Positions 1-63,379 of a stretch of DNA of 63,379 nucleotides are shown in pieces (within the stretch, counting starts at the first letter, position 1; the number at the start of each line of letters is the position of its first letter). The DNA is taken from the NCBI GenBank assembly GCA_013204605.1, contig JABMNI010000075.1, forward strand, positions 1 to 63,379. Direction: 5' to 3'. The position numbers were made by a program, and so were the translations under genes. The DNA is from Ignavibacteria bacterium (lineage in GTDB: Bacteria > Bacteroidota > Ignavibacteria > Kapaibacteriales > Kapaibacteriaceae). Below the pieces are notes generated by a model, which had not been told where the DNA came from, ran no database searches, and saw only the letters and a program-made list of their open reading frames with translations.

Positions 1-54
1 ACGCTCACTACGTTCACACTATGTTCCACCGATATTCCTACTTGTATCGCTGTA

Positions 55-906
55 TCAATTGTGACTGGCCCAAACTATAGTACCACTTGAAGCGGAGTTC
101 TTACACAGAAATGTGACGAAGTATACACCTGATTCCGCGGGTAAACCTGAATCAGAAAGCCCGTTCCAAGAATATACCATCAAATTGCTGTTTGAAATTA
201 ATGATTCCCTCTTGACTACTCTGCCGCCGATATCAGTTATTTGTATCAACACGATTTCGCCAGCAATGGTATTTGCAGTTACAATGGCTTCGTCGTGGGC
301 TGGAAGGGGTCTGACGGAAGCTTTCGAGATAACAGTTGCCTCATACACGGAGTTTGGGGGGTTCACGATGATTTTTATTGGGGTCAACCAATTCCAAATA
401 TCATTTGCATCTCGGTTACCGTTTAAGTTAACAGCATTGCCAACGGCGTGTAGGTAGTACTCGCCAGCTTGTGAGGGGGCTTTCCATTTAAAGGCAAACT
501 CTACGGCTCCATTAGTTAGTGCTTTCGGGCCATCATGTGTCAGTTCAGGTCCCTGCAGATGCAGGCCTGCCCCGGGAATCCTTTCAAGAGTTCCAATATC
601 AACACCACTTTGAAGCATACTTTTCACGGCGATATTCACTCCGGCGGCTGGACGTTGCGAATGCGCAACTTTCAATGTAAGCGTCAGCGTTTGACCTGCA
701 TCTACATGCAACTCACCGGCAACTGCTTCCAAGATGCTTAACTGAGTTTGAGTGCTTGCCACTGTATTGTGACAGCCTCCCGGACCGCAGCCTCCTTGAC
801 TGTTGAGTGTGCGCATTGTAATTCCGGTTGAGGTTGCAAACACGGGTACATGTAGGATAAGAAGCAGTACAACTACTGACAACAAAAGGTTTCTAATGGG
901 GTTCAT
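55..906 (-). CDS. Exported protein with CX4CH motif and FlgD/T9SS-like C-terminus
   Basis: The 283-residue product starts with a signal peptide (hydrophobic residues about 8-23, likely cut after VFA). The mature start holds C40, C45 and H46 in GGCGPGGCHN, which resembles the cysteine/histidine motif of choice-of-anchor V proteins from T9SS-bearing bacteria; the spacing is CX4CH, not the usual heme CXXCH. A beta-rich middle follows. The last 75 residues, with SWNGLSDSGLPAESGVYF, resemble a FlgD-type Ig fold used as a T9SS type A sorting domain. It is the last gene on the left edge. A bidirectional hairpin separates it from the giant gene, so it probably has its own promoter in 907-1070. The exact role is unknown. 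Confidence 0.75.
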   Translation of the reverse strand: MNPIRNLLLSVVVLLLILHVPVFATSTGITMRTLNSQGGCGPGGCHNTVASTQTQLSILEAVAGELHVDAGQTLTLTLKVAHSQRPAAGVNIAVKSMLQSGVDIGTLERIPGAGLHLQGPELTHDGPKALTNGAVEFAFKWKAPSQAGEYYLHAVGNAVNLNGNRDANDIWNWLTPIKIIVNPPNSVYEATVISKASVRPLPAHDEAIVTANTIAGEIVLIQITDIGGRVVKRESLISNSNLMVYSWNGLSDSGLPAESGVYFVTFLCKNSASSGTIVWASHN

Positions 907-1077
907 TTATTTACTATCAATATTTTATGATTAAAGGTTTACTGATTATCAACTCAACTTGCAAGTCTGCGCGTAGTGCAACTTGTTACAATTCAAACTC
1001 ACAGATTGCCCACGTACTCTCAAAATTCCATAACAGTCTTATGTGTTACAGTTCAGCTAGGTATCCCTAAAAAAAAA

Positions 1078-1097
1078 GGGCGCACATAAGTACGCCC
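1078..1097 (-). terminator. Rho-independent terminator of the giant gene
   Basis: GGGCG (1078-1082) pairs with CGCCC (1093-1097), and AC/GT pairs inside around an ATAA loop. On the minus strand the hairpin is followed by nine T (1069-1077 are A on plus). On the plus strand it is followed by CAATTTTTT, so it could work in both directions. It sits 33 bases past the stop of the giant repeat gene. Confidence 0.8.
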
Positions 1098-1129
1098 CAA
1101 TTTTTTAGCCTTAGCACCAGTAAGAAGTC

Positions 1130-4100
1130 TTACTGACGAACCAAGCGAACGGTCCAACGATGATTACCCGTTGTTACTACAACGTTATAAACTCCGCTTG
1201 CTAGCTCGCCCATCGTTAGCGATGTGCGGAACTGGCCACCATTTGACATTTCATTAGCTGTAAGTACCAACTCGCCAACTGCGTTAACAAGTTCGATACG
1301 TACTGGACCAGCTTCAGTGATTACTGTCTCTACTGTGAACTGACCACTTGTTGGATTCGGGAATACGCGAAGTTCCGCGCCACGACCTGCAACAATATCG
1401 TCTTCCACATTTGTAAGGACTACTTCATAATCATCAGAAACTGATGCGCAAGTATTCAAGTCAGCGATTCCAACATTGTAAACACCAGGTAATCCAACTA
1501 CCAATTTGACATTTACAGCACCAACAATAACATTTCCATCGCGATACCACTGGTAAGTAGTAGCATCAAGAGAAGTTACAGTTAGTGTATCGCCTCTTCT
1601 TGAAATTGTTGGGCGAATTGGAAGGTCGTTAACAACAACAGTAGTAATTGAAGACTCGATTTGACATAGGGCCTGATTTGCTGCGACTACCTTGTAATTA
1701 CCACCATCTTTAACGATGATTTCGCGAGTAGTAGCTCCATTTGACCATAAGTATGTTGCATATCCTGCAGGTGCACTAAGCGTAACTGCACTTCCTGAGC
1801 AGAATGTTGTTGGGCCATTTGCCATAACAACAGGCTTGATGATAGGATTCATCTTCACCTTAACTGTATCTGAAGTTCCAATGCAACCATTCAAGTCAAC
1901 AACTCTACAGACCACAGTATCAGATTGAGTAACCTTAATCGTGCGAGTAGCAGGGTAGGTTACACCTGTCTTAGATGTCCAAGTATATGAAACGTAACCA
2001 GCTGGAGCTCTAACTTCAACTGAATCACCATTACAAATATTGGTTGCACCGATTACAGTGAGAACTGGGGCAGGTTTTGGATTCACGAACACATCAACTT
2101 CAGTTGAAGTTCCGGTACATCCATTACCGTCTGCAATTGTTACAGTATACGTACCTGTTTTAGTTACAACGATTGACTGTGTTGATTGACCTGTCGACCA
2201 CAAGTAAGCTGAGAAGCCTGCTGGTGCCGTAAGGGTCACACTTCCATCTTCGCAGAACGTAGTTGGAGCATTTACAGTTATGATTGGAAGAGTGCTTGGG
2301 AATACGTTAACAACCAATGTATCTGAGCTGTTTGAACAACCGTTTGCATCAGTTACACGAACCCAGTAAGTACCGGTGGAACGAACAACTATGCTACGAC
2401 CTGTATTTCCAGTTGACCATACATAAGAGGCAAATCCAATTGGTGCGGTAAGGGTAACATCGCCACCTTGACAGAATGTTGTCAATCCAGATGCTGCAAT
2501 TTTCGCAGTTGGAAGAGCATTTACTGTCACGGCAATTGCGTTACTAACAACACATCCAAAAGTGTTAGTCTCTGTCACTGTAAGCGTATAAGTACCAGGC
2601 AAGGTCCACTCAACTATAATGTTAGGAGTTCCCTGACCACTACGAATGATATTTCCACCTGTTAGAGTCCATACGTAGGCATTACCTGGAAGTCCAGGCG
2701 TGCTATATGTATGAATTGCGTTCTGACAAACTGAACGTACACCCGTAATAGCTGGCTTCGGAAGCGGATTAATAGTAACCGCGAATGAAGCGCTGCTAGT
2801 ACAACCGAATGTTGAAGTGTGTGTAACGTTAACAGATCCTGTAGTTGGAACTGTTGATGCGTTAGCCCATTCAACACTAAGCACTGTAGATCCTTGACCA
2901 CCAACAATTGTTCCGTTCGATGAAACAGTCCAGTTGAAAGTCACACTACCAGGATTACTTGAAGTGTAAGTACCAACGTTAACAGTTATTGGAGTTGTTG
3001 AGCTATCTGTTGCACAGATAACTGCAGATCCAGTAATAGTAGGAACTGGTGGGTTTGGACGAACTGTTGTGTTAAGAGTAAAGCTAGTCAGGCAACTTTG
3101 ATTTGGAAGTACATCAGTTACCCACTCAGTTACGGAAACAGATCCCGCAATTGTGTTAGGCCATACTGGCGACTGCCAAGTAACTTGAATTGTGTCCACG
3201 CTTGTTTGAACAAACGATCCGCCAACAACAGTCCATAAGTAGCTGTTTCCGGCAACCAATGGAGTTGTGTACACTTGTACACTTCCACCACATGGGTTCA
3301 CCTGACCAGTAACGTTAGGAGTTGGTTTTGGACGAATATCAATTGTATCTCTCTTAGTAGTCCGGCAATCAGATCCAGGAACGGTTTCAGTAACCGCTAT
3401 ACTACCCAATCCAGATCCACCCCACGTTACGTTGATCGTGCTGGTATTCTGACCAGTTACAATCGAACCACCAACCACTGTCCAGTTAAACACGTTACCA
3501 GGAGTTGCAGTTACTGCATACGTGTGATTGCTAAGAGCGCAAACGATTCCCGGACGGCGACCCACAGGGTTTCCGTATCCAGTAGTTGACGTGATAAACG
3601 GAGTAGGAATATCATTAACAAGGATTTGTTGAGTCACAGTAGTGAAGCAACCACCTGCACCGTTAGTCTCAGTAAGCGTAATTGTGTGCAGACCCGGTTG
3701 GATCCACTGAACAGTTATGTTATGTGAGTTTGGATATCCACTGATATTTGCAAATGCAGTAGTAGGAGTAATTGTCCACACATAATTACTACCGCTCACA
3801 GCAGGAGTTGTATACGTGTGAATCTTATTCGTACATACTACAAAGGCGCCGCTAATATTTGGAGTTGGCTTGTAAGTAACCGAAACATTCTGAACAGCTG
3901 TTTTAGAACAGTTAGTTCCTGTTGTTGTTTCCACAACAGTTAATGTTTGAGTTCCAAGAACATTCCAAGTAACAACAGCTTGGTTAGTAGTAGTCGAACC
4001 AACAAACGATCCACCAGTAGCTGTCCACAAGTACGAAGAGCCCGCATTAGATGGAGTTGTGTATGTGATGGTTTCGCCTTGACAAGCTTGTCCAACACTA

Positions 4101-7100
4101 CCCGCTGGTGATGTTCTAGAGATTGCTGTAGTTGTTGGAGTAACTCCTACAGATACAACTAGTGAAGTAGACTTGAAGCAGTTACCAGTAGAGTTAGTTT
4201 CAGTAACCGACACCGTTTGGTTGCCAGATGCCGTCCACAATACTGTAATTGAACTTGAAGCCGCACCGCTAGTAATTGTACCGCCAGTTACTGTCCATGC
4301 GTAGCTGCTACCAGCGTTCGATGGAGTAGAGTAACCGTAAGAAGATCCCGTACAAACCACTGCCGGTCCAGTTATAACCGGATTAGGTTGGAATTCTACA
4401 GCGATATTCTGTGACAATGTTTTAGTACATACTGTTCCAGTTGTCGAAATGTTAACACTAACAGTTTGGCTTCCAAGTGCAGTCCACTGAACCGTGATTG
4501 CATTTGTTCCAGCACCGGCAGTAATGTTACCACCCGTTACTGTCCAAACGTAAGTCTGACCTGCGATGCTAGTCACACTGTACGCTTGTGAAGTTCCGTT
4601 ACAAACTGTCGCAGCACCTGCGATCGAAGTTTGTGCCGGAGTCTGATCAACTACAACAGTCAAGTTGGCTGTAGCAGTACAGTTACCTGTAGCATTTCCC
4701 TGAACAACAGTTACAGTTTGTGAACCAGCTGTGGTCCAATTAACTGTTAATGTGCTTGCAGTTGTGCTGCTGATAATTGTTCCGCCGCCGCTGATGCTCC
4801 AATTATAGGTATGTCCAGCAACCGCAGTCACACTATATGTGCCATTAGTACCAGAGCAAATTGGAGTAGGGCCAGCAATTGTAGGAGCTGGTTGGTCTTC
4901 AACGGCAACTGTTTGTACTGCTGTTTTCGAGCAAGTTGTACCAATTGTTGTTTCAAGAACCGTTAGAGTCTGATTTCCAAGTACCGTCCATTGCACTGAA
5001 ACAGCATTTGTGTTATTAGCACCAGTGATTGTACCACCAGTTACAGTCCACAAATACGTACTTGTTCCATTATTTGGAGTAGTGTACGTAATTGTCTGAC
5101 CATTACATGCCTGACCCAACGTTCCCACTGGGGAAGTACGAGCGATTGTAGTTGTAGTAGGCGTCTTACCAACAGTAACGTTTAGAGTTGTGGTAGCTGT
5201 ACACAGTCCGTTTGTTTCAGTCACTTCAACTGAGCGAGCACCCGAAAGTGTCCACTCAACTGTGATAGTGTTTGAATTCACGCCCGAAGTGATGTTTCCA
5301 CCAAATAGAGGCAATGACCAAGCGTATGTGCTACCGGCAACATTTGCTGTAGAATACGTATAAGTCTGACCAGTACACGGTGTCGCGTTTCCAGAGATTG
5401 AAGGTGTCGGCTTGTAAGTCACGCCAACGTTCAATACTGATGTTGCGGAACAGTTTCCGGTAGCATCTTTTTCTACAACCGTTAGTGTTTGAGTTCCAAC
5501 GTTAGTCCACATCAATGTTACGGTTGGAGTAGTAGCACCTGAAGAGATAGTACCACCAGTAACCGTCCACTGATAGGTTGAACCAGTATTTGTGGGAATC
5601 GAATATGTAATCACATCATTGTTGCAAGCTTGATTAGCAGCACCAACTGGAGTCACGCGAGTAACAGTCGCAACTTGCGGCTGGTACCTGATGGCAACTA
5701 CTACGTTAGCATTACCAACACATCCGCTTAGAGTGTTAGTCTCAACAACAGAGATAGTTGAAGCAAGACTTCCACCTGGCGTTGGATTGTCAAACAATAC
5801 TACGGCAGCGTTTGTTGTGCCACCAGCTGTAATTGTTCCGTTAGCAAGGATCGACCATTCATAGGTGTTACCAGCGATGTTAGCTGTAGAGTACGTTTGA
5901 GTACTAGTACCGCACACTGCAAGTGGACCCGAGATAGCCGGTGCCGGAGGATTAACAATTGTTACTGATTGAGATACCGATGTTGTGCACTGAGAACCTG
6001 TGTGCCACTTAGCTAGTGATACCGAGCCAGTTCCAACAGTATTCCAAGTAACCTGAACAGTCGCAGCCGAATTGCTTCCTACAATCGAACCGTTGGCCAC
6101 AGTCCACAAGTAGCTGTAGCTAGGGCTAGCAGCAACTGGATCAGAGTTACCATACGTAATTGATTGGTTCAAGCATGCACCACCAACGGATCCACCAGCT
6201 GGTGAAACTCGAGTGATGGATGGATTTGGCTTTTGAAGGATGGTTACAACTTTGTTTACCGTCTTAGTACATGTAGTAGCTATGATGGTTTCTGTTAGTG
6301 TAAGCGTGAACGAAGCACCGCCGCCAATTGCACCAGTTAACACAGTAGAAGTTGCTTGGTTAGGACCACCAGTAATGGTTGCATTACCAGTTACTGTCCA
6401 CTGATATGAATTTGTCGGAGCATTGTTCGCAGTTGAATAAGTGTAAACGCTGTTGTCGCAAGTAAGGTCGGCACCATTAATAGATGGTGTTGGAGTTGGA
6501 TTGACCGTAACAAAGAAGTTCGTAACGTTCATACATCCAACTGCACTTACCTGAGTTAAGCGTACGTATGCATTTTGATTTGCTTGATCCAACCAATTAA
6601 CAGTGATTGTGTTAAGATTAACACCACTGCGAGTTGCTGGAGAAGCAATTGTTCCTGCACCTGCACCACCTACGATAGTTCCACCAACAACTTGCCAGTT
6701 GTAAGTGTCTGTAGCATATATGTCTGCAGTGTAGATAGTACCTGCTTGGTTTTGACAAACCGAAGCCGGACCATTTACAACCGGTACCGGAAGTGGGTAA
6801 ACCTGAACATCAAACGTGCTGGTTGTTGCACATCCACCATGAGTAATTGGTAGAGTCACTGTACAAGAAACAGTTCCTATACCAGTACCACCGGTAGTAT
6901 TCCATTCAGAGATGATCGAAGTTGTATTCTGACCACTGCGAATAGTACCACTTACTGTACCTACCGGCATTGCCCATAAGTATGTAGTTCCAGTTGGGAA
7001 CACACAAACGCCCGGACGTGCAATAGTGTACGTCTTAAGGTGTGCTTCAAAGCCACCATAGATACAAGCCTGAAGATCACCACTAATTGCTGCATCGTTA

Positions 7101-10100
7101 ACTGTAGGCTGCACGGTAACGTTATGGAACGCTGTGTCAGTGCAACCATGTGAATTCGTTGCAATCAATCTAACGATGGCTGCAAATGGGTTATACGTAC
7201 CATCACAATTAAGTAAATGAACTCCCCAGTTTACTGTATACGGGTTAACTGTTAGGTTACCAGTATTATTAGCCGTCATTGGTGTGGTTCCTGAAGGCGC
7301 ACCCGGAACCGGCTCGATTCTCCAATCGAATGTTGAAGTAGGAGAAGGAGTTACGGCAGCGGCTGTGTAGTTGGCAGTGGATGGTCCACAAGCAACTGCA
7401 CTACCCGAGATTGAGGCAACAGGTTTTTCATTAACTGTAATGTTGGTCGAACCGTACGTTGCAGGACATCCGGACGGAGGTACTTGACGTGGGTACGTGC
7501 CATTCGAAATAAGAACAGCCTGAACATTTACATTGTTTATAACAACGAAGTTTGAAGGGTTGGCAGCTTGAATCAAAGTGGAGTTAAACACCAAGTTCTT
7601 AGGATTACCATCTCCAAATATGTATTGAACTGGAGACAATGAAGTAGCTCCAACCTTTACTTCGTAACGCACGCCTGCTTGAGTTGAAGCAAGGTCTACA
7701 GTAATGTTACTTTCCCAGCAAACTGGGTTTGGAACAAATGTTACTGTAGGGTTAAGTGGATCAGCAAATATTCTAGCAGTGGGAATCTGAGTCATTGTGG
7801 TTGCGCATCCACTACCTGGCGGGAATACCGCATTGCACTGTGCTGTTGGATCAATTGCTCCAGTAACTCTGTACTGATAATTATCTGCATTCAATAGCGA
7901 GTTAGTGCTACCGATGCCTGCAGTCGAGTTGTCAGTCATTGTCAAAGCGCCATTATTACCACTCAATGTTTGGATGTTAGTCCATACACCAGCTGGAATT
8001 GTACTGCGCTCAAGAGTATAAAGTACGGTCGGCTGAGATGGCTGACCAGCTGTACCAACAGTTAATGTAACGTTGTCAACATCGCAAGTGATAGGCGTAT
8101 TGTTTACAACCGGAATATCATTTGGTTTGTCAAATACATGATAGTCAACGTTGCCTGTTACTGAAGTGCGAGTCCAGTTACAAGCTCCACCCGCTGGCAC
8201 AAATGCAAGGTCCATCGAAGTAACTCGAAGATCGTGATGCGTACAAGTAGGGGCTGGGTTAACCGAAGTCAATACCGAAGCAGGAATTGTAATGTTGATT
8301 GCAGCACCGGTACCCGCAACCTGCGTTACAGCAGCTACGTTAGACCATGTTGCACCATTCCACTCTTCAACTCTATACGTAAGTCCAACCTTCGAACCAG
8401 AAAGTTGCACAGTTCCAATTGCGCCTTCGCAAATATCAGCCAGTCCAACAATCGAAGTTGTGAAGGTCAGAGGCCAGTTTGGAATAATTGGCAAATTGAT
8501 GTTTGGCTCTATCGAGGTAGCAAAACACGGAGCAGGCAGCGCTACGGCCGGATCGCTAGTGAATACTAAGTATTTCACTTTTCCAGGAGTGGCACCTGTC
8601 CAAACCACTTGAATTGAAGTTTGGTTCAGTGTTGCTGTTGTGTTAGTTCCTTGAGAAATATTGCCACCGTTCACTATGAAACCGTTAGTTACATACCACT
8701 GATACCAGTGATTAGCCAAAGGAGTAGGAGCGGCATACGTGTATTTCTGGGCCGTAGGGTTAACTGCAAACGTAGCAGCAACCGGATTTGCAAAGTACTG
8801 AGAGTCAATACAAGCATTAGTTTGAGGCGTAGGAGCTGGCTGCGGATTAGCAGGAGCAGCTACAACGACTAGTGTGTAAACAGTTCTGCGCAAGCATCCC
8901 ACAGGATCCGTAGCGTCGATTTGTACTGTTTTCGTTCCAGCAGCACCCCAGTTAGTAACTGAGATTGCAGGTGCAGCACCTAATGTTTGTGCCGTACCGT
9001 TTGTAGTTCCGCCACCACCTAGGAGGGTGATTACAATGCCGGCAGTCGTACCTGCACCAGTTTGGTATAGATAGGCGCCGTTATAGTTTGTTATTGAGTA
9101 TCCCTGAGGATAGTTACCAGCACATACTGGAGTTACGAAATCAACTACTGGGCGAACCGGACGGGTATTAACTGTCAGTGGTGCCGTTACATTCGGAACT
9201 GTAGTACAGCTTGCTGCACCAAGAACATCAGTAAAGGTTGTAGTAATAGTATATGTACCAGCAGTTAAAACGTTTGCTAGTGAAGAGTCACCGATAGTAG
9301 CATTGAAGTTAAATGTTGCCAAGTTAGATACCGTTGGTCCGATAACTACCACTGCTGAGCCTGTGTAGGCTGCAACTGGAGTGATCGTAACTGTCCAGCT
9401 TCTTGTAACTCCACCACCAGGGTAAGCTGATCCGTTTGCAACGTAGGCATAAGTACCACCAACACAAACTGGAGTTGGAACTGTAGGTGCAGCCGTTGTT
9501 GGCGTAGGAACAACTTGAAGTGTTGCGTTAAACTGTACTGAACATCCACCAACACCAGGGTTAGTAACTGTACATATAATGTTACCAGCAGCAATACCAG
9601 GTCCTGCGTTAACACCCTGAGCGGTAACACTAGGGTTAATTATAGAACCAATGTAGGTAACGTTAGCAGGAGTTGTTGTTGTCCAAGAATAGGTTGCACC
9701 AGGTAGAACCGTTCCACCCGTTGCATTAAATGTAAATACTGCTGTGTTGCCGTTACAAACCTGCGTTGTTGCAGGCGTGACATTACCCGTAGGTAGTGGG
9801 TTTACAGTAATATCAAACTCACGCTCAGTAACGCAAGCGGTACCAGGAGCTGTTGTTTCCGTTACTCGAATACGAGCTGTTGTTACAGCCGCGTTATAGG
9901 TAACACTAAATTGACCGTTTGCTGGGTTTAATGCGACCGAAATCACACCGTTGTTAACCATCGAAACGGCGAAGAGGTTCGTATTTGCCCAAACACCGCT
10001 CAGTTGGTATACATGAGGTCCGGTGCCTGCACAAGGATTTGCCGCGACAACAGTAACATAACCAGGACCCGCGATACTACGTGGAGTAGGGGATGCCGTT

Positions 10101-12451
10101 ACTGTAGAGTTTTGGTTTAGCGTTTTAGCACAACCAGTTGCTACGATGGTCTCTGTTACAGTTACGATGTTTACACCGGCTGCAGACCAACGAACTGTCG
10201 AAGTAAGAGCAGAAACTCCTGTAATGTTAGTTCTGTTTGAAGTTCCAGTTTCAACGAAAATACCGTTTGATACTGTCCAATCGAATCGGTTGGTTGAACT
10301 TGTAGGCGTAACTGTATATGTATACTGAACAAGGTTCTGACCATTTTCGATTGGTCCACCAATGTACGTACAACCTACTGCAGGATTTAGTGCCCAAACC
10401 GGAGCAGGAATAGGATTCACTGTAACCGGTACACCCGTATGTACACGAATACAACCACCGGCTGTAGTTTCTGTACAGTTTACCGTGTATGAACCTGATA
10501 GGATCCAGTTAATCGTAGCTGAGTTATTGTTTGGAGGAACACCAGTCGTAATAGTCCAGTTTACTGCTGCTACACCTGGCGTTACCGTCCAAGCATAGGT
10601 TGAACCAGCACGTAACGTTAATGTGTACGTACGGTTATCACCGGCACAAACTGAAGTTACAATATTTACCACTGGAGTTTCAGCCGCTGGTACACCATTG
10701 ATGTTTACCGTAGTTGAAGCCGAGGCTGGTCCAGCACACGAACGAAGTGTTCCAGGCGAGCCTGCAGAACCACCAGTACCGTTCGAGGCCGTAGCAACGA
10801 CAGTCGCTGCAACGTTTGTTGTGGTATTACCCCAAGTGATTGAGATAGTATTTGCAGTAGTAACAACTGTTACTCCACCACCCGAAACAGCAAAGCCACC
10901 CACTGTAGTTCCAGCTGGTGCGCCACTAATTACCCATTGGTAATTTGAAGTACCGCCCGTTGCAGACTGAGTATATACAGTTGGATTCAACGGACAAGGA
11001 TTTCCAAGTGCACCTGGAACAGTACCGATACCAGCACCAGTTACTACTGGAGATGCTGGAGTTTGATATACTGTTACGGCTACCGGAGTCTGTACCCTAA
11101 CGCAGAATGGCGCAATAGTTTGCGCTTCTGTTAATTGAAGGTTAAACGTAGACCCGTTTGGCGAAAGAACTGCGTTGTTCCACGCTATAGTGGTACTTGC
11201 TGCGCCGTTCGTTCCGTTTGGAGTGAAACTCGTAACGTTTGCCGGTACAGAAGATGACCATGTATACGTGTTAGTAGCGTTCTCTGGAGTCACGCTCGCC
11301 GTTGATGTAGGTGAACCACATACCGGCGTTGGAGACGTAATTGCTTTTACCGTAGGTAACGCCACAACAACCATTGGGGTAGATGCGCCAGGTAAAGAAC
11401 CCGAGGCCGTCTCTGTTATTCCGCATGGATACGTATAAGTAACTGTTGCGGTATACGTGTGATTGCCAACAGCTGGAGATACATGAGTATAATTTACAGC
11501 CGTCGCTCCCGCACCCACTGGTGGGTTAGGAGCAGCTGCTACTGTGGCAATAAGACCAGCATTGTCGAAGAACTCAACCGACACACTTGCATTCGTAGGA
11601 CCGTCCAATGGATCGTTGTTATACGAAATGTTGGCAGCAACACCCGGCATGGCCGCATTGTTGCGTCCAGGAACCGCCGTTGCCACAGATCCACAGAAAT
11701 TCTCGATACCAGCAGTTCCCACAATACCAGCAACCACAGGAGCATCTTGAATGTTCCACGTAATTCTGCTTGGGTTCGGACCGGCATTACTGTAAATGAT
11801 AACCTGGATATTAACAAGGTTTGCCTGGAAAGGATTTACGTATGGAACGAATTGGAACGTCACTACTAATCGCTGATCTCCGGCACCATAATCCTGAACC
11901 TGCCACCAAATGTTTCCACCGGCTACAGGATCAAGGTCTGTATTCAAAATGTAAATGGCATGATTCGGAGCAGCCACATTTGGGATAGCCTGAGGAATAA
12001 TTCCCGTCGCCAACGCATTGTTGATGAAGGTGATGAATCCGTTCGAGCTCACATAGAAACCGTCTGCGGTTAAATTTCTGATCTCTCCATACATGTTGAA
12101 GACGAAATTTCCACCACCAACCAAGGCTGGGTTCTGCTCGCCCGACAATTCGTCGTCTCCCAGTACCAGTTGGTTAACAGCCCCATTCGCACCCCCAGCA
12201 TTTTGGCCTACCCACGCGAACGCATTAACGTTCATCGCGCCACGGCCCTTTAACAATCGGTGCGTAACCGATGAGTTAAGCTGGATGTTATTACCGAAAC
12301 ACAAAGGTGTTGCAGTAGGGGTGGCTAATGTGATCTGCGATTTCAAACTTGGTGGCGCCAAAACTCCCAGCATTGTTGCTAATAGGAGCATGACCACCGC
12401 ATAACCTGAACGCTGTGCAGCGCTCTTTATCGCGGAACCAAAGGATGTCAT
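1130..12451 (-). CDS. Giant Ig/PKD-repeat surface protein, T9SS cargo (3773 aa)
   Basis: The reading frame is open up to 12619, but I place the start at ATG 12451: a strong GGAGGA site lies 4 bases upstream, and the product then begins with a normal signal peptide (hydrophobic AVVMLLLATMLGVLAPP). After a unique N-terminal beta-rich domain of roughly 300 residues comes a long series of PKD/Ig-like domains of about 80-90 residues. Most have a Y-x-W-T-V core, a following G-G-x-I and a late T-V-T-E-T strand. The last units (roughly the final 500 residues) change to a second type with TFC, VTLTAPxGF, YxWSTG and TGTYxV motifs, as in SprB-like adhesins. The C-terminus has VFPNPTSGQFTVE and GVYNVVVTTG, a clear T9SS type A sorting domain. 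The likely role is a cell-surface adhesin or gliding-type filament; that is inference. It is monocistronic, with a terminator downstream. Confidence 0.9.
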   Translation of the reverse strand: MTSFGSAIKSAAQRSGYAVVMLLLATMLGVLAPPSLKSQITLATPTATPLCFGNNIQLNSSVTHRLLKGRGAMNVNAFAWVGQNAGGANGAVNQLVLGDDELSGEQNPALVGGGNFVFNMYGEIRNLTADGFYVSSNGFITFINNALATGIIPQAIPNVAAPNHAIYILNTDLDPVAGGNIWWQVQDYGAGDQRLVVTFQFVPYVNPFQANLVNIQVIIYSNAGPNPSRITWNIQDAPVVAGIVGTAGIENFCGSVATAVPGRNNAAMPGVAANISYNNDPLDGPTNASVSVEFFDNAGLIATVAAAPNPPVGAGATAVNYTHVSPAVGNHTYTATVTYTYPCGITETASGSLPGASTPMVVVALPTVKAITSPTPVCGSPTSTASVTPENATNTYTWSSSVPANVTSFTPNGTNGAASTTIAWNNAVLSPNGSTFNLQLTEAQTIAPFCVRVQTPVAVTVYQTPASPVVTGAGIGTVPGALGNPCPLNPTVYTQSATGGTSNYQWVISGAPAGTTVGGFAVSGGGVTVVTTANTISITWGNTTTNVAATVVATASNGTGGSAGSPGTLRSCAGPASASTTVNINGVPAAETPVVNIVTSVCAGDNRTYTLTLRAGSTYAWTVTPGVAAVNWTITTGVPPNNNSATINWILSGSYTVNCTETTAGGCIRVHTGVPVTVNPIPAPVWALNPAVGCTYIGGPIENGQNLVQYTYTVTPTSSTNRFDWTVSNGIFVETGTSNRTNITGVSALTSTVRWSAAGVNIVTVTETIVATGCAKTLNQNSTVTASPTPRSIAGPGYVTVVAANPCAGTGPHVYQLSGVWANTNLFAVSMVNNGVISVALNPANGQFSVTYNAAVTTARIRVTETTAPGTACVTEREFDITVNPLPTGNVTPATTQVCNGNTAVFTFNATGGTVLPGATYSWTTTTPANVTYIGSIINPSVTAQGVNAGPGIAAGNIICTVTNPGVGGCSVQFNATLQVVPTPTTAAPTVPTPVCVGGTYAYVANGSAYPGGGVTRSWTVTITPVAAYTGSAVVVIGPTVSNLATFNFNATIGDSSLANVLTAGTYTITTTFTDVLGAASCTTVPNVTAPLTVNTRPVRPVVDFVTPVCAGNYPQGYSITNYNGAYLYQTGAGTTAGIVITLLGGGGTTNGTAQTLGAAPAISVTNWGAAGTKTVQIDATDPVGCLRRTVYTLVVVAAPANPQPAPTPQTNACIDSQYFANPVAATFAVNPTAQKYTYAAPTPLANHWYQWYVTNGFIVNGGNISQGTNTTATLNQTSIQVVWTGATPGKVKYLVFTSDPAVALPAPCFATSIEPNINLPIIPNWPLTFTTSIVGLADICEGAIGTVQLSGSKVGLTYRVEEWNGATWSNVAAVTQVAGTGAAINITIPASVLTSVNPAPTCTHHDLRVTSMDLAFVPAGGACNWTRTSVTGNVDYHVFDKPNDIPVVNNTPITCDVDNVTLTVGTAGQPSQPTVLYTLERSTIPAGVWTNIQTLSGNNGALTMTDNSTAGIGSTNSLLNADNYQYRVTGAIDPTAQCNAVFPPGSGCATTMTQIPTARIFADPLNPTVTFVPNPVCWESNITVDLASTQAGVRYEVKVGATSLSPVQYIFGDGNPKNLVFNSTLIQAANPSNFVVINNVNVQAVLISNGTYPRQVPPSGCPATYGSTNITVNEKPVASISGSAVACGPSTANYTAAAVTPSPTSTFDWRIEPVPGAPSGTTPMTANNTGNLTVNPYTVNWGVHLLNCDGTYNPFAAIVRLIATNSHGCTDTAFHNVTVQPTVNDAAISGDLQACIYGGFEAHLKTYTIARPGVCVFPTGTTYLWAMPVGTVSGTIRSGQNTTSIISEWNTTGGTGIGTVSCTVTLPITHGGCATTSTFDVQVYPLPVPVVNGPASVCQNQAGTIYTADIYATDTYNWQVVGGTIVGGAGAGTIASPATRSGVNLNTITVNWLDQANQNAYVRLTQVSAVGCMNVTNFFVTVNPTPTPSINGADLTCDNSVYTYSTANNAPTNSYQWTVTGNATITGGPNQATSTVLTGAIGGGASFTLTLTETIIATTCTKTVNKVVTILQKPNPSITRVSPAGGSVGGACLNQSITYGNSDPVAASPSYSYLWTVANGSIVGSNSAATVQVTWNTVGTGSVSLAKWHTGSQCTTSVSQSVTIVNPPAPAISGPLAVCGTSTQTYSTANIAGNTYEWSILANGTITAGGTTNAAVVLFDNPTPGGSLASTISVVETNTLSGCVGNANVVVAIRYQPQVATVTRVTPVGAANQACNNDVITYSIPTNTGSTYQWTVTGGTISSGATTPTVTLMWTNVGTQTLTVVEKDATGNCSATSVLNVGVTYKPTPSISGNATPCTGQTYTYSTANVAGSTYAWSLPLFGGNITSGVNSNTITVEWTLSGARSVEVTETNGLCTATTTLNVTVGKTPTTTTIARTSPVGTLGQACNGQTITYTTPNNGTSTYLWTVTGGTITGANNTNAVSVQWTVLGNQTLTVLETTIGTTCSKTAVQTVAVEDQPAPTIAGPTPICSGTNGTYSVTAVAGHTYNWSISGGGTIISSTTASTLTVNWTTAGSQTVTVVQGNATGNCTATANLTVVVDQTPAQTSIAGAATVCNGTSQAYSVTSIAGQTYVWTVTGGNITAGAGTNAITVQWTALGSQTVSVNISTTGTVCTKTLSQNIAVEFQPNPVITGPAVVCTGSSYGYSTPSNAGSSYAWTVTGGTITSGAASSSITVLWTASGNQTVSVTETNSTGNCFKSTSLVVSVGVTPTTTAISRTSPAGSVGQACQGETITYTTPSNAGSSYLWTATGGSFVGSTTTNQAVVTWNVLGTQTLTVVETTTGTNCSKTAVQNVSVTYKPTPNISGAFVVCTNKIHTYTTPAVSGSNYVWTITPTTAFANISGYPNSHNITVQWIQPGLHTITLTETNGAGGCFTTVTQQILVNDIPTPFITSTTGYGNPVGRRPGIVCALSNHTYAVTATPGNVFNWTVVGGSIVTGQNTSTINVTWGGSGLGSIAVTETVPGSDCRTTKRDTIDIRPKPTPNVTGQVNPCGGSVQVYTTPLVAGNSYLWTVVGGSFVQTSVDTIQVTWQSPVWPNTIAGSVSVTEWVTDVLPNQSCLTSFTLNTTVRPNPPVPTITGSAVICATDSSTTPITVNVGTYTSSNPGSVTFNWTVSSNGTIVGGQGSTVLSVEWANASTVPTTGSVNVTHTSTFGCTSSASFAVTINPLPKPAITGVRSVCQNAIHTYSTPGLPGNAYVWTLTGGNIIRSGQGTPNIIVEWTLPGTYTLTVTETNTFGCVVSNAIAVTVNALPTAKIAASGLTTFCQGGDVTLTAPIGFASYVWSTGNTGRSIVVRSTGTYWVRVTDANGCSNSSDTLVVNVFPSTLPIITVNAPTTFCEDGSVTLTAPAGFSAYLWSTGQSTQSIVVTKTGTYTVTIADGNGCTGTSTEVDVFVNPKPAPVLTVIGATNICNGDSVEVRAPAGYVSYTWTSKTGVTYPATRTIKVTQSDTVVCRVVDLNGCIGTSDTVKVKMNPIIKPVVMANGPTTFCSGSAVTLSAPAGYATYLWSNGATTREIIVKDGGNYKVVAANQALCQIESSITTVVVNDLPIRPTISRRGDTLTVTSLDATTYQWYRDGNVIVGAVNVKLVVGLPGVYNVGIADLNTCASVSDDYEVVLTNVEDDIVAGRGAELRVFPNPTSGQFTVETVITEAGPVRIELVNAVGELVLTANEMSNGGQFRTSLTMGELASGVYNVVVTTGNHRWTVRLVRQ

Positions 12452-12455
12452 ACTA

Positions 12456-12461
12456 TCCTCC
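12456..12461 (-). promoter_or_regulatory. Strong Shine-Dalgarno of the giant gene
   Basis: On the minus strand GGAGGA is followed by TAGT and ATG (12451). It decides the start codon against the longer open frame to 12619. Confidence 0.8.
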
Positions 12462-12840
12462 GAAATTGTGTAATGATTGATATAGTTTTTTTCATAATGA
12501 ATTTCTTTTTTAGGATCTGCCGTAAACTCCGAAAGGCGCTCATTGCGCCTAAAATTTTCTGTTTGATTTTCGTTTGAAACGCACCCTCTCGGTTCGCTTC
12601 CGTAGTACCTATCGTTCATAAGCCTCTCGAAATTATACGTCCTAAAGACGCGAAACGGCGCACACCACCCCCAACCGAGGAGACGGTGTCACCAAAAGCG
12701 ATGCTAAAATACCTCTCAGCCGCCTGACCACCAAAACATAATTGTCCAGATTGACCAATCAGGTTGATTTTTTTGCGATTATTTTCCAGAAGTACCATTT
12801 GCTACGATTAAACACTCAATATGTGATTAACAATTCTAAC

Positions 12841-12860
12841 CTGTGAAATGAATTTCACAG
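12841..12860. promoter_or_regulatory. Perfect inverted repeat, candidate operator
   Basis: CTGTGAAAT and ATTTCACAG are perfect inverted arms around a GA spacer. The TGTGA/TCACA half-sites recall CRP/FNR-family operators, but the space between them is 8 rather than 6 bases. It lies about 390 bases upstream of the giant gene's start. It could also be an RNA hairpin. Confidence 0.4.
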
Positions 12861-12966
12861 ATTTACACCAACCGACACTCCAACTTTCCCTTTACATAGG
12901 GTTTGTTGCCAAATCGATTTGCTGGCACAATACGTTCCACAAGACTCGTGCCAAAAAAACGTAGAA

Positions 12967-13974
12967 TTACATGTCGTGACTAAGCCGCGCCTGTACCACA
13001 GGCTCCCACATTCTCTCAGCTAACTCCGCCATCCCAACCCCGGAAACCGCCGAAATAAGTCTGGCTTTGTGCTTTTTGACAAACTTCGATTTCTGTAAGT
13101 CTTTTATTTGGTCAGCACTTAACACGTCAATTTTAGTCATGCAGACAACATACTCCTTTTTCAACAAGGTCTTTTCGTGCTGCTTTAACTCGTTACGTAA
13201 AACCTTGAGGTCCTGATCGGGGTTCTCACTTGAACAGTCAATGAGGAATACCAACACGGCCGTACGTTCAATGTGCCGTAAGAATTGGTGACCCAACCCC
13301 TTGCCCTGATGAGCCCCCTCAATGAGTCCCGGTATATCGGCAACGGTGTATGAGCGGTGCTCACCTAGCCGCACCAACCCAAGATTGGGTATCAACGTTG
13401 TGAATGGGTAATCGGCAATCTTAGGCTTTGCCGCGCTGATGCTGCTGATAAGCGTACTCTTGCCCGCATTGGGGAAGCCCACTAACCCTACATCTGCCAA
13501 TAGCTTAAGCTCTAATTCAAGCTCTAGTTCCGCGCCAGGACGTCCCGGTTCGAAGTTTCTGGGCACCTGGTTGGTTGCAGTTACAAACTCTTGGTTCCCT
13601 CTGCCACCTCGGCCGCCCTCAGCCAATATCACCTCTATTCCGTCCTTGTCTAGGTCGGCTAACTGCTCACCGGTTTCCCGGTTTCGTATCACGGTTCCGC
13701 ATGGTACACGTATGTACACGTCAGGAGCGCTTTTACCCGTGCAGTTGTTCTTGCCTCCGGGGTCTCCGTTCTTTGCTTTGTAATTACGCTTGTACGTGAA
13801 ATCTAACAACGTTCCCAGTTGACGGTCGGCTTTCACGATAATCGTGCCGCCTCTGCCGCCATTTCCTCCGTCGGGTCCGCCGTTAGGCACGAACTTTTCA
13901 CGACGAAATGAAACGTGACCCTTGCCACCGTCGCCAGATTTGACGGTGATCCATGTCGAGTCTATAAAATTCAT
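12967..13974 (-). CDS. obgE: Obg family GTPase (ribosome assembly)
   Basis: The 335-residue product matches the usual Obg length. The glycine-rich Obg fold fills residues 1 to about 155, with repeated GGxGGxGG turns such as GGPDGGNGGRGG. The G domain follows, with P-loop GFPNAGKST, switch region DYPFTT, and G3 DIPGL. The G4 motif reads TKID and the G5-like stretch is SAVSGVG. Obg binds the large ribosomal subunit and links GTP level to ribosome maturation. The start overlaps the stop of the upstream gene by 4 bases (ATGA), so translation is coupled to the unknown protein at 13971-15347. The acidic run ELELELELK before the P-loop is a small oddity. Confidence 0.96.
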   Translation of the reverse strand: MNFIDSTWITVKSGDGGKGHVSFRREKFVPNGGPDGGNGGRGGTIIVKADRQLGTLLDFTYKRNYKAKNGDPGGKNNCTGKSAPDVYIRVPCGTVIRNRETGEQLADLDKDGIEVILAEGGRGGRGNQEFVTATNQVPRNFEPGRPGAELELELELKLLADVGLVGFPNAGKSTLISSISAAKPKIADYPFTTLIPNLGLVRLGEHRSYTVADIPGLIEGAHQGKGLGHQFLRHIERTAVLVFLIDCSSENPDQDLKVLRNELKQHEKTLLKKEYVVCMTKIDVLSADQIKDLQKSKFVKKHKARLISAVSGVGMAELAERMWEPVVQARLSHDM

Positions 13975-15347
13975 ATGTATACCCTGTGTATTGCCTGTGC
14001 TAACTCCATGGCTAATGCCGAGTTAGGCTGTATTCCGCGTTTAGCGTACGCTCTATCCAATTCCGCAGCTGCATCTTTCCAATTCCCTGCTGCGCACACG
14101 GCTTCTACAAGGTCGTTAAACTGTTCTGCCTGCCTGCCAAATAACTTCCGAACTATCTTATCTCGCTGCGATCCGTCTAGTAACTCGCCCAATTTCACCG
14201 CCCTCAGCGCTAAAACATTGGGGTCTACGGTCGCATCGGGTGCGCTCTTGCTTGTCAATTCTTTTTTGGAAGGGGCTTCTCCAGCCGCATTTGCTTGGTT
14301 AGCTGTTAGGGTATTGCTCCCATTTTTGCTTTTACCTTCGCCTTCGTCTCCATTAACCTTGGTCTCACCTTGAATGTTACTGGCTGATTCTTTTGAATCC
14401 TCCGATGGACTCGGGGTAACTTCCTGCGCACGCTCTGAATCTGAGATATCGGCTTGATCGGAGTCCGGGGTTACCGTATCTGACGGGGTTACCGTATCTG
14501 ACGGGGTTACCTGAGTTGGCGGGACTTCTGGTTGACCAAACTGGACACCCGAGGCTTCTATTTCGGCAATTACTCTGTCAACGGTTTCCAAAAATCGCTT
14601 GCGCGTGAGATATTTCAAATCGGAATTATACAGTTCCTGCTCCAATGCCTGCGAGAGTGGGATAGCCCCCTTATCATCAAGAAAAATAATGACGGCTTCT
14701 GTTGGAACGGTTTCGGGCAGTAAATCGGGGTTGTTTTCGGCAAAAAACTCGAATATGGGGTCTAACAACTCCACAAATTCGGATTGCGATAGGTCGAGTA
14801 TTGCCTCGTTATCTATGTCTTCCACGATTTTCTCGAATTCCACTACCGATAAAAGGTCGGCTGTGGCGTTGGTCTGAGCCCCCTTGCCACGAATCCAAGC
14901 TCGAATTCCGTCTGTTAAATATTGATAGTCGAACAGAAAGTCTAGTCTAAGTAGTATCTCGTTAAGGGGCTTAGTGGGCTCGCCACGAAATACGAACCAC
15001 TTTAGGGTGGTGCGCGGACGGCACAGGAAGTTCAACCGGGTTTTTATGGCGCCGTCGAGGGTGTTTTGCAAATGCTCGGCGTTGAACCGGGCGGTGCGAA
15101 CGTACAACTCATCCAGTTTGGCTAGAGTTTCGCGGTGCGCAGCGTTGGTAATATCGAACCGTGGATTGCCTGCCCTATAACCGCGCTCTTCATATACCCA
15201 CCAGCCGGCCTCGGCACCAAAAAATGTTTTGTAGGCCTTATGCAATCGGTCGTTACCCATTACAGATTGTAACGTGACGTGCTGGTCCGAAGCCGCAAGT
15301 AACGTGGTTACGTGCTTCTTGGCCCGATCTAATTCCTTTTCAAACAT
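13971..15347 (-). CDS. Unknown cytoplasmic protein upstream of obgE, with TP-rich linker
   Basis: The product has 458 residues and no signal peptide or membrane segment. Residues 1-275 look like a folded, mostly helical domain rich in Trp, Phe and charged residues. Residues about 275-375 are a disordered Ser/Thr/Pro/Glu linker with tandem TPSDTV units. The last 85 residues form a short helical domain starting near VDPNVLALRAVKLG. It is sandwiched between radA (41-bp gap) and obgE (4-bp overlap). I do not recognise the family; the coupling suggests a housekeeping role, which is inference. Confidence 0.85.
   Translation of the reverse strand: MFEKELDRAKKHVTTLLAASDQHVTLQSVMGNDRLHKAYKTFFGAEAGWWVYEERGYRAGNPRFDITNAAHRETLAKLDELYVRTARFNAEHLQNTLDGAIKTRLNFLCRPRTTLKWFVFRGEPTKPLNEILLRLDFLFDYQYLTDGIRAWIRGKGAQTNATADLLSVVEFEKIVEDIDNEAILDLSQSEFVELLDPIFEFFAENNPDLLPETVPTEAVIIFLDDKGAIPLSQALEQELYNSDLKYLTRKRFLETVDRVIAEIEASGVQFGQPEVPPTQVTPSDTVTPSDTVTPDSDQADISDSERAQEVTPSPSEDSKESASNIQGETKVNGDEGEGKSKNGSNTLTANQANAAGEAPSKKELTSKSAPDATVDPNVLALRAVKLGELLDGSQRDKIVRKLFGRQAEQFNDLVEAVCAAGNWKDAAAELDRAYAKRGIQPNSALAMELAQAIHRVYI
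14470..14511. repeat. 18-bp tandem repeat in the unknown gene
   Basis: Two exact 18-bp units (14470-14487 and 14488-14505) plus a 6-base third unit encode TPSDTV repeats in the linker. The 18-bp unit keeps the frame if copy number changes. Confidence 0.9.
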
Positions 15348-15388
15348 TATGCTTTTTTGTTAGTGCTGCTTGCAAAAATACGTACAGG

Positions 15389-16762
15389 CTAGCCAAACAC
15401 CGCAGACAAAACATCGGCGAGCTTTTCAACCTGATTAACCGGATGCGTGTATTGCACTTCGGCCTTGGGGACGTATACGGTTTTTAGCCCTAGTCTGACC
15501 GCTTCTTGAACTCTTTGGTCAAGGAAGCCCACGCGTCGGATTTCACCAGTCAAACCAAGCTCGCCTACAAAGGCAAGAGTTGATGAAAGGGGCTGATCCA
15601 GCGCGCTAGATGCAATGGCAACGGCTACGCCGAGATCGATGGCGGGGTCTTGAATACTTATTCCGCCGGCAATATTTACAAATACGTCCGATTGTCTGAC
15701 GGATATCCCTCCACGCTTTTCCAGGATGGCTAATATCATTTGTAATCTTTTGGAATCGTAGCCGGTGGTAACGCGTTGCGGTACACTGTACCCAGTAGAT
15801 GAAACCAGCGCTTGAACTTCTACAAGTAAAGGTCGCGACCCCTCCATGACGGCCACCACGGCCGTACCGGGGTCGCCACTGCGTCTATTGGAAAGCAGAA
15901 CTTCCGATGGATTTACAACCTGTCGCAGTCCTGTTGCCGACATTTCAAAAACACCGATTTCGTTTGTTGATCCGTATCGGTTTTTCTGCGCACGGAGCAC
16001 GCGGTAGGAATACGTTCCCTCTCCTTCAAATTGCAACACGGCATCAACCATGTGTTCTAAAACTTTCGGACCCGCTATGAATCCATCCTTGGTAACGTGC
16101 CCAATCAAGATTATGGGTATGCCCGTGCTCTTCGAAATCTTCGTGAGCAGTGCGGTGCATTCTCGTACTTGCGCAACCGTTCCCGCCGATGATTCCATGA
16201 GCTCCGTGCTCATCGTTTGCACCGAATCAATTACAACCAGACTGGGCATTTCAGATTTAATAATCTCTGCAATGCGTTCAATATTTGTTTCCGATGCAAC
16301 CTTGATTCCATCAACGTTAAGCAACAGCCTAGTTGCACGTTGTTTAATCTGGTGCAAACTCTCTTCGCCTGTTACGTACAGCGCAACCGTGTTAGCATCA
16401 ACGTTGCCTATGGTAGACGTAATGCCTGCACACAGCTGAAGCATCAACGTGCTCTTTCCCATGCCTGGATCGCCCCCTACCAAGATTACACTGCCGGGAA
16501 CTAATCCACCACCGAGTACTCTATCTAACTCATCAATTCCAGTCAATATTCTCATCGACGTGTCAGCCGAAACATCGGCTAATAGTTCGGCTTGTTTGCG
16601 AATCAAACTCGACGAAGATTTTCTAGCAGACTCTGTTTTTGTTTCTGCGAATTCCTCCGTCATGGAATCCCAGGTGTTGCATTGCGAACATTTTCCCAAC
16701 CACTTATGAGATACGTGACCGCAGTTTGTGCAGCGAAATATTGTCTTCGTTTTTGCTGCCAC
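15389..16762 (-). CDS. radA: DNA repair ATPase RadA (Sms)
   Basis: I choose the GTG start at 16762. It gives 457 residues beginning MAAKTKTIFRC, as in other RadA proteins; the open frame continues upstream into the neighbouring gene but has no homologous content. A four-cysteine zinc finger is at C11, C14, C25 and C28. Walker A is GGDPGMGKST (about 96-105) and Walker B is LVVIDSVQT. The RadA-specific KNRYG motif and a Lon-protease-like C-terminal domain follow. RadA is a hexameric helicase that extends D-loops in recombination. The GTG shares one base with the upstream stop (TAGTG), so the genes are translationally coupled. Confidence 0.95.
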   Translation of the reverse strand: MAAKTKTIFRCTNCGHVSHKWLGKCSQCNTWDSMTEEFAETKTESARKSSSSLIRKQAELLADVSADTSMRILTGIDELDRVLGGGLVPGSVILVGGDPGMGKSTLMLQLCAGITSTIGNVDANTVALYVTGEESLHQIKQRATRLLLNVDGIKVASETNIERIAEIIKSEMPSLVVIDSVQTMSTELMESSAGTVAQVRECTALLTKISKSTGIPIILIGHVTKDGFIAGPKVLEHMVDAVLQFEGEGTYSYRVLRAQKNRYGSTNEIGVFEMSATGLRQVVNPSEVLLSNRRSGDPGTAVVAVMEGSRPLLVEVQALVSSTGYSVPQRVTTGYDSKRLQMILAILEKRGGISVRQSDVFVNIAGGISIQDPAIDLGVAVAIASSALDQPLSSTLAFVGELGLTGEIRRVGFLDQRVQEAVRLGLKTVYVPKAEVQYTHPVNQVEKLADVLSAVFG

Positions 16763-17607
16763 TATTTTGCGTAGAAATATTCTACGTCTGTTATTCGGAA
16801 CTGCCCGTACACAAAATCCCCCGTCTCCAAATTCCACACAAAATCAACTTCTGTTGGAATCATTACCCCATCAACTTCGCTATACGACTTGCATTCAAGC
16901 GTAAACTGAGCACGCTCAAATCCGCTTTTATGATCCCGATATTTACTCTTGGTAACAATGCGAGTCACCTCACCAATTTCGTTGAAATGGAAAATTGCAT
17001 CCACACTGGTTTCACCATCTACCAAGATAGCTTTGCTCTTCGTTGCATCAATGTGTTCCCAACGCAACTGCTTTGTAGGCAGCAGCCCTGTAGGCAGCCA
17101 TACCAGCTCACTTAAAAATCTGAACAACATAGAACGGTTAGTTTGGGGTCCTTCAAATTCTTGAATAGTAAACGCACCAAACATTTTGATATGCCCAAAT
17201 CCTTTATCCTCTAGCAACGCCAGCTTAGCTGTTCGCCACCAAAACGCATTGTGCCGCAAACGTGCATCCCAAACAAATCCGGGCTCCATGCCTGAAATGT
17301 ATTCGGTGGCCTTCACGGTAAACCAATTACTCTCCGGACGATTCTTAAAACGGGCTTCCTGTTTCAGTTTCGCATACCGAATATTTGGCTGGCCTTCCTT
17401 GAGAGCGTAATGTAAATATCGTTGAACAGGATCGGGCAACCCGTTCACTAATTCTGCCGAAAAGTTTGGTAGTTCTTCACGTCCAATACTTTTTAACAAC
17501 CGACGAATTGAGCGCAGTACGAACAATCTGGATGTGATAGCACTCAATCCCATTAACGTAAACAACGTTGCCAGAACGGCTGCAAATATGATGGGGAATT
17601 TATACAT
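16762..17607 (-). CDS. DUF6544/DUF6920-like membrane-anchored protein
   Basis: The 281-residue product has one N-terminal membrane segment (residues about 5-25) followed by a soluble domain. Family-like features are LPDPVQRYL near residue 56, FTVKATEYISGMEPGFVWDAR, LVWLPTGLLP and a beta-rich C-terminus. These match my memory of the DUF6544/DUF6920 group, whose function is not known. It lies 1 base after the GT-C-like gene and directly overlaps radA. Confidence 0.75.
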   Translation of the reverse strand: MYKFPIIFAAVLATLFTLMGLSAITSRLFVLRSIRRLLKSIGREELPNFSAELVNGLPDPVQRYLHYALKEGQPNIRYAKLKQEARFKNRPESNWFTVKATEYISGMEPGFVWDARLRHNAFWWRTAKLALLEDKGFGHIKMFGAFTIQEFEGPQTNRSMLFRFLSELVWLPTGLLPTKQLRWEHIDATKSKAILVDGETSVDAIFHFNEIGEVTRIVTKSKYRDHKSGFERAQFTLECKSYSEVDGVMIPTEVDFVWNLETGDFVYGQFRITDVEYFYAK

Positions 17608-17608
17608 C

Positions 17609-18985
17609 TCACGTTTTCTTAGACAGTTCCCAGTGTTTCAATTTCTCACTTAACATTACGATAACTGGAGCCGAAGCAATATAGAAAAATAGTAGTGGAA
17701 TTATTTTAAACATTCCTCTTCGCAGAGTTTGTTCCACAATAGCCGACGTGAACAACGTTCCAATAAGTATCAAACCTACAAACACTGCGCCTATTGCTGC
17801 TAACAATACCGTTCGATTTGATTTTTTGGTGCGAACGAGATCAACGATGAACACTATTGCAAACAACAAGAACGACGCACCCCATAGCCCCTTATCGAAA
17901 ATCACATTCGAAAAAGTTGAACTAACTACGTCTGTAAATCTGTCGAATTGAAAGCCGGTTAGTTCAGCAGCGCTATCTGGGCGGACAGGTAAATACGCAT
18001 TAAAAAACAACATGTGCCACAGCGAGAAAACAACGCCGCAAAGCACCATTGTTGTCGCCAAATATTTTAGCGTCTCAATTCTGCCAAATCGTTTCAACAA
18101 CGTTGGAGCAACTACAACCGCGACTATTCCAACAAGAGCAATGGTCTCAGTTCTAGACCAACAGGCTGCAGCAAAGAAAAGTGCCGAGGCAAGTAACGTC
18201 CGATTTTCCTTAGTGTCTAAGTGCATTACCAACAGTATCACGCCGCTCGCAAAAAACACTGCGTTCAAATAGTCTGTTTGCAAGAGGTACGTATAGCCCA
18301 ACATTTCCGGCGTTAATATTAAGAGCAACCACAGTATGTTGGCAATAAATGGATGCGCGTACTGCCTTAGCAACACATACATGAACCACGAAAAACTGAC
18401 AGACATAATTCCAAGCCACACCTGACCGTACTCAAAACCAATCAAGCGGTACAACACCTGCATAAGCATAGCAAATGGTGCGTAAAAAGGTTGATTTGAA
18501 AGATGCCCTGCAAGCGAAGGGTCGGTAAACACGCGGTTAACAATCGAGCCCTCCGCCACCGTCTGCCGAGCCACAAGATCAATCCCCGCCATTGCATCGA
18601 ACGGAGTTACCGGCCAGTACCATGACGCCCATACAACGATGTAACCTACAGAGGCAGCAAAGCCCACTGCAACAAGATCGTACATGTTGATTTTTAACGA
18701 CAGATTTTTCAACCACCACGAAATGAATTCGCCAGTTCGTTTTACCAACGAATTACACAGCAACGCGCCGAACAAACCAGCTGCCAACACCGACATCAGC
18801 GTGAGTGGAATACTGGCCAATTGTAAGGCAAACATTGCGGCAGTATGCACGAACATTCCAAGGAGCAACGACAACGGAATAACCGCCGATTTTGCGACGC
18901 GAGTTTTCGTTGCAGCAAGCAATCCTATGCCGGAAATCAACTGCAGTAGCAACGTTAACACGAGTGGAAATACTTGACTAGTCAT
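17609..18985 (-). CDS. Multi-pass membrane protein, GT-C glycosyltransferase-like
   Basis: The 458-residue product has about 11-12 hydrophobic segments. After the third or fourth segment there is a large polar loop (YWPVTPFDAMAGIDLVARQ and a stretch around NRVFTDPSLAGHLSNQPFY). This layout fits GT-C-type enzymes that use lipid-linked sugars (PMT/ArnT-like), with an acidic residue in the first large loop (PFDAMAGID). It overlaps the upstream bitopic gene by 8 bases, suggesting they act together, perhaps in envelope glycan or T9SS-protein glycosylation. The substrate cannot be read from sequence. Confidence 0.7.
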   Translation of the reverse strand: MTSQVFPLVLTLLLQLISGIGLLAATKTRVAKSAVIPLSLLLGMFVHTAAMFALQLASIPLTLMSVLAAGLFGALLCNSLVKRTGEFISWWLKNLSLKINMYDLVAVGFAASVGYIVVWASWYWPVTPFDAMAGIDLVARQTVAEGSIVNRVFTDPSLAGHLSNQPFYAPFAMLMQVLYRLIGFEYGQVWLGIMSVSFSWFMYVLLRQYAHPFIANILWLLLILTPEMLGYTYLLQTDYLNAVFFASGVILLVMHLDTKENRTLLASALFFAAACWSRTETIALVGIVAVVVAPTLLKRFGRIETLKYLATTMVLCGVVFSLWHMLFFNAYLPVRPDSAAELTGFQFDRFTDVVSSTFSNVIFDKGLWGASFLLFAIVFIVDLVRTKKSNRTVLLAAIGAVFVGLILIGTLFTSAIVEQTLRRGMFKIIPLLFFYIASAPVIVMLSEKLKHWELSKKT

Positions 18986-19523
18986 TCAACTGCTCGTACA
19001 CTTGAAGGAGGGAATCAATATTTGTTCTGCCGCCACGATGGGCAATCCAAATCTGGTTTTTATCCAACACCACAAACGCCGTTGCGGAATTCCTACGCGC
19101 AACATCGGCGTACGAAACAATAGGTTGAAAGCCAATCATGTACGTAAAAATTCTAGGATCGGTCCACACGGCATTGGTCTTCATGTACTTATTGCCATAG
19201 CCAATTGGCGGCAGCAACAATGTATCGCCAGGTCGCAAATGGTTCACTGCATACTTTGGAATTTCAACATTGGCAACGTGACGCATAAACATTCGTTCAT
19301 GCCACCCCTTTATCCTCGTCAAACTATCGAGCTTACTTTTATAAAACCCAATTCGTACATCGTACGATGAGCTATAGGTGTTCCAGCCGGAAAGCGAAGT
19401 ATTCACCAACATGGTGCAGAAAACTATTGTAGCTATCGTTAGGATGATTGCCTTCAACGAAAAGAAACTGCTACTCGTATCTGAATTCGAGACGGATTTT
19501 GTGGATGTTTTTTTTGCAGACAT
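18978..19523 (-). CDS. Bitopic membrane protein paired with the GT-C-like gene
   Basis: The 181-residue product has a Ser/Thr/Lys-rich cytoplasmic tail (1-22), one membrane segment (about 24-46) and a periplasmic domain of about 135 residues. The domain contains RPGDTLLLPPIGYGNKY and ends FVVLDKNQIWIAHRGGRTN. I do not recognise a family. The 8-base overlap with the next gene suggests a stoichiometric partner or a periplasmic accessory domain of it. Confidence 0.75.
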   Translation of the reverse strand: MSAKKTSTKSVSNSDTSSSFFSLKAIILTIATIVFCTMLVNTSLSGWNTYSSSYDVRIGFYKSKLDSLTRIKGWHERMFMRHVANVEIPKYAVNHLRPGDTLLLPPIGYGNKYMKTNAVWTDPRIFTYMIGFQPIVSYADVARRNSATAFVVLDKNQIWIAHRGGRTNIDSLLQVYEQLND

Positions 19524-19543
19524 GTTAATGGTCTTGCAAGGGG

Positions 19544-20428
19544 CTATGCAGTAAGTGCTTCGGCACCGCCCACAATTTCCAGCATCTCTTTAGTGATTGA
19601 CGCTTGACGCTCTCTGTTGTATATCAACTGTAACGATGTGATTAAATCACGCGCGTTATTCGTGGCATTTTCCATCGCCATCATCCGTGCTGCTTGCTCA
19701 GCGGCATTTGAATCGAGTAACGATCTCCACATCATCATGTTCAAATATTTTGGCAACAATGAATCTAGTATATCGGCAAGAGACGGCTCGAATATATAAT
19801 CGACATTTGCGGACGACTTCTTTGTTTCAGTGCCGGTTGATGGCGCAAACGGAAGCAACTGCATGGTGCGAACTTCCTGTCGAATAATCGAGATAAACTC
19901 ATTGTGTATTACCTCAACTCTGTCAAATCTTCCTACTAAGAATCCGTTCGAAACCTCGTCCATTATTTCTACCGCGGTAGAGAAATCGATTTTCAAAAAC
20001 ACATCCGGAAACTCACGCAAGATTTGTTCGGAACCCTTACCCAAAGAGCTCACGGCCCTGCGTCCTACGGGAATAAGAGTAATGTTTACATCACTCTTTT
20101 CTTTTCTTAGCGCAGCAATTCTCAAAGCCACAGTGCGCATTAAGTTTGCATTAAAGCCACCACAAAGCCCCCTATCAGAAGAAATAACAACAATTACTAT
20201 TGAGTTGACATCCTTACGAGTTTCGAAATAAGGGTGCATGAACTCAGAATCTGAGGCAGCTAGATTGGCAAGGATTTTCTGAAGCTGATTAGCGAAGGGT
20301 TTTGCCGCGGTAATGGCTTCTTGTGCACGACGCAATTTCGCAGCCGCCACCATACGCATTGCCTGCGTGATTTTCGACGTGTTTTTGATTGACGTAATGC
20401 GTTGTTTGATGTCGCGTAGTGTTGCCAT
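19544..20428 (-). CDS. atpG: ATP synthase F1 gamma subunit
   Basis: The 294-residue product is full length. The N-terminal helix MATLRDIKQRITSIKNTSKI and the C-terminal helix NRERQASITKEMLEIVGGAEAL are the two halves of the central rotor coiled coil. SSDRGLCGGFNAN marks the conserved Rossmann-like part. It is separated from atpA by hldD (43-bp gap), an unusual insertion for this operon. Confidence 0.97.
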   Translation of the reverse strand: MATLRDIKQRITSIKNTSKITQAMRMVAAAKLRRAQEAITAAKPFANQLQKILANLAASDSEFMHPYFETRKDVNSIVIVVISSDRGLCGGFNANLMRTVALRIAALRKEKSDVNITLIPVGRRAVSSLGKGSEQILREFPDVFLKIDFSTAVEIMDEVSNGFLVGRFDRVEVIHNEFISIIRQEVRTMQLLPFAPSTGTETKKSSANVDYIFEPSLADILDSLLPKYLNMMMWRSLLDSNAAEQAARMMAMENATNNARDLITSLQLIYNRERQASITKEMLEIVGGAEALTA

Positions 20429-20471
20429 TTTTTACCAATTCGATTGTCTGTTTATCAACTCAATCTAATGT

Positions 20472-21443
20472 TTACCAATACATCCATTTGCTTGAAAGAT
20501 GTTCCGTAACATAGTCAGCAATGGTTGAATTCAAATCTCCGAACCTAAGTTCGGGTAATGCTTTTTGCAGTTTCGACATTTCTGCCTGAGTGAAGTTCTG
20601 ATACTGATGGCTAAGTTCAGCCGGCATGTCAATGTATTCGATTTTAGGTGGAACACCAAGAGCGTTGAATACGGCCGCGGCCATGTCATTCCACGAGCTC
20701 GCAATTCCAGTTCCCAGGTTGAAAACGCCATTAATAGTGTCGTCCTCAAGCAGTTGCATGATAGTGCGGCAAGCATCCTTTACGTACACAAAGTCGCGCA
20801 TCTGTCCGCCATCTGCATACTCACTACTATTTGATTTGAACAACGATACTTTTCCCGTTGCGCGGATTTGAAGTGTAGACTTGTACACCATGCTGGCCAT
20901 TGATTCTTTGTGGTATTCGTTTGGACCGAACACATTGAAGAATTTCAAACCAACACATTTTGTGTCGAGTCCTTCTTCTATAATCCACTGGTCGAAAAGC
21001 AGTTTTGAGTAGCCGTACATATTCAACGGACGCAGGGTAAATTCACCATCGCTATACCCATTATCACCATCGCCATACGTGGCTGCGGAAGAGGCGTAGA
21101 TGAATCTGGCATTGTGTTGCATTGCAAACTCGGCCACTTCAACGCTATATCGAAAATTATTATCAAATAAATAGTCTGCGTCGCGCTCGGTTGTAGAACT
21201 GCAGGCACCCATGTGAATCACCGCACTAATCTCACCCATAGCATCGCTTGGCGCGTGCATCATTTCTCTGAACAACTCTTTGCTAACTAAGTCAACGTAC
21301 GATTTACCTAACAGATTTTTCCATTTACTACCTGTCCCTAAGGAGTCTACCACCAACACATCGGTGATACCCTGCTGGTTGAGTACCGACAGTAAACAAC
21401 TGCCAATAAATCCAGCGCCTCCAGTAAGAACAATCATGCTCAT
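20472..21443 (-). CDS. hldD: ADP-L-glycero-D-manno-heptose 6-epimerase
   Basis: The 323-residue product is a short-chain dehydrogenase/reductase of the HldD type. The nucleotide-binding motif GGAGFIGS is at residues 8-15, and the catalytic Y143/K147 pair sits in YGYSK. HldD-specific stretches include FNVFGPNEYHKESMASM and GGQMRDFVYVKD. It converts ADP-D-glycero- to ADP-L-glycero-manno-heptose for the LPS inner core, so the organism should carry heptose LPS. It starts 5 bases after atpA and precedes atpG, so it is almost certainly co-transcribed with ATP synthase. Confidence 0.95.
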   Translation of the reverse strand: MSMIVLTGGAGFIGSCLLSVLNQQGITDVLVVDSLGTGSKWKNLLGKSYVDLVSKELFREMMHAPSDAMGEISAVIHMGACSSTTERDADYLFDNNFRYSVEVAEFAMQHNARFIYASSAATYGDGDNGYSDGEFTLRPLNMYGYSKLLFDQWIIEEGLDTKCVGLKFFNVFGPNEYHKESMASMVYKSTLQIRATGKVSLFKSNSSEYADGGQMRDFVYVKDACRTIMQLLEDDTINGVFNLGTGIASSWNDMAAAVFNALGVPPKIEYIDMPAELSHQYQNFTQAEMSKLQKALPELRFGDLNSTIADYVTEHLSSKWMYW

Positions 21444-21448
21444 CTTGC

Positions 21449-23005
21449 TTAGTGCGCCAACACTGAAGCAAATCTCTCTGTGAAGCTTGATACCACTGAT
21501 TTAAGTTTCTGATTCAAATCATCAGTCAGGGCTTTTTTCTCAGCTAAGTCCGAAACGATATCGGAATGTCCACTTCGTATGAACTCGATCAATTCAGATT
21601 CGTACCGGCGCACATCATCCAGCGGCAATTCATCCATATACCCGTTTGTAGCCGCATAGATTGAAATAACCTGATCTTCAACTGAAATTGGACTGTACTG
21701 AGATTGCTTCATGATTTCCATTAGTCTTGCTCCTCTGCGCAACTCTTGCTGCGTAGATTTATCAAGGTCCGATCCGAACTTCGCAAATGCTTCTAACGCG
21801 CGGAACTGAGCCAACTCTAATTTGAGTGGTCCGGCAATTTTTTTCATTGCCTTGATTTGTGCGTTACCACCCACACGACTCACCGATATACCAACGTTCA
21901 ATGCCGGGCGAACACCTGCGTTAAACAAGTTCGGCTCTAAGTAGATTTGACCATCAGTGATGGAAATAACGTTGGTCGGGATGTATGCTGAAACGTCGCC
22001 AGCCTGAGTTTCAATTACCGGAAGTGCAGTAAGCGATCCGCCACCTAGGGCGTCGCTCAACTTAGCCGCACGCTCTAGCAAACGACTGTGCAAATAAAAC
22101 ACGTCGCCGGGATAGGCCTCGCGTCCTGGTGGACGGCGGAGCAACAATGACACCTGACGGTACGCAGCAGCCTGCTTTGACAAATCATCATATACAATTA
22201 GTGCGTGGCGTCCTGAATCACGATAGTACTCGCCCATCGAACAACCAGCATACGGTGCAATAAACTGAAGCGGAGCTGGATCAGAAGCAGAAGCGAAAAC
22301 AATGGTCGTGTATTCCAACGCGCCATATTTTTCCAACGTAGAAACCACGTTTGCTACTGTCGATCCCTTTTGTCCAATCGCCACATATACGCAATACACG
22401 GGTTCAATTCCCTGTGCTTTTGCTTCGGCAGTATGTGTGAATCGTTGGTTGATAATTGTATCGACCGCTATTACTGTTTTACCAGTTTGACGATCTCCAA
22501 TAATCAACTCGCGCTGTCCACGCCCAATCGGAATCAACGAATCAATAGCTTTAATTCCGGTTTGCAATGGCTGGGTAACGGGCTGTCTGTCGATAACACC
22601 AAGAGCTTTGCGCTCGATTGGCAAGAACTTCGATTCTTTTATTGGACCCCTACCATCGATTGGAACTCCCAGTGGATTTACTACTCTTCCACAAAGGCCT
22701 TCACCAACTGGCACGCTTGCAATTCTTCCTGTGCGTTTTGCTTGATCGCCCTCTTTTACGAGTGAATCATCGCCAAACAGTACAATACCTACGTTGTCTT
22801 CTTCTAGGTTTAGAACCATTCCAAAAACGCCATTAGGAAACTCGACTAGCTCCGAGGCCATAACCTTGGTTAGTCCATAAACACGTGCAACGCCGTCACC
22901 AACCTGTAGAACTGTTCCCACTTCATACACGTCAGTTTCTTTTTCAAATCCTGAGAGTTGTCGTCGGAGAATCTCGGAGATCTCATCTGGGCGAACATCA
23001 GCCAT
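21449..23005 (-). CDS. atpA: ATP synthase F1 alpha subunit
   Basis: The 518-residue product is full length. The P-loop GDRQTGKT and ATPase alpha/beta signature [20 protein letters not shown] are intact, and the beta-barrel N-terminus ([17 protein letters not shown]) is normal. It is the regulatory nucleotide-binding subunit of F1. The order on the transcript is atpB-E-F-H-A. Confidence 0.98.
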
Positions 23006-23056
23006 TATAGTAATTCCTTATTGATTTCTTTTTTTGATTTTCGTTGCGGTTTTCAA

Positions 23057-23596
23057 CTAGGCGTGAATCAATCGTTTTTGCAACTCAAAAAGTTGCTGCT
23101 TGATGGATCCATCCAACACTCGATCATTCATCATCACCTTCACGCCACCAATTAACGCAGCATCTGTGTTATAGGTAGCAATAACCTTTTTACCCGTTTT
23201 CTTAGAAAGTGCATTCGCAATTGCAGTCTGCAATTCCTCGTTAATATCCGTGGCCGATATCACGGTAGCACGAATGATGTTCCGTTTTAAATCAAGTAGA
23301 CGGCTAAATTCCAGATCGATCCTAGTATAATATTCGTCTCGACCCTTGTCGATAACGAGATACAGAAAATCCATGAACAGGTTCGATATCTTACCCGTGA
23401 GGAGTTCCTTTATTACGTTCTTTTTACTCAATCCCTTAATTACCGGACTGCGCATTAGAATACGAAAATCCTTCGATGCGGTAAGGTATTCCCGCACTAC
23501 TGTAAAGTCCTTTTCAACAGACAACTCCACTGCAGGGTCATCTGCAAGGCTTAACAATGCCTTTGCGTATCGCTTGGCTATTCTAGTAACGCTCAT
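23057..23596 (-). CDS. atpH: ATP synthase F1 delta subunit (OSCP)
   Basis: The 179-residue product begins MSVTRIAKRYAKALLSLA, the typical helical OSCP start. The C-terminal beta region contains DAALIGGVKVMMNDRVLDGSIKQQL, the conserved delta signature. It joins the peripheral stalk to the top of F1. The start is 4 bases after atpF ends. Confidence 0.96.
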   Translation of the reverse strand: MSVTRIAKRYAKALLSLADDPAVELSVEKDFTVVREYLTASKDFRILMRSPVIKGLSKKNVIKELLTGKISNLFMDFLYLVIDKGRDEYYTRIDLEFSRLLDLKRNIIRATVISATDINEELQTAIANALSKKTGKKVIATYNTDAALIGGVKVMMNDRVLDGSIKQQLFELQKRLIHA

Positions 23597-23600
23597 GTGT

Positions 23601-24095
23601 TTAGTTCTTCGAGATTTCGTTTACGTAAGCATCAACCATCTTTTTGTGGTCGTCAGACTGCATGGTTCTATCCAACAATTTCTCAGTGGCCATAATAACC
23701 AACGATGAAACTTCGGCACGTAACTCTTTAATTGCGATTTCTTTTTGGCGTTCAATTTCGCGGGCACTTTCAGCAAGCTTTTGCTGCTTGACTGATTCAC
23801 TTTCTTCTGCCGCTTTACGAATCATAGCTTCTGCTTGAATCTTACCCTCTCGAACAATCTGCATCATTTCTTGTTGGGCTCCGGCAATTTTTTCCTTGCT
23901 TTCTGCAAGAATTTGTTTTGCTTCCGTATTTGCACGCTCGGCCGAAGAGATTGCATTAGCAATTACTTCTTCGCGAGCCGCCAAGCCTTGCTTTAAAGGC
24001 TTCCATCCATACTTTGCAATTATGTACGTAAAAATAGAAAAGTTGATCAGGGTCCATATTACTAGCCCTGGGCTTAATTCTAAAAATCCTGGCAT
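23601..24095 (-). CDS. atpF: ATP synthase Fo subunit b
   Basis: The 164-residue product has one membrane helix (about 9-27, LVIWTLINFSIFTYIIAKYGW) followed by a long charged coiled coil rich in Glu, Ala, Lys and Gln. It dimerises to form the peripheral stalk. The gene lies 119 bases downstream of atpE, with two strong hairpins in the gap. Confidence 0.95.
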   Translation of the reverse strand: MPGFLELSPGLVIWTLINFSIFTYIIAKYGWKPLKQGLAAREEVIANAISSAERANTEAKQILAESKEKIAGAQQEMMQIVREGKIQAEAMIRKAAEESESVKQQKLAESAREIERQKEIAIKELRAEVSSLVIMATEKLLDRTMQSDDHKKMVDAYVNEISKN

Positions 24096-24134
24096 GATAC
24101 CTAGCTTTCGTTAAATCGCATGAATTGTAGAGTC

Positions 24135-24193
24135 AGTATTCAATTGTCAATCCATAACAATTGAATACTAACCCCGTTGTTCACGGGGGTTAG
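24135..24193 (-). promoter_or_regulatory. Two tandem hairpins between atpE and atpF
   Basis: Hairpin 1: CTAACCCC (24168-24175) pairs with GGGGTTAG (24186-24193), a GC-rich 8-bp stem right after atpE. Hairpin 2: a perfect 13-bp stem, 24135-24147 with 24157-24169, with a 9-base loop. The two share bases 24168-24169, so they compete slightly at the join. No T tract follows on the minus strand, so a classical terminator is unlikely. A partial terminator or a 3'-end stabiliser giving extra atpE (c-ring) expression fits better; this is inference. Confidence 0.6.
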
Positions 24194-24214
24194 CAGTCTG
24201 CGTAATTCGTCGGT

Positions 24215-24454
24215 TTACAGTTTGCCAGTTTTAACGGCAAGAAGAATACAAATAACGCCGGCAAGAAGTGCAACACCCTCAATAAGGGCCGCACCAATGA
24301 TCATCGTTGTACGAATGTCACCGGCATTCTCAGGCTGACGGCTCGATGCGTCGAGAGCTGCTGCTGCAAGACGACCAATGCCGGTACCTACTCCAAATAC
24401 TGTAATGCCTACTCCTAGACCTGCGCCTAGCCATGCAAATGCTACTGCTTCCAT
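24215..24454 (-). CDS. atpE: ATP synthase Fo subunit c
   Basis: The 79-residue product is a two-helix proteolipid. Helix 1 is glycine-rich (GAGLGVGITVFGVGTGIG), the loop has RQPE, and helix 2 carries the ion-binding glutamate in GAALIEGVALLAGV. The residues flanking the glutamate (E-G) and the lack of a glutamine in helix 1 do not match the sodium-binding signature, so protons are the likely coupling ion. Confidence 0.96.
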   Translation of the reverse strand: MEAVAFAWLGAGLGVGITVFGVGTGIGRLAAAALDASSRQPENAGDIRTTMIIGAALIEGVALLAGVICILLAVKTGKL

Positions 24455-24548
24455 GTTATTTCCTTCGATAATGATAATTGTTGTGAATGATTCAAAATTT
24501 TATGTTCAATACGTGTCGACATTTTCGATTCAATGTGATCCATTTTTT

Positions 24549-25640
24549 TCAATGAGACTCAGCAGCGTGTTTATCATGATTTACATGTTCACCTAAGGCC
24601 AAACCGATAAACACGCTGGTCAATACAGCAAAGATGTATGCCTGCAAAAACGCTACTAACAATTCGAGTAGGTAAATAAATACGGAGAACGAAACGCTAA
24701 CCGGGGTTACCACCCAACTCTCAAAGAAAAATATTAGTCCAACTAACGATAGCAGTACAATGTGTCCCGCCGTCATGTTAGCAAACAAACGAATCATCAA
24801 TGCAAACGGCTTGGTAACCAAGCCAACAATTTCAATTGGCACCATAATTAATGCCATGTACCAAGGAGCTCCACCCAACAGGTGATGAAACCATGACTTG
24901 ATTCCGCCATCTTTAATTGAAATAAAATTGACAACTAAAAAAGCAGTGAACGCCAACGCTGCCGTAACTCCCAATGCTCCAGTCGCCGAATGGCAGCCCG
25001 GCATGAGTCCCAAAAGATTCAATGCCAGTATAAAAAAGAACAATGCCGTTATGTAAGGCATCATTCTGTCTGCACGTTTTTTTGTTCCTACGTTAGGTAA
25101 AACAATTTCATCACGAATGTACACCACTACCGACTCGATAACATTCTGAATTCCCCGTGGCGCTTTAAGTGGGTTGAAGATGTAGCTCTTTCTGGCAATC
25201 AATATCAAAATCGACACCACGGCAACAGCTAAAAATTCGTACGCTACGAAATTAGTAATCGATAAATCCAACGCAGGCGAAACACTTTCATTAACGGTAC
25301 ATTCAGTGTGCGTTTTAACGAGTTTGTGCTTGTGGTTAGGGTGGTGTAGGGTGTATTCACCAGATGCTTCCATTTCATCGACATTCGAATAGAAATGGAA
25401 ACCGTCGTCGACAAGCATTACCGGTAAAATCGGGAACTGACCGAAAAAGATATCCAGTTGATGATGGTCACCAAGTCCGTCAATTAGGTGAGTAAATACC
25501 TCGCCGCCCTTGGGATTGGCGTGGTCAGCAGCCGCATCATGATGCGCACCTTGTGCGTGCGCTTCTGCTGCATGCGTTTCAACTGCAACGTGCGTTGATG
25601 TATCGTGATGCTGATGTGCCGATGTAGTATCGATGCTCAT
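24549..25640 (-). CDS. atpB: ATP synthase Fo subunit a, His-rich N-terminal extension
   Basis: The 363-residue product is longer than the roughly 270 of Escherichia coli. The first 130 residues form an extension very rich in His, Ala, Asp and Glu, as often seen in Bacteroidota/Chlorobiota subunit a. Five to six membrane helices follow. The essential arginine is in FALMIRLFANMTAGH, and the C-terminal helix is FLQAYIFAVLTSVFIGLAL. It forms the proton half-channels against the c-ring. Confidence 0.96.
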   Translation of the reverse strand: MSIDTTSAHQHHDTSTHVAVETHAAEAHAQGAHHDAAADHANPKGGEVFTHLIDGLGDHHQLDIFFGQFPILPVMLVDDGFHFYSNVDEMEASGEYTLHHPNHKHKLVKTHTECTVNESVSPALDLSITNFVAYEFLAVAVVSILILIARKSYIFNPLKAPRGIQNVIESVVVYIRDEIVLPNVGTKKRADRMMPYITALFFFILALNLLGLMPGCHSATGALGVTAALAFTAFLVVNFISIKDGGIKSWFHHLLGGAPWYMALIMVPIEIVGLVTKPFALMIRLFANMTAGHIVLLSLVGLIFFFESWVVTPVSVSFSVFIYLLELLVAFLQAYIFAVLTSVFIGLALGEHVNHDKHAAESH

Positions 25641-25646
25641 GTTTTG

Positions 25647-26042
25647 TTATGCCAATGCTAAGTTTTCAGTGCCGTAAGCCGACGCTAAAATCAATTCTTC
25701 AATTTTTTTTTTGAGTAGACGGCTCACTGGACGGCGCACTCTACCCTTGTTTTTTTCGTACGATTGATGAAAAAAAAGTATCTCTCCCATGAGAAACACA
25801 AAGCCCGTTACAGCAAAAGTGAGCGAGTAAGAAAGTGCTTCCATCTCGATTGTACTTAGGCAGTACCACGCAGCACCAATTACTAGAACGCCTCTAGCTG
25901 CCAGACTTCCAAACACAATAGCAAGAAAAAGATTCAAGTCTTTTTTCAACGCGTGCCTTGCAATAAAAACACCCGCAGTTGTGTTCACGACATGTATAAA
26001 AAATGCTGTGAGAATAGCTACCAATGTTCCCTTCGTATCCAA
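25647..26042 (-). CDS. Small four-helix membrane protein, AtpI-like position
   Basis: The 131-residue product has four hydrophobic segments and a basic C-terminal tail (KNKGRVRRPVSRLLKKK). It sits between atpZ and atpB, where many atp operons carry atpI (subunit I, thought to help Fo assembly). Similarity to the AtpI family is by size, topology and position more than by clear motifs. It ends 6 bases before atpB. Confidence 0.75.
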   Translation of the reverse strand: MDTKGTLVAILTAFFIHVVNTTAGVFIARHALKKDLNLFLAIVFGSLAARGVLVIGAAWYCLSTIEMEALSYSLTFAVTGFVFLMGEILFFHQSYEKNKGRVRRPVSRLLKKKIEELILASAYGTENLALA

Positions 26043-26078
26043 GTTCTGATGTCTTTCAATTTCGATCTAAAAACTATT

Positions 26079-26327
26079 TCACTTGTTCCCTAACCGTTGC
26101 ACCGATCTCAAAAAGTGTACAATGCCGGCTACACTTCCAAGTGACAATCCAATTGCTAGATACAAAGGCGTTGTTTGCATTGCTTCGTCAATAAACCATC
26201 CAACTGCACCAAATAACAAAACCGAGGCTGCTAGTTGACTTCCAAGAACCATATACGGCGCTAGTTGCCGTACTACTGAACTTCCCGTACTATTCGCCCG
26301 GGGCGTTCTGTTGTTCTTTTCAAGCAT
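26079..26327 (-). CDS. atpZ: AtpZ/AtpI family protein, first gene of the atp run
   Basis: The 82-residue product has a polar N-terminus and two membrane helices. The pattern APYMVLGSQLAASVLLFG, GWFIDEAM, and GLSLGSVAGIVHFLR matches the AtpZ family (small proteins at the head of atp operons, proposed to act in Mg2+ or Ca2+ transport or Fo assembly). The promoter of the run probably lies in 26328-26371, which is very short and AT-rich. Confidence 0.85.
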   Translation of the reverse strand: MLEKNNRTPRANSTGSSVVRQLAPYMVLGSQLAASVLLFGAVGWFIDEAMQTTPLYLAIGLSLGSVAGIVHFLRSVQRLGNK

Positions 26328-26371
26328 TAATTGACCAAAATTATGCGATGCAAAAATACGATTTATTGTGG

Positions 26372-27715
26372 TTAAAAGCCCAATTCGCGTAGGGTGTTAA
26401 TAACTGCATCAACGTAGATGTTGTTGGTTTCACCGTACCACGTACTCTCCGGGATGAACCGAATGGCACCGTAAGTTGTTGGGTTAAGGGGCTTTATGGC
26501 GCTGGTCGAGATCACACTTACTTCCTCAGGTCTGAATTCATTGTCGATATCGTAAAGTGCAATTGTACAGCCTAACTCAGTCAGTATCTTTTCTTCAATT
26601 GGTACTCTGGCATAGCCCAGCAGCACCCATGGGACGCGGATTTTTACAATGTATCCGTCCGAACGCTGTGCCGTAACTACCCGCACTTGGTCTACGGCAG
26701 ACTCTTGAACGGCATCTAACTCATCGGTGGTGCGGATTTTTACGCTTGGTCTGATTTCGGCAAAGTCGCCAATCTTGACCGCAATGGCGTACAGGCCGGA
26801 ATCGGTGGATTCACGGACGGTGAGTTCGCGTTTTTTTACCGACATTACATACCGAGATCCGCCTAGATCTTCGGCCGGGGTTGTATCTAACCATATTTCA
26901 AGACGATCTGCCGTGCAGGTATCGCACCAGCCCGTTACAACGTTCGAGTCCACTACCTTTATCCATACGTACAGGTTGTCGTCATCATACACGGTGCGTG
27001 CCGTGAACGAAGCATCTGCCGGCCCCGTCCAATAAAATGCGCCTTCGTGAACATTCCGAATTGAGTTGGTTATCACATCTGAAACAAACCCTGCGTAAAC
27101 CTGTCGCCCCCTGCTATAGCAAGGAACCGTGGTGTATTCAACAGCGAATTCTTCTAAACCCTCTTCGTCTAAAAACCGCTCCTTGGTTTGAAGCGTGCTG
27201 AAATTTCGGTAAGATTCGTGTCCGAAGTGCTCAACTTTATTGCTGATAAATTCATCTACCTGAACCATGCTACCACTACGATAGGTGTACCCGCGAATAG
27301 TCCAGTAGTCTGATTTTTTCTTCTGAGTCACGTAGGCTATCGTGTCGCGAACCAGTACGCCAATCTCGAGTGGTAAATCAATGTAGGCTAGTTGGAAGTT
27401 GCCAACGTTTACGAGGTAGCCAAAGTTGTCGACGAAAAGGTAGACGGTACTTTCTCGTTTCCGCTGACCCAGCACATTCACCGAGAAGGTTACGTCGGGC
27501 ACGCCATCGCCGGTAAAATCGCCCACGTCCCAGCCCCAAACCCTATACTGGGCGCCCTTTGGCATAGCTGCTTCGAGATCTGCAATCAATTCATCATCGA
27601 AATACGGCTGAAGTTTCAGGCTAAATTCTTTGAACTCCATGCCCGACTGCGAGTAGGCAGAGATGGTAAAAAGGAGCCCAAACAAAAGGCTTACGCTATG
27701 TTGAGCAACCTTCAC
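26372..27715 (-). CDS. Secreted protein with CBM9-like domain
   Basis: A GTG start directly abuts the upstream stop (TAAGTG). The 447-residue product begins with a signal peptide (LLFGLLFTISAYSQS). The N-terminal half contains WDVGDFTGDGVPDVTFSV, an FG-GAP-like calcium-binding turn. The second half (about 225-425) has ARTVYDDDNLYVWIKVVDS, DRLEIWLDTT and KIRVPWVLLGY, the pattern of the family 9 carbohydrate-binding fold found on many exported proteins. No sorting domain is obvious; a periplasmic or outer-membrane location is possible. Function unknown. Confidence 0.75.
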   Translation of the reverse strand: MKVAQHSVSLLFGLLFTISAYSQSGMEFKEFSLKLQPYFDDELIADLEAAMPKGAQYRVWGWDVGDFTGDGVPDVTFSVNVLGQRKRESTVYLFVDNFGYLVNVGNFQLAYIDLPLEIGVLVRDTIAYVTQKKKSDYWTIRGYTYRSGSMVQVDEFISNKVEHFGHESYRNFSTLQTKERFLDEEGLEEFAVEYTTVPCYSRGRQVYAGFVSDVITNSIRNVHEGAFYWTGPADASFTARTVYDDDNLYVWIKVVDSNVVTGWCDTCTADRLEIWLDTTPAEDLGGSRYVMSVKKRELTVRESTDSGLYAIAVKIGDFAEIRPSVKIRTTDELDAVQESAVDQVRVVTAQRSDGYIVKIRVPWVLLGYARVPIEEKILTELGCTIALYDIDNEFRPEEVSVISTSAIKPLNPTTYGAIRFIPESTWYGETNNIYVDAVINTLRELGF

Positions 27716-28714
27716 TTACAACGTTTCTGAATTCAGTAGCACCGAATCTCTAACTTCTATGTGACTTGTTTTTAGGCGAGCTCCAAATTGCGCTACAACC
27801 TGTGCCGACGCGTACGAGGCTAGTCTACCAGCATGTTCTGGGCGATGTTTGTGCAACGCGGCATACAGAAAGGCTCCGGCATACATATCACCGGCACCCG
27901 TAGTATCAACCGGTTTAACGGCGTAGGCTGGAATTTCTACGTCGTACCCCGACCACGAAACCAGCGAACCATGCTCACCCTTGGTGAATACAACGTTCTT
28001 GTATTGTTTGCGGAGGCGTTGATATGCAGCAACTGCTTTTTCTTCTTCTGCAAGGGCGCACCCTTCGCGTTCGTTACAGAACACCAAATCGGCACTCTTC
28101 AAAATAGATCTCAGCCGATCACCAAATACATCCACAATAAAACCATCGCTGCAGGTAACTGCAATATTGGTTCCGTGTTTTTTAGCGTAAAAGGCCGCAA
28201 CTTCGGCACTTTCCGCTCCATTTTCGTCGGTAAGCTTGTACCCTTCAATGTACAGCCATTCCGAATCTTTTATCAGCTGTTCGTTTATGTTTTTCTTGTT
28301 GAACTCGGTGTTAATCGCCAACGTTGTATTTAACGTTCGCTCACCATCGGGAGTAATCAAAACAAGACAGGTTCCAGTGTCTTCGCCTTTAACTAGGTCG
28401 GCCTCCAACACTATTCCAAGGTCCTTGAATTCCGAAGCATAAAATTCACCCAGAGCATCGTCACCTAACAAGGAACAGTAAGCCCCTTGCCCCCCAAACT
28501 GCGCAAAGGCGATTATGGTGTTAGCCGCGCTGCCGCCGCTACTTTTGTGGGCTTCACGCGTGTTGAGTTGCTGGATCATTTCGCGCTGCCGCAGGGCATC
28601 GGTGAGCGTCATGGAGCCTTTTTCGACCCCAAACGCTATTAATTCTTCTTCGGTAACTCTGTATTCTATGTCTACTAAGGCATTACCAATGCCGGTCAAC
28701 AAAATTTTCTTCAC
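27716..28714 (-). CDS. PfkB-family kinase, adenosine kinase-like
   Basis: The 332-residue product has both PfkB signatures: GGSAANTIIAFAQFGG near residue 59 and DTTGAGDMYAGAFLYA near residue 266, with the catalytic aspartate in GAGD. MKKILLTGIGNALVDIEYRV and the DTGTCLVLITPDGERT segment resemble the bacterial adenosine kinase/inosine kinase branch more than fructokinases. The product phosphorylates a nucleoside or sugar; the exact substrate is inferred. It is followed without gap by the CBM9-like gene. Confidence 0.85.
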   Translation of the reverse strand: MKKILLTGIGNALVDIEYRVTEEELIAFGVEKGSMTLTDALRQREMIQQLNTREAHKSSGGSAANTIIAFAQFGGQGAYCSLLGDDALGEFYASEFKDLGIVLEADLVKGEDTGTCLVLITPDGERTLNTTLAINTEFNKKNINEQLIKDSEWLYIEGYKLTDENGAESAEVAAFYAKKHGTNIAVTCSDGFIVDVFGDRLRSILKSADLVFCNEREGCALAEEEKAVAAYQRLRKQYKNVVFTKGEHGSLVSWSGYDVEIPAYAVKPVDTTGAGDMYAGAFLYAALHKHRPEHAGRLASYASAQVVAQFGARLKTSHIEVRDSVLLNSETL

Positions 28715-28747
28715 TTGGTCCCTGATTATTCCTTGATCGACACAAAA

Positions 28748-29767
28748 CTACGAGTCTAACGACAGACGTATAATTTCTTCGCACAAAGCGCCGAATTCAA
28801 TGCCGGCTTCTTTGGCGGCCATTGGCACTAAACTCGTTTCGGTGAATCCAGGAATGGTATTCACTTCAAGGCAAAAAGGCATTCCATCTTCGGTTAGCCT
28901 AAAGTCTACCCGGCTAAAGGCTTTGCACCCTAAAACGCTATGTGCGGCAACGGCTAAATTTTGTACATGGAACTGAACTTCTTCGCTAAGGTCGGCAGGA
29001 CACTGATAGTCCGTCTTGCCCTTCGTGTATTTGTTTTCGTAATCGTAAAACCCGTCCTTAGGTTCGATTTCTATTACCGGTAGCGCATCTGTGCCTAAAA
29101 CTGCCACGGTGATTTCGCGTCCAGGAATGTAGCGTTCCACCAACACAATATCGGAGTACTTGCCAGCTAGCTCGATGGCGATTTGTAAATCGTGCGACGA
29201 GCCACTTTCCACAATCGTCATTCCAACCGTCGATCCCTGATCATTGGGTTTCACGACCATCTTGCCGTTTATTTCTCTGAGAATTTCTTCGAGCATTTCA
29301 AGATCGGCCGCATCCTTCGGATGCACGCTCACCCAATGTGGCGATGGAATACCGGCAACCTGCATCATCATTTTCGACATTCCTTTATCCATGGCAACGG
29401 CACTGGCCAGCATTCCGCTGCCAGTAAACGGAATCTTATGCAGGTCTAAAAGTGCCTGCATATATCCGTCTTCGCCATACTTGCCATGCAAGGCAATGAA
29501 CACCACGTCGGCATTCTTCACTTCAGCAATTGTCAAACACTCCACAAGTTTGGTTGTATCGAACGCTCGCAGCTCCGTATCGGTTACTTCGGCTGCATAT
29601 GCGGCGTTTAAATCGGCATCATTTAATACACCGGCGCTCCCACGCATAGGATCAACCGCGGTTACGTTATGTCCAAGCCCCCTTAACGCAAAAGTTATTG
29701 CCCTACCACTCAACAAAGAAATATTTCGTTCCGGGCTTATTCCACCCAACAGTACGGCGATATTCAT
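28748..29767 (-). CDS. ddl: D-alanine--D-alanine ligase
   Basis: The 339-residue ATP-grasp enzyme begins with the Ddl signature VLLGGISPERNISLLSG. HGKYGEDGYMQALLDL, VVKPNDQGSTVGM and FCLEVNTIPGFTETSLVPM (the Mg-binding asparagine and the active-site loop) are intact. It makes the D-Ala-D-Ala dipeptide for peptidoglycan in the cytoplasm. It stands away from mur genes here, between the kinase and the DNA glycosylase. Confidence 0.96.
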   Translation of the reverse strand: MNIAVLLGGISPERNISLLSGRAITFALRGLGHNVTAVDPMRGSAGVLNDADLNAAYAAEVTDTELRAFDTTKLVECLTIAEVKNADVVFIALHGKYGEDGYMQALLDLHKIPFTGSGMLASAVAMDKGMSKMMMQVAGIPSPHWVSVHPKDAADLEMLEEILREINGKMVVKPNDQGSTVGMTIVESGSSHDLQIAIELAGKYSDIVLVERYIPGREITVAVLGTDALPVIEIEPKDGFYDYENKYTKGKTDYQCPADLSEEVQFHVQNLAVAAHSVLGCKAFSRVDFRLTEDGMPFCLEVNTIPGFTETSLVPMAAKEAGIEFGALCEEIIRLSLDS

Positions 29768-29834
29768 AGATTCTGATTTAATGTGAAAGTCTGTTTTTTT
29801 TGAAAGACTGGTAATGTATAAATCTGGTGGCTAA

Positions 29835-30584
29835 CTAGGCGTTCATCAACTTTTGCAATTCTTGAATGTCCTGCCAGGTTTCTTTTTTCCACGCCGGGTT
29901 TCGCAGCAGCGCGGCCGGATGATACGTAACCTTGGTTGGAATGCCCTCGTAACTATGTGTTGTTGCACGCATGGTTCCCAACGAGTCCTTGTTTTTCAAC
30001 AGCGTATTTGCCGCAGTCAAACCCAACGCAAGTATGAATTCAGGCTTAACCAGCTCAATTTGCTTTTTCAAATATGGCTCGCAAGTGTCGGTTTCGGTGG
30101 CAAGGGGCTTTCTGTTACTTGGTGGACGGCACTTCAGAATATTGCAGATGTACACATCCTCTCTGGGTAATTCAATAGCCTCGAGTATCTTGGTAAGCAG
30201 CTGTCCGGCGCGTCCAACAAACGGCAGACCCTGCTTATCCTCGTCTGCCCCGGGCGCTTCACCAACTATCATGAGTCGTGCGTTTGGATTGCCCGAACCA
30301 AATACAAACTCTGTTCGAGTAGCACCTAACGGGCATAGCATACAGTTGCAAATGAGGTCGTTAAGTGCGGTGATAGAAGTTGCTTTGCTCCATTCCGGCC
30401 GATCCATTTTTACTGTCTTCATGCTTCGGCTTTCTGTATTACTAGTGTAATCAACTTCGTCCTGCTCTGCTACATCCGGTGCTATGGGCACAACGGCACC
30501 TTCCCATTTCTGGTAATAGGTTACGTTGCCCAGCATTTCGCGTTGCTGACGCAGATAGTTCTCAATGTTGCGGTGGATTGACAT
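29835..30584 (-). CDS. Family 4/5 uracil-DNA glycosylase (4Fe-4S)
   Basis: The 249-residue product has an N-terminal extension of about 85 residues and then the Udg4-like core. GEAPGADEDKQGLPFVGRAG is the uracil-binding motif, and HPAALLRNP is the second active-site motif. Iron-sulfur cysteines are in CNCMLCPLG and in YICNILKCRPP with a later DTCEPYL. It removes uracil from DNA as the first step of base-excision repair. The gene follows the clpC terminator. Confidence 0.93.
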   Translation of the reverse strand: MSIHRNIENYLRQQREMLGNVTYYQKWEGAVVPIAPDVAEQDEVDYTSNTESRSMKTVKMDRPEWSKATSITALNDLICNCMLCPLGATRTEFVFGSGNPNARLMIVGEAPGADEDKQGLPFVGRAGQLLTKILEAIELPREDVYICNILKCRPPSNRKPLATETDTCEPYLKKQIELVKPEFILALGLTAANTLLKNKDSLGTMRATTHSYEGIPTKVTYHPAALLRNPAWKKETWQDIQELQKLMNA

Positions 30585-30611
30585 GTTGCGTTTGGTTCAA
30601 ACTTAATAGGA

Positions 30612-30648
30612 AAATGCCATCTGCTGAATTGCTCAACAGATGGCATTT
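30612..30648 (-). terminator. Hairpin downstream of clpC
   Basis: A perfect 12-bp stem pairs 30612-30623 (AAATGCCATCTG) with 30637-30648 around a 13-base loop. On the minus strand it follows the clpC stop by 72 bases. The T tract after it is weak (TTCCTATT), while the plus side has TTTGTGTTTTT. It probably ends clpC transcription before the glycosylase gene. Confidence 0.6.
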
Positions 30649-30720
30649 GTGTTTTTGCGGTGCGTATTGACGTAGGTCACTGATTGACCCTGGTCATTGA
30701 CTCATCTGGGGCATTGAATT

Positions 30721-33243
30721 TTACACGGGAGGTTCCGTAAGGTGATCAGCTTCTTCCGGCTCTTCCAGCTGGTCAGCCCCCTTACCCTTTGTAGTAGTAA
30801 AAATAATGCCACCAATTTTCTTGTCGAACCTGCCTTTAAGCTTGGTGCCCTCGGTGTAATTGCCTTTTAGCATTTCCTCGGCTAACGCATCTTCAACATA
30901 TTTCTGAATAGTGCGGCGAAGTGGCCGAGCGCCAAACTTCTCATCGAATCCTTTTTCAGCTAAGAACTCTTTTGCTGGTCTTGCTAACTCAAGTGTAATT
31001 CCACGTTGGGCTAGTCTGTGAGAAAGCTCCTTCAATTGCAAATCGATTATCGATAGCATGTGCTCTTTTTTTAGCTGGCGGAACACAACGTATTCATCAA
31101 TCCGATTAATGAACTCTGGATTGAAGAGACGCTTAAGAGTTTCCTCAACCGTTTGCTTCATGTTCTCGTAGTCATCTAAAACGGCATCGGTAGTAAATCC
31201 AATCTTGCCGCCGGCTTTCACATCACGCATACCAACGTTGCTTGTCATGATGATAATGGTATTCTTGAAATCAACCCTACGGCCAAGTCCATCGGTCAGC
31301 TGGCCATCGTCGAAAACTTGCAAGAGAATATTAAAAACGTCCGGATGTGCTTTTTCGATTTCGTCGAGCAGAATAATTGAATACGGTTTTCTGCGGACCT
31401 TTTCAGTTAGCTGTCCACCCTCTTCGTATCCAACGTAACCTGGAGGCGCTCCAACTAATCTCGACACGCTAAACTTCTCCATGTACTCACTCATGTCAAC
31501 ACGAATTAACGCGTCTTCAGAGTCGAACATATACCGTGCCAACGCCTTGGCCAACTCTGTCTTTCCAACACCCGTAGGGCCAAGGAACATGAACGATCCA
31601 ATTGGACGCGAAGGATCTTTCAAACCGGCACGTGCTCGTCGAATGGCCTTGGTAAGGTGATCAACGGCTTCGTCTTGACCAATCACTTGGAGCTTCAATT
31701 CCTCCGGCATCTTCAAGAGTTTAGCGGTTTCACTTTCAGCAATTCTATTAACAGGAATCCCCGTCATCATTGCCACAACGTCGGCAACATCATCTTCGGT
31801 TACATCATGAACAATATTAATTGCTTTTTGCTCCCACTCTTCTTTTACTTGCTCAAGCTCGGCTTGCAATTTCTTTTCTAGATCTCTTAATCGAGCAGCT
31901 TCTTCGAAAATCTGTTTTTTTACAACTTGATTTTTTTGAACTTTCACTTCTTCAATCTTCTCTTCCAAATCCAAAACTTCTTTTGGAACATCAATATGAG
32001 CCAAGTGCACTCGCGCACCAGCTTCATCTAACACATCAAGTGCTTTGTCGGGCAAAAATCTATCGGTTATATACCGGTCTGCCATAATTACGCAGGCACG
32101 AACGGCATCGGCGGAATATTTCACTCCATGGTGCTTCTCATACCGATCGCTAACATTTGAAAGAATTTGAATTGCTTCATCAGGACTTGGTGGCTCGACA
32201 AGAATTTTCTGGAATCTTCTATCTAATGCACCATCTTTTTCAATGAACTGCCTATACTCATCTAGCGTGGTTGCGCCAATACACTGAAGCTCGCCCCTAG
32301 AAAGTGCGGGCTTAAACATATTCGAGGCATCTAGTGACCCTGAAGCACCACCGGCACCAACTATCGTGTGAAGCTCATCGATGAATAGAATTACATCTTT
32401 TGCTTTTTCAAGCTCATTCATCACTGCCTTCATTCGTTCTTCAAATTGACCCCGATACTTTGTACCGGCAACCAACGAAGCCAAATCCAACGTCACAATG
32501 CGTTTGTCGAACAAAATCCGAGATACCTTGCGATCAATAATGCGAAGCGCCAACCCTTCAACAATGGCTGTCTTACCCACACCAGGTTCGCCAATCAATA
32601 CCGGATTGTTCTTTTTCCTGCGCGATAATACTTGCGCAACACGTTGAATTTCTTTTTCTCTACCAATTACGGGATCAAGTTTTCCTTCTACCGCAAGCTT
32701 TGTTAGATCACGCCCAAAGTTGTCTAGAACGGGAGTTTTCACTCTTTCCGGAACCGACTTAACACGCGTACTGCCTTTGTCGGCTTTCGGCTGTCCCGAC
32801 CCTTGTTTACCGCCCAGGTAGTTATCGAGTTCTTTCCTAACGGCTTCGTAATTCACGCCGTACTGAGAAAGGATTTGAGCGGCAATGTTATCTTCATCGC
32901 GTAGTAACGACAGTAACAGGTGCTCGGTTCCTATTACATCTGATTTGTAAAGTTTAGCTTCGAGATAGGTTATTTTCAAAACCTTCTCGGCCTGCTTTGT
33001 AAGTGGGATATTACCAATTGTGAGTGGGCCGCCTGTAGAACGCACGGTGTCTTCGATACTGCGTTTCAGCTTACTGAGTTCAACCGTCAAACTTTGTAAA
33101 ATCTTAACGCCAATACCTTCTCCTTCACGGATAATTCCCAGAAGCAGATGCTCGGTACCAATGTAGTCATGCCCCAAACGCAAAGCTTCCTCGCGACTGA
33201 GTCGTATTACATCTTGTACCCTATTTGAAAAATTGCCTTCCAT
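30721..33243 (-). CDS. clpC: ClpC-type AAA+ unfoldase
   Basis: The 840-residue product has two N-terminal Clp repeats (residues about 15-140), AAA-1 with P-loop GEPGVGKT, a UVR/middle-domain segment ([19 protein letters not shown]) and AAA-2 with GPTGVGKT. This layout separates ClpC from ClpA and ClpB. The C-terminus carries an acidic tail with [15 protein letters not shown]. It unfolds proteins for degradation by ClpP, which is not in the window. It appears to be monocistronic: a 153-bp gap lies before it and a hairpin after it. Confidence 0.95.
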
Positions 33244-33352
33244 GTCTCTTCTGTTGTATTGTTGAACGTGAAAACTATGACGTAAGTCGACCTTTTCTGT
33301 TACTTTTCATTTTAATATACAGCATTCGCGTTTGTGCTACTCCAAAAGATAT

Positions 33353-33377
33353 GCACACTTATCTCATCCGCAAGTGC
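33353..33377. promoter_or_regulatory. Imperfect inverted repeat upstream of clpC
   Basis: GCACACTT (33353-33360) and AAGTGC (33372-33377) form imperfect inverted arms 11 bases apart, about 115 bases before the clpC start. The GCACT-like halves faintly recall CIRCE but do not match it. This is a weak candidate for a stress-response operator. Confidence 0.2.
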
Positions 33378-33396
33378 CAACAACTCCTTTCAATTC

Positions 33397-34302
33397 TTAG
33401 TCATAAAGTCTTTTCACCTTACCAACCGCAATCACTAACGATGGCACCTGTGGTGTTGGTGAATGAGCGTTGCTAGACGCTGCTGGAGTACTCTTCTTTC
33501 CTTTTTTCGACTTGGTAGTGGGCAACGCTTCTTCAACTTTCGTCACAACTGTTGCAGGCGGCGGGGGAAGCGTAGAAATGCTCACACGCAAATCTGAATT
33601 TTTCACCTTCATCAGCATCTCTTTTACGGCAGCCTTCCGTAGCTTTATTAGTTCAATGTTGGGATCGGCTGGGTCTTCAGGCTTGATGGGTTCTGCAGGG
33701 GGCTCTTTTCCTTTTTTCACTTTCTTAACTGCTTTCGCCCAAGCCTTCATCTGACTTTCGTAATCCTTCAATATGCGTGCTTTCATTGCACTTACTTGAT
33801 CTTCGTCGGCACCTACTTGTACATTAATATTTAACTCTTGGTTTTCCGTCATTACACTCGCCAAATCAGAAAATGTGGAATTCGCTTGACTAGAAAACAC
33901 CACTGAATTTTTTTCAAAACCGGATATCGAGGCTATCGCCGCTCCTTCTATTACTTCTCTCAACTTGAAGTCGCGCTTAATTTCCTGGAATTTTGTGCTG
34001 GCAGGTACAACCACCTTCGTTTCGTAACGGTACACGTTATATCCCGCGAAAAGGAACTTACACTCTCCTGCTTCATTTAACACTACTAAATACGTACCAT
34101 CGGTGGCGTTTGAACTCAAAGTGTTCTTCTTACCCGAAGGTGTATACACTAGTATCTTACAGCCAATGGGCTTACCCGTTGTCTCATCTAGAATTTTACC
34201 TTCAATGCGTGTAACTGCTTGCTGGCTGAACAACATAGTTGAAGTCAGCGCCATGATAAATACACACAGCAGAAAATTCTTCGACGTATTAATCACAATC
34301 AT
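33397..34302 (-). CDS. Exported protein with carboxypeptidase-regulatory-like domain
   Basis: The 301-residue product has a signal peptide (FLLCVFIMALTSTMLFSQQ). Residues about 32-110 (IEGKILDETTGKPIGCKILVY, then DGTYLVVLNEAGECKFLFAGYNVYRYE) match the carboxypeptidase regulatory-like fold common in Bacteroidota outer-membrane proteins. The later part is helical and lysine-rich (AKAVKKVKKGKEPP), and the C-terminus is Pro/Ser-rich. Family members often continue into an OmpA domain, which is missing here. Possibly periplasmic; function unknown. Confidence 0.75.
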   Translation of the reverse strand: MIVINTSKNFLLCVFIMALTSTMLFSQQAVTRIEGKILDETTGKPIGCKILVYTPSGKKNTLSSNATDGTYLVVLNEAGECKFLFAGYNVYRYETKVVVPASTKFQEIKRDFKLREVIEGAAIASISGFEKNSVVFSSQANSTFSDLASVMTENQELNINVQVGADEDQVSAMKARILKDYESQMKAWAKAVKKVKKGKEPPAEPIKPEDPADPNIELIKLRKAAVKEMLMKVKNSDLRVSISTLPPPPATVVTKVEEALPTTKSKKGKKSTPAASSNAHSPTPQVPSLVIAVGKVKRLYD

Positions 34303-34315
34303 AGACTCTCACTAA

Positions 34316-35077
34316 TTATTTCTTCGATAAAAAATTTTGAATGCCGTCCTTGCAATCTTGCGTCTGCCTTACCAAGGCATTCATCGCGGCAGCATACTGT
34401 AATCCCGAATCCACCGACATACCGTGCAATGCATTTAGCATGCGCTTGCTTAACGCAATGGAAGTAGAACTATTTTGAGCAATGTCATTTGCCATAGCGT
34501 TTGTATAGCTTTCCAACTGGTCATGTTCAACCACATCAGTAATCAGGCCAATTCTCTGCGCCTCCGTTGCATCTATGTTTTTCGCCGTCAATATCAGTTT
34601 TCTTGACTGCGTGTCGCCAATCTTTCTCAATAGGTACACCATTACTATGGCGGGTATAAATCCAATTTTTACCTCCGAATATCCAAAAACAGCGTGCTGC
34701 CGGGATGCAACTACAATGTCGCACACCGTGGCTAAGCCGCAGCCGCCAGCAATGGCCGGACCCTGCACCATGGCAATAACGGGTTTACTACACTCGGAGA
34801 TGCCTTTCATAAGCAGCATCAGTCTGGTAGAATCCTCCAGATTTTCTTCGGCAGAATTTTGACTAATTGTCTGCAGATATTCCAGATCTGCACCGGCGCA
34901 AAATGCTTTACCGTCGCCCCGCAGTACAACAACCTTCACACTAGAATTCGATTCAACATTGGCGAATGCAGCCGAGAGCTCGCTAACCATTTCTTCGTTG
35001 AGCGCATTTCGTTTATCGGCGCGCATCATGGTAATGGTTGCAACCGGACCGCTAATTGTTGTTTGAACTGTACTCAT
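34316..35077 (-). CDS. Enoyl-CoA hydratase/isomerase family protein
   Basis: I choose ATG at 35077 (MSTVQTT), giving 253 residues; a TTG three codons upstream is less likely. The crotonase fold is clear: RADKRNALNEEM, AFCAGADLEYL (oxyanion hole) and VQGPAIAGGCGLATVCD. In true hydratases two glutamates serve as catalysts; here the region equivalent to the first is IAGGCGLATVCDIVVAS and the second lies near VFGYSEVKIGFIPA, where only one candidate glutamate is visible. The reaction (hydration, isomerisation or lyase) is therefore not certain. Confidence 0.88.
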   Translation of the reverse strand: MSTVQTTISGPVATITMMRADKRNALNEEMVSELSAAFANVESNSSVKVVVLRGDGKAFCAGADLEYLQTISQNSAEENLEDSTRLMLLMKGISECSKPVIAMVQGPAIAGGCGLATVCDIVVASRQHAVFGYSEVKIGFIPAIVMVYLLRKIGDTQSRKLILTAKNIDATEAQRIGLITDVVEHDQLESYTNAMANDIAQNSSTSIALSKRMLNALHGMSVDSGLQYAAAMNALVRQTQDCKDGIQNFLSKK

Positions 35078-35116
35078 ATCCCACAAAAATACAAGTGCCA
35101 GCCGTTCTGGGAGTAC

Positions 35117-37972
35117 CTACTTGATAACTATCAGCGGCGTACGTAAAATTTGCGACCCCGTATCCACTGTTACATTATACGTCCCAGTGGCTAAATGACT
35201 GATATCTAGATCAACTACTTGATACTCAGATTCTACATCTAAAACGGGCTGCGTGATTATCTCCCTACCATTCACGTCGTGCACTCGTAATACTGATGTG
35301 GTGTGTAAAGCCCCTTTTACAGGAATGAAAACCACGTTAACGGAGGGCGTGGGAGCCACTGGGCCGATTTGCAGCGCAGACGCTTCGTGGGTAGGTTGGG
35401 CATATTTTTTGAGCATTGCCTTGGCGCGATCAAGCGCGGTGTCTATCACAATTACCTGACGGTAGGTTTTTGTGTAGCCGGGCCAAATGCCGCTGGTGAA
35501 TCGCATTCCGGTAATAACGGCTATGTCCTTGGTGGCCGATTCTTGGCTAGACGTGCCCGACATTAGGAAGTCGTACTTCAGTTTTGCCGGAAAGCCGTTG
35601 TAGGTGAGTGTATTGTCTACACCCACGGCTATGGGTCTCGAATCGGAGTAGACTGACGATACAGCGCACAGCACTACCGGTTCATTCGGATTGGTGGTTC
35701 GCGCAAATTGAACGGCTCCGTGCATTCCCACCGAATCCAACAACGTGAAATTACTAGCCGGCTGTGCTCCCAAATCCCAATCGAAAAAGTAGGCAGCTGC
35801 CACGTCTGAAATAACTGAATCAGAAATATTTTTTATTGAAATGTCGCACACAAAAACGCCGCTATCTTTTTCAGCCAAATACACGCTCTGCGTAATTTCA
35901 ATTCCAAGTTTCATGGAATCGGGCGCATCGGCATCGGTGACAATTGATGTAAGGGGGCTAGGTGCTACAAATCTTTTCTTAGGTAAAAAGTGATCGTTGT
36001 TTTTGCGAACCCCTCGCACTGCATCTACAACGCGGTTGCGGCTACCAACCATTAAGCCCCCTTCATAAAGTTGACCGCACCATGAGCGATAATTGAAGCC
36101 AACACCTTGACCTCGATCGAGATCGGTGTTGCCAATCCGTCCACGATCTCCAACACTTAGCGCTGCTACATCGTTTGAAAGATTTGTAAACGCCGCACTT
36201 GGAGTAACGGGGATTTGCAGGCGTCGCACAAAACCAGCGCCAGACTTGGTAGTACCAATTAAATCCGCAACAATAAATGTCGACGTATCCGTGGCAGCCG
36301 TAATCACCGCACTAATTCCACCAAGCACAAACTGCTGGTTGTGAGCAATGGAGTTCGTAACATTTATTACTTGAGGCGAAATAATTTTCACGCCAATCGT
36401 TGCCGCAGAAGTCAGTTTGAAGTTTCGAATTTCAGAAATTGTGAAAGGGGCTAAGACACTCGTGTAGTGCAGCTCGATGGCTACGGTATCGCCAACCGTC
36501 CATCTACTCTGACCATTTTTGGTAGCAACTATTAGTGTGTCGAACTCGATGGATGGCATACTATCGGGCGGCATGGTAACGGCGCGCAATGCATCGAGTC
36601 TTCCCATCGGCAGCAACAACGAATCCTTGTTAAGAGGAATGAGTTTCCACGGGTTGGGTTTGGAGGTTTCTCGCACTAAGGCGCACGCTTCGATGGCTGT
36701 GAGCGCGGGGTACTTTGAACGGACCAGACCCAACACACCGGCTGCAATTGGCGCTGCGCCAGACGTGCAACAAAATCCACCGTAGGTCCCATCGTTCGAG
36801 GTTGCCTTGGTGCCCTCGCCCGGTGCCATGATATCCACGGTTGGGCCAATGCCCGACATTCCAATTACGTAATCGGATGCATCCGAAACCCCAACGCCCA
36901 ATACGCCACGATAGGCACACGGATAGAATGGCGAGGATGTGCCATGATTTCCAGATGCCGCAACAATTGCTACGTCGCGGGCGATTGCATAACGAATCAC
37001 ACTTTCGTCGATGCAACTCTTAGACATTCCACCCCAAGAGCAGTTAACAATTTTTATTCCGTTCAACGCACAATACACTATGCTTTCGTATCCGTATACA
37101 ATGCCACCGGAATTATCAGGCATGGTTTTCATGGGCACTAGTTTACATCTACCAGCCACGCCGGCAATACCAAGTGTGTTGTTTGTAACAGCTCCGCAAA
37201 TACCGGCTACCGCCGTGCCGTGACCTTCACGCTTATTGAAAGTATTTCCGCGCGGTGTCATATCATCTGGGGTACAAAAATTGTAGCCCCGGTAATCATC
37301 TACATAACCATTACCGTCATCGTCAATTCCGTTGTCGGGAATCTCGCCCACATTCACGTACAATGCATCTGCAAGATCTTCATGCGATTGCAATATTCCA
37401 CTATCACTAATTCCAATCAACACCGAGTCTGAACCAGGCTCGATATCCCACGCTTCAAAAACAGAAATCGTGGCCAACATTCTTTGTTCTTTTATCAACG
37501 AATCATTTGGAATTGCACACAGCTGATTTACATATACAGGCTCAACTACCTCAATCAGCGCGCAACTATTCAACAACTTTCTACCCTTGCGCTCTGGTTC
37601 CATTGTCAGGTCATCGTAACTCACCACGTACGTTCGTAGCAGCGGCTCTTCCAGTACATACGCATCTTCGCTAACCGCCGTAGTCCGTTTTTGTGGCTTC
37701 ACAACATTCATGGATGCCGAATATGTCAACGACTGTTGGTACGGCAGCAATGCGCGCACTACCTTTAAACCATGTTCTCGCAGGACGTCGGCATGTAATG
37801 CTAACGGCAGACCATAACTCACGCGCACCTTAAGCTGACCCGCTACCACTGCATCAAGTCGGCGCGGAGGATCGGCAGGTAAGAATGTTAGCTGACCCCA
37901 CGCTACAATGGGAAACATCATTGCAACAATGAAAAACAACATCGCAACAAGGCAGGCTTTCAATATGGTCAC
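35117..37972 (-). CDS. Secreted subtilisin-like serine protease, T9SS-type (951 aa)
   Basis: GTG start; signal peptide at about 4-27. The S8 catalytic triad is readable: D190 in GISDSGILQSHEDL, H251 in GHGTAVAG and S404 in CCTSGAAPIAAG, with N342 for the oxyanion hole. The usual GTS at the serine is CTS here. An acidic calcium-type loop GIDDDGNGYVDD follows the Asp. A beta-rich region of about 450 residues comes next, and the C-terminus (LRVHDVNGREIITQP and TGTYNVTVDTG) is a type A-like sorting domain. It follows a paralogous protease by 42 bases, probably in one transcript. Confidence 0.9.
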   Translation of the reverse strand: MTILKACLVAMLFFIVAMMFPIVAWGQLTFLPADPPRRLDAVVAGQLKVRVSYGLPLALHADVLREHGLKVVRALLPYQQSLTYSASMNVVKPQKRTTAVSEDAYVLEEPLLRTYVVSYDDLTMEPERKGRKLLNSCALIEVVEPVYVNQLCAIPNDSLIKEQRMLATISVFEAWDIEPGSDSVLIGISDSGILQSHEDLADALYVNVGEIPDNGIDDDGNGYVDDYRGYNFCTPDDMTPRGNTFNKREGHGTAVAGICGAVTNNTLGIAGVAGRCKLVPMKTMPDNSGGIVYGYESIVYCALNGIKIVNCSWGGMSKSCIDESVIRYAIARDVAIVAASGNHGTSSPFYPCAYRGVLGVGVSDASDYVIGMSGIGPTVDIMAPGEGTKATSNDGTYGGFCCTSGAAPIAAGVLGLVRSKYPALTAIEACALVRETSKPNPWKLIPLNKDSLLLPMGRLDALRAVTMPPDSMPSIEFDTLIVATKNGQSRWTVGDTVAIELHYTSVLAPFTISEIRNFKLTSAATIGVKIISPQVINVTNSIAHNQQFVLGGISAVITAATDTSTFIVADLIGTTKSGAGFVRRLQIPVTPSAAFTNLSNDVAALSVGDRGRIGNTDLDRGQGVGFNYRSWCGQLYEGGLMVGSRNRVVDAVRGVRKNNDHFLPKKRFVAPSPLTSIVTDADAPDSMKLGIEITQSVYLAEKDSGVFVCDISIKNISDSVISDVAAAYFFDWDLGAQPASNFTLLDSVGMHGAVQFARTTNPNEPVVLCAVSSVYSDSRPIAVGVDNTLTYNGFPAKLKYDFLMSGTSSQESATKDIAVITGMRFTSGIWPGYTKTYRQVIVIDTALDRAKAMLKKYAQPTHEASALQIGPVAPTPSVNVVFIPVKGALHTTSVLRVHDVNGREIITQPVLDVESEYQVVDLDISHLATGTYNVTVDTGSQILRTPLIVIK

Positions 37973-38014
37973 ATTACATCCCGTAAAATCTTCTTAAAAT
38001 TTCAGTCGCCGACG

Positions 38015-40798
38015 CTAGTGAATTACGGCAACGGGCTTTGTGGTTGTTTGCCCGTGCCCGCTTATAATCATCGTATACATACCGTTTGCAAGTTGCGAGG
38101 TGTTTAGCATAATTCCGGCAGCGTTGTTGTTTGTGATTTCCACCACAACTTGACCGTTCGCATTTACCATCATAACTCGTTCAACATTAACTGTGTTTTC
38201 CAATTGAAGTGAGTAGTCTGCGGGGTTTGGTTTCACTACTATCTCGTCTCGCATAATCTCTTCACTAACCGCCATAGGATTTTCAAGTGTGGCTCTCACA
38301 ACGTTAGCTGCTTCTTCTGAAGTATTTCCAACTCCAATTACCAAGATTACCGTTCTACTTTCATTTGGCTGCAACAAACCGGGAAATCTAATTCCACTTA
38401 TGCTGCACATATCGCCCGTTGTAACAGTTTGAATTGATGTGCCAGAAGATAAAAGTTTTATCACATCGGCATCTGTAAATCCATCGCCATCGTCAACAAT
38501 CGAGCTAATGCTCATACCCGCGCTTTGCGCTGTTACGCCTGGTGTAGAAGTGTGCATAACATGCACTACAGATACGTTTGCATCTGAACGCTCGTATGCT
38601 TGCGCTGAAGCACCGGTCATACCCGCAGGTACGGCTTCGGGTGCTAGTCTTACGGTATTGTTAACGCCCGACGATCCAAGATCGAAGTCTAAATAATAGC
38701 CCACTGCTAAATCAGAAATTGCCGTTGCGCCTCTGTTCTTCACGACAATAGTAATAACCGTTGCATCGCTTGATTGCGAAGGGAACGTGCATCTTTGGCT
38801 TACTTCAACGCCAATCAGTTTGCTGGGCAACACATTCGAATCGTCCATAACGTTACGCTCACGTTCGGGAGCAACGAAGGGTTTCTTTACGGTGAAATTC
38901 GACTCTTCTGTTAGATTGTCGTACCCCTTCAATGCCCTTTCACTTCCTGCCGAAAGTATAATTCCACTGTACGACATTAGCGCAAATTCATTTTTCCAGT
39001 TCATGCCAACACCCATCTTACCACTCTTATTTGAATCGTAAGCCAACTTTCCATCATCTCCAATGGAGTACACCAATTTGTCGTTCTTCATGATGGCCAT
39101 GGTGCTGGAAGTCTGCATATTATCGAAAGCAACATCTGTATATATACCCGAGGTCATGTCGAGTTTTAACACTAGTGGCAACAGCCCCATCTGCGTTACC
39201 TCTACAACGTAGTCCGACGTCCAAACAGTTGCCCCACCGTCTAACTGCGCAACCTCGTGCGAGCCCTGCAGCACCTTTGCACTCCAGTCTCCTTGGTCTG
39301 CAATCCGAACGTTAACGGCCAAATCTGAAACATTCGCCAATTCGTTTTTCAGTTGATACCTAATAGCAACTGTGTCGCCCGCACGAAGTCTATCTACCAG
39401 CACACCGTTCTTTCTGCGCTCAACAGCCAGCACTCTAACTCCGGGCGTGCTAAGCGGATCCAACGATAACGCTGCAAAGGCATCCAACCTTTTGGGTACA
39501 AATTCTGCAATGGCGGCATTCTTGTTTGTAATATCTGCGCCCGACAATCGCAGCAGTGCCGCTATTTGCATTGCCGTTAGGAACGGGTGTCGGTCCCTGA
39601 GTAGCCCCGCTACCCCTGCCACCATAGGTGAACAGAACGAGGTTCCTCCACCAACACTGCCGTACCCATTCCCCGCACTGGTTGAAAGCGCACCGTATCC
39701 TGGAGCGGCAAGCTGCACATTACGGCCAAGCCCGCTGCCTGTTGTAACTGCATCTTGAAGGTTTGATTCAGCCACACCAAACACTCCAATGTACGAGGCC
39801 GGATAGTTTGAACTTTTCCACCCGTTTCCGGTGGGACCATTTCCGTGATTACCGCCCGAAGCCACAATTAATACATCGTTCGCTACGCAGTAGTCAATAA
39901 TGGTTTGCTCAACTAACGAAGGGGGCTTAACCACGCCCCACGAAGTATTAATTACCCGGCACCCCCTGCTAACGGCATACAATATGCCCTCGTAACCATG
40001 TGTTATGCTGCCGGTTAACGGTCCAGCTTTTACAGGAATCATCGAACACGCAAACCCAAAGCCCGCTACCCCTTTGCCATTATTTGTGTGTGCACTGGCA
40101 ATGCCAGCCACCTGCGTGCCGTGTCCGCCGGCCGAGTTGTTCTTGGTATCGCCAGGCTTGGTATTATCGATTGCCCACGTCATATTGTAACCGGCATAGT
40201 CATCTATGTAGCCGTTATTGTCATCGTCGATCCCATTATCAGGAATTTCAGCCGTGTTCAACGATATATTGCCCTGCAGGTCCTCGTGCAGTTGCTCCAC
40301 GCCGTTATCAACAATTCCAATTACAACGCTTCGGTTCCCCTCTGAGATATTCCACGCCTGCAACATTTTAGTAACCACAAAGGCCTGCTGCTGCGGTGCC
40401 AAAGGGTCGTTCGGGGTCCCCTGAACGTCATCAAGGTACTTCGGCTCAGCCACTTCAACAATAGATGGATATTTTTGCATTAGCCACAAAGCAAGTTGCG
40501 CCGGACTCCTGGCGTGCGAATAGCGTATCGTCCAAGTACGTGTAAGTTTGTCCTCGGCAGACCGTAGCATTTCAAGGTTTTGGTAAGGGGCTTTGGGGCT
40601 TTTTGTCCGACTGTAGGATGATTGTGCTGTAGTTAATAACTGCGCTGCACTGGTCACGCCAATTGGCAAAAGCTCGCGCACTTGCATTTCAGTTACGTTG
40701 TTTACAAAACGCACAACCACAATGTTGGGAATGAGTTTTTGAGCAGTGGCTGCATAAGTAGTACACAGACAGCAGATAATCAACAATAAAAATTTCAT
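38015..40798 (-). CDS. Secreted subtilisin-like serine protease, T9SS-type (927 aa)
   Basis: Signal peptide MKFLLLIICCLCTTYAATAQ. Triad: D164 in GIVDNGVEQLHEDL, H226 in GGHGTQVAG, S387 in GGGTSFCSPMVAG, and oxyanion N317. The loop GIDDDNNGYIDD is shared with the downstream paralogue. The C-terminus (VVKPNPADYSLQLENT, LANGMYTMIISG) is a T9SS type A domain. The first gene of a two-protease transcript, divergent from dnaX with only 71 bases between them. Confidence 0.92.
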   Translation of the reverse strand: MKFLLLIICCLCTTYAATAQKLIPNIVVVRFVNNVTEMQVRELLPIGVTSAAQLLTTAQSSYSRTKSPKAPYQNLEMLRSAEDKLTRTWTIRYSHARSPAQLALWLMQKYPSIVEVAEPKYLDDVQGTPNDPLAPQQQAFVVTKMLQAWNISEGNRSVVIGIVDNGVEQLHEDLQGNISLNTAEIPDNGIDDDNNGYIDDYAGYNMTWAIDNTKPGDTKNNSAGGHGTQVAGIASAHTNNGKGVAGFGFACSMIPVKAGPLTGSITHGYEGILYAVSRGCRVINTSWGVVKPPSLVEQTIIDYCVANDVLIVASGGNHGNGPTGNGWKSSNYPASYIGVFGVAESNLQDAVTTGSGLGRNVQLAAPGYGALSTSAGNGYGSVGGGTSFCSPMVAGVAGLLRDRHPFLTAMQIAALLRLSGADITNKNAAIAEFVPKRLDAFAALSLDPLSTPGVRVLAVERRKNGVLVDRLRAGDTVAIRYQLKNELANVSDLAVNVRIADQGDWSAKVLQGSHEVAQLDGGATVWTSDYVVEVTQMGLLPLVLKLDMTSGIYTDVAFDNMQTSSTMAIMKNDKLVYSIGDDGKLAYDSNKSGKMGVGMNWKNEFALMSYSGIILSAGSERALKGYDNLTEESNFTVKKPFVAPERERNVMDDSNVLPSKLIGVEVSQRCTFPSQSSDATVITIVVKNRGATAISDLAVGYYLDFDLGSSGVNNTVRLAPEAVPAGMTGASAQAYERSDANVSVVHVMHTSTPGVTAQSAGMSISSIVDDGDGFTDADVIKLLSSGTSIQTVTTGDMCSISGIRFPGLLQPNESRTVILVIGVGNTSEEAANVVRATLENPMAVSEEIMRDEIVVKPNPADYSLQLENTVNVERVMMVNANGQVVVEITNNNAAGIMLNTSQLANGMYTMIISGHGQTTTKPVAVIH

Positions 40799-40834
40799 AT
40801 ATCTAAATCAATCAATGTTCGAGTTGTATGCGTA

Positions 40835-40840
40835 TATAAT
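40835..40840 (+). promoter_or_regulatory. Possible -10 element of the dnaX transcript
   Basis: A TATAAT hexamer lies 29 bases before the dnaX start codon in the 71-bp divergent region. No good -35 element is visible at 17 bases. Bacteroidota promoters often differ from this form, so the call is weak. Confidence 0.3.
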
Positions 40841-40869
40841 CGGCATCGATGTAGTTTGTTACAAAAACC

Positions 40870-42528
40870 ATGGCTGACACAGAACCGTTTATCGTCACCG
40901 CCCGTAAGTGGCGTCCGCTGATTTTTGCCGACGTAGTTGGTCAAGACCATGTTACTACAACGCTCAAAAATGCAATTCTTAGCAATAGGGTACACCATGC
41001 CTACCTTTTTACTGGACCCCGAGGCGTTGGAAAAACCACGTGCGCACGCATAATTGCGCGTGCACTGAATTGCACAAATTCAACGAATGCCGAGCCGTGT
41101 AATGAGTGCGCTTCGTGTAGAGATGTGTTAGACGGACGCAGTGTTGACGTAATAGAAATTGATGGTGCATCGAACAATAGCGTTGAAGACGTTCGCAAAC
41201 TGCGCGATAATGCAAAGTATGCTCCGCTAACCGGCAAGTACAAGATGTATATCATCGATGAGGTGCACATGCTTTCAACGGCGGCATTCAACGCCCTGTT
41301 GAAAACGCTGGAAGAGCCCCCTGCCCACCTTGTATTTGTGTTTGCTACAACCGAGATTCACAAACTACCGGCAACCATTCTTAGCCGTTGCCAGCGTTTT
41401 GATTTCAAGCGTATGGAGATAGATTCCATTGTGAACCACATCGGTTCGATTGCGAAGGCAGAGAAAATTTCCATTGATGAAGAATCGTTGGTTTCGATTG
41501 CCAAGAAGGCCGATGGTTCGATGCGCGATTCTCAGTCGATTTTCGATCAGGTTGTTTCGTTTTGTGGCAACACAATTGCGTATGAAGAAGTTCGAAAAGC
41601 ACTTCACCTAATTGATGTTGATTTCTTTTTTGCGCTCTCCACAGCCGTGCGATTGCATGATGTAACCGCCATGTTGAATAAGGCACAAGAGGTAGTTCAG
41701 CGAGGTTACGATTTACAAGAATGCTTGATTGGACTTCTGGAGCATTTCAGAAATATTCTTACCGTAATTGTTACGAAGGATGTGCAATTGATCGAAGCGT
41801 CGAAATCCTTTTTGGAAAAGTATTCGTCGGAAGCCTTGCTGTTTACACAAGCCGATGTTGTTCGTACGATGAGTGTGATTAGTCAAGGTGAGTCTATCCT
41901 GAGGCAGAACCCGCCGCAGCCAAGGGTGCGTTTTGAGTTTACGCTCATTCAACTTGCGTCGTTGGATTCTGCTATCGACCTCGGACAACTTCTCGCGCAA
42001 ATTTCTACCGGCGAAGAGCACACACCGCGCGTTGGTGGACCTCCCGTAAAAATTAGATACGGTCAGAACGCTTCAGCGCTGCGCCCACTTCGCTCCGTCC
42101 CAACACGCGTTTCAACAACCAAGAATCCCGTCAGTTCTATCACCTCGGAGGGTCTCGCCAACCGCTGGGATACCGTGCTAGAAGAAATGCCGGAGGGTCT
42201 ATCCTTTGTTAGAACTTCGGTAAACCGCGGCATGCTGAAAGTAAAATTTTCGGAAGTAGGAATTGTTCTCGAGCCGGCAGCCATGGTGGTATATCATCGC
42301 GTGCTCGACAACGTTGACGCATTGAAAGTTCACCTCACCGATGTGTATGGTGCAGCTGTGGCTGTGCAAGTTTTACCGTTTGTGAATGCCGACCACGCAA
42401 ACGATTCATCCGACGCTTCAGCCGCGAACGGATCTGCTTACGGCTATAACGAACGCGACATGCATCCAATTGAAAAAACCATTGTCGACCTTTTTAAAGC
42501 TCGCCGATCAAATACATCGAACAACTAA
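40870..42528 (+). CDS. dnaX: DNA polymerase III subunit gamma/tau
   Basis: The 552-residue clamp-loader ATPase has Walker A GPRGVGKT at 49-56, a zinc module with cysteines 68, 77, 80 and 83, the sensor/Walker B region IIDEVHMLSTAAFNALLKTLEEPP and the arginine-finger segment ILSRCQRFDFKR. The last 150 residues form a tau-like tail with a Pro/Arg/Ser linker. It loads the beta clamp onto DNA. It heads the only plus-strand block. No slippery A/G tract for a gamma-form frameshift stands out. Confidence 0.97.
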   Translation: MADTEPFIVTARKWRPLIFADVVGQDHVTTTLKNAILSNRVHHAYLFTGPRGVGKTTCARIIARALNCTNSTNAEPCNECASCRDVLDGRSVDVIEIDGASNNSVEDVRKLRDNAKYAPLTGKYKMYIIDEVHMLSTAAFNALLKTLEEPPAHLVFVFATTEIHKLPATILSRCQRFDFKRMEIDSIVNHIGSIAKAEKISIDEESLVSIAKKADGSMRDSQSIFDQVVSFCGNTIAYEEVRKALHLIDVDFFFALSTAVRLHDVTAMLNKAQEVVQRGYDLQECLIGLLEHFRNILTVIVTKDVQLIEASKSFLEKYSSEALLFTQADVVRTMSVISQGESILRQNPPQPRVRFEFTLIQLASLDSAIDLGQLLAQISTGEEHTPRVGGPPVKIRYGQNASALRPLRSVPTRVSTTKNPVSSITSEGLANRWDTVLEEMPEGLSFVRTSVNRGMLKVKFSEVGIVLEPAAMVVYHRVLDNVDALKVHLTDVYGAAVAVQVLPFVNADHANDSSDASAANGSAYGYNERDMHPIEKTIVDLFKARRSNTSNN

Positions 42529-42540
42529 TTAGGAAATCTC

Positions 42541-43017
42541 ATGGCCTTGCGTGAAGGGAAACGTGCGCCCGCTTTTTCATCAGAAACAGAAACGGGATCT
42601 GCTCTTCAGCTCAAAGATTTGAAAGGGGCTTGGGTAATCTTGTATTTCTATCCTAAGGATGACACTTCATCGTGCACTGCCGAAGCCTGCGATTTTAGAG
42701 ACAACATGAAGGTTCTCGCAAAGAAAGGCGTACGTGTTATAGGGGTGAGTCCAGACAGTGCAAAGAAGCATCAGAAATTTATTGAAAAGTACGACCTGAA
42801 CTTTACGTTGCTGGCCGACACTGAAAAAGTGGTGTGTGAGAAGTATGATGTTTGGAAAGAGAAAAGCATGTATGGCAGAAAATACATGGGCGTAATTCGC
42901 ACTACATATATCATAGATCCGAGTGGGGAAATTGTGAAGACATTTGATAAGGTAAAAGTTACCGGCCATGTTGCCGAAGTAAGAAATACCTTGGTTGAGT
43001 TAGGTGCGTATTCATGA
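42541..43017 (+). CDS. bcp: Thioredoxin-dependent peroxiredoxin, Bcp/PrxQ type
   Basis: The 158-residue product has the Bcp layout: FYPKDDTSSCTAEACDFRD with the peroxidatic cysteine in SSCT and a resolving cysteine five residues on. The usual TPGCT is TSSCT here; the catalytic cysteine and nearby Thr and Glu remain. It reduces organic hydroperoxides and hydrogen peroxide. The stop overlaps the tatD start (ATGATAG), so the two are coupled. Confidence 0.93.
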   Translation: MALREGKRAPAFSSETETGSALQLKDLKGAWVILYFYPKDDTSSCTAEACDFRDNMKVLAKKGVRVIGVSPDSAKKHQKFIEKYDLNFTLLADTEKVVCEKYDVWKEKSMYGRKYMGVIRTTYIIDPSGEIVKTFDKVKVTGHVAEVRNTLVELGAYS

Positions 43018-44591
43018 TAGATACTCACGCACATATCAACGCCGATGCATTTGATGCGGATAGAGATGATGTTTTTCAGCATGCCATCGATAATGGTATT
43101 CACACCATCATTGTTCCAGACATCAAACCAATCGATAGGGATAAGTTGATTGCCATCGTGGACAGCAAACCATTTCTGTACCGTGGTATAGGCATTCACC
43201 CTCATCACACCGCCGAGGGTCAATTTTCAGACCTAGAAATTGTTGAACAAGAGTGTAAGAGGTCGAAGGTTGTAGCAATTGGCGAGATAGGATTAGATTA
43301 TCACTACGACTTTTCACCCCCTGCTACCCAGAAGTCGTATTTTCGTGAGCAAATTCAGATAGCCAAGCGCAATGATTTACCCATCATTGTGCACAACAGA
43401 GAGGCTGACGAAGATGTGTTGAGAATTATCGAGGAAGAGCAAGATGGCTCCCTCCGTGGGGTGCTGCACTGCTTTTCGAGCAACGTTGAAATTCTAAAAA
43501 GAGCATTGGCCTTGGGTTTGCATGTTTCATTCACGGGCAATATCACCTTTAAAAAATCGACGTTGCATGATGTTGTGAGCGCGGTTGACTCGGACAAGTA
43601 CATGATCGAGACAGATTCGCCCTACATCACACCTGTTCCTTTTAGGGGGCAACGCAATGAACCGCAATTCGTGCGGTTTACGGCGGAAAAAATTTCTGAA
43701 ATTCGAGGAGAAACTGTGGACCAGATTGTTTCGAGTACAACAACAACAGCTAGAAAGTTGTTTGGCTTGCTGGCTTTATTGTTGCTGATAACTGTTTCGG
43801 CGTATGCGCAGCCAACAAAGCCGGACTATGATGATTTCGAGAACGATCGTGACTACGATATTGCTGTTGAATATTACTATGCCGACAGCATTGCGTACGA
43901 ACGATGGATAAAGCCCAGAACTTTTGGAATTGGTCTTTCGGTTGGTAGCAATACCGTGGTTGAGCAGCAAAAGTTTACTCAGCAATATGACTATACCAAT
44001 ATCACTGACACAAGATTAGCTTCAGATCCTAAGAGGTGGAAAACATCTCCTCCAGACACCTTGCCCGAAAGGTCGTTTACCTATGAAGGTCTAACCACAA
44101 TCGGAGCAACTTTAATGTACGGCATCAGTTCGCATTGGGCGGTAGAGGGCACGTACCTTTATACCAAGAACAGTGCACCGGCCAGAGATTTCGGACTTGA
44201 CCCAATTATTATAAATGTTTTTGAGTTTGTAGGGCATTATTCACTAAATCCATACAAGAAGATTAACTTTCTAATGCAAGCCGGTGGTACCTACGCCACA
44301 ACTAGTAACAACGATGGAACAACATCAAAACTGGGCATAAATGCCGGACTTGGTCTTGGTATGAACATCCCCACCTCCATTGGATTGTTCTACCCCGTTT
44401 TTAATGTTCGATTCAACTTCATGTTTGGTACCGATCAAAATCGTCCGGTCACTGTCTACCCAGACGTTGCAACCGGCGCCTCGTATTACTACAATAGCGC
44501 CAATCCTGCGCAGAGGTCTGAAAATCTAGCCGATGTAACCACTATCTACTCCATCCCGCGTTTGACCATAATGTTCTATCCGAATTTTTAA
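43014..44591 (+). CDS. TatD-type metal-dependent DNase fused in frame to an outer-membrane protein
   Basis: The 525-residue frame has two parts. Residues 1-250 are a full TatD nuclease: metal ligands in THAHIN, GEIGLDYHYD (E91), H127 in VHNRE, H152 in LHCFSS and D201 in ETDSPY; it ends TTTTARKLFG, exactly where free TatD proteins stop. With no stop codon the frame runs directly into a hydrophobic segment and AYAQ (about 250-266) and then 260 residues of a beta-barrel-like outer-membrane protein ending in Phe. TatD acts on DNA in the cytoplasm, so one exported chain makes little sense. An internal start (see 43716) may give the barrel separately. Read it as a fusion by stop loss, or as two nested in-frame products. 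Confidence 0.85.
   Translation: MIDTHAHINADAFDADRDDVFQHAIDNGIHTIIVPDIKPIDRDKLIAIVDSKPFLYRGIGIHPHHTAEGQFSDLEIVEQECKRSKVVAIGEIGLDYHYDFSPPATQKSYFREQIQIAKRNDLPIIVHNREADEDVLRIIEEEQDGSLRGVLHCFSSNVEILKRALALGLHVSFTGNITFKKSTLHDVVSAVDSDKYMIETDSPYITPVPFRGQRNEPQFVRFTAEKISEIRGETVDQIVSSTTTTARKLFGLLALLLLITVSAYAQPTKPDYDDFENDRDYDIAVEYYYADSIAYERWIKPRTFGIGLSVGSNTVVEQQKFTQQYDYTNITDTRLASDPKRWKTSPPDTLPERSFTYEGLTTIGATLMYGISSHWAVEGTYLYTKNSAPARDFGLDPIIINVFEFVGHYSLNPYKKINFLMQAGGTYATTSNNDGTTSKLGINAGLGLGMNIPTSIGLFYPVFNVRFNFMFGTDQNRPVTVYPDVATGASYYYNSANPAQRSENLADVTTIYSIPRLTIMFYPNF
43705..43718 (+). promoter_or_regulatory. Internal Shine-Dalgarno and GTG start inside tatD
   Basis: GAGGAG (43705-43710) stands 5 bases before GTG (43716-43718), which is codon 235 of the tatD frame. 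This is among the best ribosome sites in the window and would start the barrel protein with a complete signal peptide. Confidence 0.6.
43716..44591 (+). CDS. Putative outer-membrane beta-barrel protein, nested in-frame start
   Basis: Starting at GTG 43716 the product has 291 residues. Its N-terminus MDQIVSSTTTTARKLFG provides a basic n-region, LLALLLLITV the hydrophobic core, and AYA|Q a signal peptidase I site at about residue 32. The mature part has alternating beta strands (FGIGLSVGSNTVV, LGINAGLGLGMNI, YPVFNVRFNFMFG) and a terminal Phe, as needed for BAM insertion. The N-terminal strand of this gene doubles as the last helix of TatD. The role of the barrel is not known. Confidence 0.6.
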   Translation: MDQIVSSTTTTARKLFGLLALLLLITVSAYAQPTKPDYDDFENDRDYDIAVEYYYADSIAYERWIKPRTFGIGLSVGSNTVVEQQKFTQQYDYTNITDTRLASDPKRWKTSPPDTLPERSFTYEGLTTIGATLMYGISSHWAVEGTYLYTKNSAPARDFGLDPIIINVFEFVGHYSLNPYKKINFLMQAGGTYATTSNNDGTTSKLGINAGLGLGMNIPTSIGLFYPVFNVRFNFMFGTDQNRPVTVYPDVATGASYYYNSANPAQRSENLADVTTIYSIPRLTIMFYPNF

Positions 44592-44592
44592 C

Positions 44593-45210
44593 ATGGTTAC
44601 TATTCTTCAGGGAACGGGGCTTTCCCACGATGTAGCTATAGTTCGAGATAAAAACTCAAGTTTAGAATTGTTCCGAAACGCTGTTAAACGAATTGGTATT
44701 CATTTAGCCGTCGAAGCTACCAAACTGCTACCAGGAACAAATTCCACCGTTACCACTCCACTTGCCACCACCGAAGCCATCAGAATTTCAGGTTCGGTTG
44801 TTGTTGTCCCCGTGTTGAGAGCCGGCCTTGGTATGCTCGACTCATTTTTGCAACTCATTCCGCAAGCCTTAGTTGGATATGTTGGAATGAAACGTGACGA
44901 AACCACCTTAGCCCCCTTCGAATATTACAAGAATCTGCCACCATCCGATAGCAACACCACGTTTATTGTGATCGACCCTATGCTAGCCACCGGTGGCAGT
45001 ATGGCCGGTACCCTTAACTCCCTGATGGAATTGCCCCACAGCACTATTATCTGCTGTAGCTTGATTGCTGCTCCAGAAGGACTCATGGCAATTTCCAAAG
45101 GATTCCCGAACGTCCAGCTAGTAATTGGCGTTTTAGACGACTGCCTGAACGACCAGGGCTTCATTGTACCGGGTTTAGGAGACGCCGGGGATAGGCTTTT
45201 TGGCACATAG
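44593..45210 (+). CDS. upp: Uracil phosphoribosyltransferase
   Basis: The 205-residue product has the Upp motifs: PVLRAGLGM, PFEYYKNLP in the flexible loop, and the PRPP-binding VIDPMLATGGSM. The C-terminal IVPGLGDAGDRLFGT is the uracil-binding end. It makes UMP from uracil and PRPP in pyrimidine salvage. It starts one base after the TatD-barrel stop. Confidence 0.96.
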   Translation: MVTILQGTGLSHDVAIVRDKNSSLELFRNAVKRIGIHLAVEATKLLPGTNSTVTTPLATTEAIRISGSVVVVPVLRAGLGMLDSFLQLIPQALVGYVGMKRDETTLAPFEYYKNLPPSDSNTTFIVIDPMLATGGSMAGTLNSLMELPHSTIICCSLIAAPEGLMAISKGFPNVQLVIGVLDDCLNDQGFIVPGLGDAGDRLFGT

Positions 45211-45305
45211 CAAAAAGTTTTTACATTTCCTTGTTGGAAAGGATGTGTATTGATGTTGTATTTTGTAATAATCGTAGTTGTTTCATGACCTATAGGGATG
45301 TCACC

Positions 45306-45506
45306 ATGACCATTTTTGAATTCGGACGCCACAAAGTACCTTTTGCTGATATCCATGATATCAATGTTGAGTACCGGTACCATGACAAAGAGATATTTGT
45401 AGATCTTGAGTTAAATGGTGGGGCTCAATTGAGCTTGAACCTACCAGACTCATTGACATTTATGGAGATTTTTCTTAAAAAAATCCGCGAAGACAAGGAC
45501 GTGTAA
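45306..45506 (+). CDS. Small unknown protein after upp
   Basis: The frame is open from 45231 but the first ATG with a plausible site (AGGG 8 bases upstream) is 45306, giving 66 residues. The content is amphipathic with beta pattern (YHDKEIFVDLELNGG) and a basic end. No membrane segment, no signal peptide, family not recognised. It ends 3 bases from the convergent aminotransferase gene. The start could also be 45285. Confidence 0.5.
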   Translation: MTIFEFGRHKVPFADIHDINVEYRYHDKEIFVDLELNGGAQLSLNLPDSLTFMEIFLKKIREDKDV

Positions 45507-45509
45507 CTA

Positions 45510-46658
45510 CTAAGGTTGACGTTCTTTTTTTATAGCCTGCAATAACGCAACGCCATCTTGTTCAGCAGTATGAACATGTGTACTAATACGCAAGAGCACT
45601 TGCCCTTCCCACGGTTGCACCACCACTTCAACGTTGTGGTTATCGAATAGTGCTTTTTGAAATGCCGCTGCATTAATGTCCGAGGGCATTATTATGGTTC
45701 CCATTTGCAGCCTATTGTCCGACTCATTTTTATGCACGGTGGTTAACCCTAACTCCGTGCATATTCTTTTTACAATTTCCGCTCGCAATTGTTGGGCATC
45801 GAGCTGCACTCTTTCCCAATTGTTCATGCGCATCCATTCTAACACAAACGGCACGGTCAAAAACGCGCTGCAATCTCGGGTTCCCAAATACTCGTGATCA
45901 ACAACAAATTCGCTGCTTTCGGCTAATGCCATTTTACGTCCCCAGCTTACGGTAAGGGGCTGAACCAGATGTTGAATCCGCTTATTCACCCACATAAATG
46001 CTGAGCCTTTGGGGGCGCACATCCACTTGTGACAGTTCGCGGTGTACGCGTCGGCACCAAGTTTTTCTACATCAAGACTTATATGACCCGGCGCATGTGA
46101 GCCATCAATAATCGAATAAATACCTGCCTGTCGGCACCGCTCAACCAGGGCTTCAATTGGAAACTCGAAGGCTGTAGGTGAAGTAATGTGACTGATAAAC
46201 AACACCTTGGTTTTAGGTGTCACGGCTGCCCATATTCTTTCTAGGGCTTCTTCTTGCGAAGTAGGAATTGGAATATCAACGCTTATCAATTCGATGTTTT
46301 TAAACGAAGCATAATACTGCCATGTATTCAAACACGCGCCGTATTCATGATTGGTCATTACAACGTTTGCATCAGAGTCTAACACATTGCACAGTGCATG
46401 CGCAAGCACATTTACTCCGTACGTGGAGTTGGTAACGTACACCAAGTCATCGGCGCTGGCACCTACATATTCAGCAAGTACCGTTCGTGCATTTTGAAGG
46501 TAGGCGGCAAGCCCCCTAAAAAACTCCACTGGCTGGAGTTCCATTTTTTTCTGCCACTTTATTTGCTCATCTATAACTGCAGAGGCGCATGCACCAAAGG
46601 AGCCGTGATTAAGAAAGGCTACATTTTTCTTTAGCAGAAAATCGGCTCGGGTTAACAT
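45510..46658 (-). CDS. Class V PLP aminotransferase-fold enzyme, isopenicillin N epimerase-like
   Basis: I choose ATG 46658 (MLTRADFLLKKNVAFLNHGSFG), 1 base after the upstream stop; the open frame to 46769 lies within the upstream gene. The 382-residue product has LNHGSFGAC at the N-terminus, the cofactor region IDGSHAPGHISLD, and the PLP lysine in NCHKWMCAPKG. These features resemble the CefD/isopenicillin N epimerase and cysteine-desulfurase-like branch. The substrate is unknown; a secondary-metabolite link is not supported by neighbours. Confidence 0.88.
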   Translation of the reverse strand: MLTRADFLLKKNVAFLNHGSFGACASAVIDEQIKWQKKMELQPVEFFRGLAAYLQNARTVLAEYVGASADDLVYVTNSTYGVNVLAHALCNVLDSDANVVMTNHEYGACLNTWQYYASFKNIELISVDIPIPTSQEEALERIWAAVTPKTKVLFISHITSPTAFEFPIEALVERCRQAGIYSIIDGSHAPGHISLDVEKLGADAYTANCHKWMCAPKGSAFMWVNKRIQHLVQPLTVSWGRKMALAESSEFVVDHEYLGTRDCSAFLTVPFVLEWMRMNNWERVQLDAQQLRAEIVKRICTELGLTTVHKNESDNRLQMGTIIMPSDINAAAFQKALFDNHNVEVVVQPWEGQVLLRISTHVHTAEQDGVALLQAIKKERQP

Positions 46659-46659
46659 G

Positions 46660-48633
<1,974 letters not shown>

Positions 48634-48638
48634 TGTAA

Positions 48639-51600
48639 TTAGTGCACCACAGCAAAAGTTGACTGAACCAGAAAGCCCCCTACATTCACAACTACGTAAT
48701 ACATGCCGTTAGGGAGTGTTGCTGTTGGAAGTACAAATGAAGTATCGCCGTTTTGAATTTGTACGTTGATGGGCGTGATGGCATCGGAGCCGGACGGTAG
48801 AATTATACGGACGGTAGCTGTGCCGTTTTGATTCCATCGCACGTTAACATTTGCATCGCCCCAGGTTGGGTTTGGACTAATCGACGCAATAATTGGCGCG
48901 GCTTTGTCGATAATTTTTCTATTCGGGTCAGGCAGAATAATTCGTAGTTCACCATTCGCTTGCGTAGTGGTAACAGTTACTCCAAAACTCAATTGATTTG
49001 TATCTGAGAGCAAGGGGCTGAAATCTGTATCGGCAAGTCCGGCAGATCCTATTACGCGACCAATTTCCATTTTGCCACGGAAGCGTCCGGTAATTTTATA
49101 TCGGACCAACCGTTGACCATTGCTGACGTTTTGTGAAATAATTTCGCCGGTTCCAATTTCGGATGTTACGCTGTGTGCAAAAAACAATCGTGAGTTCACG
49201 GTAAATGCTCCTTCAAAAAATCGTTCGCCATCGTAGGCAACATTTTCAGAAATGGAAGCGTTGATTGGAATGCTGGTGGTATCTGAGCGTGGGTCGGCTG
49301 TAACGCTTGGCAAACTAACAGTGGCGCTGCCGGAATATCTGGCCAACAAAATTTCGGTTGCTGCTGCGCACGGCGAAATTTTTAACGATAGTCGAGCACC
49401 TTGTCCAACGGGTCCGCCGTTGTACTGGATACGCACTCTCAAAGAGTCTAAAGGGCCAATGGTAACGGGAATGTTTGTAAGAATGGTAAACGGCTCGAGA
49501 TCAGTTATCGATGCCGAATCAACCGTTATAGGATTTTCCGAATTATTTCGAATAACAAGTTCACGAATGGGAATCTCAGGTATAAACGGTAATGCTCTGT
49601 GCGATAGGGTTATATCGGCCCCCGAGCCCCTTCCCGTAACTCGTACTACACGTTTAATGACTGATTGATCGGCGTAGCGAATAATAATATTGGAAGTATC
49701 GAAACCTAGTTTGCGCGGCGCAAATTCTATTGGAAGTTCTAGCACGCCGCCAGGAGGAATTGTTACGTTGGCGCTGAAACTAACAACGCGGAACTGCGCT
49801 AGTAAACCGAACTCCATGAAGACAGTGTTTATGGTCACCGCAATCGAATCGTTATTTCTAACCAGCACAAATTGTTTGGTGAGTGATTTGCCTACACACA
49901 CGTCGCCAAAATCTTCAAGGAGAGTCATAACGGATATGTTACGATCGATACTAAACATTTCGAGTGGCAGACTAAATCTGTTACTACATGATGTAAACCG
50001 AAGTGTATCCGTTAGCAAGCCGGTATCAAGCGGGAGAACTGTGAATTCAAGAGTCATGCATTGTCCGGGCATCAACGTGTCATTTTCTATTTGCGTTTTC
50101 AACGTCAGCCATTTTGAAAACATCAGGTTAGCCGTTTCAAAAACCACGGGTGTTGGTCCTACGTTGCATACCGAGGCGCGCAGAATAGTGTCGGTTGTTG
50201 TGCCAATTAGCAGACTCTTAAACGCCACATTTTTGAGGTCCAACTGCGGCGGAACAATTCTGAAAACATTATCAGACTGGTCAGACTCAGGCGTTGCTAC
50301 TCTGCGCATTAACACGTTTCGAATACTATCCACCGAGGTCGAAACTAACGTTGAACCGTCTGGACCGAATGCCAAATCCGTCATGACATTCTCGTGTCCA
50401 TCTGCAAATCCACTTGGAGGCAACGTTTTTGCCGTGACTAAATCATACGCTACGAATTGCGGCTGACCCATGTAGCCGGAGGCAAGAAAGGCATCGTTCG
50501 GACTAAACCTAAGACTCACTGCGTCTGTTCCTTCACGGTACAACACCTTCACAATGGAATTGGTTTGCATGTCGTAAATAAACGTGCGCTGTTCGCGAGG
50601 TGCATTGAATGCTTGTAGTGATTGTCCTCCAAGCGCCATCAGTCGGCCGGTTAGGCTAGCTCCCATTCGAAATGTTGACGGACCAAATGAAGACTGAATA
50701 CCTGTTTGCGATCTGCGAATTTCTGTAGCATCGATTGCATTATATGTTACTGCGGTTCCATCCATCAAATGAGCGGCAAGCGTATTGCCATTCAATGTTG
50801 ATGTCTGCGCCGGTGCTGAAAGTTCTATTGGAGTTCTTTCGATTAGCGTTACCGGATCGTACCGTAAAATTCTTCCCGAACCTTGCGGAAGAATCCACAA
50901 ATTTTGCCCTTGCTGATCTGTACCAATATCGCGCACCGTAATATCGGTAGGCACCACCACGGTTTGTGTTGGTGTGGAAGTACCATTTGTAAACGCTAAC
51001 ATCGAAGCCGATCTTCCACCACTGCTTCGTATTGCCACAAAATTTCTGGTCTGGCCTATATAGCCCATTGCCGTTATTTGCAGGCTGCCCAACGCAACGT
51101 TGTATTTCTGAACCTGTGTTGCTGTACCAATATTCCACTCGATTATCGATCCGTTTCCGTATGCAATAAGCAGGTATTTACTATCGGCACTATATGCAAG
51201 TTTTGTAGCGGGCGATTTTTCACCATACAACCAAATTGGTGCCGTGGATTGAAATTTTTGCGAAACGCGAATTCGTGCACTGTCGGAGTATTCCTTCGGC
51301 ACCGTCCATGTGTACGAAGAGTCGGCAGTGGAGTCAATAAATTTCCACGATTTTCCATTGTCTAATGTGTAGTCTACATACGCCGTGAAATTCGGAATCA
51401 TCCCCTTCCACTCCAACCTAACTTTCTGGCATGGCGTAATATTTTCGCCACCGTTTGGCGATACTACATTTAGAATCGTCCTTCTTGGATACGTACTCGG
51501 ATTTGCAAACAACATTACATCGGTATGCATTCCACCCTCGAACGTAATTGTCAGCACATCGAACAACGGTTCATTGTTAGTAGGAAAACACTCAACATCA

Positions 51601-52208
51601 ATTCTGTATTCAATTGGCGACAAAATATCAACCGGCGGTGCCGCGGTCCCCAAAGACCCCTTCCAAGTAATCTTGAATTTGTTAGTGAGCGTGGTGATAG
51701 ATTCAAGGCGAACCCGGCGTTCATTTGTAGTGCCCGGAATTCGTGGCGCTTCGGTGGCTACTACTTTCAACTTTTTCAATTTCGATGTTCCGGCTGGAAT
51801 CACTCCATAATCTAAGAACCCCGGTATATTTCTGCTCATAGAATCACGCACTACTAATCGCGCTCCTACTTTATCGGCAGGTGCCGAGCCAGGTATAAAC
51901 GAATTTGTAGTGAACCCTTTATGGTACACAACAAAGTTTGCCGAAGCACTTCCCGAAATACACGTCCACTCAACCACGTGAATTCCGTTCGATTCTTGAA
52001 CAACGACCGTGGGTGAAAACGTTACGTTATTCTCGAACATAAAAACACTTTGAGCAGTTACATTAACAGGCTGGCCAGCCTCTGTCACCCGAAATCTGGC
52101 TCGCAGCTTGGGGAACGTTGAAACGTCGATCGCCGACCCCGTATTAAATGCAACAGGCACCACGCTGATTTGCGCGGCGGCACTGCCGCAAACGAACAGC
52201 AACGACAA
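48639..52208 (-). CDS. T9SS-type surface protein with WD40-like and ASH domains (1189 aa)
   Basis: The visible start is TTG 52208, giving MSLLFVCGSAAAQ, a signal peptide with no positive n-region. In frame upstream the codons read AFIYRAFVVLL, a proper signal peptide, but with no ATG, GTG or TTG back to the stop; ATT at 52232 is the best candidate. Domains: an Ig-like SPNGGENITPCQKVRLEW unit near 250; WD40-like repeats (SADSKYLLIAYGNGSIIEWN, FGPDGSTLVSTSVDS) at about 325-645; two or three ASH/choice-of-anchor D domains (VCVGKSLTKQFVLVRNNDS) at about 660-990; and a type A sorting domain with ISPNPTWGDANVNV and LPNGMYYVVVNVGG. Confidence 0.85.
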   Translation of the reverse strand: MSLLFVCGSAAAQISVVPVAFNTGSAIDVSTFPKLRARFRVTEAGQPVNVTAQSVFMFENNVTFSPTVVVQESNGIHVVEWTCISGSASANFVVYHKGFTTNSFIPGSAPADKVGARLVVRDSMSRNIPGFLDYGVIPAGTSKLKKLKVVATEAPRIPGTTNERRVRLESITTLTNKFKITWKGSLGTAAPPVDILSPIEYRIDVECFPTNNEPLFDVLTITFEGGMHTDVMLFANPSTYPRRTILNVVSPNGGENITPCQKVRLEWKGMIPNFTAYVDYTLDNGKSWKFIDSTADSSYTWTVPKEYSDSARIRVSQKFQSTAPIWLYGEKSPATKLAYSADSKYLLIAYGNGSIIEWNIGTATQVQKYNVALGSLQITAMGYIGQTRNFVAIRSSGGRSASMLAFTNGTSTPTQTVVVPTDITVRDIGTDQQGQNLWILPQGSGRILRYDPVTLIERTPIELSAPAQTSTLNGNTLAAHLMDGTAVTYNAIDATEIRRSQTGIQSSFGPSTFRMGASLTGRLMALGGQSLQAFNAPREQRTFIYDMQTNSIVKVLYREGTDAVSLRFSPNDAFLASGYMGQPQFVAYDLVTAKTLPPSGFADGHENVMTDLAFGPDGSTLVSTSVDSIRNVLMRRVATPESDQSDNVFRIVPPQLDLKNVAFKSLLIGTTTDTILRASVCNVGPTPVVFETANLMFSKWLTLKTQIENDTLMPGQCMTLEFTVLPLDTGLLTDTLRFTSCSNRFSLPLEMFSIDRNISVMTLLEDFGDVCVGKSLTKQFVLVRNNDSIAVTINTVFMEFGLLAQFRVVSFSANVTIPPGGVLELPIEFAPRKLGFDTSNIIIRYADQSVIKRVVRVTGRGSGADITLSHRALPFIPEIPIRELVIRNNSENPITVDSASITDLEPFTILTNIPVTIGPLDSLRVRIQYNGGPVGQGARLSLKISPCAAATEILLARYSGSATVSLPSVTADPRSDTTSIPINASISENVAYDGERFFEGAFTVNSRLFFAHSVTSEIGTGEIISQNVSNGQRLVRYKITGRFRGKMEIGRVIGSAGLADTDFSPLLSDTNQLSFGVTVTTTQANGELRIILPDPNRKIIDKAAPIIASISPNPTWGDANVNVRWNQNGTATVRIILPSGSDAITPINVQIQNGDTSFVLPTATLPNGMYYVVVNVGGFLVQSTFAVVH

Positions 52209-52359
52209 TAAAACAACAAACGCCCTGTAAATGAAGGCGTTTGGTAGGGGGCTTTTCCAATTATGTGTATTAATCTCGATAATTCATTCTCGCGTTTGGC
52301 GTAATGACTCCTGAAGTTTCGGAATCGTTACAATACAAATGTCAGTAATTGAACAATTA

Positions 52360-53145
52360 TTAAAATCCTTCGGCAACATATCTTGCCAGGAAGTTTACAA
52401 CAGCAGGTTCTGTGCTTGCTTTTAACTCTGGCACCGTCCCCGAAAATCTAACCACACCGCCATCAATCATATTCACGGTATCTGCAATGTTGAATACGCT
52501 GAACATATCATGAGTAATAACTACCGAGGTTACCTTCAGCTTTGTAGCCAGGTCTGCAACCAAGTCATCAATTTGCTGCGAAGTAACGGGGTCGAGTCCG
52601 GTGGTTGGTTCATCGTACATAATGTAGTCCGGACTCCCCACCAAGGCGCGCGCAACCCCAACACGTTTTCTCATTCCACCAGAAAGATCGCTTGGCTTTT
52701 TGTTTGCAAGCATATCGTATTCCCTTTGGTAAAACGCTGTTTCTTGCTCTGAAATATCGGGTAATAATCCCACCGCACTCAGCACGCGTTTCGATTCAGA
52801 AATCAATAGCTGTTGGTCAACTTCACCGTGCTCAACCAAACTGGTGACGATATTCTGAAACACATTTAAAGAATCAAATAACGCTGCACCTTGAAAAACA
52901 TATCCAATTCGTTTGCGAAGTGCAAACATGTCATCTCGGCTAATCGAACGTATGGTTTGGTTATCGATGGTCACCGTGCCACTGTCAAAAGGTAGCAGAC
53001 CAACAATGTGCTTTAGCAACACACTCTTTCCACTTCCGCTCTTTCCAATTATGCACGTGGTGCGTCCGTCGGGTATAGTTAAATCAATTCCATTCAACAC
53101 CACTTTCTCACCAAACGATTTTTTTATTCCTTGTAGTTGAATCAT
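52360..53145 (-). CDS. ABC transporter ATP-binding protein, MlaF-like
   Basis: The 261-residue product has Walker A GKSGSGKS, Q-loop region GYVFQGAALFDSLNVFQNI, signature LSGGMRKRVGVARAL and Walker B YIMYDEPTTGLDP. The GAALFDSLNV segment is typical of the MlaF/Mkl phospholipid-transport ATPases. MlaE-like permease and MCE protein genes are not next to it. It lies 3 bases downstream of the oligopeptide ATPase. It would act at the inner membrane in lipid asymmetry. Confidence 0.88.
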   Translation of the reverse strand: MIQLQGIKKSFGEKVVLNGIDLTIPDGRTTCIIGKSGSGKSVLLKHIVGLLPFDSGTVTIDNQTIRSISRDDMFALRKRIGYVFQGAALFDSLNVFQNIVTSLVEHGEVDQQLLISESKRVLSAVGLLPDISEQETAFYQREYDMLANKKPSDLSGGMRKRVGVARALVGSPDYIMYDEPTTGLDPVTSQQIDDLVADLATKLKVTSVVITHDMFSVFNIADTVNMIDGGVVRFSGTVPELKASTEPAVVNFLARYVAEGF

Positions 53146-53148
53146 GGT

Positions 53149-54942
53149 TTACGCCGAAGCGGCTCCGGCCATTCTTTTGCGAATTACATCCAGCGTTCCG
53201 AGTGGGATGGCCTTAATCAGACTCTCCGTGTACTCCATTTTAGGGTTGCTGTAAACCTCATTGGCCGTTGCAAGTTCTACAATCTTACCGGCGTTCATCA
53301 CGGCAATCCGATCGCTCAAAAACTTCACCACACTCAAATCATGCGAGATAAATATGTAGGTCAATTTGAATTCATCGCGCAATTGCACCAACAAATTCAG
53401 CACCTGGGCCTGCACCGAAACATCAAGCGCACTCACGCTTTCATCGCAAATCAGAAGCTTGGGTTTTAGGGCCAGGGCGCGTGCTATGCAAATCCTCTGA
53501 CGCTGTCCGCCGGAAAACTCATGCGGATAATTATTGAAATGCCGTGGCAACATATTCACCTTGTCGAGCAAGTAATGTACATGTTCACGTCGGGCCTTAT
53601 CGTTATCATCAATTCCGTGAACCTTTAGCACCTCCGTTATAGCACTGCCCACACTAATGCGTGGATTAAGTGACGAATACGGATCTTGAAAAATAATCTG
53701 GAAGTCTTTTCTTAGAGATTTCAAATCGGTCGAACTCAAGCTCCGCACGTCCTTGCCATCAAAAATCACCGTCCCATTTGTTGGCTCAACCAGACGCAGA
53801 ATGGCGCGTCCGGTGGTGGTTTTGCCGCAGCCCGATTCACCCACCAGACCCAATGTTTCGCCCGGCTTAACATCGAAGGTAATTCCATCTACGGCTTTTA
53901 CGTATCCCGACGTCTTACCAAAGAACCCCGACTTAATTGGAAAGTACACCTCAAGATTCTTCACTTCCAGCAACGGCTTCTCGGCTGCCAGCGCTTGGTT
54001 TCGGGCATCAATCTCTTGTACTGTGAATTCAAGTTGGCTTACCAGCGTTTCAACATCCGTTTGCGTTCGCTCGGTAATTGTTCCGTCGGAGGCTTCGTCC
54101 ATAAAGTCAACCACCGTTGGAAGAATTTTCAGTTTCTTATCCAACCTCGGCCTGCAGGCCAGCAGACCCTTGGTGTACGGGTGTTGCGGCTTCTCAAAAA
54201 TTTGTTGCACCGAGCCCGTTTCAACAATATTTCCCTTATACATTACAATTACATCGTCGGCAATCTCGGCAATCACGCCCAGATCGTGCGTGATAAACAT
54301 TACGCTCATACCGTGGTTTTTTTGCAGACCCCGCATAAGGTCGAGAATGGTAGCCTGCACCGTAACATCCAGCGCCGTAGTAGGTTCATCGGCAATCAAC
54401 AAATCCGGATTACAGCTCATAGCCATGGCAATCATCACCCGCTGTTTTTGTCCACCGGATAGCTGATGCGGGTACGACTTCATCATCACTTCCGGTCGGG
54501 GCAACATCACCTCATTCAGCAAATGCAGCGTACGTTGTTGCGCTTGCTCCTTGTTCACTTTTTGGTGCAGCATAATCGCCTCAACAATCTGATCGCCGCA
54601 TGTAAACACCGGGTTCAAACTTGTCATAGGCTCTTGAAAAATCATGGCAATCCGGTTGCCGCGATACGTCCGCATTTTCTCTTCGGGCAGTGTAAGCAAA
54701 TCCGTAACTATTCCGGATTTTTCATGGAAAAGGGCTTTCCCAGACGCAATCCGCCCGGGTGGGGTCTGAATAAGCCGCATCACACTCAGGCTCGACACCG
54801 ACTTCCCCGACCCACTCTCGCCAACAATGCCAAGGGTTCTACCGCGGTGCACGGTAAAGCTAACGTTGTTCACAGCCTTTACAACGTGATGCTCTGTCTT
54901 AAACTCCGTAGTAAGGTTTTGTACCTCTAACAATGGCTCCAT
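53149..54942 (-). CDS. Fused oligopeptide/dipeptide ABC ATPase (DppD-DppF type)
   Basis: I take ATG 54942 ([10 protein letters not shown]), giving 597 residues. Two full ABC domains are joined in one chain, as in YejF: first with [11 protein letters not shown] and [15 protein letters not shown], second with [14 protein letters not shown] and [15 protein letters not shown]. Each has Walker B and an H-loop ([16 protein letters not shown]). The linker at about 255-340 has an Asp/Glu-rich insert. It energises uptake of peptides. No permease or binding protein lies beside it. Confidence 0.92.
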
Positions 54943-55002
54943 AGTTCCGCGCAGTTGGTAAGAAATCAATCCAGCAAAGATACGGGTTCTAGGCTCAGGG
55001 CT

Positions 55003-56262
55003 TCATTCCACTAACACCACAAACACTTTAGCCCCCTCCCGCACCATAACCACACCAGAGCGCACTACAGCAGTGGCATCCAACCGTTTGCCATTCACAT
55101 CGGTGTATGTGGTTTGAGCTGCGCGGTGCTTGCGCCATTCTACGAATTCTTCCCGCGTCATGGAGAGTTTCTGCGGCGCATCAATTTCTGCTGCCACCTC
55201 CGTGGGTTCTTCTTCAACTGATACTGGTGGCTCGGGTTCCTTTATGCGGTACACGCCAACCTTGTTTGTGTCTTCGATGACGGCGATGTAGAAGTAGCCT
55301 TGGGACCAGCCACCAGACCAGCCTGTAATGACACGAACTCCGTTATACTCTAACTTTGGTACTATAATTGGGCACCGAAGTACAGTGTCTCCACCATAGT
55401 AAACGTAGCGGAAGAAAGCGGTATCACCAATACTGGACGCTGCTTCTGTAAACAAACAACCGTGTCGACCCGCACACCCATTTATCAAAGGGCCTTGATA
55501 AAGCACAACTCGCTCTATTGTGTGTCCACCATGCTCAATATTAACCGAAAGCAAATTGCCCGATTTGTCAATCCATCTGACTTCCGAACCGTCCACAGTT
55601 ACATTCATCCATGCATTAGGTCTCCCGCCAAAATGATATCCTGGTGGATATTCATCGTAGAACGGATAGGGCCGTGCCTGATCATATGAGATATGCACTA
55701 CTGTATCCATCACTACAAAGGCCTCACACGGTCCCCAATTAACAGGCGTACCACTAAAGCCAAAATATGTTGAATCTTGTGGGAGTTTTACCAACCACCT
55801 TTTGAGGTACTCAACCGCCACAACCGCTCCATTCACTGCCGTAATCTGTGTAGCCCACACACCATTCCATGGTGCCTTTTCATAGTAATATCTGAAATTG
55901 TCAAAGTTAGAATTGCACGATGCCAGTAGGCTCCTCACAACTGTAATGCGCCGTGTAAAGTAGATCGTAGTATCATCTGAAAAAACTCCTTGCTGAAACC
56001 TCTCCCCTTCAAACAGCTTTTGCTCTATCTTCTCGCCCTGTATTGTTACTAAGTGCGTCCGATACTCCGTCGTGGCTAGGGGTAAAACTAACACGACTCC
56101 GTGCGGAGAACATCGAAAAAATGTTTCTCCATTACTAAAGCCATAAACATAGAATTCAGTTTCCGTGGTCACGGTCATGACCCTCTCCAGTTCGGCAGGC
56201 TGTGCAGCCAGCATACAAGGCATGCACAATAGAAAAACAAATCTTACAATGTACTCTTTCAC
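55003..56262 (-). CDS. X1: exported protein of a local paralogous family
   Basis: GTG start; the GTGA overlap with Y1 couples the two. The 419-residue product has a signal peptide (FVFLLCMPCMLAAQPA). A beta-rich N-terminal part contains GVVLVLPLATTEYRTHLV, QGEKIEQKLFEG and FQQGVFSDDTTIYF. Homologous segments in X2 and X3 suggest a propeller-like fold; that is inference. The C-terminal 115 residues (GYFYIAVIEDTNKVGVYRI, an acidic linker, EEFVEWRKHRA and VNGKRLDATAVVRSGV...) are nearly identical in all three X proteins. The end (DVNGKRL, GVVMVREGAKVFVVLVE) looks like a shortened T9SS type A domain. Function unknown. Confidence 0.8.
   Translation of the reverse strand: MKEYIVRFVFLLCMPCMLAAQPAELERVMTVTTETEFYVYGFSNGETFFRCSPHGVVLVLPLATTEYRTHLVTIQGEKIEQKLFEGERFQQGVFSDDTTIYFTRRITVVRSLLASCNSNFDNFRYYYEKAPWNGVWATQITAVNGAVVAVEYLKRWLVKLPQDSTYFGFSGTPVNWGPCEAFVVMDTVVHISYDQARPYPFYDEYPPGYHFGGRPNAWMNVTVDGSEVRWIDKSGNLLSVNIEHGGHTIERVVLYQGPLINGCAGRHGCLFTEAASSIGDTAFFRYVYYGGDTVLRCPIIVPKLEYNGVRVITGWSGGWSQGYFYIAVIEDTNKVGVYRIKEPEPPVSVEEEPTEVAAEIDAPQKLSMTREEFVEWRKHRAAQTTYTDVNGKRLDATAVVRSGVVMVREGAKVFVVLVE
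55012..55318. repeat. Near-identical 3' block of X1
   Basis: Shares most bases with 57600-57899 and 58952-59258 (shared 3' ends of X2 and X3), while the upstream parts of the genes have diverged. This suggests gene conversion or recent duplication with end exchange. Confidence 0.8.
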
Positions 56263-56807
56263 GGTAATACCACCTTTCGTGCATCTGTTGAGAGAATCTG
56301 CACAGTTCCCAAGCCGAATCTAGCCTTCTCCAGAAACGCGCACTCAATTGAAATTGAATCAATTCGTATCGGTACAGCGTCTCCAATAGCGCGAAAGCAA
56401 TGTTGAGACAGCCAAGCTAACGGTAGGTTGAATTCCTCAACTGTACTCATGTTGCCGTAGTAAGATCTTGTACGCCCAACAATGATGCGTTGACCTTGTT
56501 GCCCGGTCTCATACACGTTTATCCAACTGCTCGGTGTGGCGTCTGTAACGCCAGTTTGCTCATAATGCCGTGGCACGCCACCGGGGGGAGTTTTGGGTGG
56601 AACTACCGGTGGTGGGTTACTCACTGTAATCTTCTGCCCACACAGAAAAGGCTCGGTTACTTCCGGCCAATAACTTGGAATGGAATTAGACGGCAACACC
56701 GGTGTCGGCACGAGTCTATATGTACCATCCCATGACTTTTCATACAATGATGTAAGCGTGAGCATTGCCAGGCGCTCCAATAGCACCGATGGTACCGTTG
56801 CTTGCAC
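56259..56807 (-). CDS. Y1: short member of the Y family
   Basis: The 182-residue frame starts at GTG 56807, 3 bases after Z; ATG 56765 is an alternative with a GGAG site. There is no signal peptide. A proline-rich linker (NPPPVVPPKTPPGG) leads into HYEQTGVTDATPSSWINVYE, identical to Y2. The C-terminal half (SYYGNMSTVEEFNLPLAWL, IRIDSISIECAFLE, FGLGTVQILSTDARKVVLP) aligns with the end of Y2. So it is the same protein without Y2's long central part. Function unknown. It ends inside the X1 start codon. Confidence 0.75.
   Translation of the reverse strand: MQATVPSVLLERLAMLTLTSLYEKSWDGTYRLVPTPVLPSNSIPSYWPEVTEPFLCGQKITVSNPPPVVPPKTPPGGVPRHYEQTGVTDATPSSWINVYETGQQGQRIIVGRTRSYYGNMSTVEEFNLPLAWLSQHCFRAIGDAVPIRIDSISIECAFLEKARFGLGTVQILSTDARKVVLP
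56473..56597. repeat. 125-bp direct repeat, copy in Y1
   Basis: Base-for-base identical to 63255-63379, as far as the window allows. It covers the proline linker and the HYEQTG...IVGR region of the Y genes. The match may continue past the window end. Confidence 0.95.
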
Positions 56808-56810
56808 GTT

Positions 56811-57422
56811 CTATACCGCTATGATGTCCAACTCGTACATGGTCCAATCGGGAGTAGAATTATTATTTATTCCCAACAATCCCAGTGTGAATCTTCCGGT
56901 GTTGCGGAACACCAAGTTTAACTGACTTGGTCCTGAATACGGACCCGACGCCCAACGGTACACCGGCACGGTTCCTTGCATGTCACCGCGCGTTGCCGCA
57001 TTCTCTAAAAAACTTAATTGTAATTCTGTGAATGCCGGTGACGATCCCAAGCCGATGGGAATAGAATTATACCACTGTACACCGGCGCGAACAAACACTG
57101 TTTTTCTAAGCGGTGGTGCCACGGTACTAGCTACGTTACTTGTTTTGTTAAGAAGATTCCAACTCACGGCATCGAACACCATTTGCTGTTCATCTGATGA
57201 GTTGGTAATGATAGTCGCCTCGCCTGAAACAGCAATTGGGCTACTTATCCAAGCTGATCCGACGGCCGGTTGAATGTAATCGTTGCTCAAATACCAATCG
57301 CCGGCCACCGTGCTCACCCCTAGTCCAGCGTATACGATTTGATCACGAGGATCAATAGGCGCCATTTGCTGGAAATCATTCCAACTCTTTACCGTTGACA
57401 TGTCCTTGCATCCGCAGCTCAT
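56811..57422 (-). CDS. Z: unknown protein upstream of Y1
   Basis: ATG 57422 follows an AAGAGGTG site; the frame's own GTG three bases earlier is less likely. The 203-residue product starts MSCGCKDMSTVK, without a signal peptide. It is beta-rich (GEATIITNSSDEQQMVFDAV, KTVFVRAGVQWYNSIPIGLG, RFTLGLLGINNNSTPD) and looks like a carbohydrate-binding or appendage-type sandwich, but no family is recognised. It ends 3 bases before Y1, so Z-Y1-X1 is probably one operon. Confidence 0.7.
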   Translation of the reverse strand: MSCGCKDMSTVKSWNDFQQMAPIDPRDQIVYAGLGVSTVAGDWYLSNDYIQPAVGSAWISSPIAVSGEATIITNSSDEQQMVFDAVSWNLLNKTSNVASTVAPPLRKTVFVRAGVQWYNSIPIGLGSSPAFTELQLSFLENAATRGDMQGTVPVYRWASGPYSGPSQLNLVFRNTGRFTLGLLGINNNSTPDWTMYELDIIAV

Positions 57423-57507
57423 CACACACCTCTTACATTAGGTTGATTGTGTTCCTACCGCCGAATCCAAAAACACGTTGATAGGATTTCGTTTGTTCGA
57501 CAACTTA

Positions 57508-57518
57508 CCCCCCCCCCC
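57508..57518. repeat. Run of 11 C upstream of gene Z
   Basis: An uninterrupted 11-base C tract (G on the sense strand of Z) ends about 86 bases before the Z start, in the short region that must hold its promoter. Such tracts change length by slippage. It may alter promoter spacing and so switch Z-Y1-X1 expression. Confidence 0.9.
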
Positions 57519-57539
57519 TTGTCATTTCCAAACACTATT

Positions 57540-57590
57540 TCATTGCTCACGTTGAGACTTCTCGCTTCGCTCGAAGTGACACAAGGCACA
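57540..57590. repeat. REP-like palindrome downstream of X2
   Basis: ACTTC (57557-57561) and GAAGT (57573-57577) flank TCGCTTCGCTC. This sequence resembles short palindromic repeats found scattered in many bacterial genomes, whose translation gives a HFERSEKS-like peptide. It lies between the X2 stop and gene Z and may act as a terminator or be a mobile REP element. The type is from memory. Confidence 0.5.
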
Positions 57591-57595
57591 GGTGT

Positions 57596-58855
57596 CTATT
57601 CTACCAACACCACAAACACAGTAGCCCCCTCCCGTACCATAATCACACCCGCACGAACTACAGCAATCGCATCCAACCGTTTGCCATTTACATCCGTGTA
57701 CGTGGTATGAACTGCACGTTGTTTGCGCCATTCTACAAATTCTTCAGCCGTCATGGAAAGTTTTTGTGGCGCATCAATTTCTGCTGACACCTCCGTGGGT
57801 TCCCCTTCAACCGACACAGGCGGCTCGGGTTCCTTTATGCGGTACACGCCAACCTTGTTTGTGTCTTCGATTACGGCGATGTAGAAGTAGCCTAGGGACC
57901 AGCCGGCAAATGGATATGCTTTTAAACTAAAATCTGGATCTTTGGTTTTACCATTTGGATATCCAAACCTAATTGGGAAGGTTTGTCCATACCGATAGTA
58001 GTGATAAAATGTAGAATCAATGGTCCCGCGTTCGTACCTAAGACCACCGAATCTTCCAGCAACGCCAAAAGTTATAGTCGTTTCCGAATTGTCAGGCACA
58101 CCAGGACGAACCACAAAACCACCATTCTCAGTAGAAAAGGAATGCAGCATTCCACGACTGCTAATATATCTTACTGAGTCATCGACAATGCAGATGTTGG
58201 TGTTGGTTTGATACTGACCCGAAGCACCGCGTAACCACTTGTAACTAGATCCATCATGTGGAAGTTGCCATACACCATCGCTGAAAACATAGTATGTTGT
58301 ATCGCCAATTGTAAATGCTTCTGCCGGACCAGGATATTGGTAGTTGGGCATAACGTCGAAATAGGTCGAATCTTCCTTGCGCTTTACCACACAGCCTCGT
58401 CTTTCATCAACTATTGTAATCACTCCATTGAGCGCTGTGATCTGCGTTCCTTGACGGTGATCGGCATTTTCATTTTCGGTGTACCACCTCAGATTATCAA
58501 AATTCGTATCGAAAGATATTAAAAACGAGTCACTTTGAATCCAACTTGTAAAGTATAAGGTTGTATCGTCTGAAAGGACACCTTGGGAAAACCTACCCAT
58601 ATCCAATATTTTCTCAGTCACCTTACTGCCTTGAACAACCAAAACTTTGGTACGATAGGGTTTACCCGTTAACTGTAGTGCCAATACCACACCATTCGGT
58701 GATGCTCGTAGAAACGTATTACCGTTGGCGTGTATTCTGGACTCAATTGGCACATCTGTATTTACAACTGCAACCAGTTCTACAATGTAGTTTTGTGCCA
58801 TAGTATTATATACTACCCAGCACAGTGCTGTAAATATTAGAATGGGCAATCTCAT
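57596..58855 (-). CDS. X2: exported protein of the local paralogous family
   Basis: The 419-residue product starts at ATG 58855 and has a signal peptide (LPILIFTALCWVVYNTMAQ). N-terminal pattern: NTFLRASPNGVVLALQL, VVQGSKVTEKILDMGRF, GVLSDDTTLYF. Middle: VVKRKEDSTYFDV and AEAFTIGDTTYYVFSDGV, closely matching X3. The C-terminal end is shared with X1 and X3. A remnant of a Y gene overlaps its start (58852-58937). It has lost an intact Y partner. Function unknown. Confidence 0.8.
   Translation of the reverse strand: MRLPILIFTALCWVVYNTMAQNYIVELVAVVNTDVPIESRIHANGNTFLRASPNGVVLALQLTGKPYRTKVLVVQGSKVTEKILDMGRFSQGVLSDDTTLYFTSWIQSDSFLISFDTNFDNLRWYTENENADHRQGTQITALNGVITIVDERRGCVVKRKEDSTYFDVMPNYQYPGPAEAFTIGDTTYYVFSDGVWQLPHDGSSYKWLRGASGQYQTNTNICIVDDSVRYISSRGMLHSFSTENGGFVVRPGVPDNSETTITFGVAGRFGGLRYERGTIDSTFYHYYRYGQTFPIRFGYPNGKTKDPDFSLKAYPFAGWSLGYFYIAVIEDTNKVGVYRIKEPEPPVSVEGEPTEVSAEIDAPQKLSMTAEEFVEWRKQRAVHTTYTDVNGKRLDAIAVVRAGVIMVREGATVFVVLVE
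57600..57899. repeat. Near-identical 3' block of X2
   Basis: Counterpart of 55012-55318 and 58952-59258; codes for the shared ~100-residue C-terminal end of the X proteins. Confidence 0.8.
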
Positions 58856-58937
58856 GGCAACACCACCTTCATCGTATCTATAGACAAAATTTGCACGGCA
58901 CCTAAGCCAAATTGCGCTGTGGTCACTACGATTTTTG
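58852..58937 (-). pseudogene. 3' remnant of a Y gene before X2
   Basis: The frame ending at TGA 58852-58854 reads AQFGLGAVQILSIDTMKVVLP, matching the last 21 residues of Y2 with one change. The DNA matches 60192-60252 with only one or two changes in the first 60 bases. It is cut off about 10 bases after the X3 stop codon, so an earlier Y gene was deleted or only its tail was duplicated. Confidence 0.85.
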
Positions 58938-58946
58938 AAAGGGGCT

Positions 58947-60194
58947 TCATTCCACTAACACCACGAATATTTTAACCCCCTCCCTCACCATTACCACCCC
59001 CGCACGAACTACAGCAATCGCATCCAACCGTTTGCCATTTACATCCGTGTACGTGGTATGAGCTGCGCGGTGCTTGCGCCATTCCACAAATTCTTCTGCC
59101 GTCATTGAGAGTTTCTGCGGCGCATCAACTTCTGCTGACACCTCCGTGAGCTCCTCTTCGACCGACACCGGTGGCTCGGGTTCCTTTATGCGGTACACAC
59201 CAACCTTGTTTGTGTCCTCGATAACGGCGATGTAGAAGTAGCCTTGGGACCAGCCACCAGATCTGCGACCAACAACGGGATTGGAAGACTTTGATACGGA
59301 CCCTACCCAATAGTTTTGACCAGCGTTTGAACCATACCACGAGTATCTGTAATTGCTGGTATCAGCCGGCCCATAATTTAAATAGAGTAAACCGTTTCTC
59401 CCCGCAATGGCAAAAGTTGGATCCTGTTCGAACGGAGTTCCTGCGCGCTCTGCGAAGCCATTTGTTACTGAAGAAATCGAATAGAGTTTGCCTTGCAAAC
59501 CAATCCAACGAACAGAATCATCTACTATAGAAATATTGATGTCTGTGTTTATCCTTCCCCAGGCGTTGATTAAACGCATCGAACGCAATGTGTCATGAGG
59601 ATAACGTGTAACCCCATCGAAGTATATGCTGTACGTAGTATCTCCAATTGTAAAAGCCTCTGCAGGGCCGCGATACAAGTTGCTAGGATACACGTTGAAA
59701 TATGTTGTGTCTTCTTTTCGCTTTACTAGGCAATCTGATCTCGAATCCACTGCAGTAATATCTCCATTTACCGCCGTCACACTCGTCCCCAAGATTCTAC
59801 CTCCTGTTCTATTCGACGTATACTTCTTATAATTTTCAAAACTGGTATTGAAAGATACAAGAAACGAATCACTTAAATCGGAAGTGACAAAATACATGGT
59901 CGTATCATCTGACAAAACGCCTTGTGCGAATCTGCCATTCTCTAAAATCTTTTCGGTTACTTTGTCTCCCTGAACTAATGCAACTTTAGTCCGATCACGC
60001 AGCCCACCATAATGCAAAGCCAACACCACCCCGAAAGGTGAAGTCCGCATAAACGCATTTCCGCTAGCGACTACCCGGTAATCAATCAAAAGGTCAGTAA
60101 ACACTGTCGCAACCAACTCAACCGCTGGTTTTTGCGCTTGTATGTCAAAACAAGCGATCATCAGCATTGTTAAAAAGATCAATAACTTTCTCAT
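58947..60194 (-). CDS. X3: exported protein of the local paralogous family
   Basis: The 415-residue product has a signal peptide (LIFLTMLMIACFDIQAQ). N-terminal NAFMRTSPFGVVLALHY, VQGDKVTEKILENGRF and GVLSDDTTMYFV match X2. The middle shares CLVKRKEDTTYFNVYP and AEAFTIGDTTYSIYFDGV with X2. The last 110 residues are shared with X1 and X2. Its ATG overlaps the Y2 stop (ATGA), so Y2 and X3 are made together. Function unknown; a surface location through T9SS is inferred. Confidence 0.8.
   Translation of the reverse strand: MRKLLIFLTMLMIACFDIQAQKPAVELVATVFTDLLIDYRVVASGNAFMRTSPFGVVLALHYGGLRDRTKVALVQGDKVTEKILENGRFAQGVLSDDTTMYFVTSDLSDSFLVSFNTSFENYKKYTSNRTGGRILGTSVTAVNGDITAVDSRSDCLVKRKEDTTYFNVYPSNLYRGPAEAFTIGDTTYSIYFDGVTRYPHDTLRSMRLINAWGRINTDINISIVDDSVRWIGLQGKLYSISSVTNGFAERAGTPFEQDPTFAIAGRNGLLYLNYGPADTSNYRYSWYGSNAGQNYWVGSVSKSSNPVVGRRSGGWSQGYFYIAVIEDTNKVGVYRIKEPEPPVSVEEELTEVSAEVDAPQKLSMTAEEFVEWRKHRAAHTTYTDVNGKRLDAIAVVRAGVVMVREGVKIFVVLVE
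58952..59258. repeat. Near-identical 3' block of X3
   Basis: Counterpart of 55012-55318 and 57600-57899. Confidence 0.8.
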
Positions 60195-63100
60195 GGCAAC
60201 ACCACCTTCATCGTATCTACAGACAAAATTTGCACGGCACCTAAGCCAAATTGTGCAATTGTACCAGATTCAAACTCACAGAGTATAGAAATCGAACGAA
60301 TTCGTAAATCGCCAATTAATTCTTCTTTCCCGTAGCATTTTTGTACAATCCAGCTCAATGGAAGTAGAATTTCTTCAATAGTTCCCATGTCACCGTAGTA
60401 AGTCTTTGCGGAGCCACTATTACCACCTACTTCATTGGGCAATATGATACCAACATTAGTCTTTGCAATATCTGAAATGGCAAAGGTAGCCACTTCAGTT
60501 GTATCCAAAGTGAAACTACAACTGAGTTTGAATTTCTCTTTCAAGAGTCCATTTACAGCATTCAGCACTGTGTATTGAGCCCGCAAAACATCGGATGGGT
60601 TTATCTTGTATCGCAGATTCAATTTGAAATTGAACTCAACTTTTGCACCAGAAGCAAAAACAATCCTGGAATCCATGATAGGATAGGTTGCAGGAAAGGA
60701 CACAAGAAAAAACGAGTTCACGACTAACTCGCTATTCTGGAGTTCTACTCCATCGACAATCACCTTTCTTCGTGCACCTGACTTGCCAGGAAAGCCACTC
60801 TGTTTTTCAGTCGAATTATTTATTGACTCCTCTCCAACTAAACGAGCTTGCAAATGCAACTGGCTCTTGACTTTTTCAGGTCCTTCAAAGGGAAGTATTT
60901 CTACATCAGGCGGAGTCATGTTGGGGCTGAAAAAGAAATTTAAATAGTTCTCCTCAGCAAAAACCAGTGTCCTAAAAAAATAGTTGAGATAAGAAAGAAA
61001 GATAGACCTATGTTCCTGAAAAGTTCGAATTGCCCCAGTGGCAGGACCATCTAGTACTAGTTGTTTGGCTAGTTCAGTGTTGTTAATATTCTTGCTTTCA
61101 AAGTCGTCAGCTGTCCAGTCAATCCACCTGAGATGCGTGCCACCATCTACCAAGATCAATGCGCTCCAAGGTGCATAGTTTTGATAGTAATATCGAATCG
61201 GAGAAACGAGATAATCACTATATCCATCTGAATCGGGATTATTGTTTTCACATTTCAATCTTATAAAACCAAGTTGGGAATCTAGCGCTCCAAACATCGT
61301 ACAACATGGAGCTGCATCAATTACTACATCTCCACTGAGAAAAGTCGGCGCTAATAAGAATCCACCTCTAATTCGCCTAATAACAGATACAGGCACTTCT
61401 GCGGCGTATAGGGCACTTTTTGTGAGTAGCCTAGCTACCATACCGCCACCAACGCTATGACCAACAAAGAACAGTGGAGCACTACGAACAATTGGAAAAC
61501 TGTACGCGACATTCTCTAGTAACTCATTGAGAATTTGAACTATAAAAAACGTTCCAGAAGTTTGCTTTCGATGAGTAACTATTACTATGGCACCTTGTTT
61601 CACCAACATTGTGATCATAGATCTATAGTCTTGCCATGATGCCACTATAGATTTGTCTTCTAATTCTGTTTCGGCTACAGTGCCGTTGGCTGGAACAAGT
61701 ACTATGACAGGCGTATCTTCACCAAAGGATTTGAAGTTGTCAGGCTGATGCTTTTCATTCAGCCCGACGGGATAAAACACTAGAGCATTGAATTGAAACG
61801 GAGGCAACACTTTTTCTAAAACCACTGGAGGAGTGCACTCAGTGTATCCTTTCGGAGAACTATCATTAGGTTCCTCGTTTACATTAAAACGTCCATAGTC
61901 AACCCAATGTGGCCCGGCCACCTCGATTCCAGGTATAGCAAAAGAGTCAACGGTACCAACACAAGAAATTACTTCTGTTGAAATGTTGCCAGTAAGAATC
62001 ATGTCTCTCGCGGGGTCCCATTCTATGGGATCCTTCATCGGTCCGAAAACTGCGCAGATCATCCAGTTACCGTTGTCGAGGTCAAAGGGTGTAATCACGC
62101 GGTCATTGGGTAGATCGCCAATCTTGTAATGTTTACTTTCTAACACCTTGCTATTGGGGTTGAGAATTCCTGTGCGTTGCATGCGGAGGTTGGCATCACC
62201 TTTCAATACACAGAACATGACACCACCATGAGTTCTTGTACCTTCCACAATAGCTGGCGTGATGGCTATTGCAAGTTTGTCAATGAAACTCTTGCCCGTG
62301 GTTGGGTTGGTTGCTCGGCGCACAACGCTCGAGAACAGCACGCGTGGACATCCCTCCCAGAGTATTCCCACGGCGCATTCCTTTCGGATTTGCTTGAGCT
62401 TCGTTACAGGATACTGTACTACAACGGAATGGTTATCCCAAAACTGATGTTTCATGCCACCGTAATGCTCATTGTATATTTCTGTGTTCCAGCCCATAAC
62501 GACGTGTAATATTGGTAATCGCGGACTCTTGGCAGAACAATGCAGCATGAAGTCGAGGTCTTCTTCAGATAGCGGTACTGATGCTGTGTACTGGAGCGAT
62601 CTTGCATCGTATTGGTGTACGCTATCCAAACATCCCTCGATTACGTTGGTGTTCCTCGGGATGTCGGCCACGGGAATCTTTGTTGATCCAATGAATCGTA
62701 CGGATGCCGCACAAAATCCCTCGCGTGGTATAGGGTTATTTACCGGACTACTCGGCCAGTCATTTGGCACGTATTCAACGATAGATGGTTCAACGAGCCA
62801 AAAACCTACGCCCTCGAACCCTGTAGAATTGCACAAACTCCCACCGTATCCGAACGTCTGCAGAATCTGGATAACGGCAGTCACTTCCTTTTTCTCTACA
62901 TCTAACCCTATACAGCAGATTTGCTCCCAACAATTTCCAATTGGGGAACTTCTAGAAATTGGGGCGTCACCTTCATTGATCCTCTTGTCGAAATAATCGG
63001 ACTCCCTTGTTCGTGGGCTGTTGGGGTCCGCAATGGGGAAGCCCCCTAACCCACCAATTCCTATAGATTTTGGAGGCACAGGAAATGGTGAGAAACTCTG

Positions 63101-63379
63101 GTTGACCGGCGTTGAAATTAACGTGCGTAGCGAACTGGCCGGCGAGGCTAAGCCCGATAGTTTGCTCAAGTACTCGTCGACTTCAGAAAGACGCAGTTCC
63201 GGTTTTAAATCCGTGGGTGGGTTACCTTCCCAAAACTCCGTGTACGATGGAACGCGCCCAACAATGATGCGTTGACCTTGTTGCCCGGTCTCATACACGT
63301 TTATCCAACTGCTCGGTGTGGCGTCTGTAACGCCAGTTTGCTCATAATGCCGTGGCACGCCACCGGGGGGAGTTTTGGG
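60191..63379 (-). CDS. Y2: long member of the Y family with alpha/beta-hydrolase domain (5' end outside)
   Basis: The gene is open to the window edge, so the N-terminus is missing; residue numbers count from the in-frame GTG at 63358 (1055 residues visible). Residues 1-35 and the last 75 match Y1. Between them lie about 870 residues not in Y1, with an alpha/beta-hydrolase at roughly 520-790: VIVLVPANGT strand, nucleophile S635 in GHSVGGG, D693 in GALDSQ and H742 in GGTHLRWID. Spacing and order fit a serine esterase/lipase of the dienelactone-hydrolase or PETase-like fold. The substrate is unknown. It overlaps X3 by 4 bases. Confidence 0.8.
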   Translation of the reverse strand, partial: PKTPPGGVPRHYEQTGVTDATPSSWINVYETGQQGQRIIVGRVPSYTEFWEGNPPTDLKPELRLSEVDEYLSKLSGLASPASSLRTLISTPVNQSFSPFPVPPKSIGIGGLGGFPIADPNSPRTRESDYFDKRINEGDAPISRSSPIGNCWEQICCIGLDVEKKEVTAVIQILQTFGYGGSLCNSTGFEGVGFWLVEPSIVEYVPNDWPSSPVNNPIPREGFCAASVRFIGSTKIPVADIPRNTNVIEGCLDSVHQYDARSLQYTASVPLSEEDLDFMLHCSAKSPRLPILHVVMGWNTEIYNEHYGGMKHQFWDNHSVVVQYPVTKLKQIRKECAVGILWEGCPRVLFSSVVRRATNPTTGKSFIDKLAIAITPAIVEGTRTHGGVMFCVLKGDANLRMQRTGILNPNSKVLESKHYKIGDLPNDRVITPFDLDNGNWMICAVFGPMKDPIEWDPARDMILTGNISTEVISCVGTVDSFAIPGIEVAGPHWVDYGRFNVNEEPNDSSPKGYTECTPPVVLEKVLPPFQFNALVFYPVGLNEKHQPDNFKSFGEDTPVIVLVPANGTVAETELEDKSIVASWQDYRSMITMLVKQGAIVIVTHRKQTSGTFFIVQILNELLENVAYSFPIVRSAPLFFVGHSVGGGMVARLLTKSALYAAEVPVSVIRRIRGGFLLAPTFLSGDVVIDAAPCCTMFGALDSQLGFIRLKCENNNPDSDGYSDYLVSPIRYYYQNYAPWSALILVDGGTHLRWIDWTADDFESKNINNTELAKQLVLDGPATGAIRTFQEHRSIFLSYLNYFFRTLVFAEENYLNFFFSPNMTPPDVEILPFEGPEKVKSQLHLQARLVGEESINNSTEKQSGFPGKSGARRKVIVDGVELQNSELVVNSFFLVSFPATYPIMDSRIVFASGAKVEFNFKLNLRYKINPSDVLRAQYTVLNAVNGLLKEKFKLSCSFTLDTTEVATFAISDIAKTNVGIILPNEVGGNSGSAKTYYGDMGTIEEILLPLSWIVQKCYGKEELIGDLRIRSISILCEFESGTIAQFGLGAVQILSVDTMKVVLP
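63255..63379. repeat. 125-bp direct repeat, copy in Y2
   Basis: Identical to 56473-56597; runs to the window edge, so its true length is longer or equal. Confidence 0.95.

Follow-up and report, generated by a model that had tools for sequence, protein, structure and literature searches.

A Z-Y-X gene cassette of Ignavibacteria: a proposed polymorphic effector-immunity-like system

The stretch of DNA analysed in this study (63,379 nucleotides; hereafter the window) is the entire contig C75 of the genome of an Ignavibacteria bacterium (the host genome). Its terminal part carries genes of three types, X, Y and Z (Table 1), which a first-pass annotation had described as repeated pairs of coupled Y and exported X genes. 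The three X ORFs were confirmed, as were the overlaps of the X1 and X3 starts with the stops of Y1 (GTGA) and Y2 (ATGA). The start of X2 (ATGA) overlaps the stop of a Y remnant, also in agreement with that annotation, and this remnant repeats 68 nt of the Y2 3′ end. Repeat analysis of the window revealed three copies of a 300-nt X 3′ module, two identical copies of a 125-bp Y segment and three copies of the 68-nt Y tail.

Table 1. Features of the X, Y and Z genes in the window (positions are those of the whole window).
Feature	Position	Strand	Size	Remarks
X1	55003..56262	-	419 aa	GTG start; putative exported partner, coupled to the Y1 remnant via a GTGA overlap
Y1	56259..56807	-	182 aa	Y remnant without the enzyme-like middle
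Z1	56811..57425	-	204 aa	first and constant gene of the cassette; N-terminus MSCGC...; without signal peptide
X2	57596..58855	-	419 aa	ATG start; orphan X with only a Y 3′ remnant upstream
Y 3′-end remnant	58850..58917	-	68 nt	in-frame reading AQFGLGAVQILSIDTMKVVLP; 97% identity to the Y2 tail (60189-60256)
X3	58947..60194	-	415 aa	ATG start; coupled to Y2 by an ATGA overlap
Y2	60191..63379	-	at least 1062 aa	large Y; N-terminus cut by the contig end
Y2 N-terminal region	62402..63370	-		30-40% identity with the GlxA-type Y proteins L014, L070 and L079
GHSVGGG in Y2	61442..61462	-		nucleophile-elbow-like motif of the putative alpha/beta-hydrolase part; sub-threshold
Y 5′ constant segment	56473..56597	-	125 bp	100% identity to 63255-63379
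Second constant segment	63255..63379	-	125 bp	at the contig end
X 3′ module	54998..55297	-	300 nt	further copies at 57591-57890 and 58942-59241; 87-88% identity

The window closes with 125 bp that exactly repeat the Y segment; the contig therefore breaks at a repeat. Other contigs of the same genome contain a fourth X gene, two further copies of Z and a third module. Downstream of the fourth X (X4; contig C4, positions 12769-14022) come an intergenic stretch and the beginning of a Z gene, both closely similar to those following X2, and C4 stops within this second Z copy, the terminal 119 bases of the contig matching Z1 exactly. Because a second Z lies at the end of C4 and the exact 125-bp Y repeat at the end of C75, a separate Z very probably precedes Y2 past the contig break. 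Z had originally been placed before one pair; Z1 precedes Y1. The likely gene order, with the link between C4 and C75 inferred, is X4-Z2-Y2-X3-(Y tail)X2-Z1-Y1-X1.

Elsewhere in the window, positions 48639-52208 contain an ORF of 1189 aa with WD40 and ASH/HYDIN-like Ig domains and a weak T9SS sorting tail. It lies next to a 657-aa ORF (46660-48633) with a long unbroken proline run and an OmpA-like look at its C-terminus, for which no Pfam match above the cut-off was obtained. A very long ORF (3829 aa) occupies positions 1130-12619 of the minus strand.

The X genes are not chance ORFs, because dN is well below dS in all calculable comparisons and all four copies are intact. The N-terminal parts of the four copies (approximately 330 alignment columns) share 32-49% identity, with synonymous change at or beyond saturation, whereas the last ~98 residues are 85-91% identical (dS 0.33-0.67, dN 0.05-0.09). 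X1 has the same structure, with a divergent N-terminal part and the final ~98 aa in common with the other copies. This difference in divergence indicates that the two parts of X have different histories, as recombination at a shared 3′ patch would give. X2 and X4 are orphans, and tandem X genes are present in loci L075 and L076. A class-wide search found the X family of the window in one of 391 genomes, i.e. in the host only. Profile searches supported no known family for X, Z or Y1, as the first-pass annotation had stated, and AlphaFold models of X (from a 3-row alignment) and Z (from a single sequence) reached a pLDDT of 30. The X tail was also considered as a T9SS sorting domain; a search with the window copies gave no recognised match, and this assignment is not supported for them. 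A Por_Secre_tail match is significant in one X of another genome, G004.

Of Y1, ~112 aa correspond to the N-terminal and ~70 aa to the C-terminal part of the Y type represented by Y2, whose large middle part is missing; Y1 is itself a remnant. Residues 4-326 of Y2 match the N-terminal part of GlxA-type Y proteins (30-40% identity); beyond that region the proteins are different, and their X partners are unrelated. A hydrolase had been proposed in Y2. The GHSVGGG motif is indeed present, but profile hits to hydrolases are sub-threshold only, and a comparison of this region with PDB sequences returned nothing credible.

In a profile search, 32 of 391 genomes sampled from the class contained Z, with as many as seven copies per genome. 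A single-sequence search of a phylum-wide draw found it in 9 of 395 genomes; the only match from beyond the class is borderline and probably not genuine. The family has a clear consensus (SWxDL..P.DPxDLI...TRGDxQGTIPVI...); it has no match in Pfam, NCBIfam or PHROGs, and nothing credible in the PDB. Z is the constant element of the cassette, which X and Y are not. Scans of genome contigs and viral contigs with X or Z revealed no relatives, and Z is absent from plasmid and phage records, so a phage or plasmid origin is unsupported. Long variants of Z (~355 aa; L034:10818-11888 and L087:8674-9741) each adjoin a Z of normal size, that of L034 containing a large insertion inside Z. One member of the Z alignment shows a weak Ig-like match.

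Gene neighbourhoods were retrieved for some 50 Z loci. In 40 loci where Z has two adjoining genes downstream, the three share a strand in the order Z-Y-X, frequently with overlaps. The X genes of other genomes encode unrelated proteins. Export segments were scored by an N-terminal hydropathy test, a crude stand-in for a signal-peptide predictor, which gave signal-peptide-like segments in 34/40 X, 5/45 Y and 0/56 Z proteins, as against 31% of the other ORFs of the same loci. A negative Y is combined with a positive X in 32 of 40 modules, which fits the suggested combination of an unexported enzyme-like Y with an exported X. PADLOC returned no match. At the level of the cassette, the Y-X pairing holds: the earlier reading of Y and X as a coupled pair is well supported by the recurrence of the Z-Y-X order across the class. 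That reading could not reveal Z as the conserved anchor, Y as a family with swapped domains or Y1 as a remnant.

Two genomes illustrate this organization. G004 (a single contig) contains 3-4 tandem modules in which Z is near-identical, while the Y and X proteins differ. Two of its three intact X proteins carry an identical T9SS sorting tail. An orphan fragment of a T9SS sorting tail (L031:17420-17662) lies directly 3′ of the third G004 X, apparently left behind when a differently tailed X replaced an older one. The host genome has its third Z-Y-X module on contig C24. The Y protein of this module (L014:1144-4005; 953 aa) is GlxA/galactose-oxidase-like and is devoid of an N-terminal signal-peptide-like segment; it is flanked by Z and by an X with BNR repeats, an additional ORF of 101 aa separating Z from Y.

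The Y proteins form at least 24 BLAST clusters. Most of the domain types assigned to them rest on motifs, only the SLT and GlxA assignments being significant. The C24 Y is a GlxA/galactose-oxidase-like radical copper oxidase (NF052501, 6e-49; PF09118, 1.4e-19; GlxA in the PDB, 1.1e-29), and the Y proteins of L070 and L079 are homologous to it. The Y of L107 contains an SLT lytic transglycosylase domain (PF01464, 1.8e-8, above the cut-off; goose-type lysozyme, 0.003). A group defined by the motif CCxxHD alone has 14 invariant columns, mostly Cys and His; it resembles, at the level of the motif, the CxxH signature of Tox-PLA2 (PMC3482391), and a search of the PDB revealed no phospholipase and nothing credible. 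The HExxH...E group was likewise assigned by motif only. Its HExxH motif has been lost in three proteins (L071, L078 and L080), and some Y may accordingly be inactive. For this group and for the TIM-like group, comparison with PDB sequences also gave nothing credible. A further group (L085, L086, L088-L091 and L096) shows strict conservation of Glu-Pro (often DEP) and of further residues; it has no known domain and adjoins LRR-like or barrel-like exported proteins. The motif F.FGP.LG occurs at Y N-termini; it was picked after sight of the same sequences, so its p-value was disregarded. The Y N-termini matched nothing in Pfam, NCBIfam or PHROGs, and no known trafficking or delivery domain was seen in them.

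Common N-terminal regions joined to exchanged C-terminal domains were observed for Y2 relative to the Y proteins of L070, L014 and L079, and for L080 relative to L077 and L078. The L080 protein consists of 36 N-terminal residues of the L077 type (64% identity) and 254 C-terminal residues of the L078 type (73%). Its X partner has its match in L078 (59%), not in L077; in this single case X goes with the C-terminal part of Y and not with its N-terminus. Among between-genome pairs, X homology was found in 5 of 56 with homologous Y C-termini and in 4 of 700 others (odds ratio 17, permutation p 0.007), a statistic partly confounded by kinship of the genomes. The X proteins are unrelated in 51 of the related-Y pairs, i.e. 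in most of them.

The gene order, the signal-peptide-like pattern, the domain swapping, the mosaicism and the remnants were all observed directly. A constant Z, a modular Y, a fast-changing exported X, 3′ remnants and orphan X genes together constitute the pattern of polymorphic effector-immunity systems. We accordingly interpret Y as an effector and X as an immunity protein located in the envelope; Z would be an adaptor or carrier. On balance, and with moderate confidence, we favour the view that the Z-Y-X array works as such a polymorphic effector-immunity-like system and that Z is a new adaptor or carrier common to its modules; the toxicity of Y, its export, the immunity conferred by X and the role of Z are what we infer from the pattern. 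In the proposed mechanism, (i) Z would be a constant small protein made alongside each effector, with the role of an adaptor, chaperone or carrier, (ii) Y would be an effector made without a Sec signal, composed of a lineage-specific constant N-terminal region and one of many enzyme-like domains, several of which would be expected to target the cell envelope, and (iii) X would be the cognate exported protein (periplasmic, surface or lipoprotein), shielding the cell against its own or kin Y. New Y-X cassettes would arrive through recombination at common patches, namely the Y 5′ part, the Y tail and the X 3′ part. Such events would leave behind Y remnants and orphan X genes, like those of the window. 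The size of X (415-460 aa in the window and G004), which is large for an immunity protein, the T9SS tails on G004 X proteins, and the several Y classes that match no solved structure by sequence count against this explanation, as do the three HExxH-type Y proteins without their motif, the 51 related-Y pairs with unrelated X and the lack of a known contact-dependent route that would suit every host.

Y might instead be a secreted nutritional or cell-wall enzyme whose substrate is bound, or which is anchored, by X (a propeller, T9SS-tailed protein or lipoprotein), with no toxin involved. GlxA-type oxidase and SLT activities have non-toxic roles elsewhere in bacteria, the BNR and Rax2-like propellers and the Por_Secre_tail found in X typify surface proteins, and X adjoins Y, commonly with an overlap. 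For such an enzyme, however, orphan X genes, Y remnants and Y C-termini swapped together with X would be unusual, as would the rapid turnover of X (one of 391 genomes) and Y proteins devoid of Sec signals, and we regard this alternative as unlikely. The near-constant 3′ module of X, its N-terminal parts diverged to saturation and the multiple X copies per locus would also suit a mosaic surface-antigen or phase-variation locus, in which X is the functional product and Y and Z are mere recombination vehicles or donors. This is highly doubtful, given that no other gene of the cassette approaches Z in conservation and distribution, that Z does not travel with the X family of the window, that Y contains enzyme domains, and that X is elsewhere represented by unrelated proteins.

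Contractile systems require gp25. An equally improbable reading is that Y is an effector delivered by a contractile injection system (T6SS or eCIS), with X conferring immunity in the periplasm and Z acting as a CIS-related adaptor: gp25 (PF04965) is enriched in Z-positive genomes (9/32 versus 24/359 of the others, an enrichment that genome size may confound), but neither the host genome (estimated completeness 100%) nor the complete, single-contig G004 with its 3-4 Z copies has it, and no CIS genes were seen adjoining Z. Contractile delivery as a general route was rejected on these grounds. The P-loop_TraG ATPase (PF19044) is absent from all 29 Z-positive genomes tested, so a conjugative T4SS was rejected at this sensitivity. 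Neither type of machinery is a common requirement and, given the gaps in gp25 and the absence of P-loop_TraG, no known contact-dependent route fits all hosts. SprA of the T9SS is present in 51/51 genomes tested, Z-positive and Z-negative alike. T9SS cargo needs a Sec signal, and Y is a poor fit as such cargo because this signal is missing. We tentatively suggest that Z may be an undescribed delivery or carrier module that, in a lineage bearing T9SS, takes domain-swapped effectors without signals (phospholipase-, peptidase-, transglycosylase- and oxidase-like) across the envelope with no contractile or type IV machinery, the exported propellers being the immunity factors.

Antagonism systems are little described in the host lineage. 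If the effector-immunity reading is right, Z would serve to identify by sequence a large body of unannotated proteins that are putative effectors or immunity factors, and the propeller-like X proteins would be new. It would also raise the question of how envelope-targeting proteins devoid of Sec signals leave cells in which no contractile or conjugative machinery was found.

The cassette is built like a bacterial toxin-immunity system, yet it falls in no known family. The C24, L070 and L079 Y proteins carry, or are homologous to, the domain of GlxA/galactose oxidase copper radical oxidases; unlike in those enzymes, the domain is here joined to an N-terminal region linked with Z, and no signal-peptide-like segment is present at the N-terminus. 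In T6SS arrays of V. cholerae, displaced effector modules leave 3′ remnants and orphan immunity genes (PMC5361080). The Y 3′ remnant before the orphan X2 and the mosaicism via recombination are similar, whereas the V. cholerae arrays are T6SS-delivered and neither the host nor G004 has the contractile-system gp25. TANFOR proteins are mostly large, and about 87% have Sec signals (PMC7073777). Like them, the Z-Y-X cassette occurs in T9SS-bearing Bacteroidetes and has variable toxin-like domains, putative immunity genes downstream and T9SS-tailed neighbours, and a TANFOR toxin is sometimes a separate gene adjoining the constant protein. Z is set apart from them, by description and Pfam, as a protein of ~200 aa without a signal or Pfam match; Z and, as a rule, Y had neither a signal-peptide-like segment nor a match in the general Pfam search. 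The toxin domains listed for polymorphic toxins include PLA2 and GHSxG alpha/beta hydrolases, and exported immunity proteins go with some envelope-acting toxins (Zhang et al. 2012, PMC3482391). The cassette differs from these systems in that (i) Y and Z have no known trafficking domain, (ii) a separate constant Z precedes each toxin-like gene, (iii) X is exported in most loci and often propeller-like, and (iv) the Y of the window keeps a constant C-terminal tail. It resembles them in its homologues with a common N-terminal region and differing C-terminal domains, in the adjacent downstream partner, and in the export of that partner, as seen where polymorphic toxins act at the envelope (PMC3482391).
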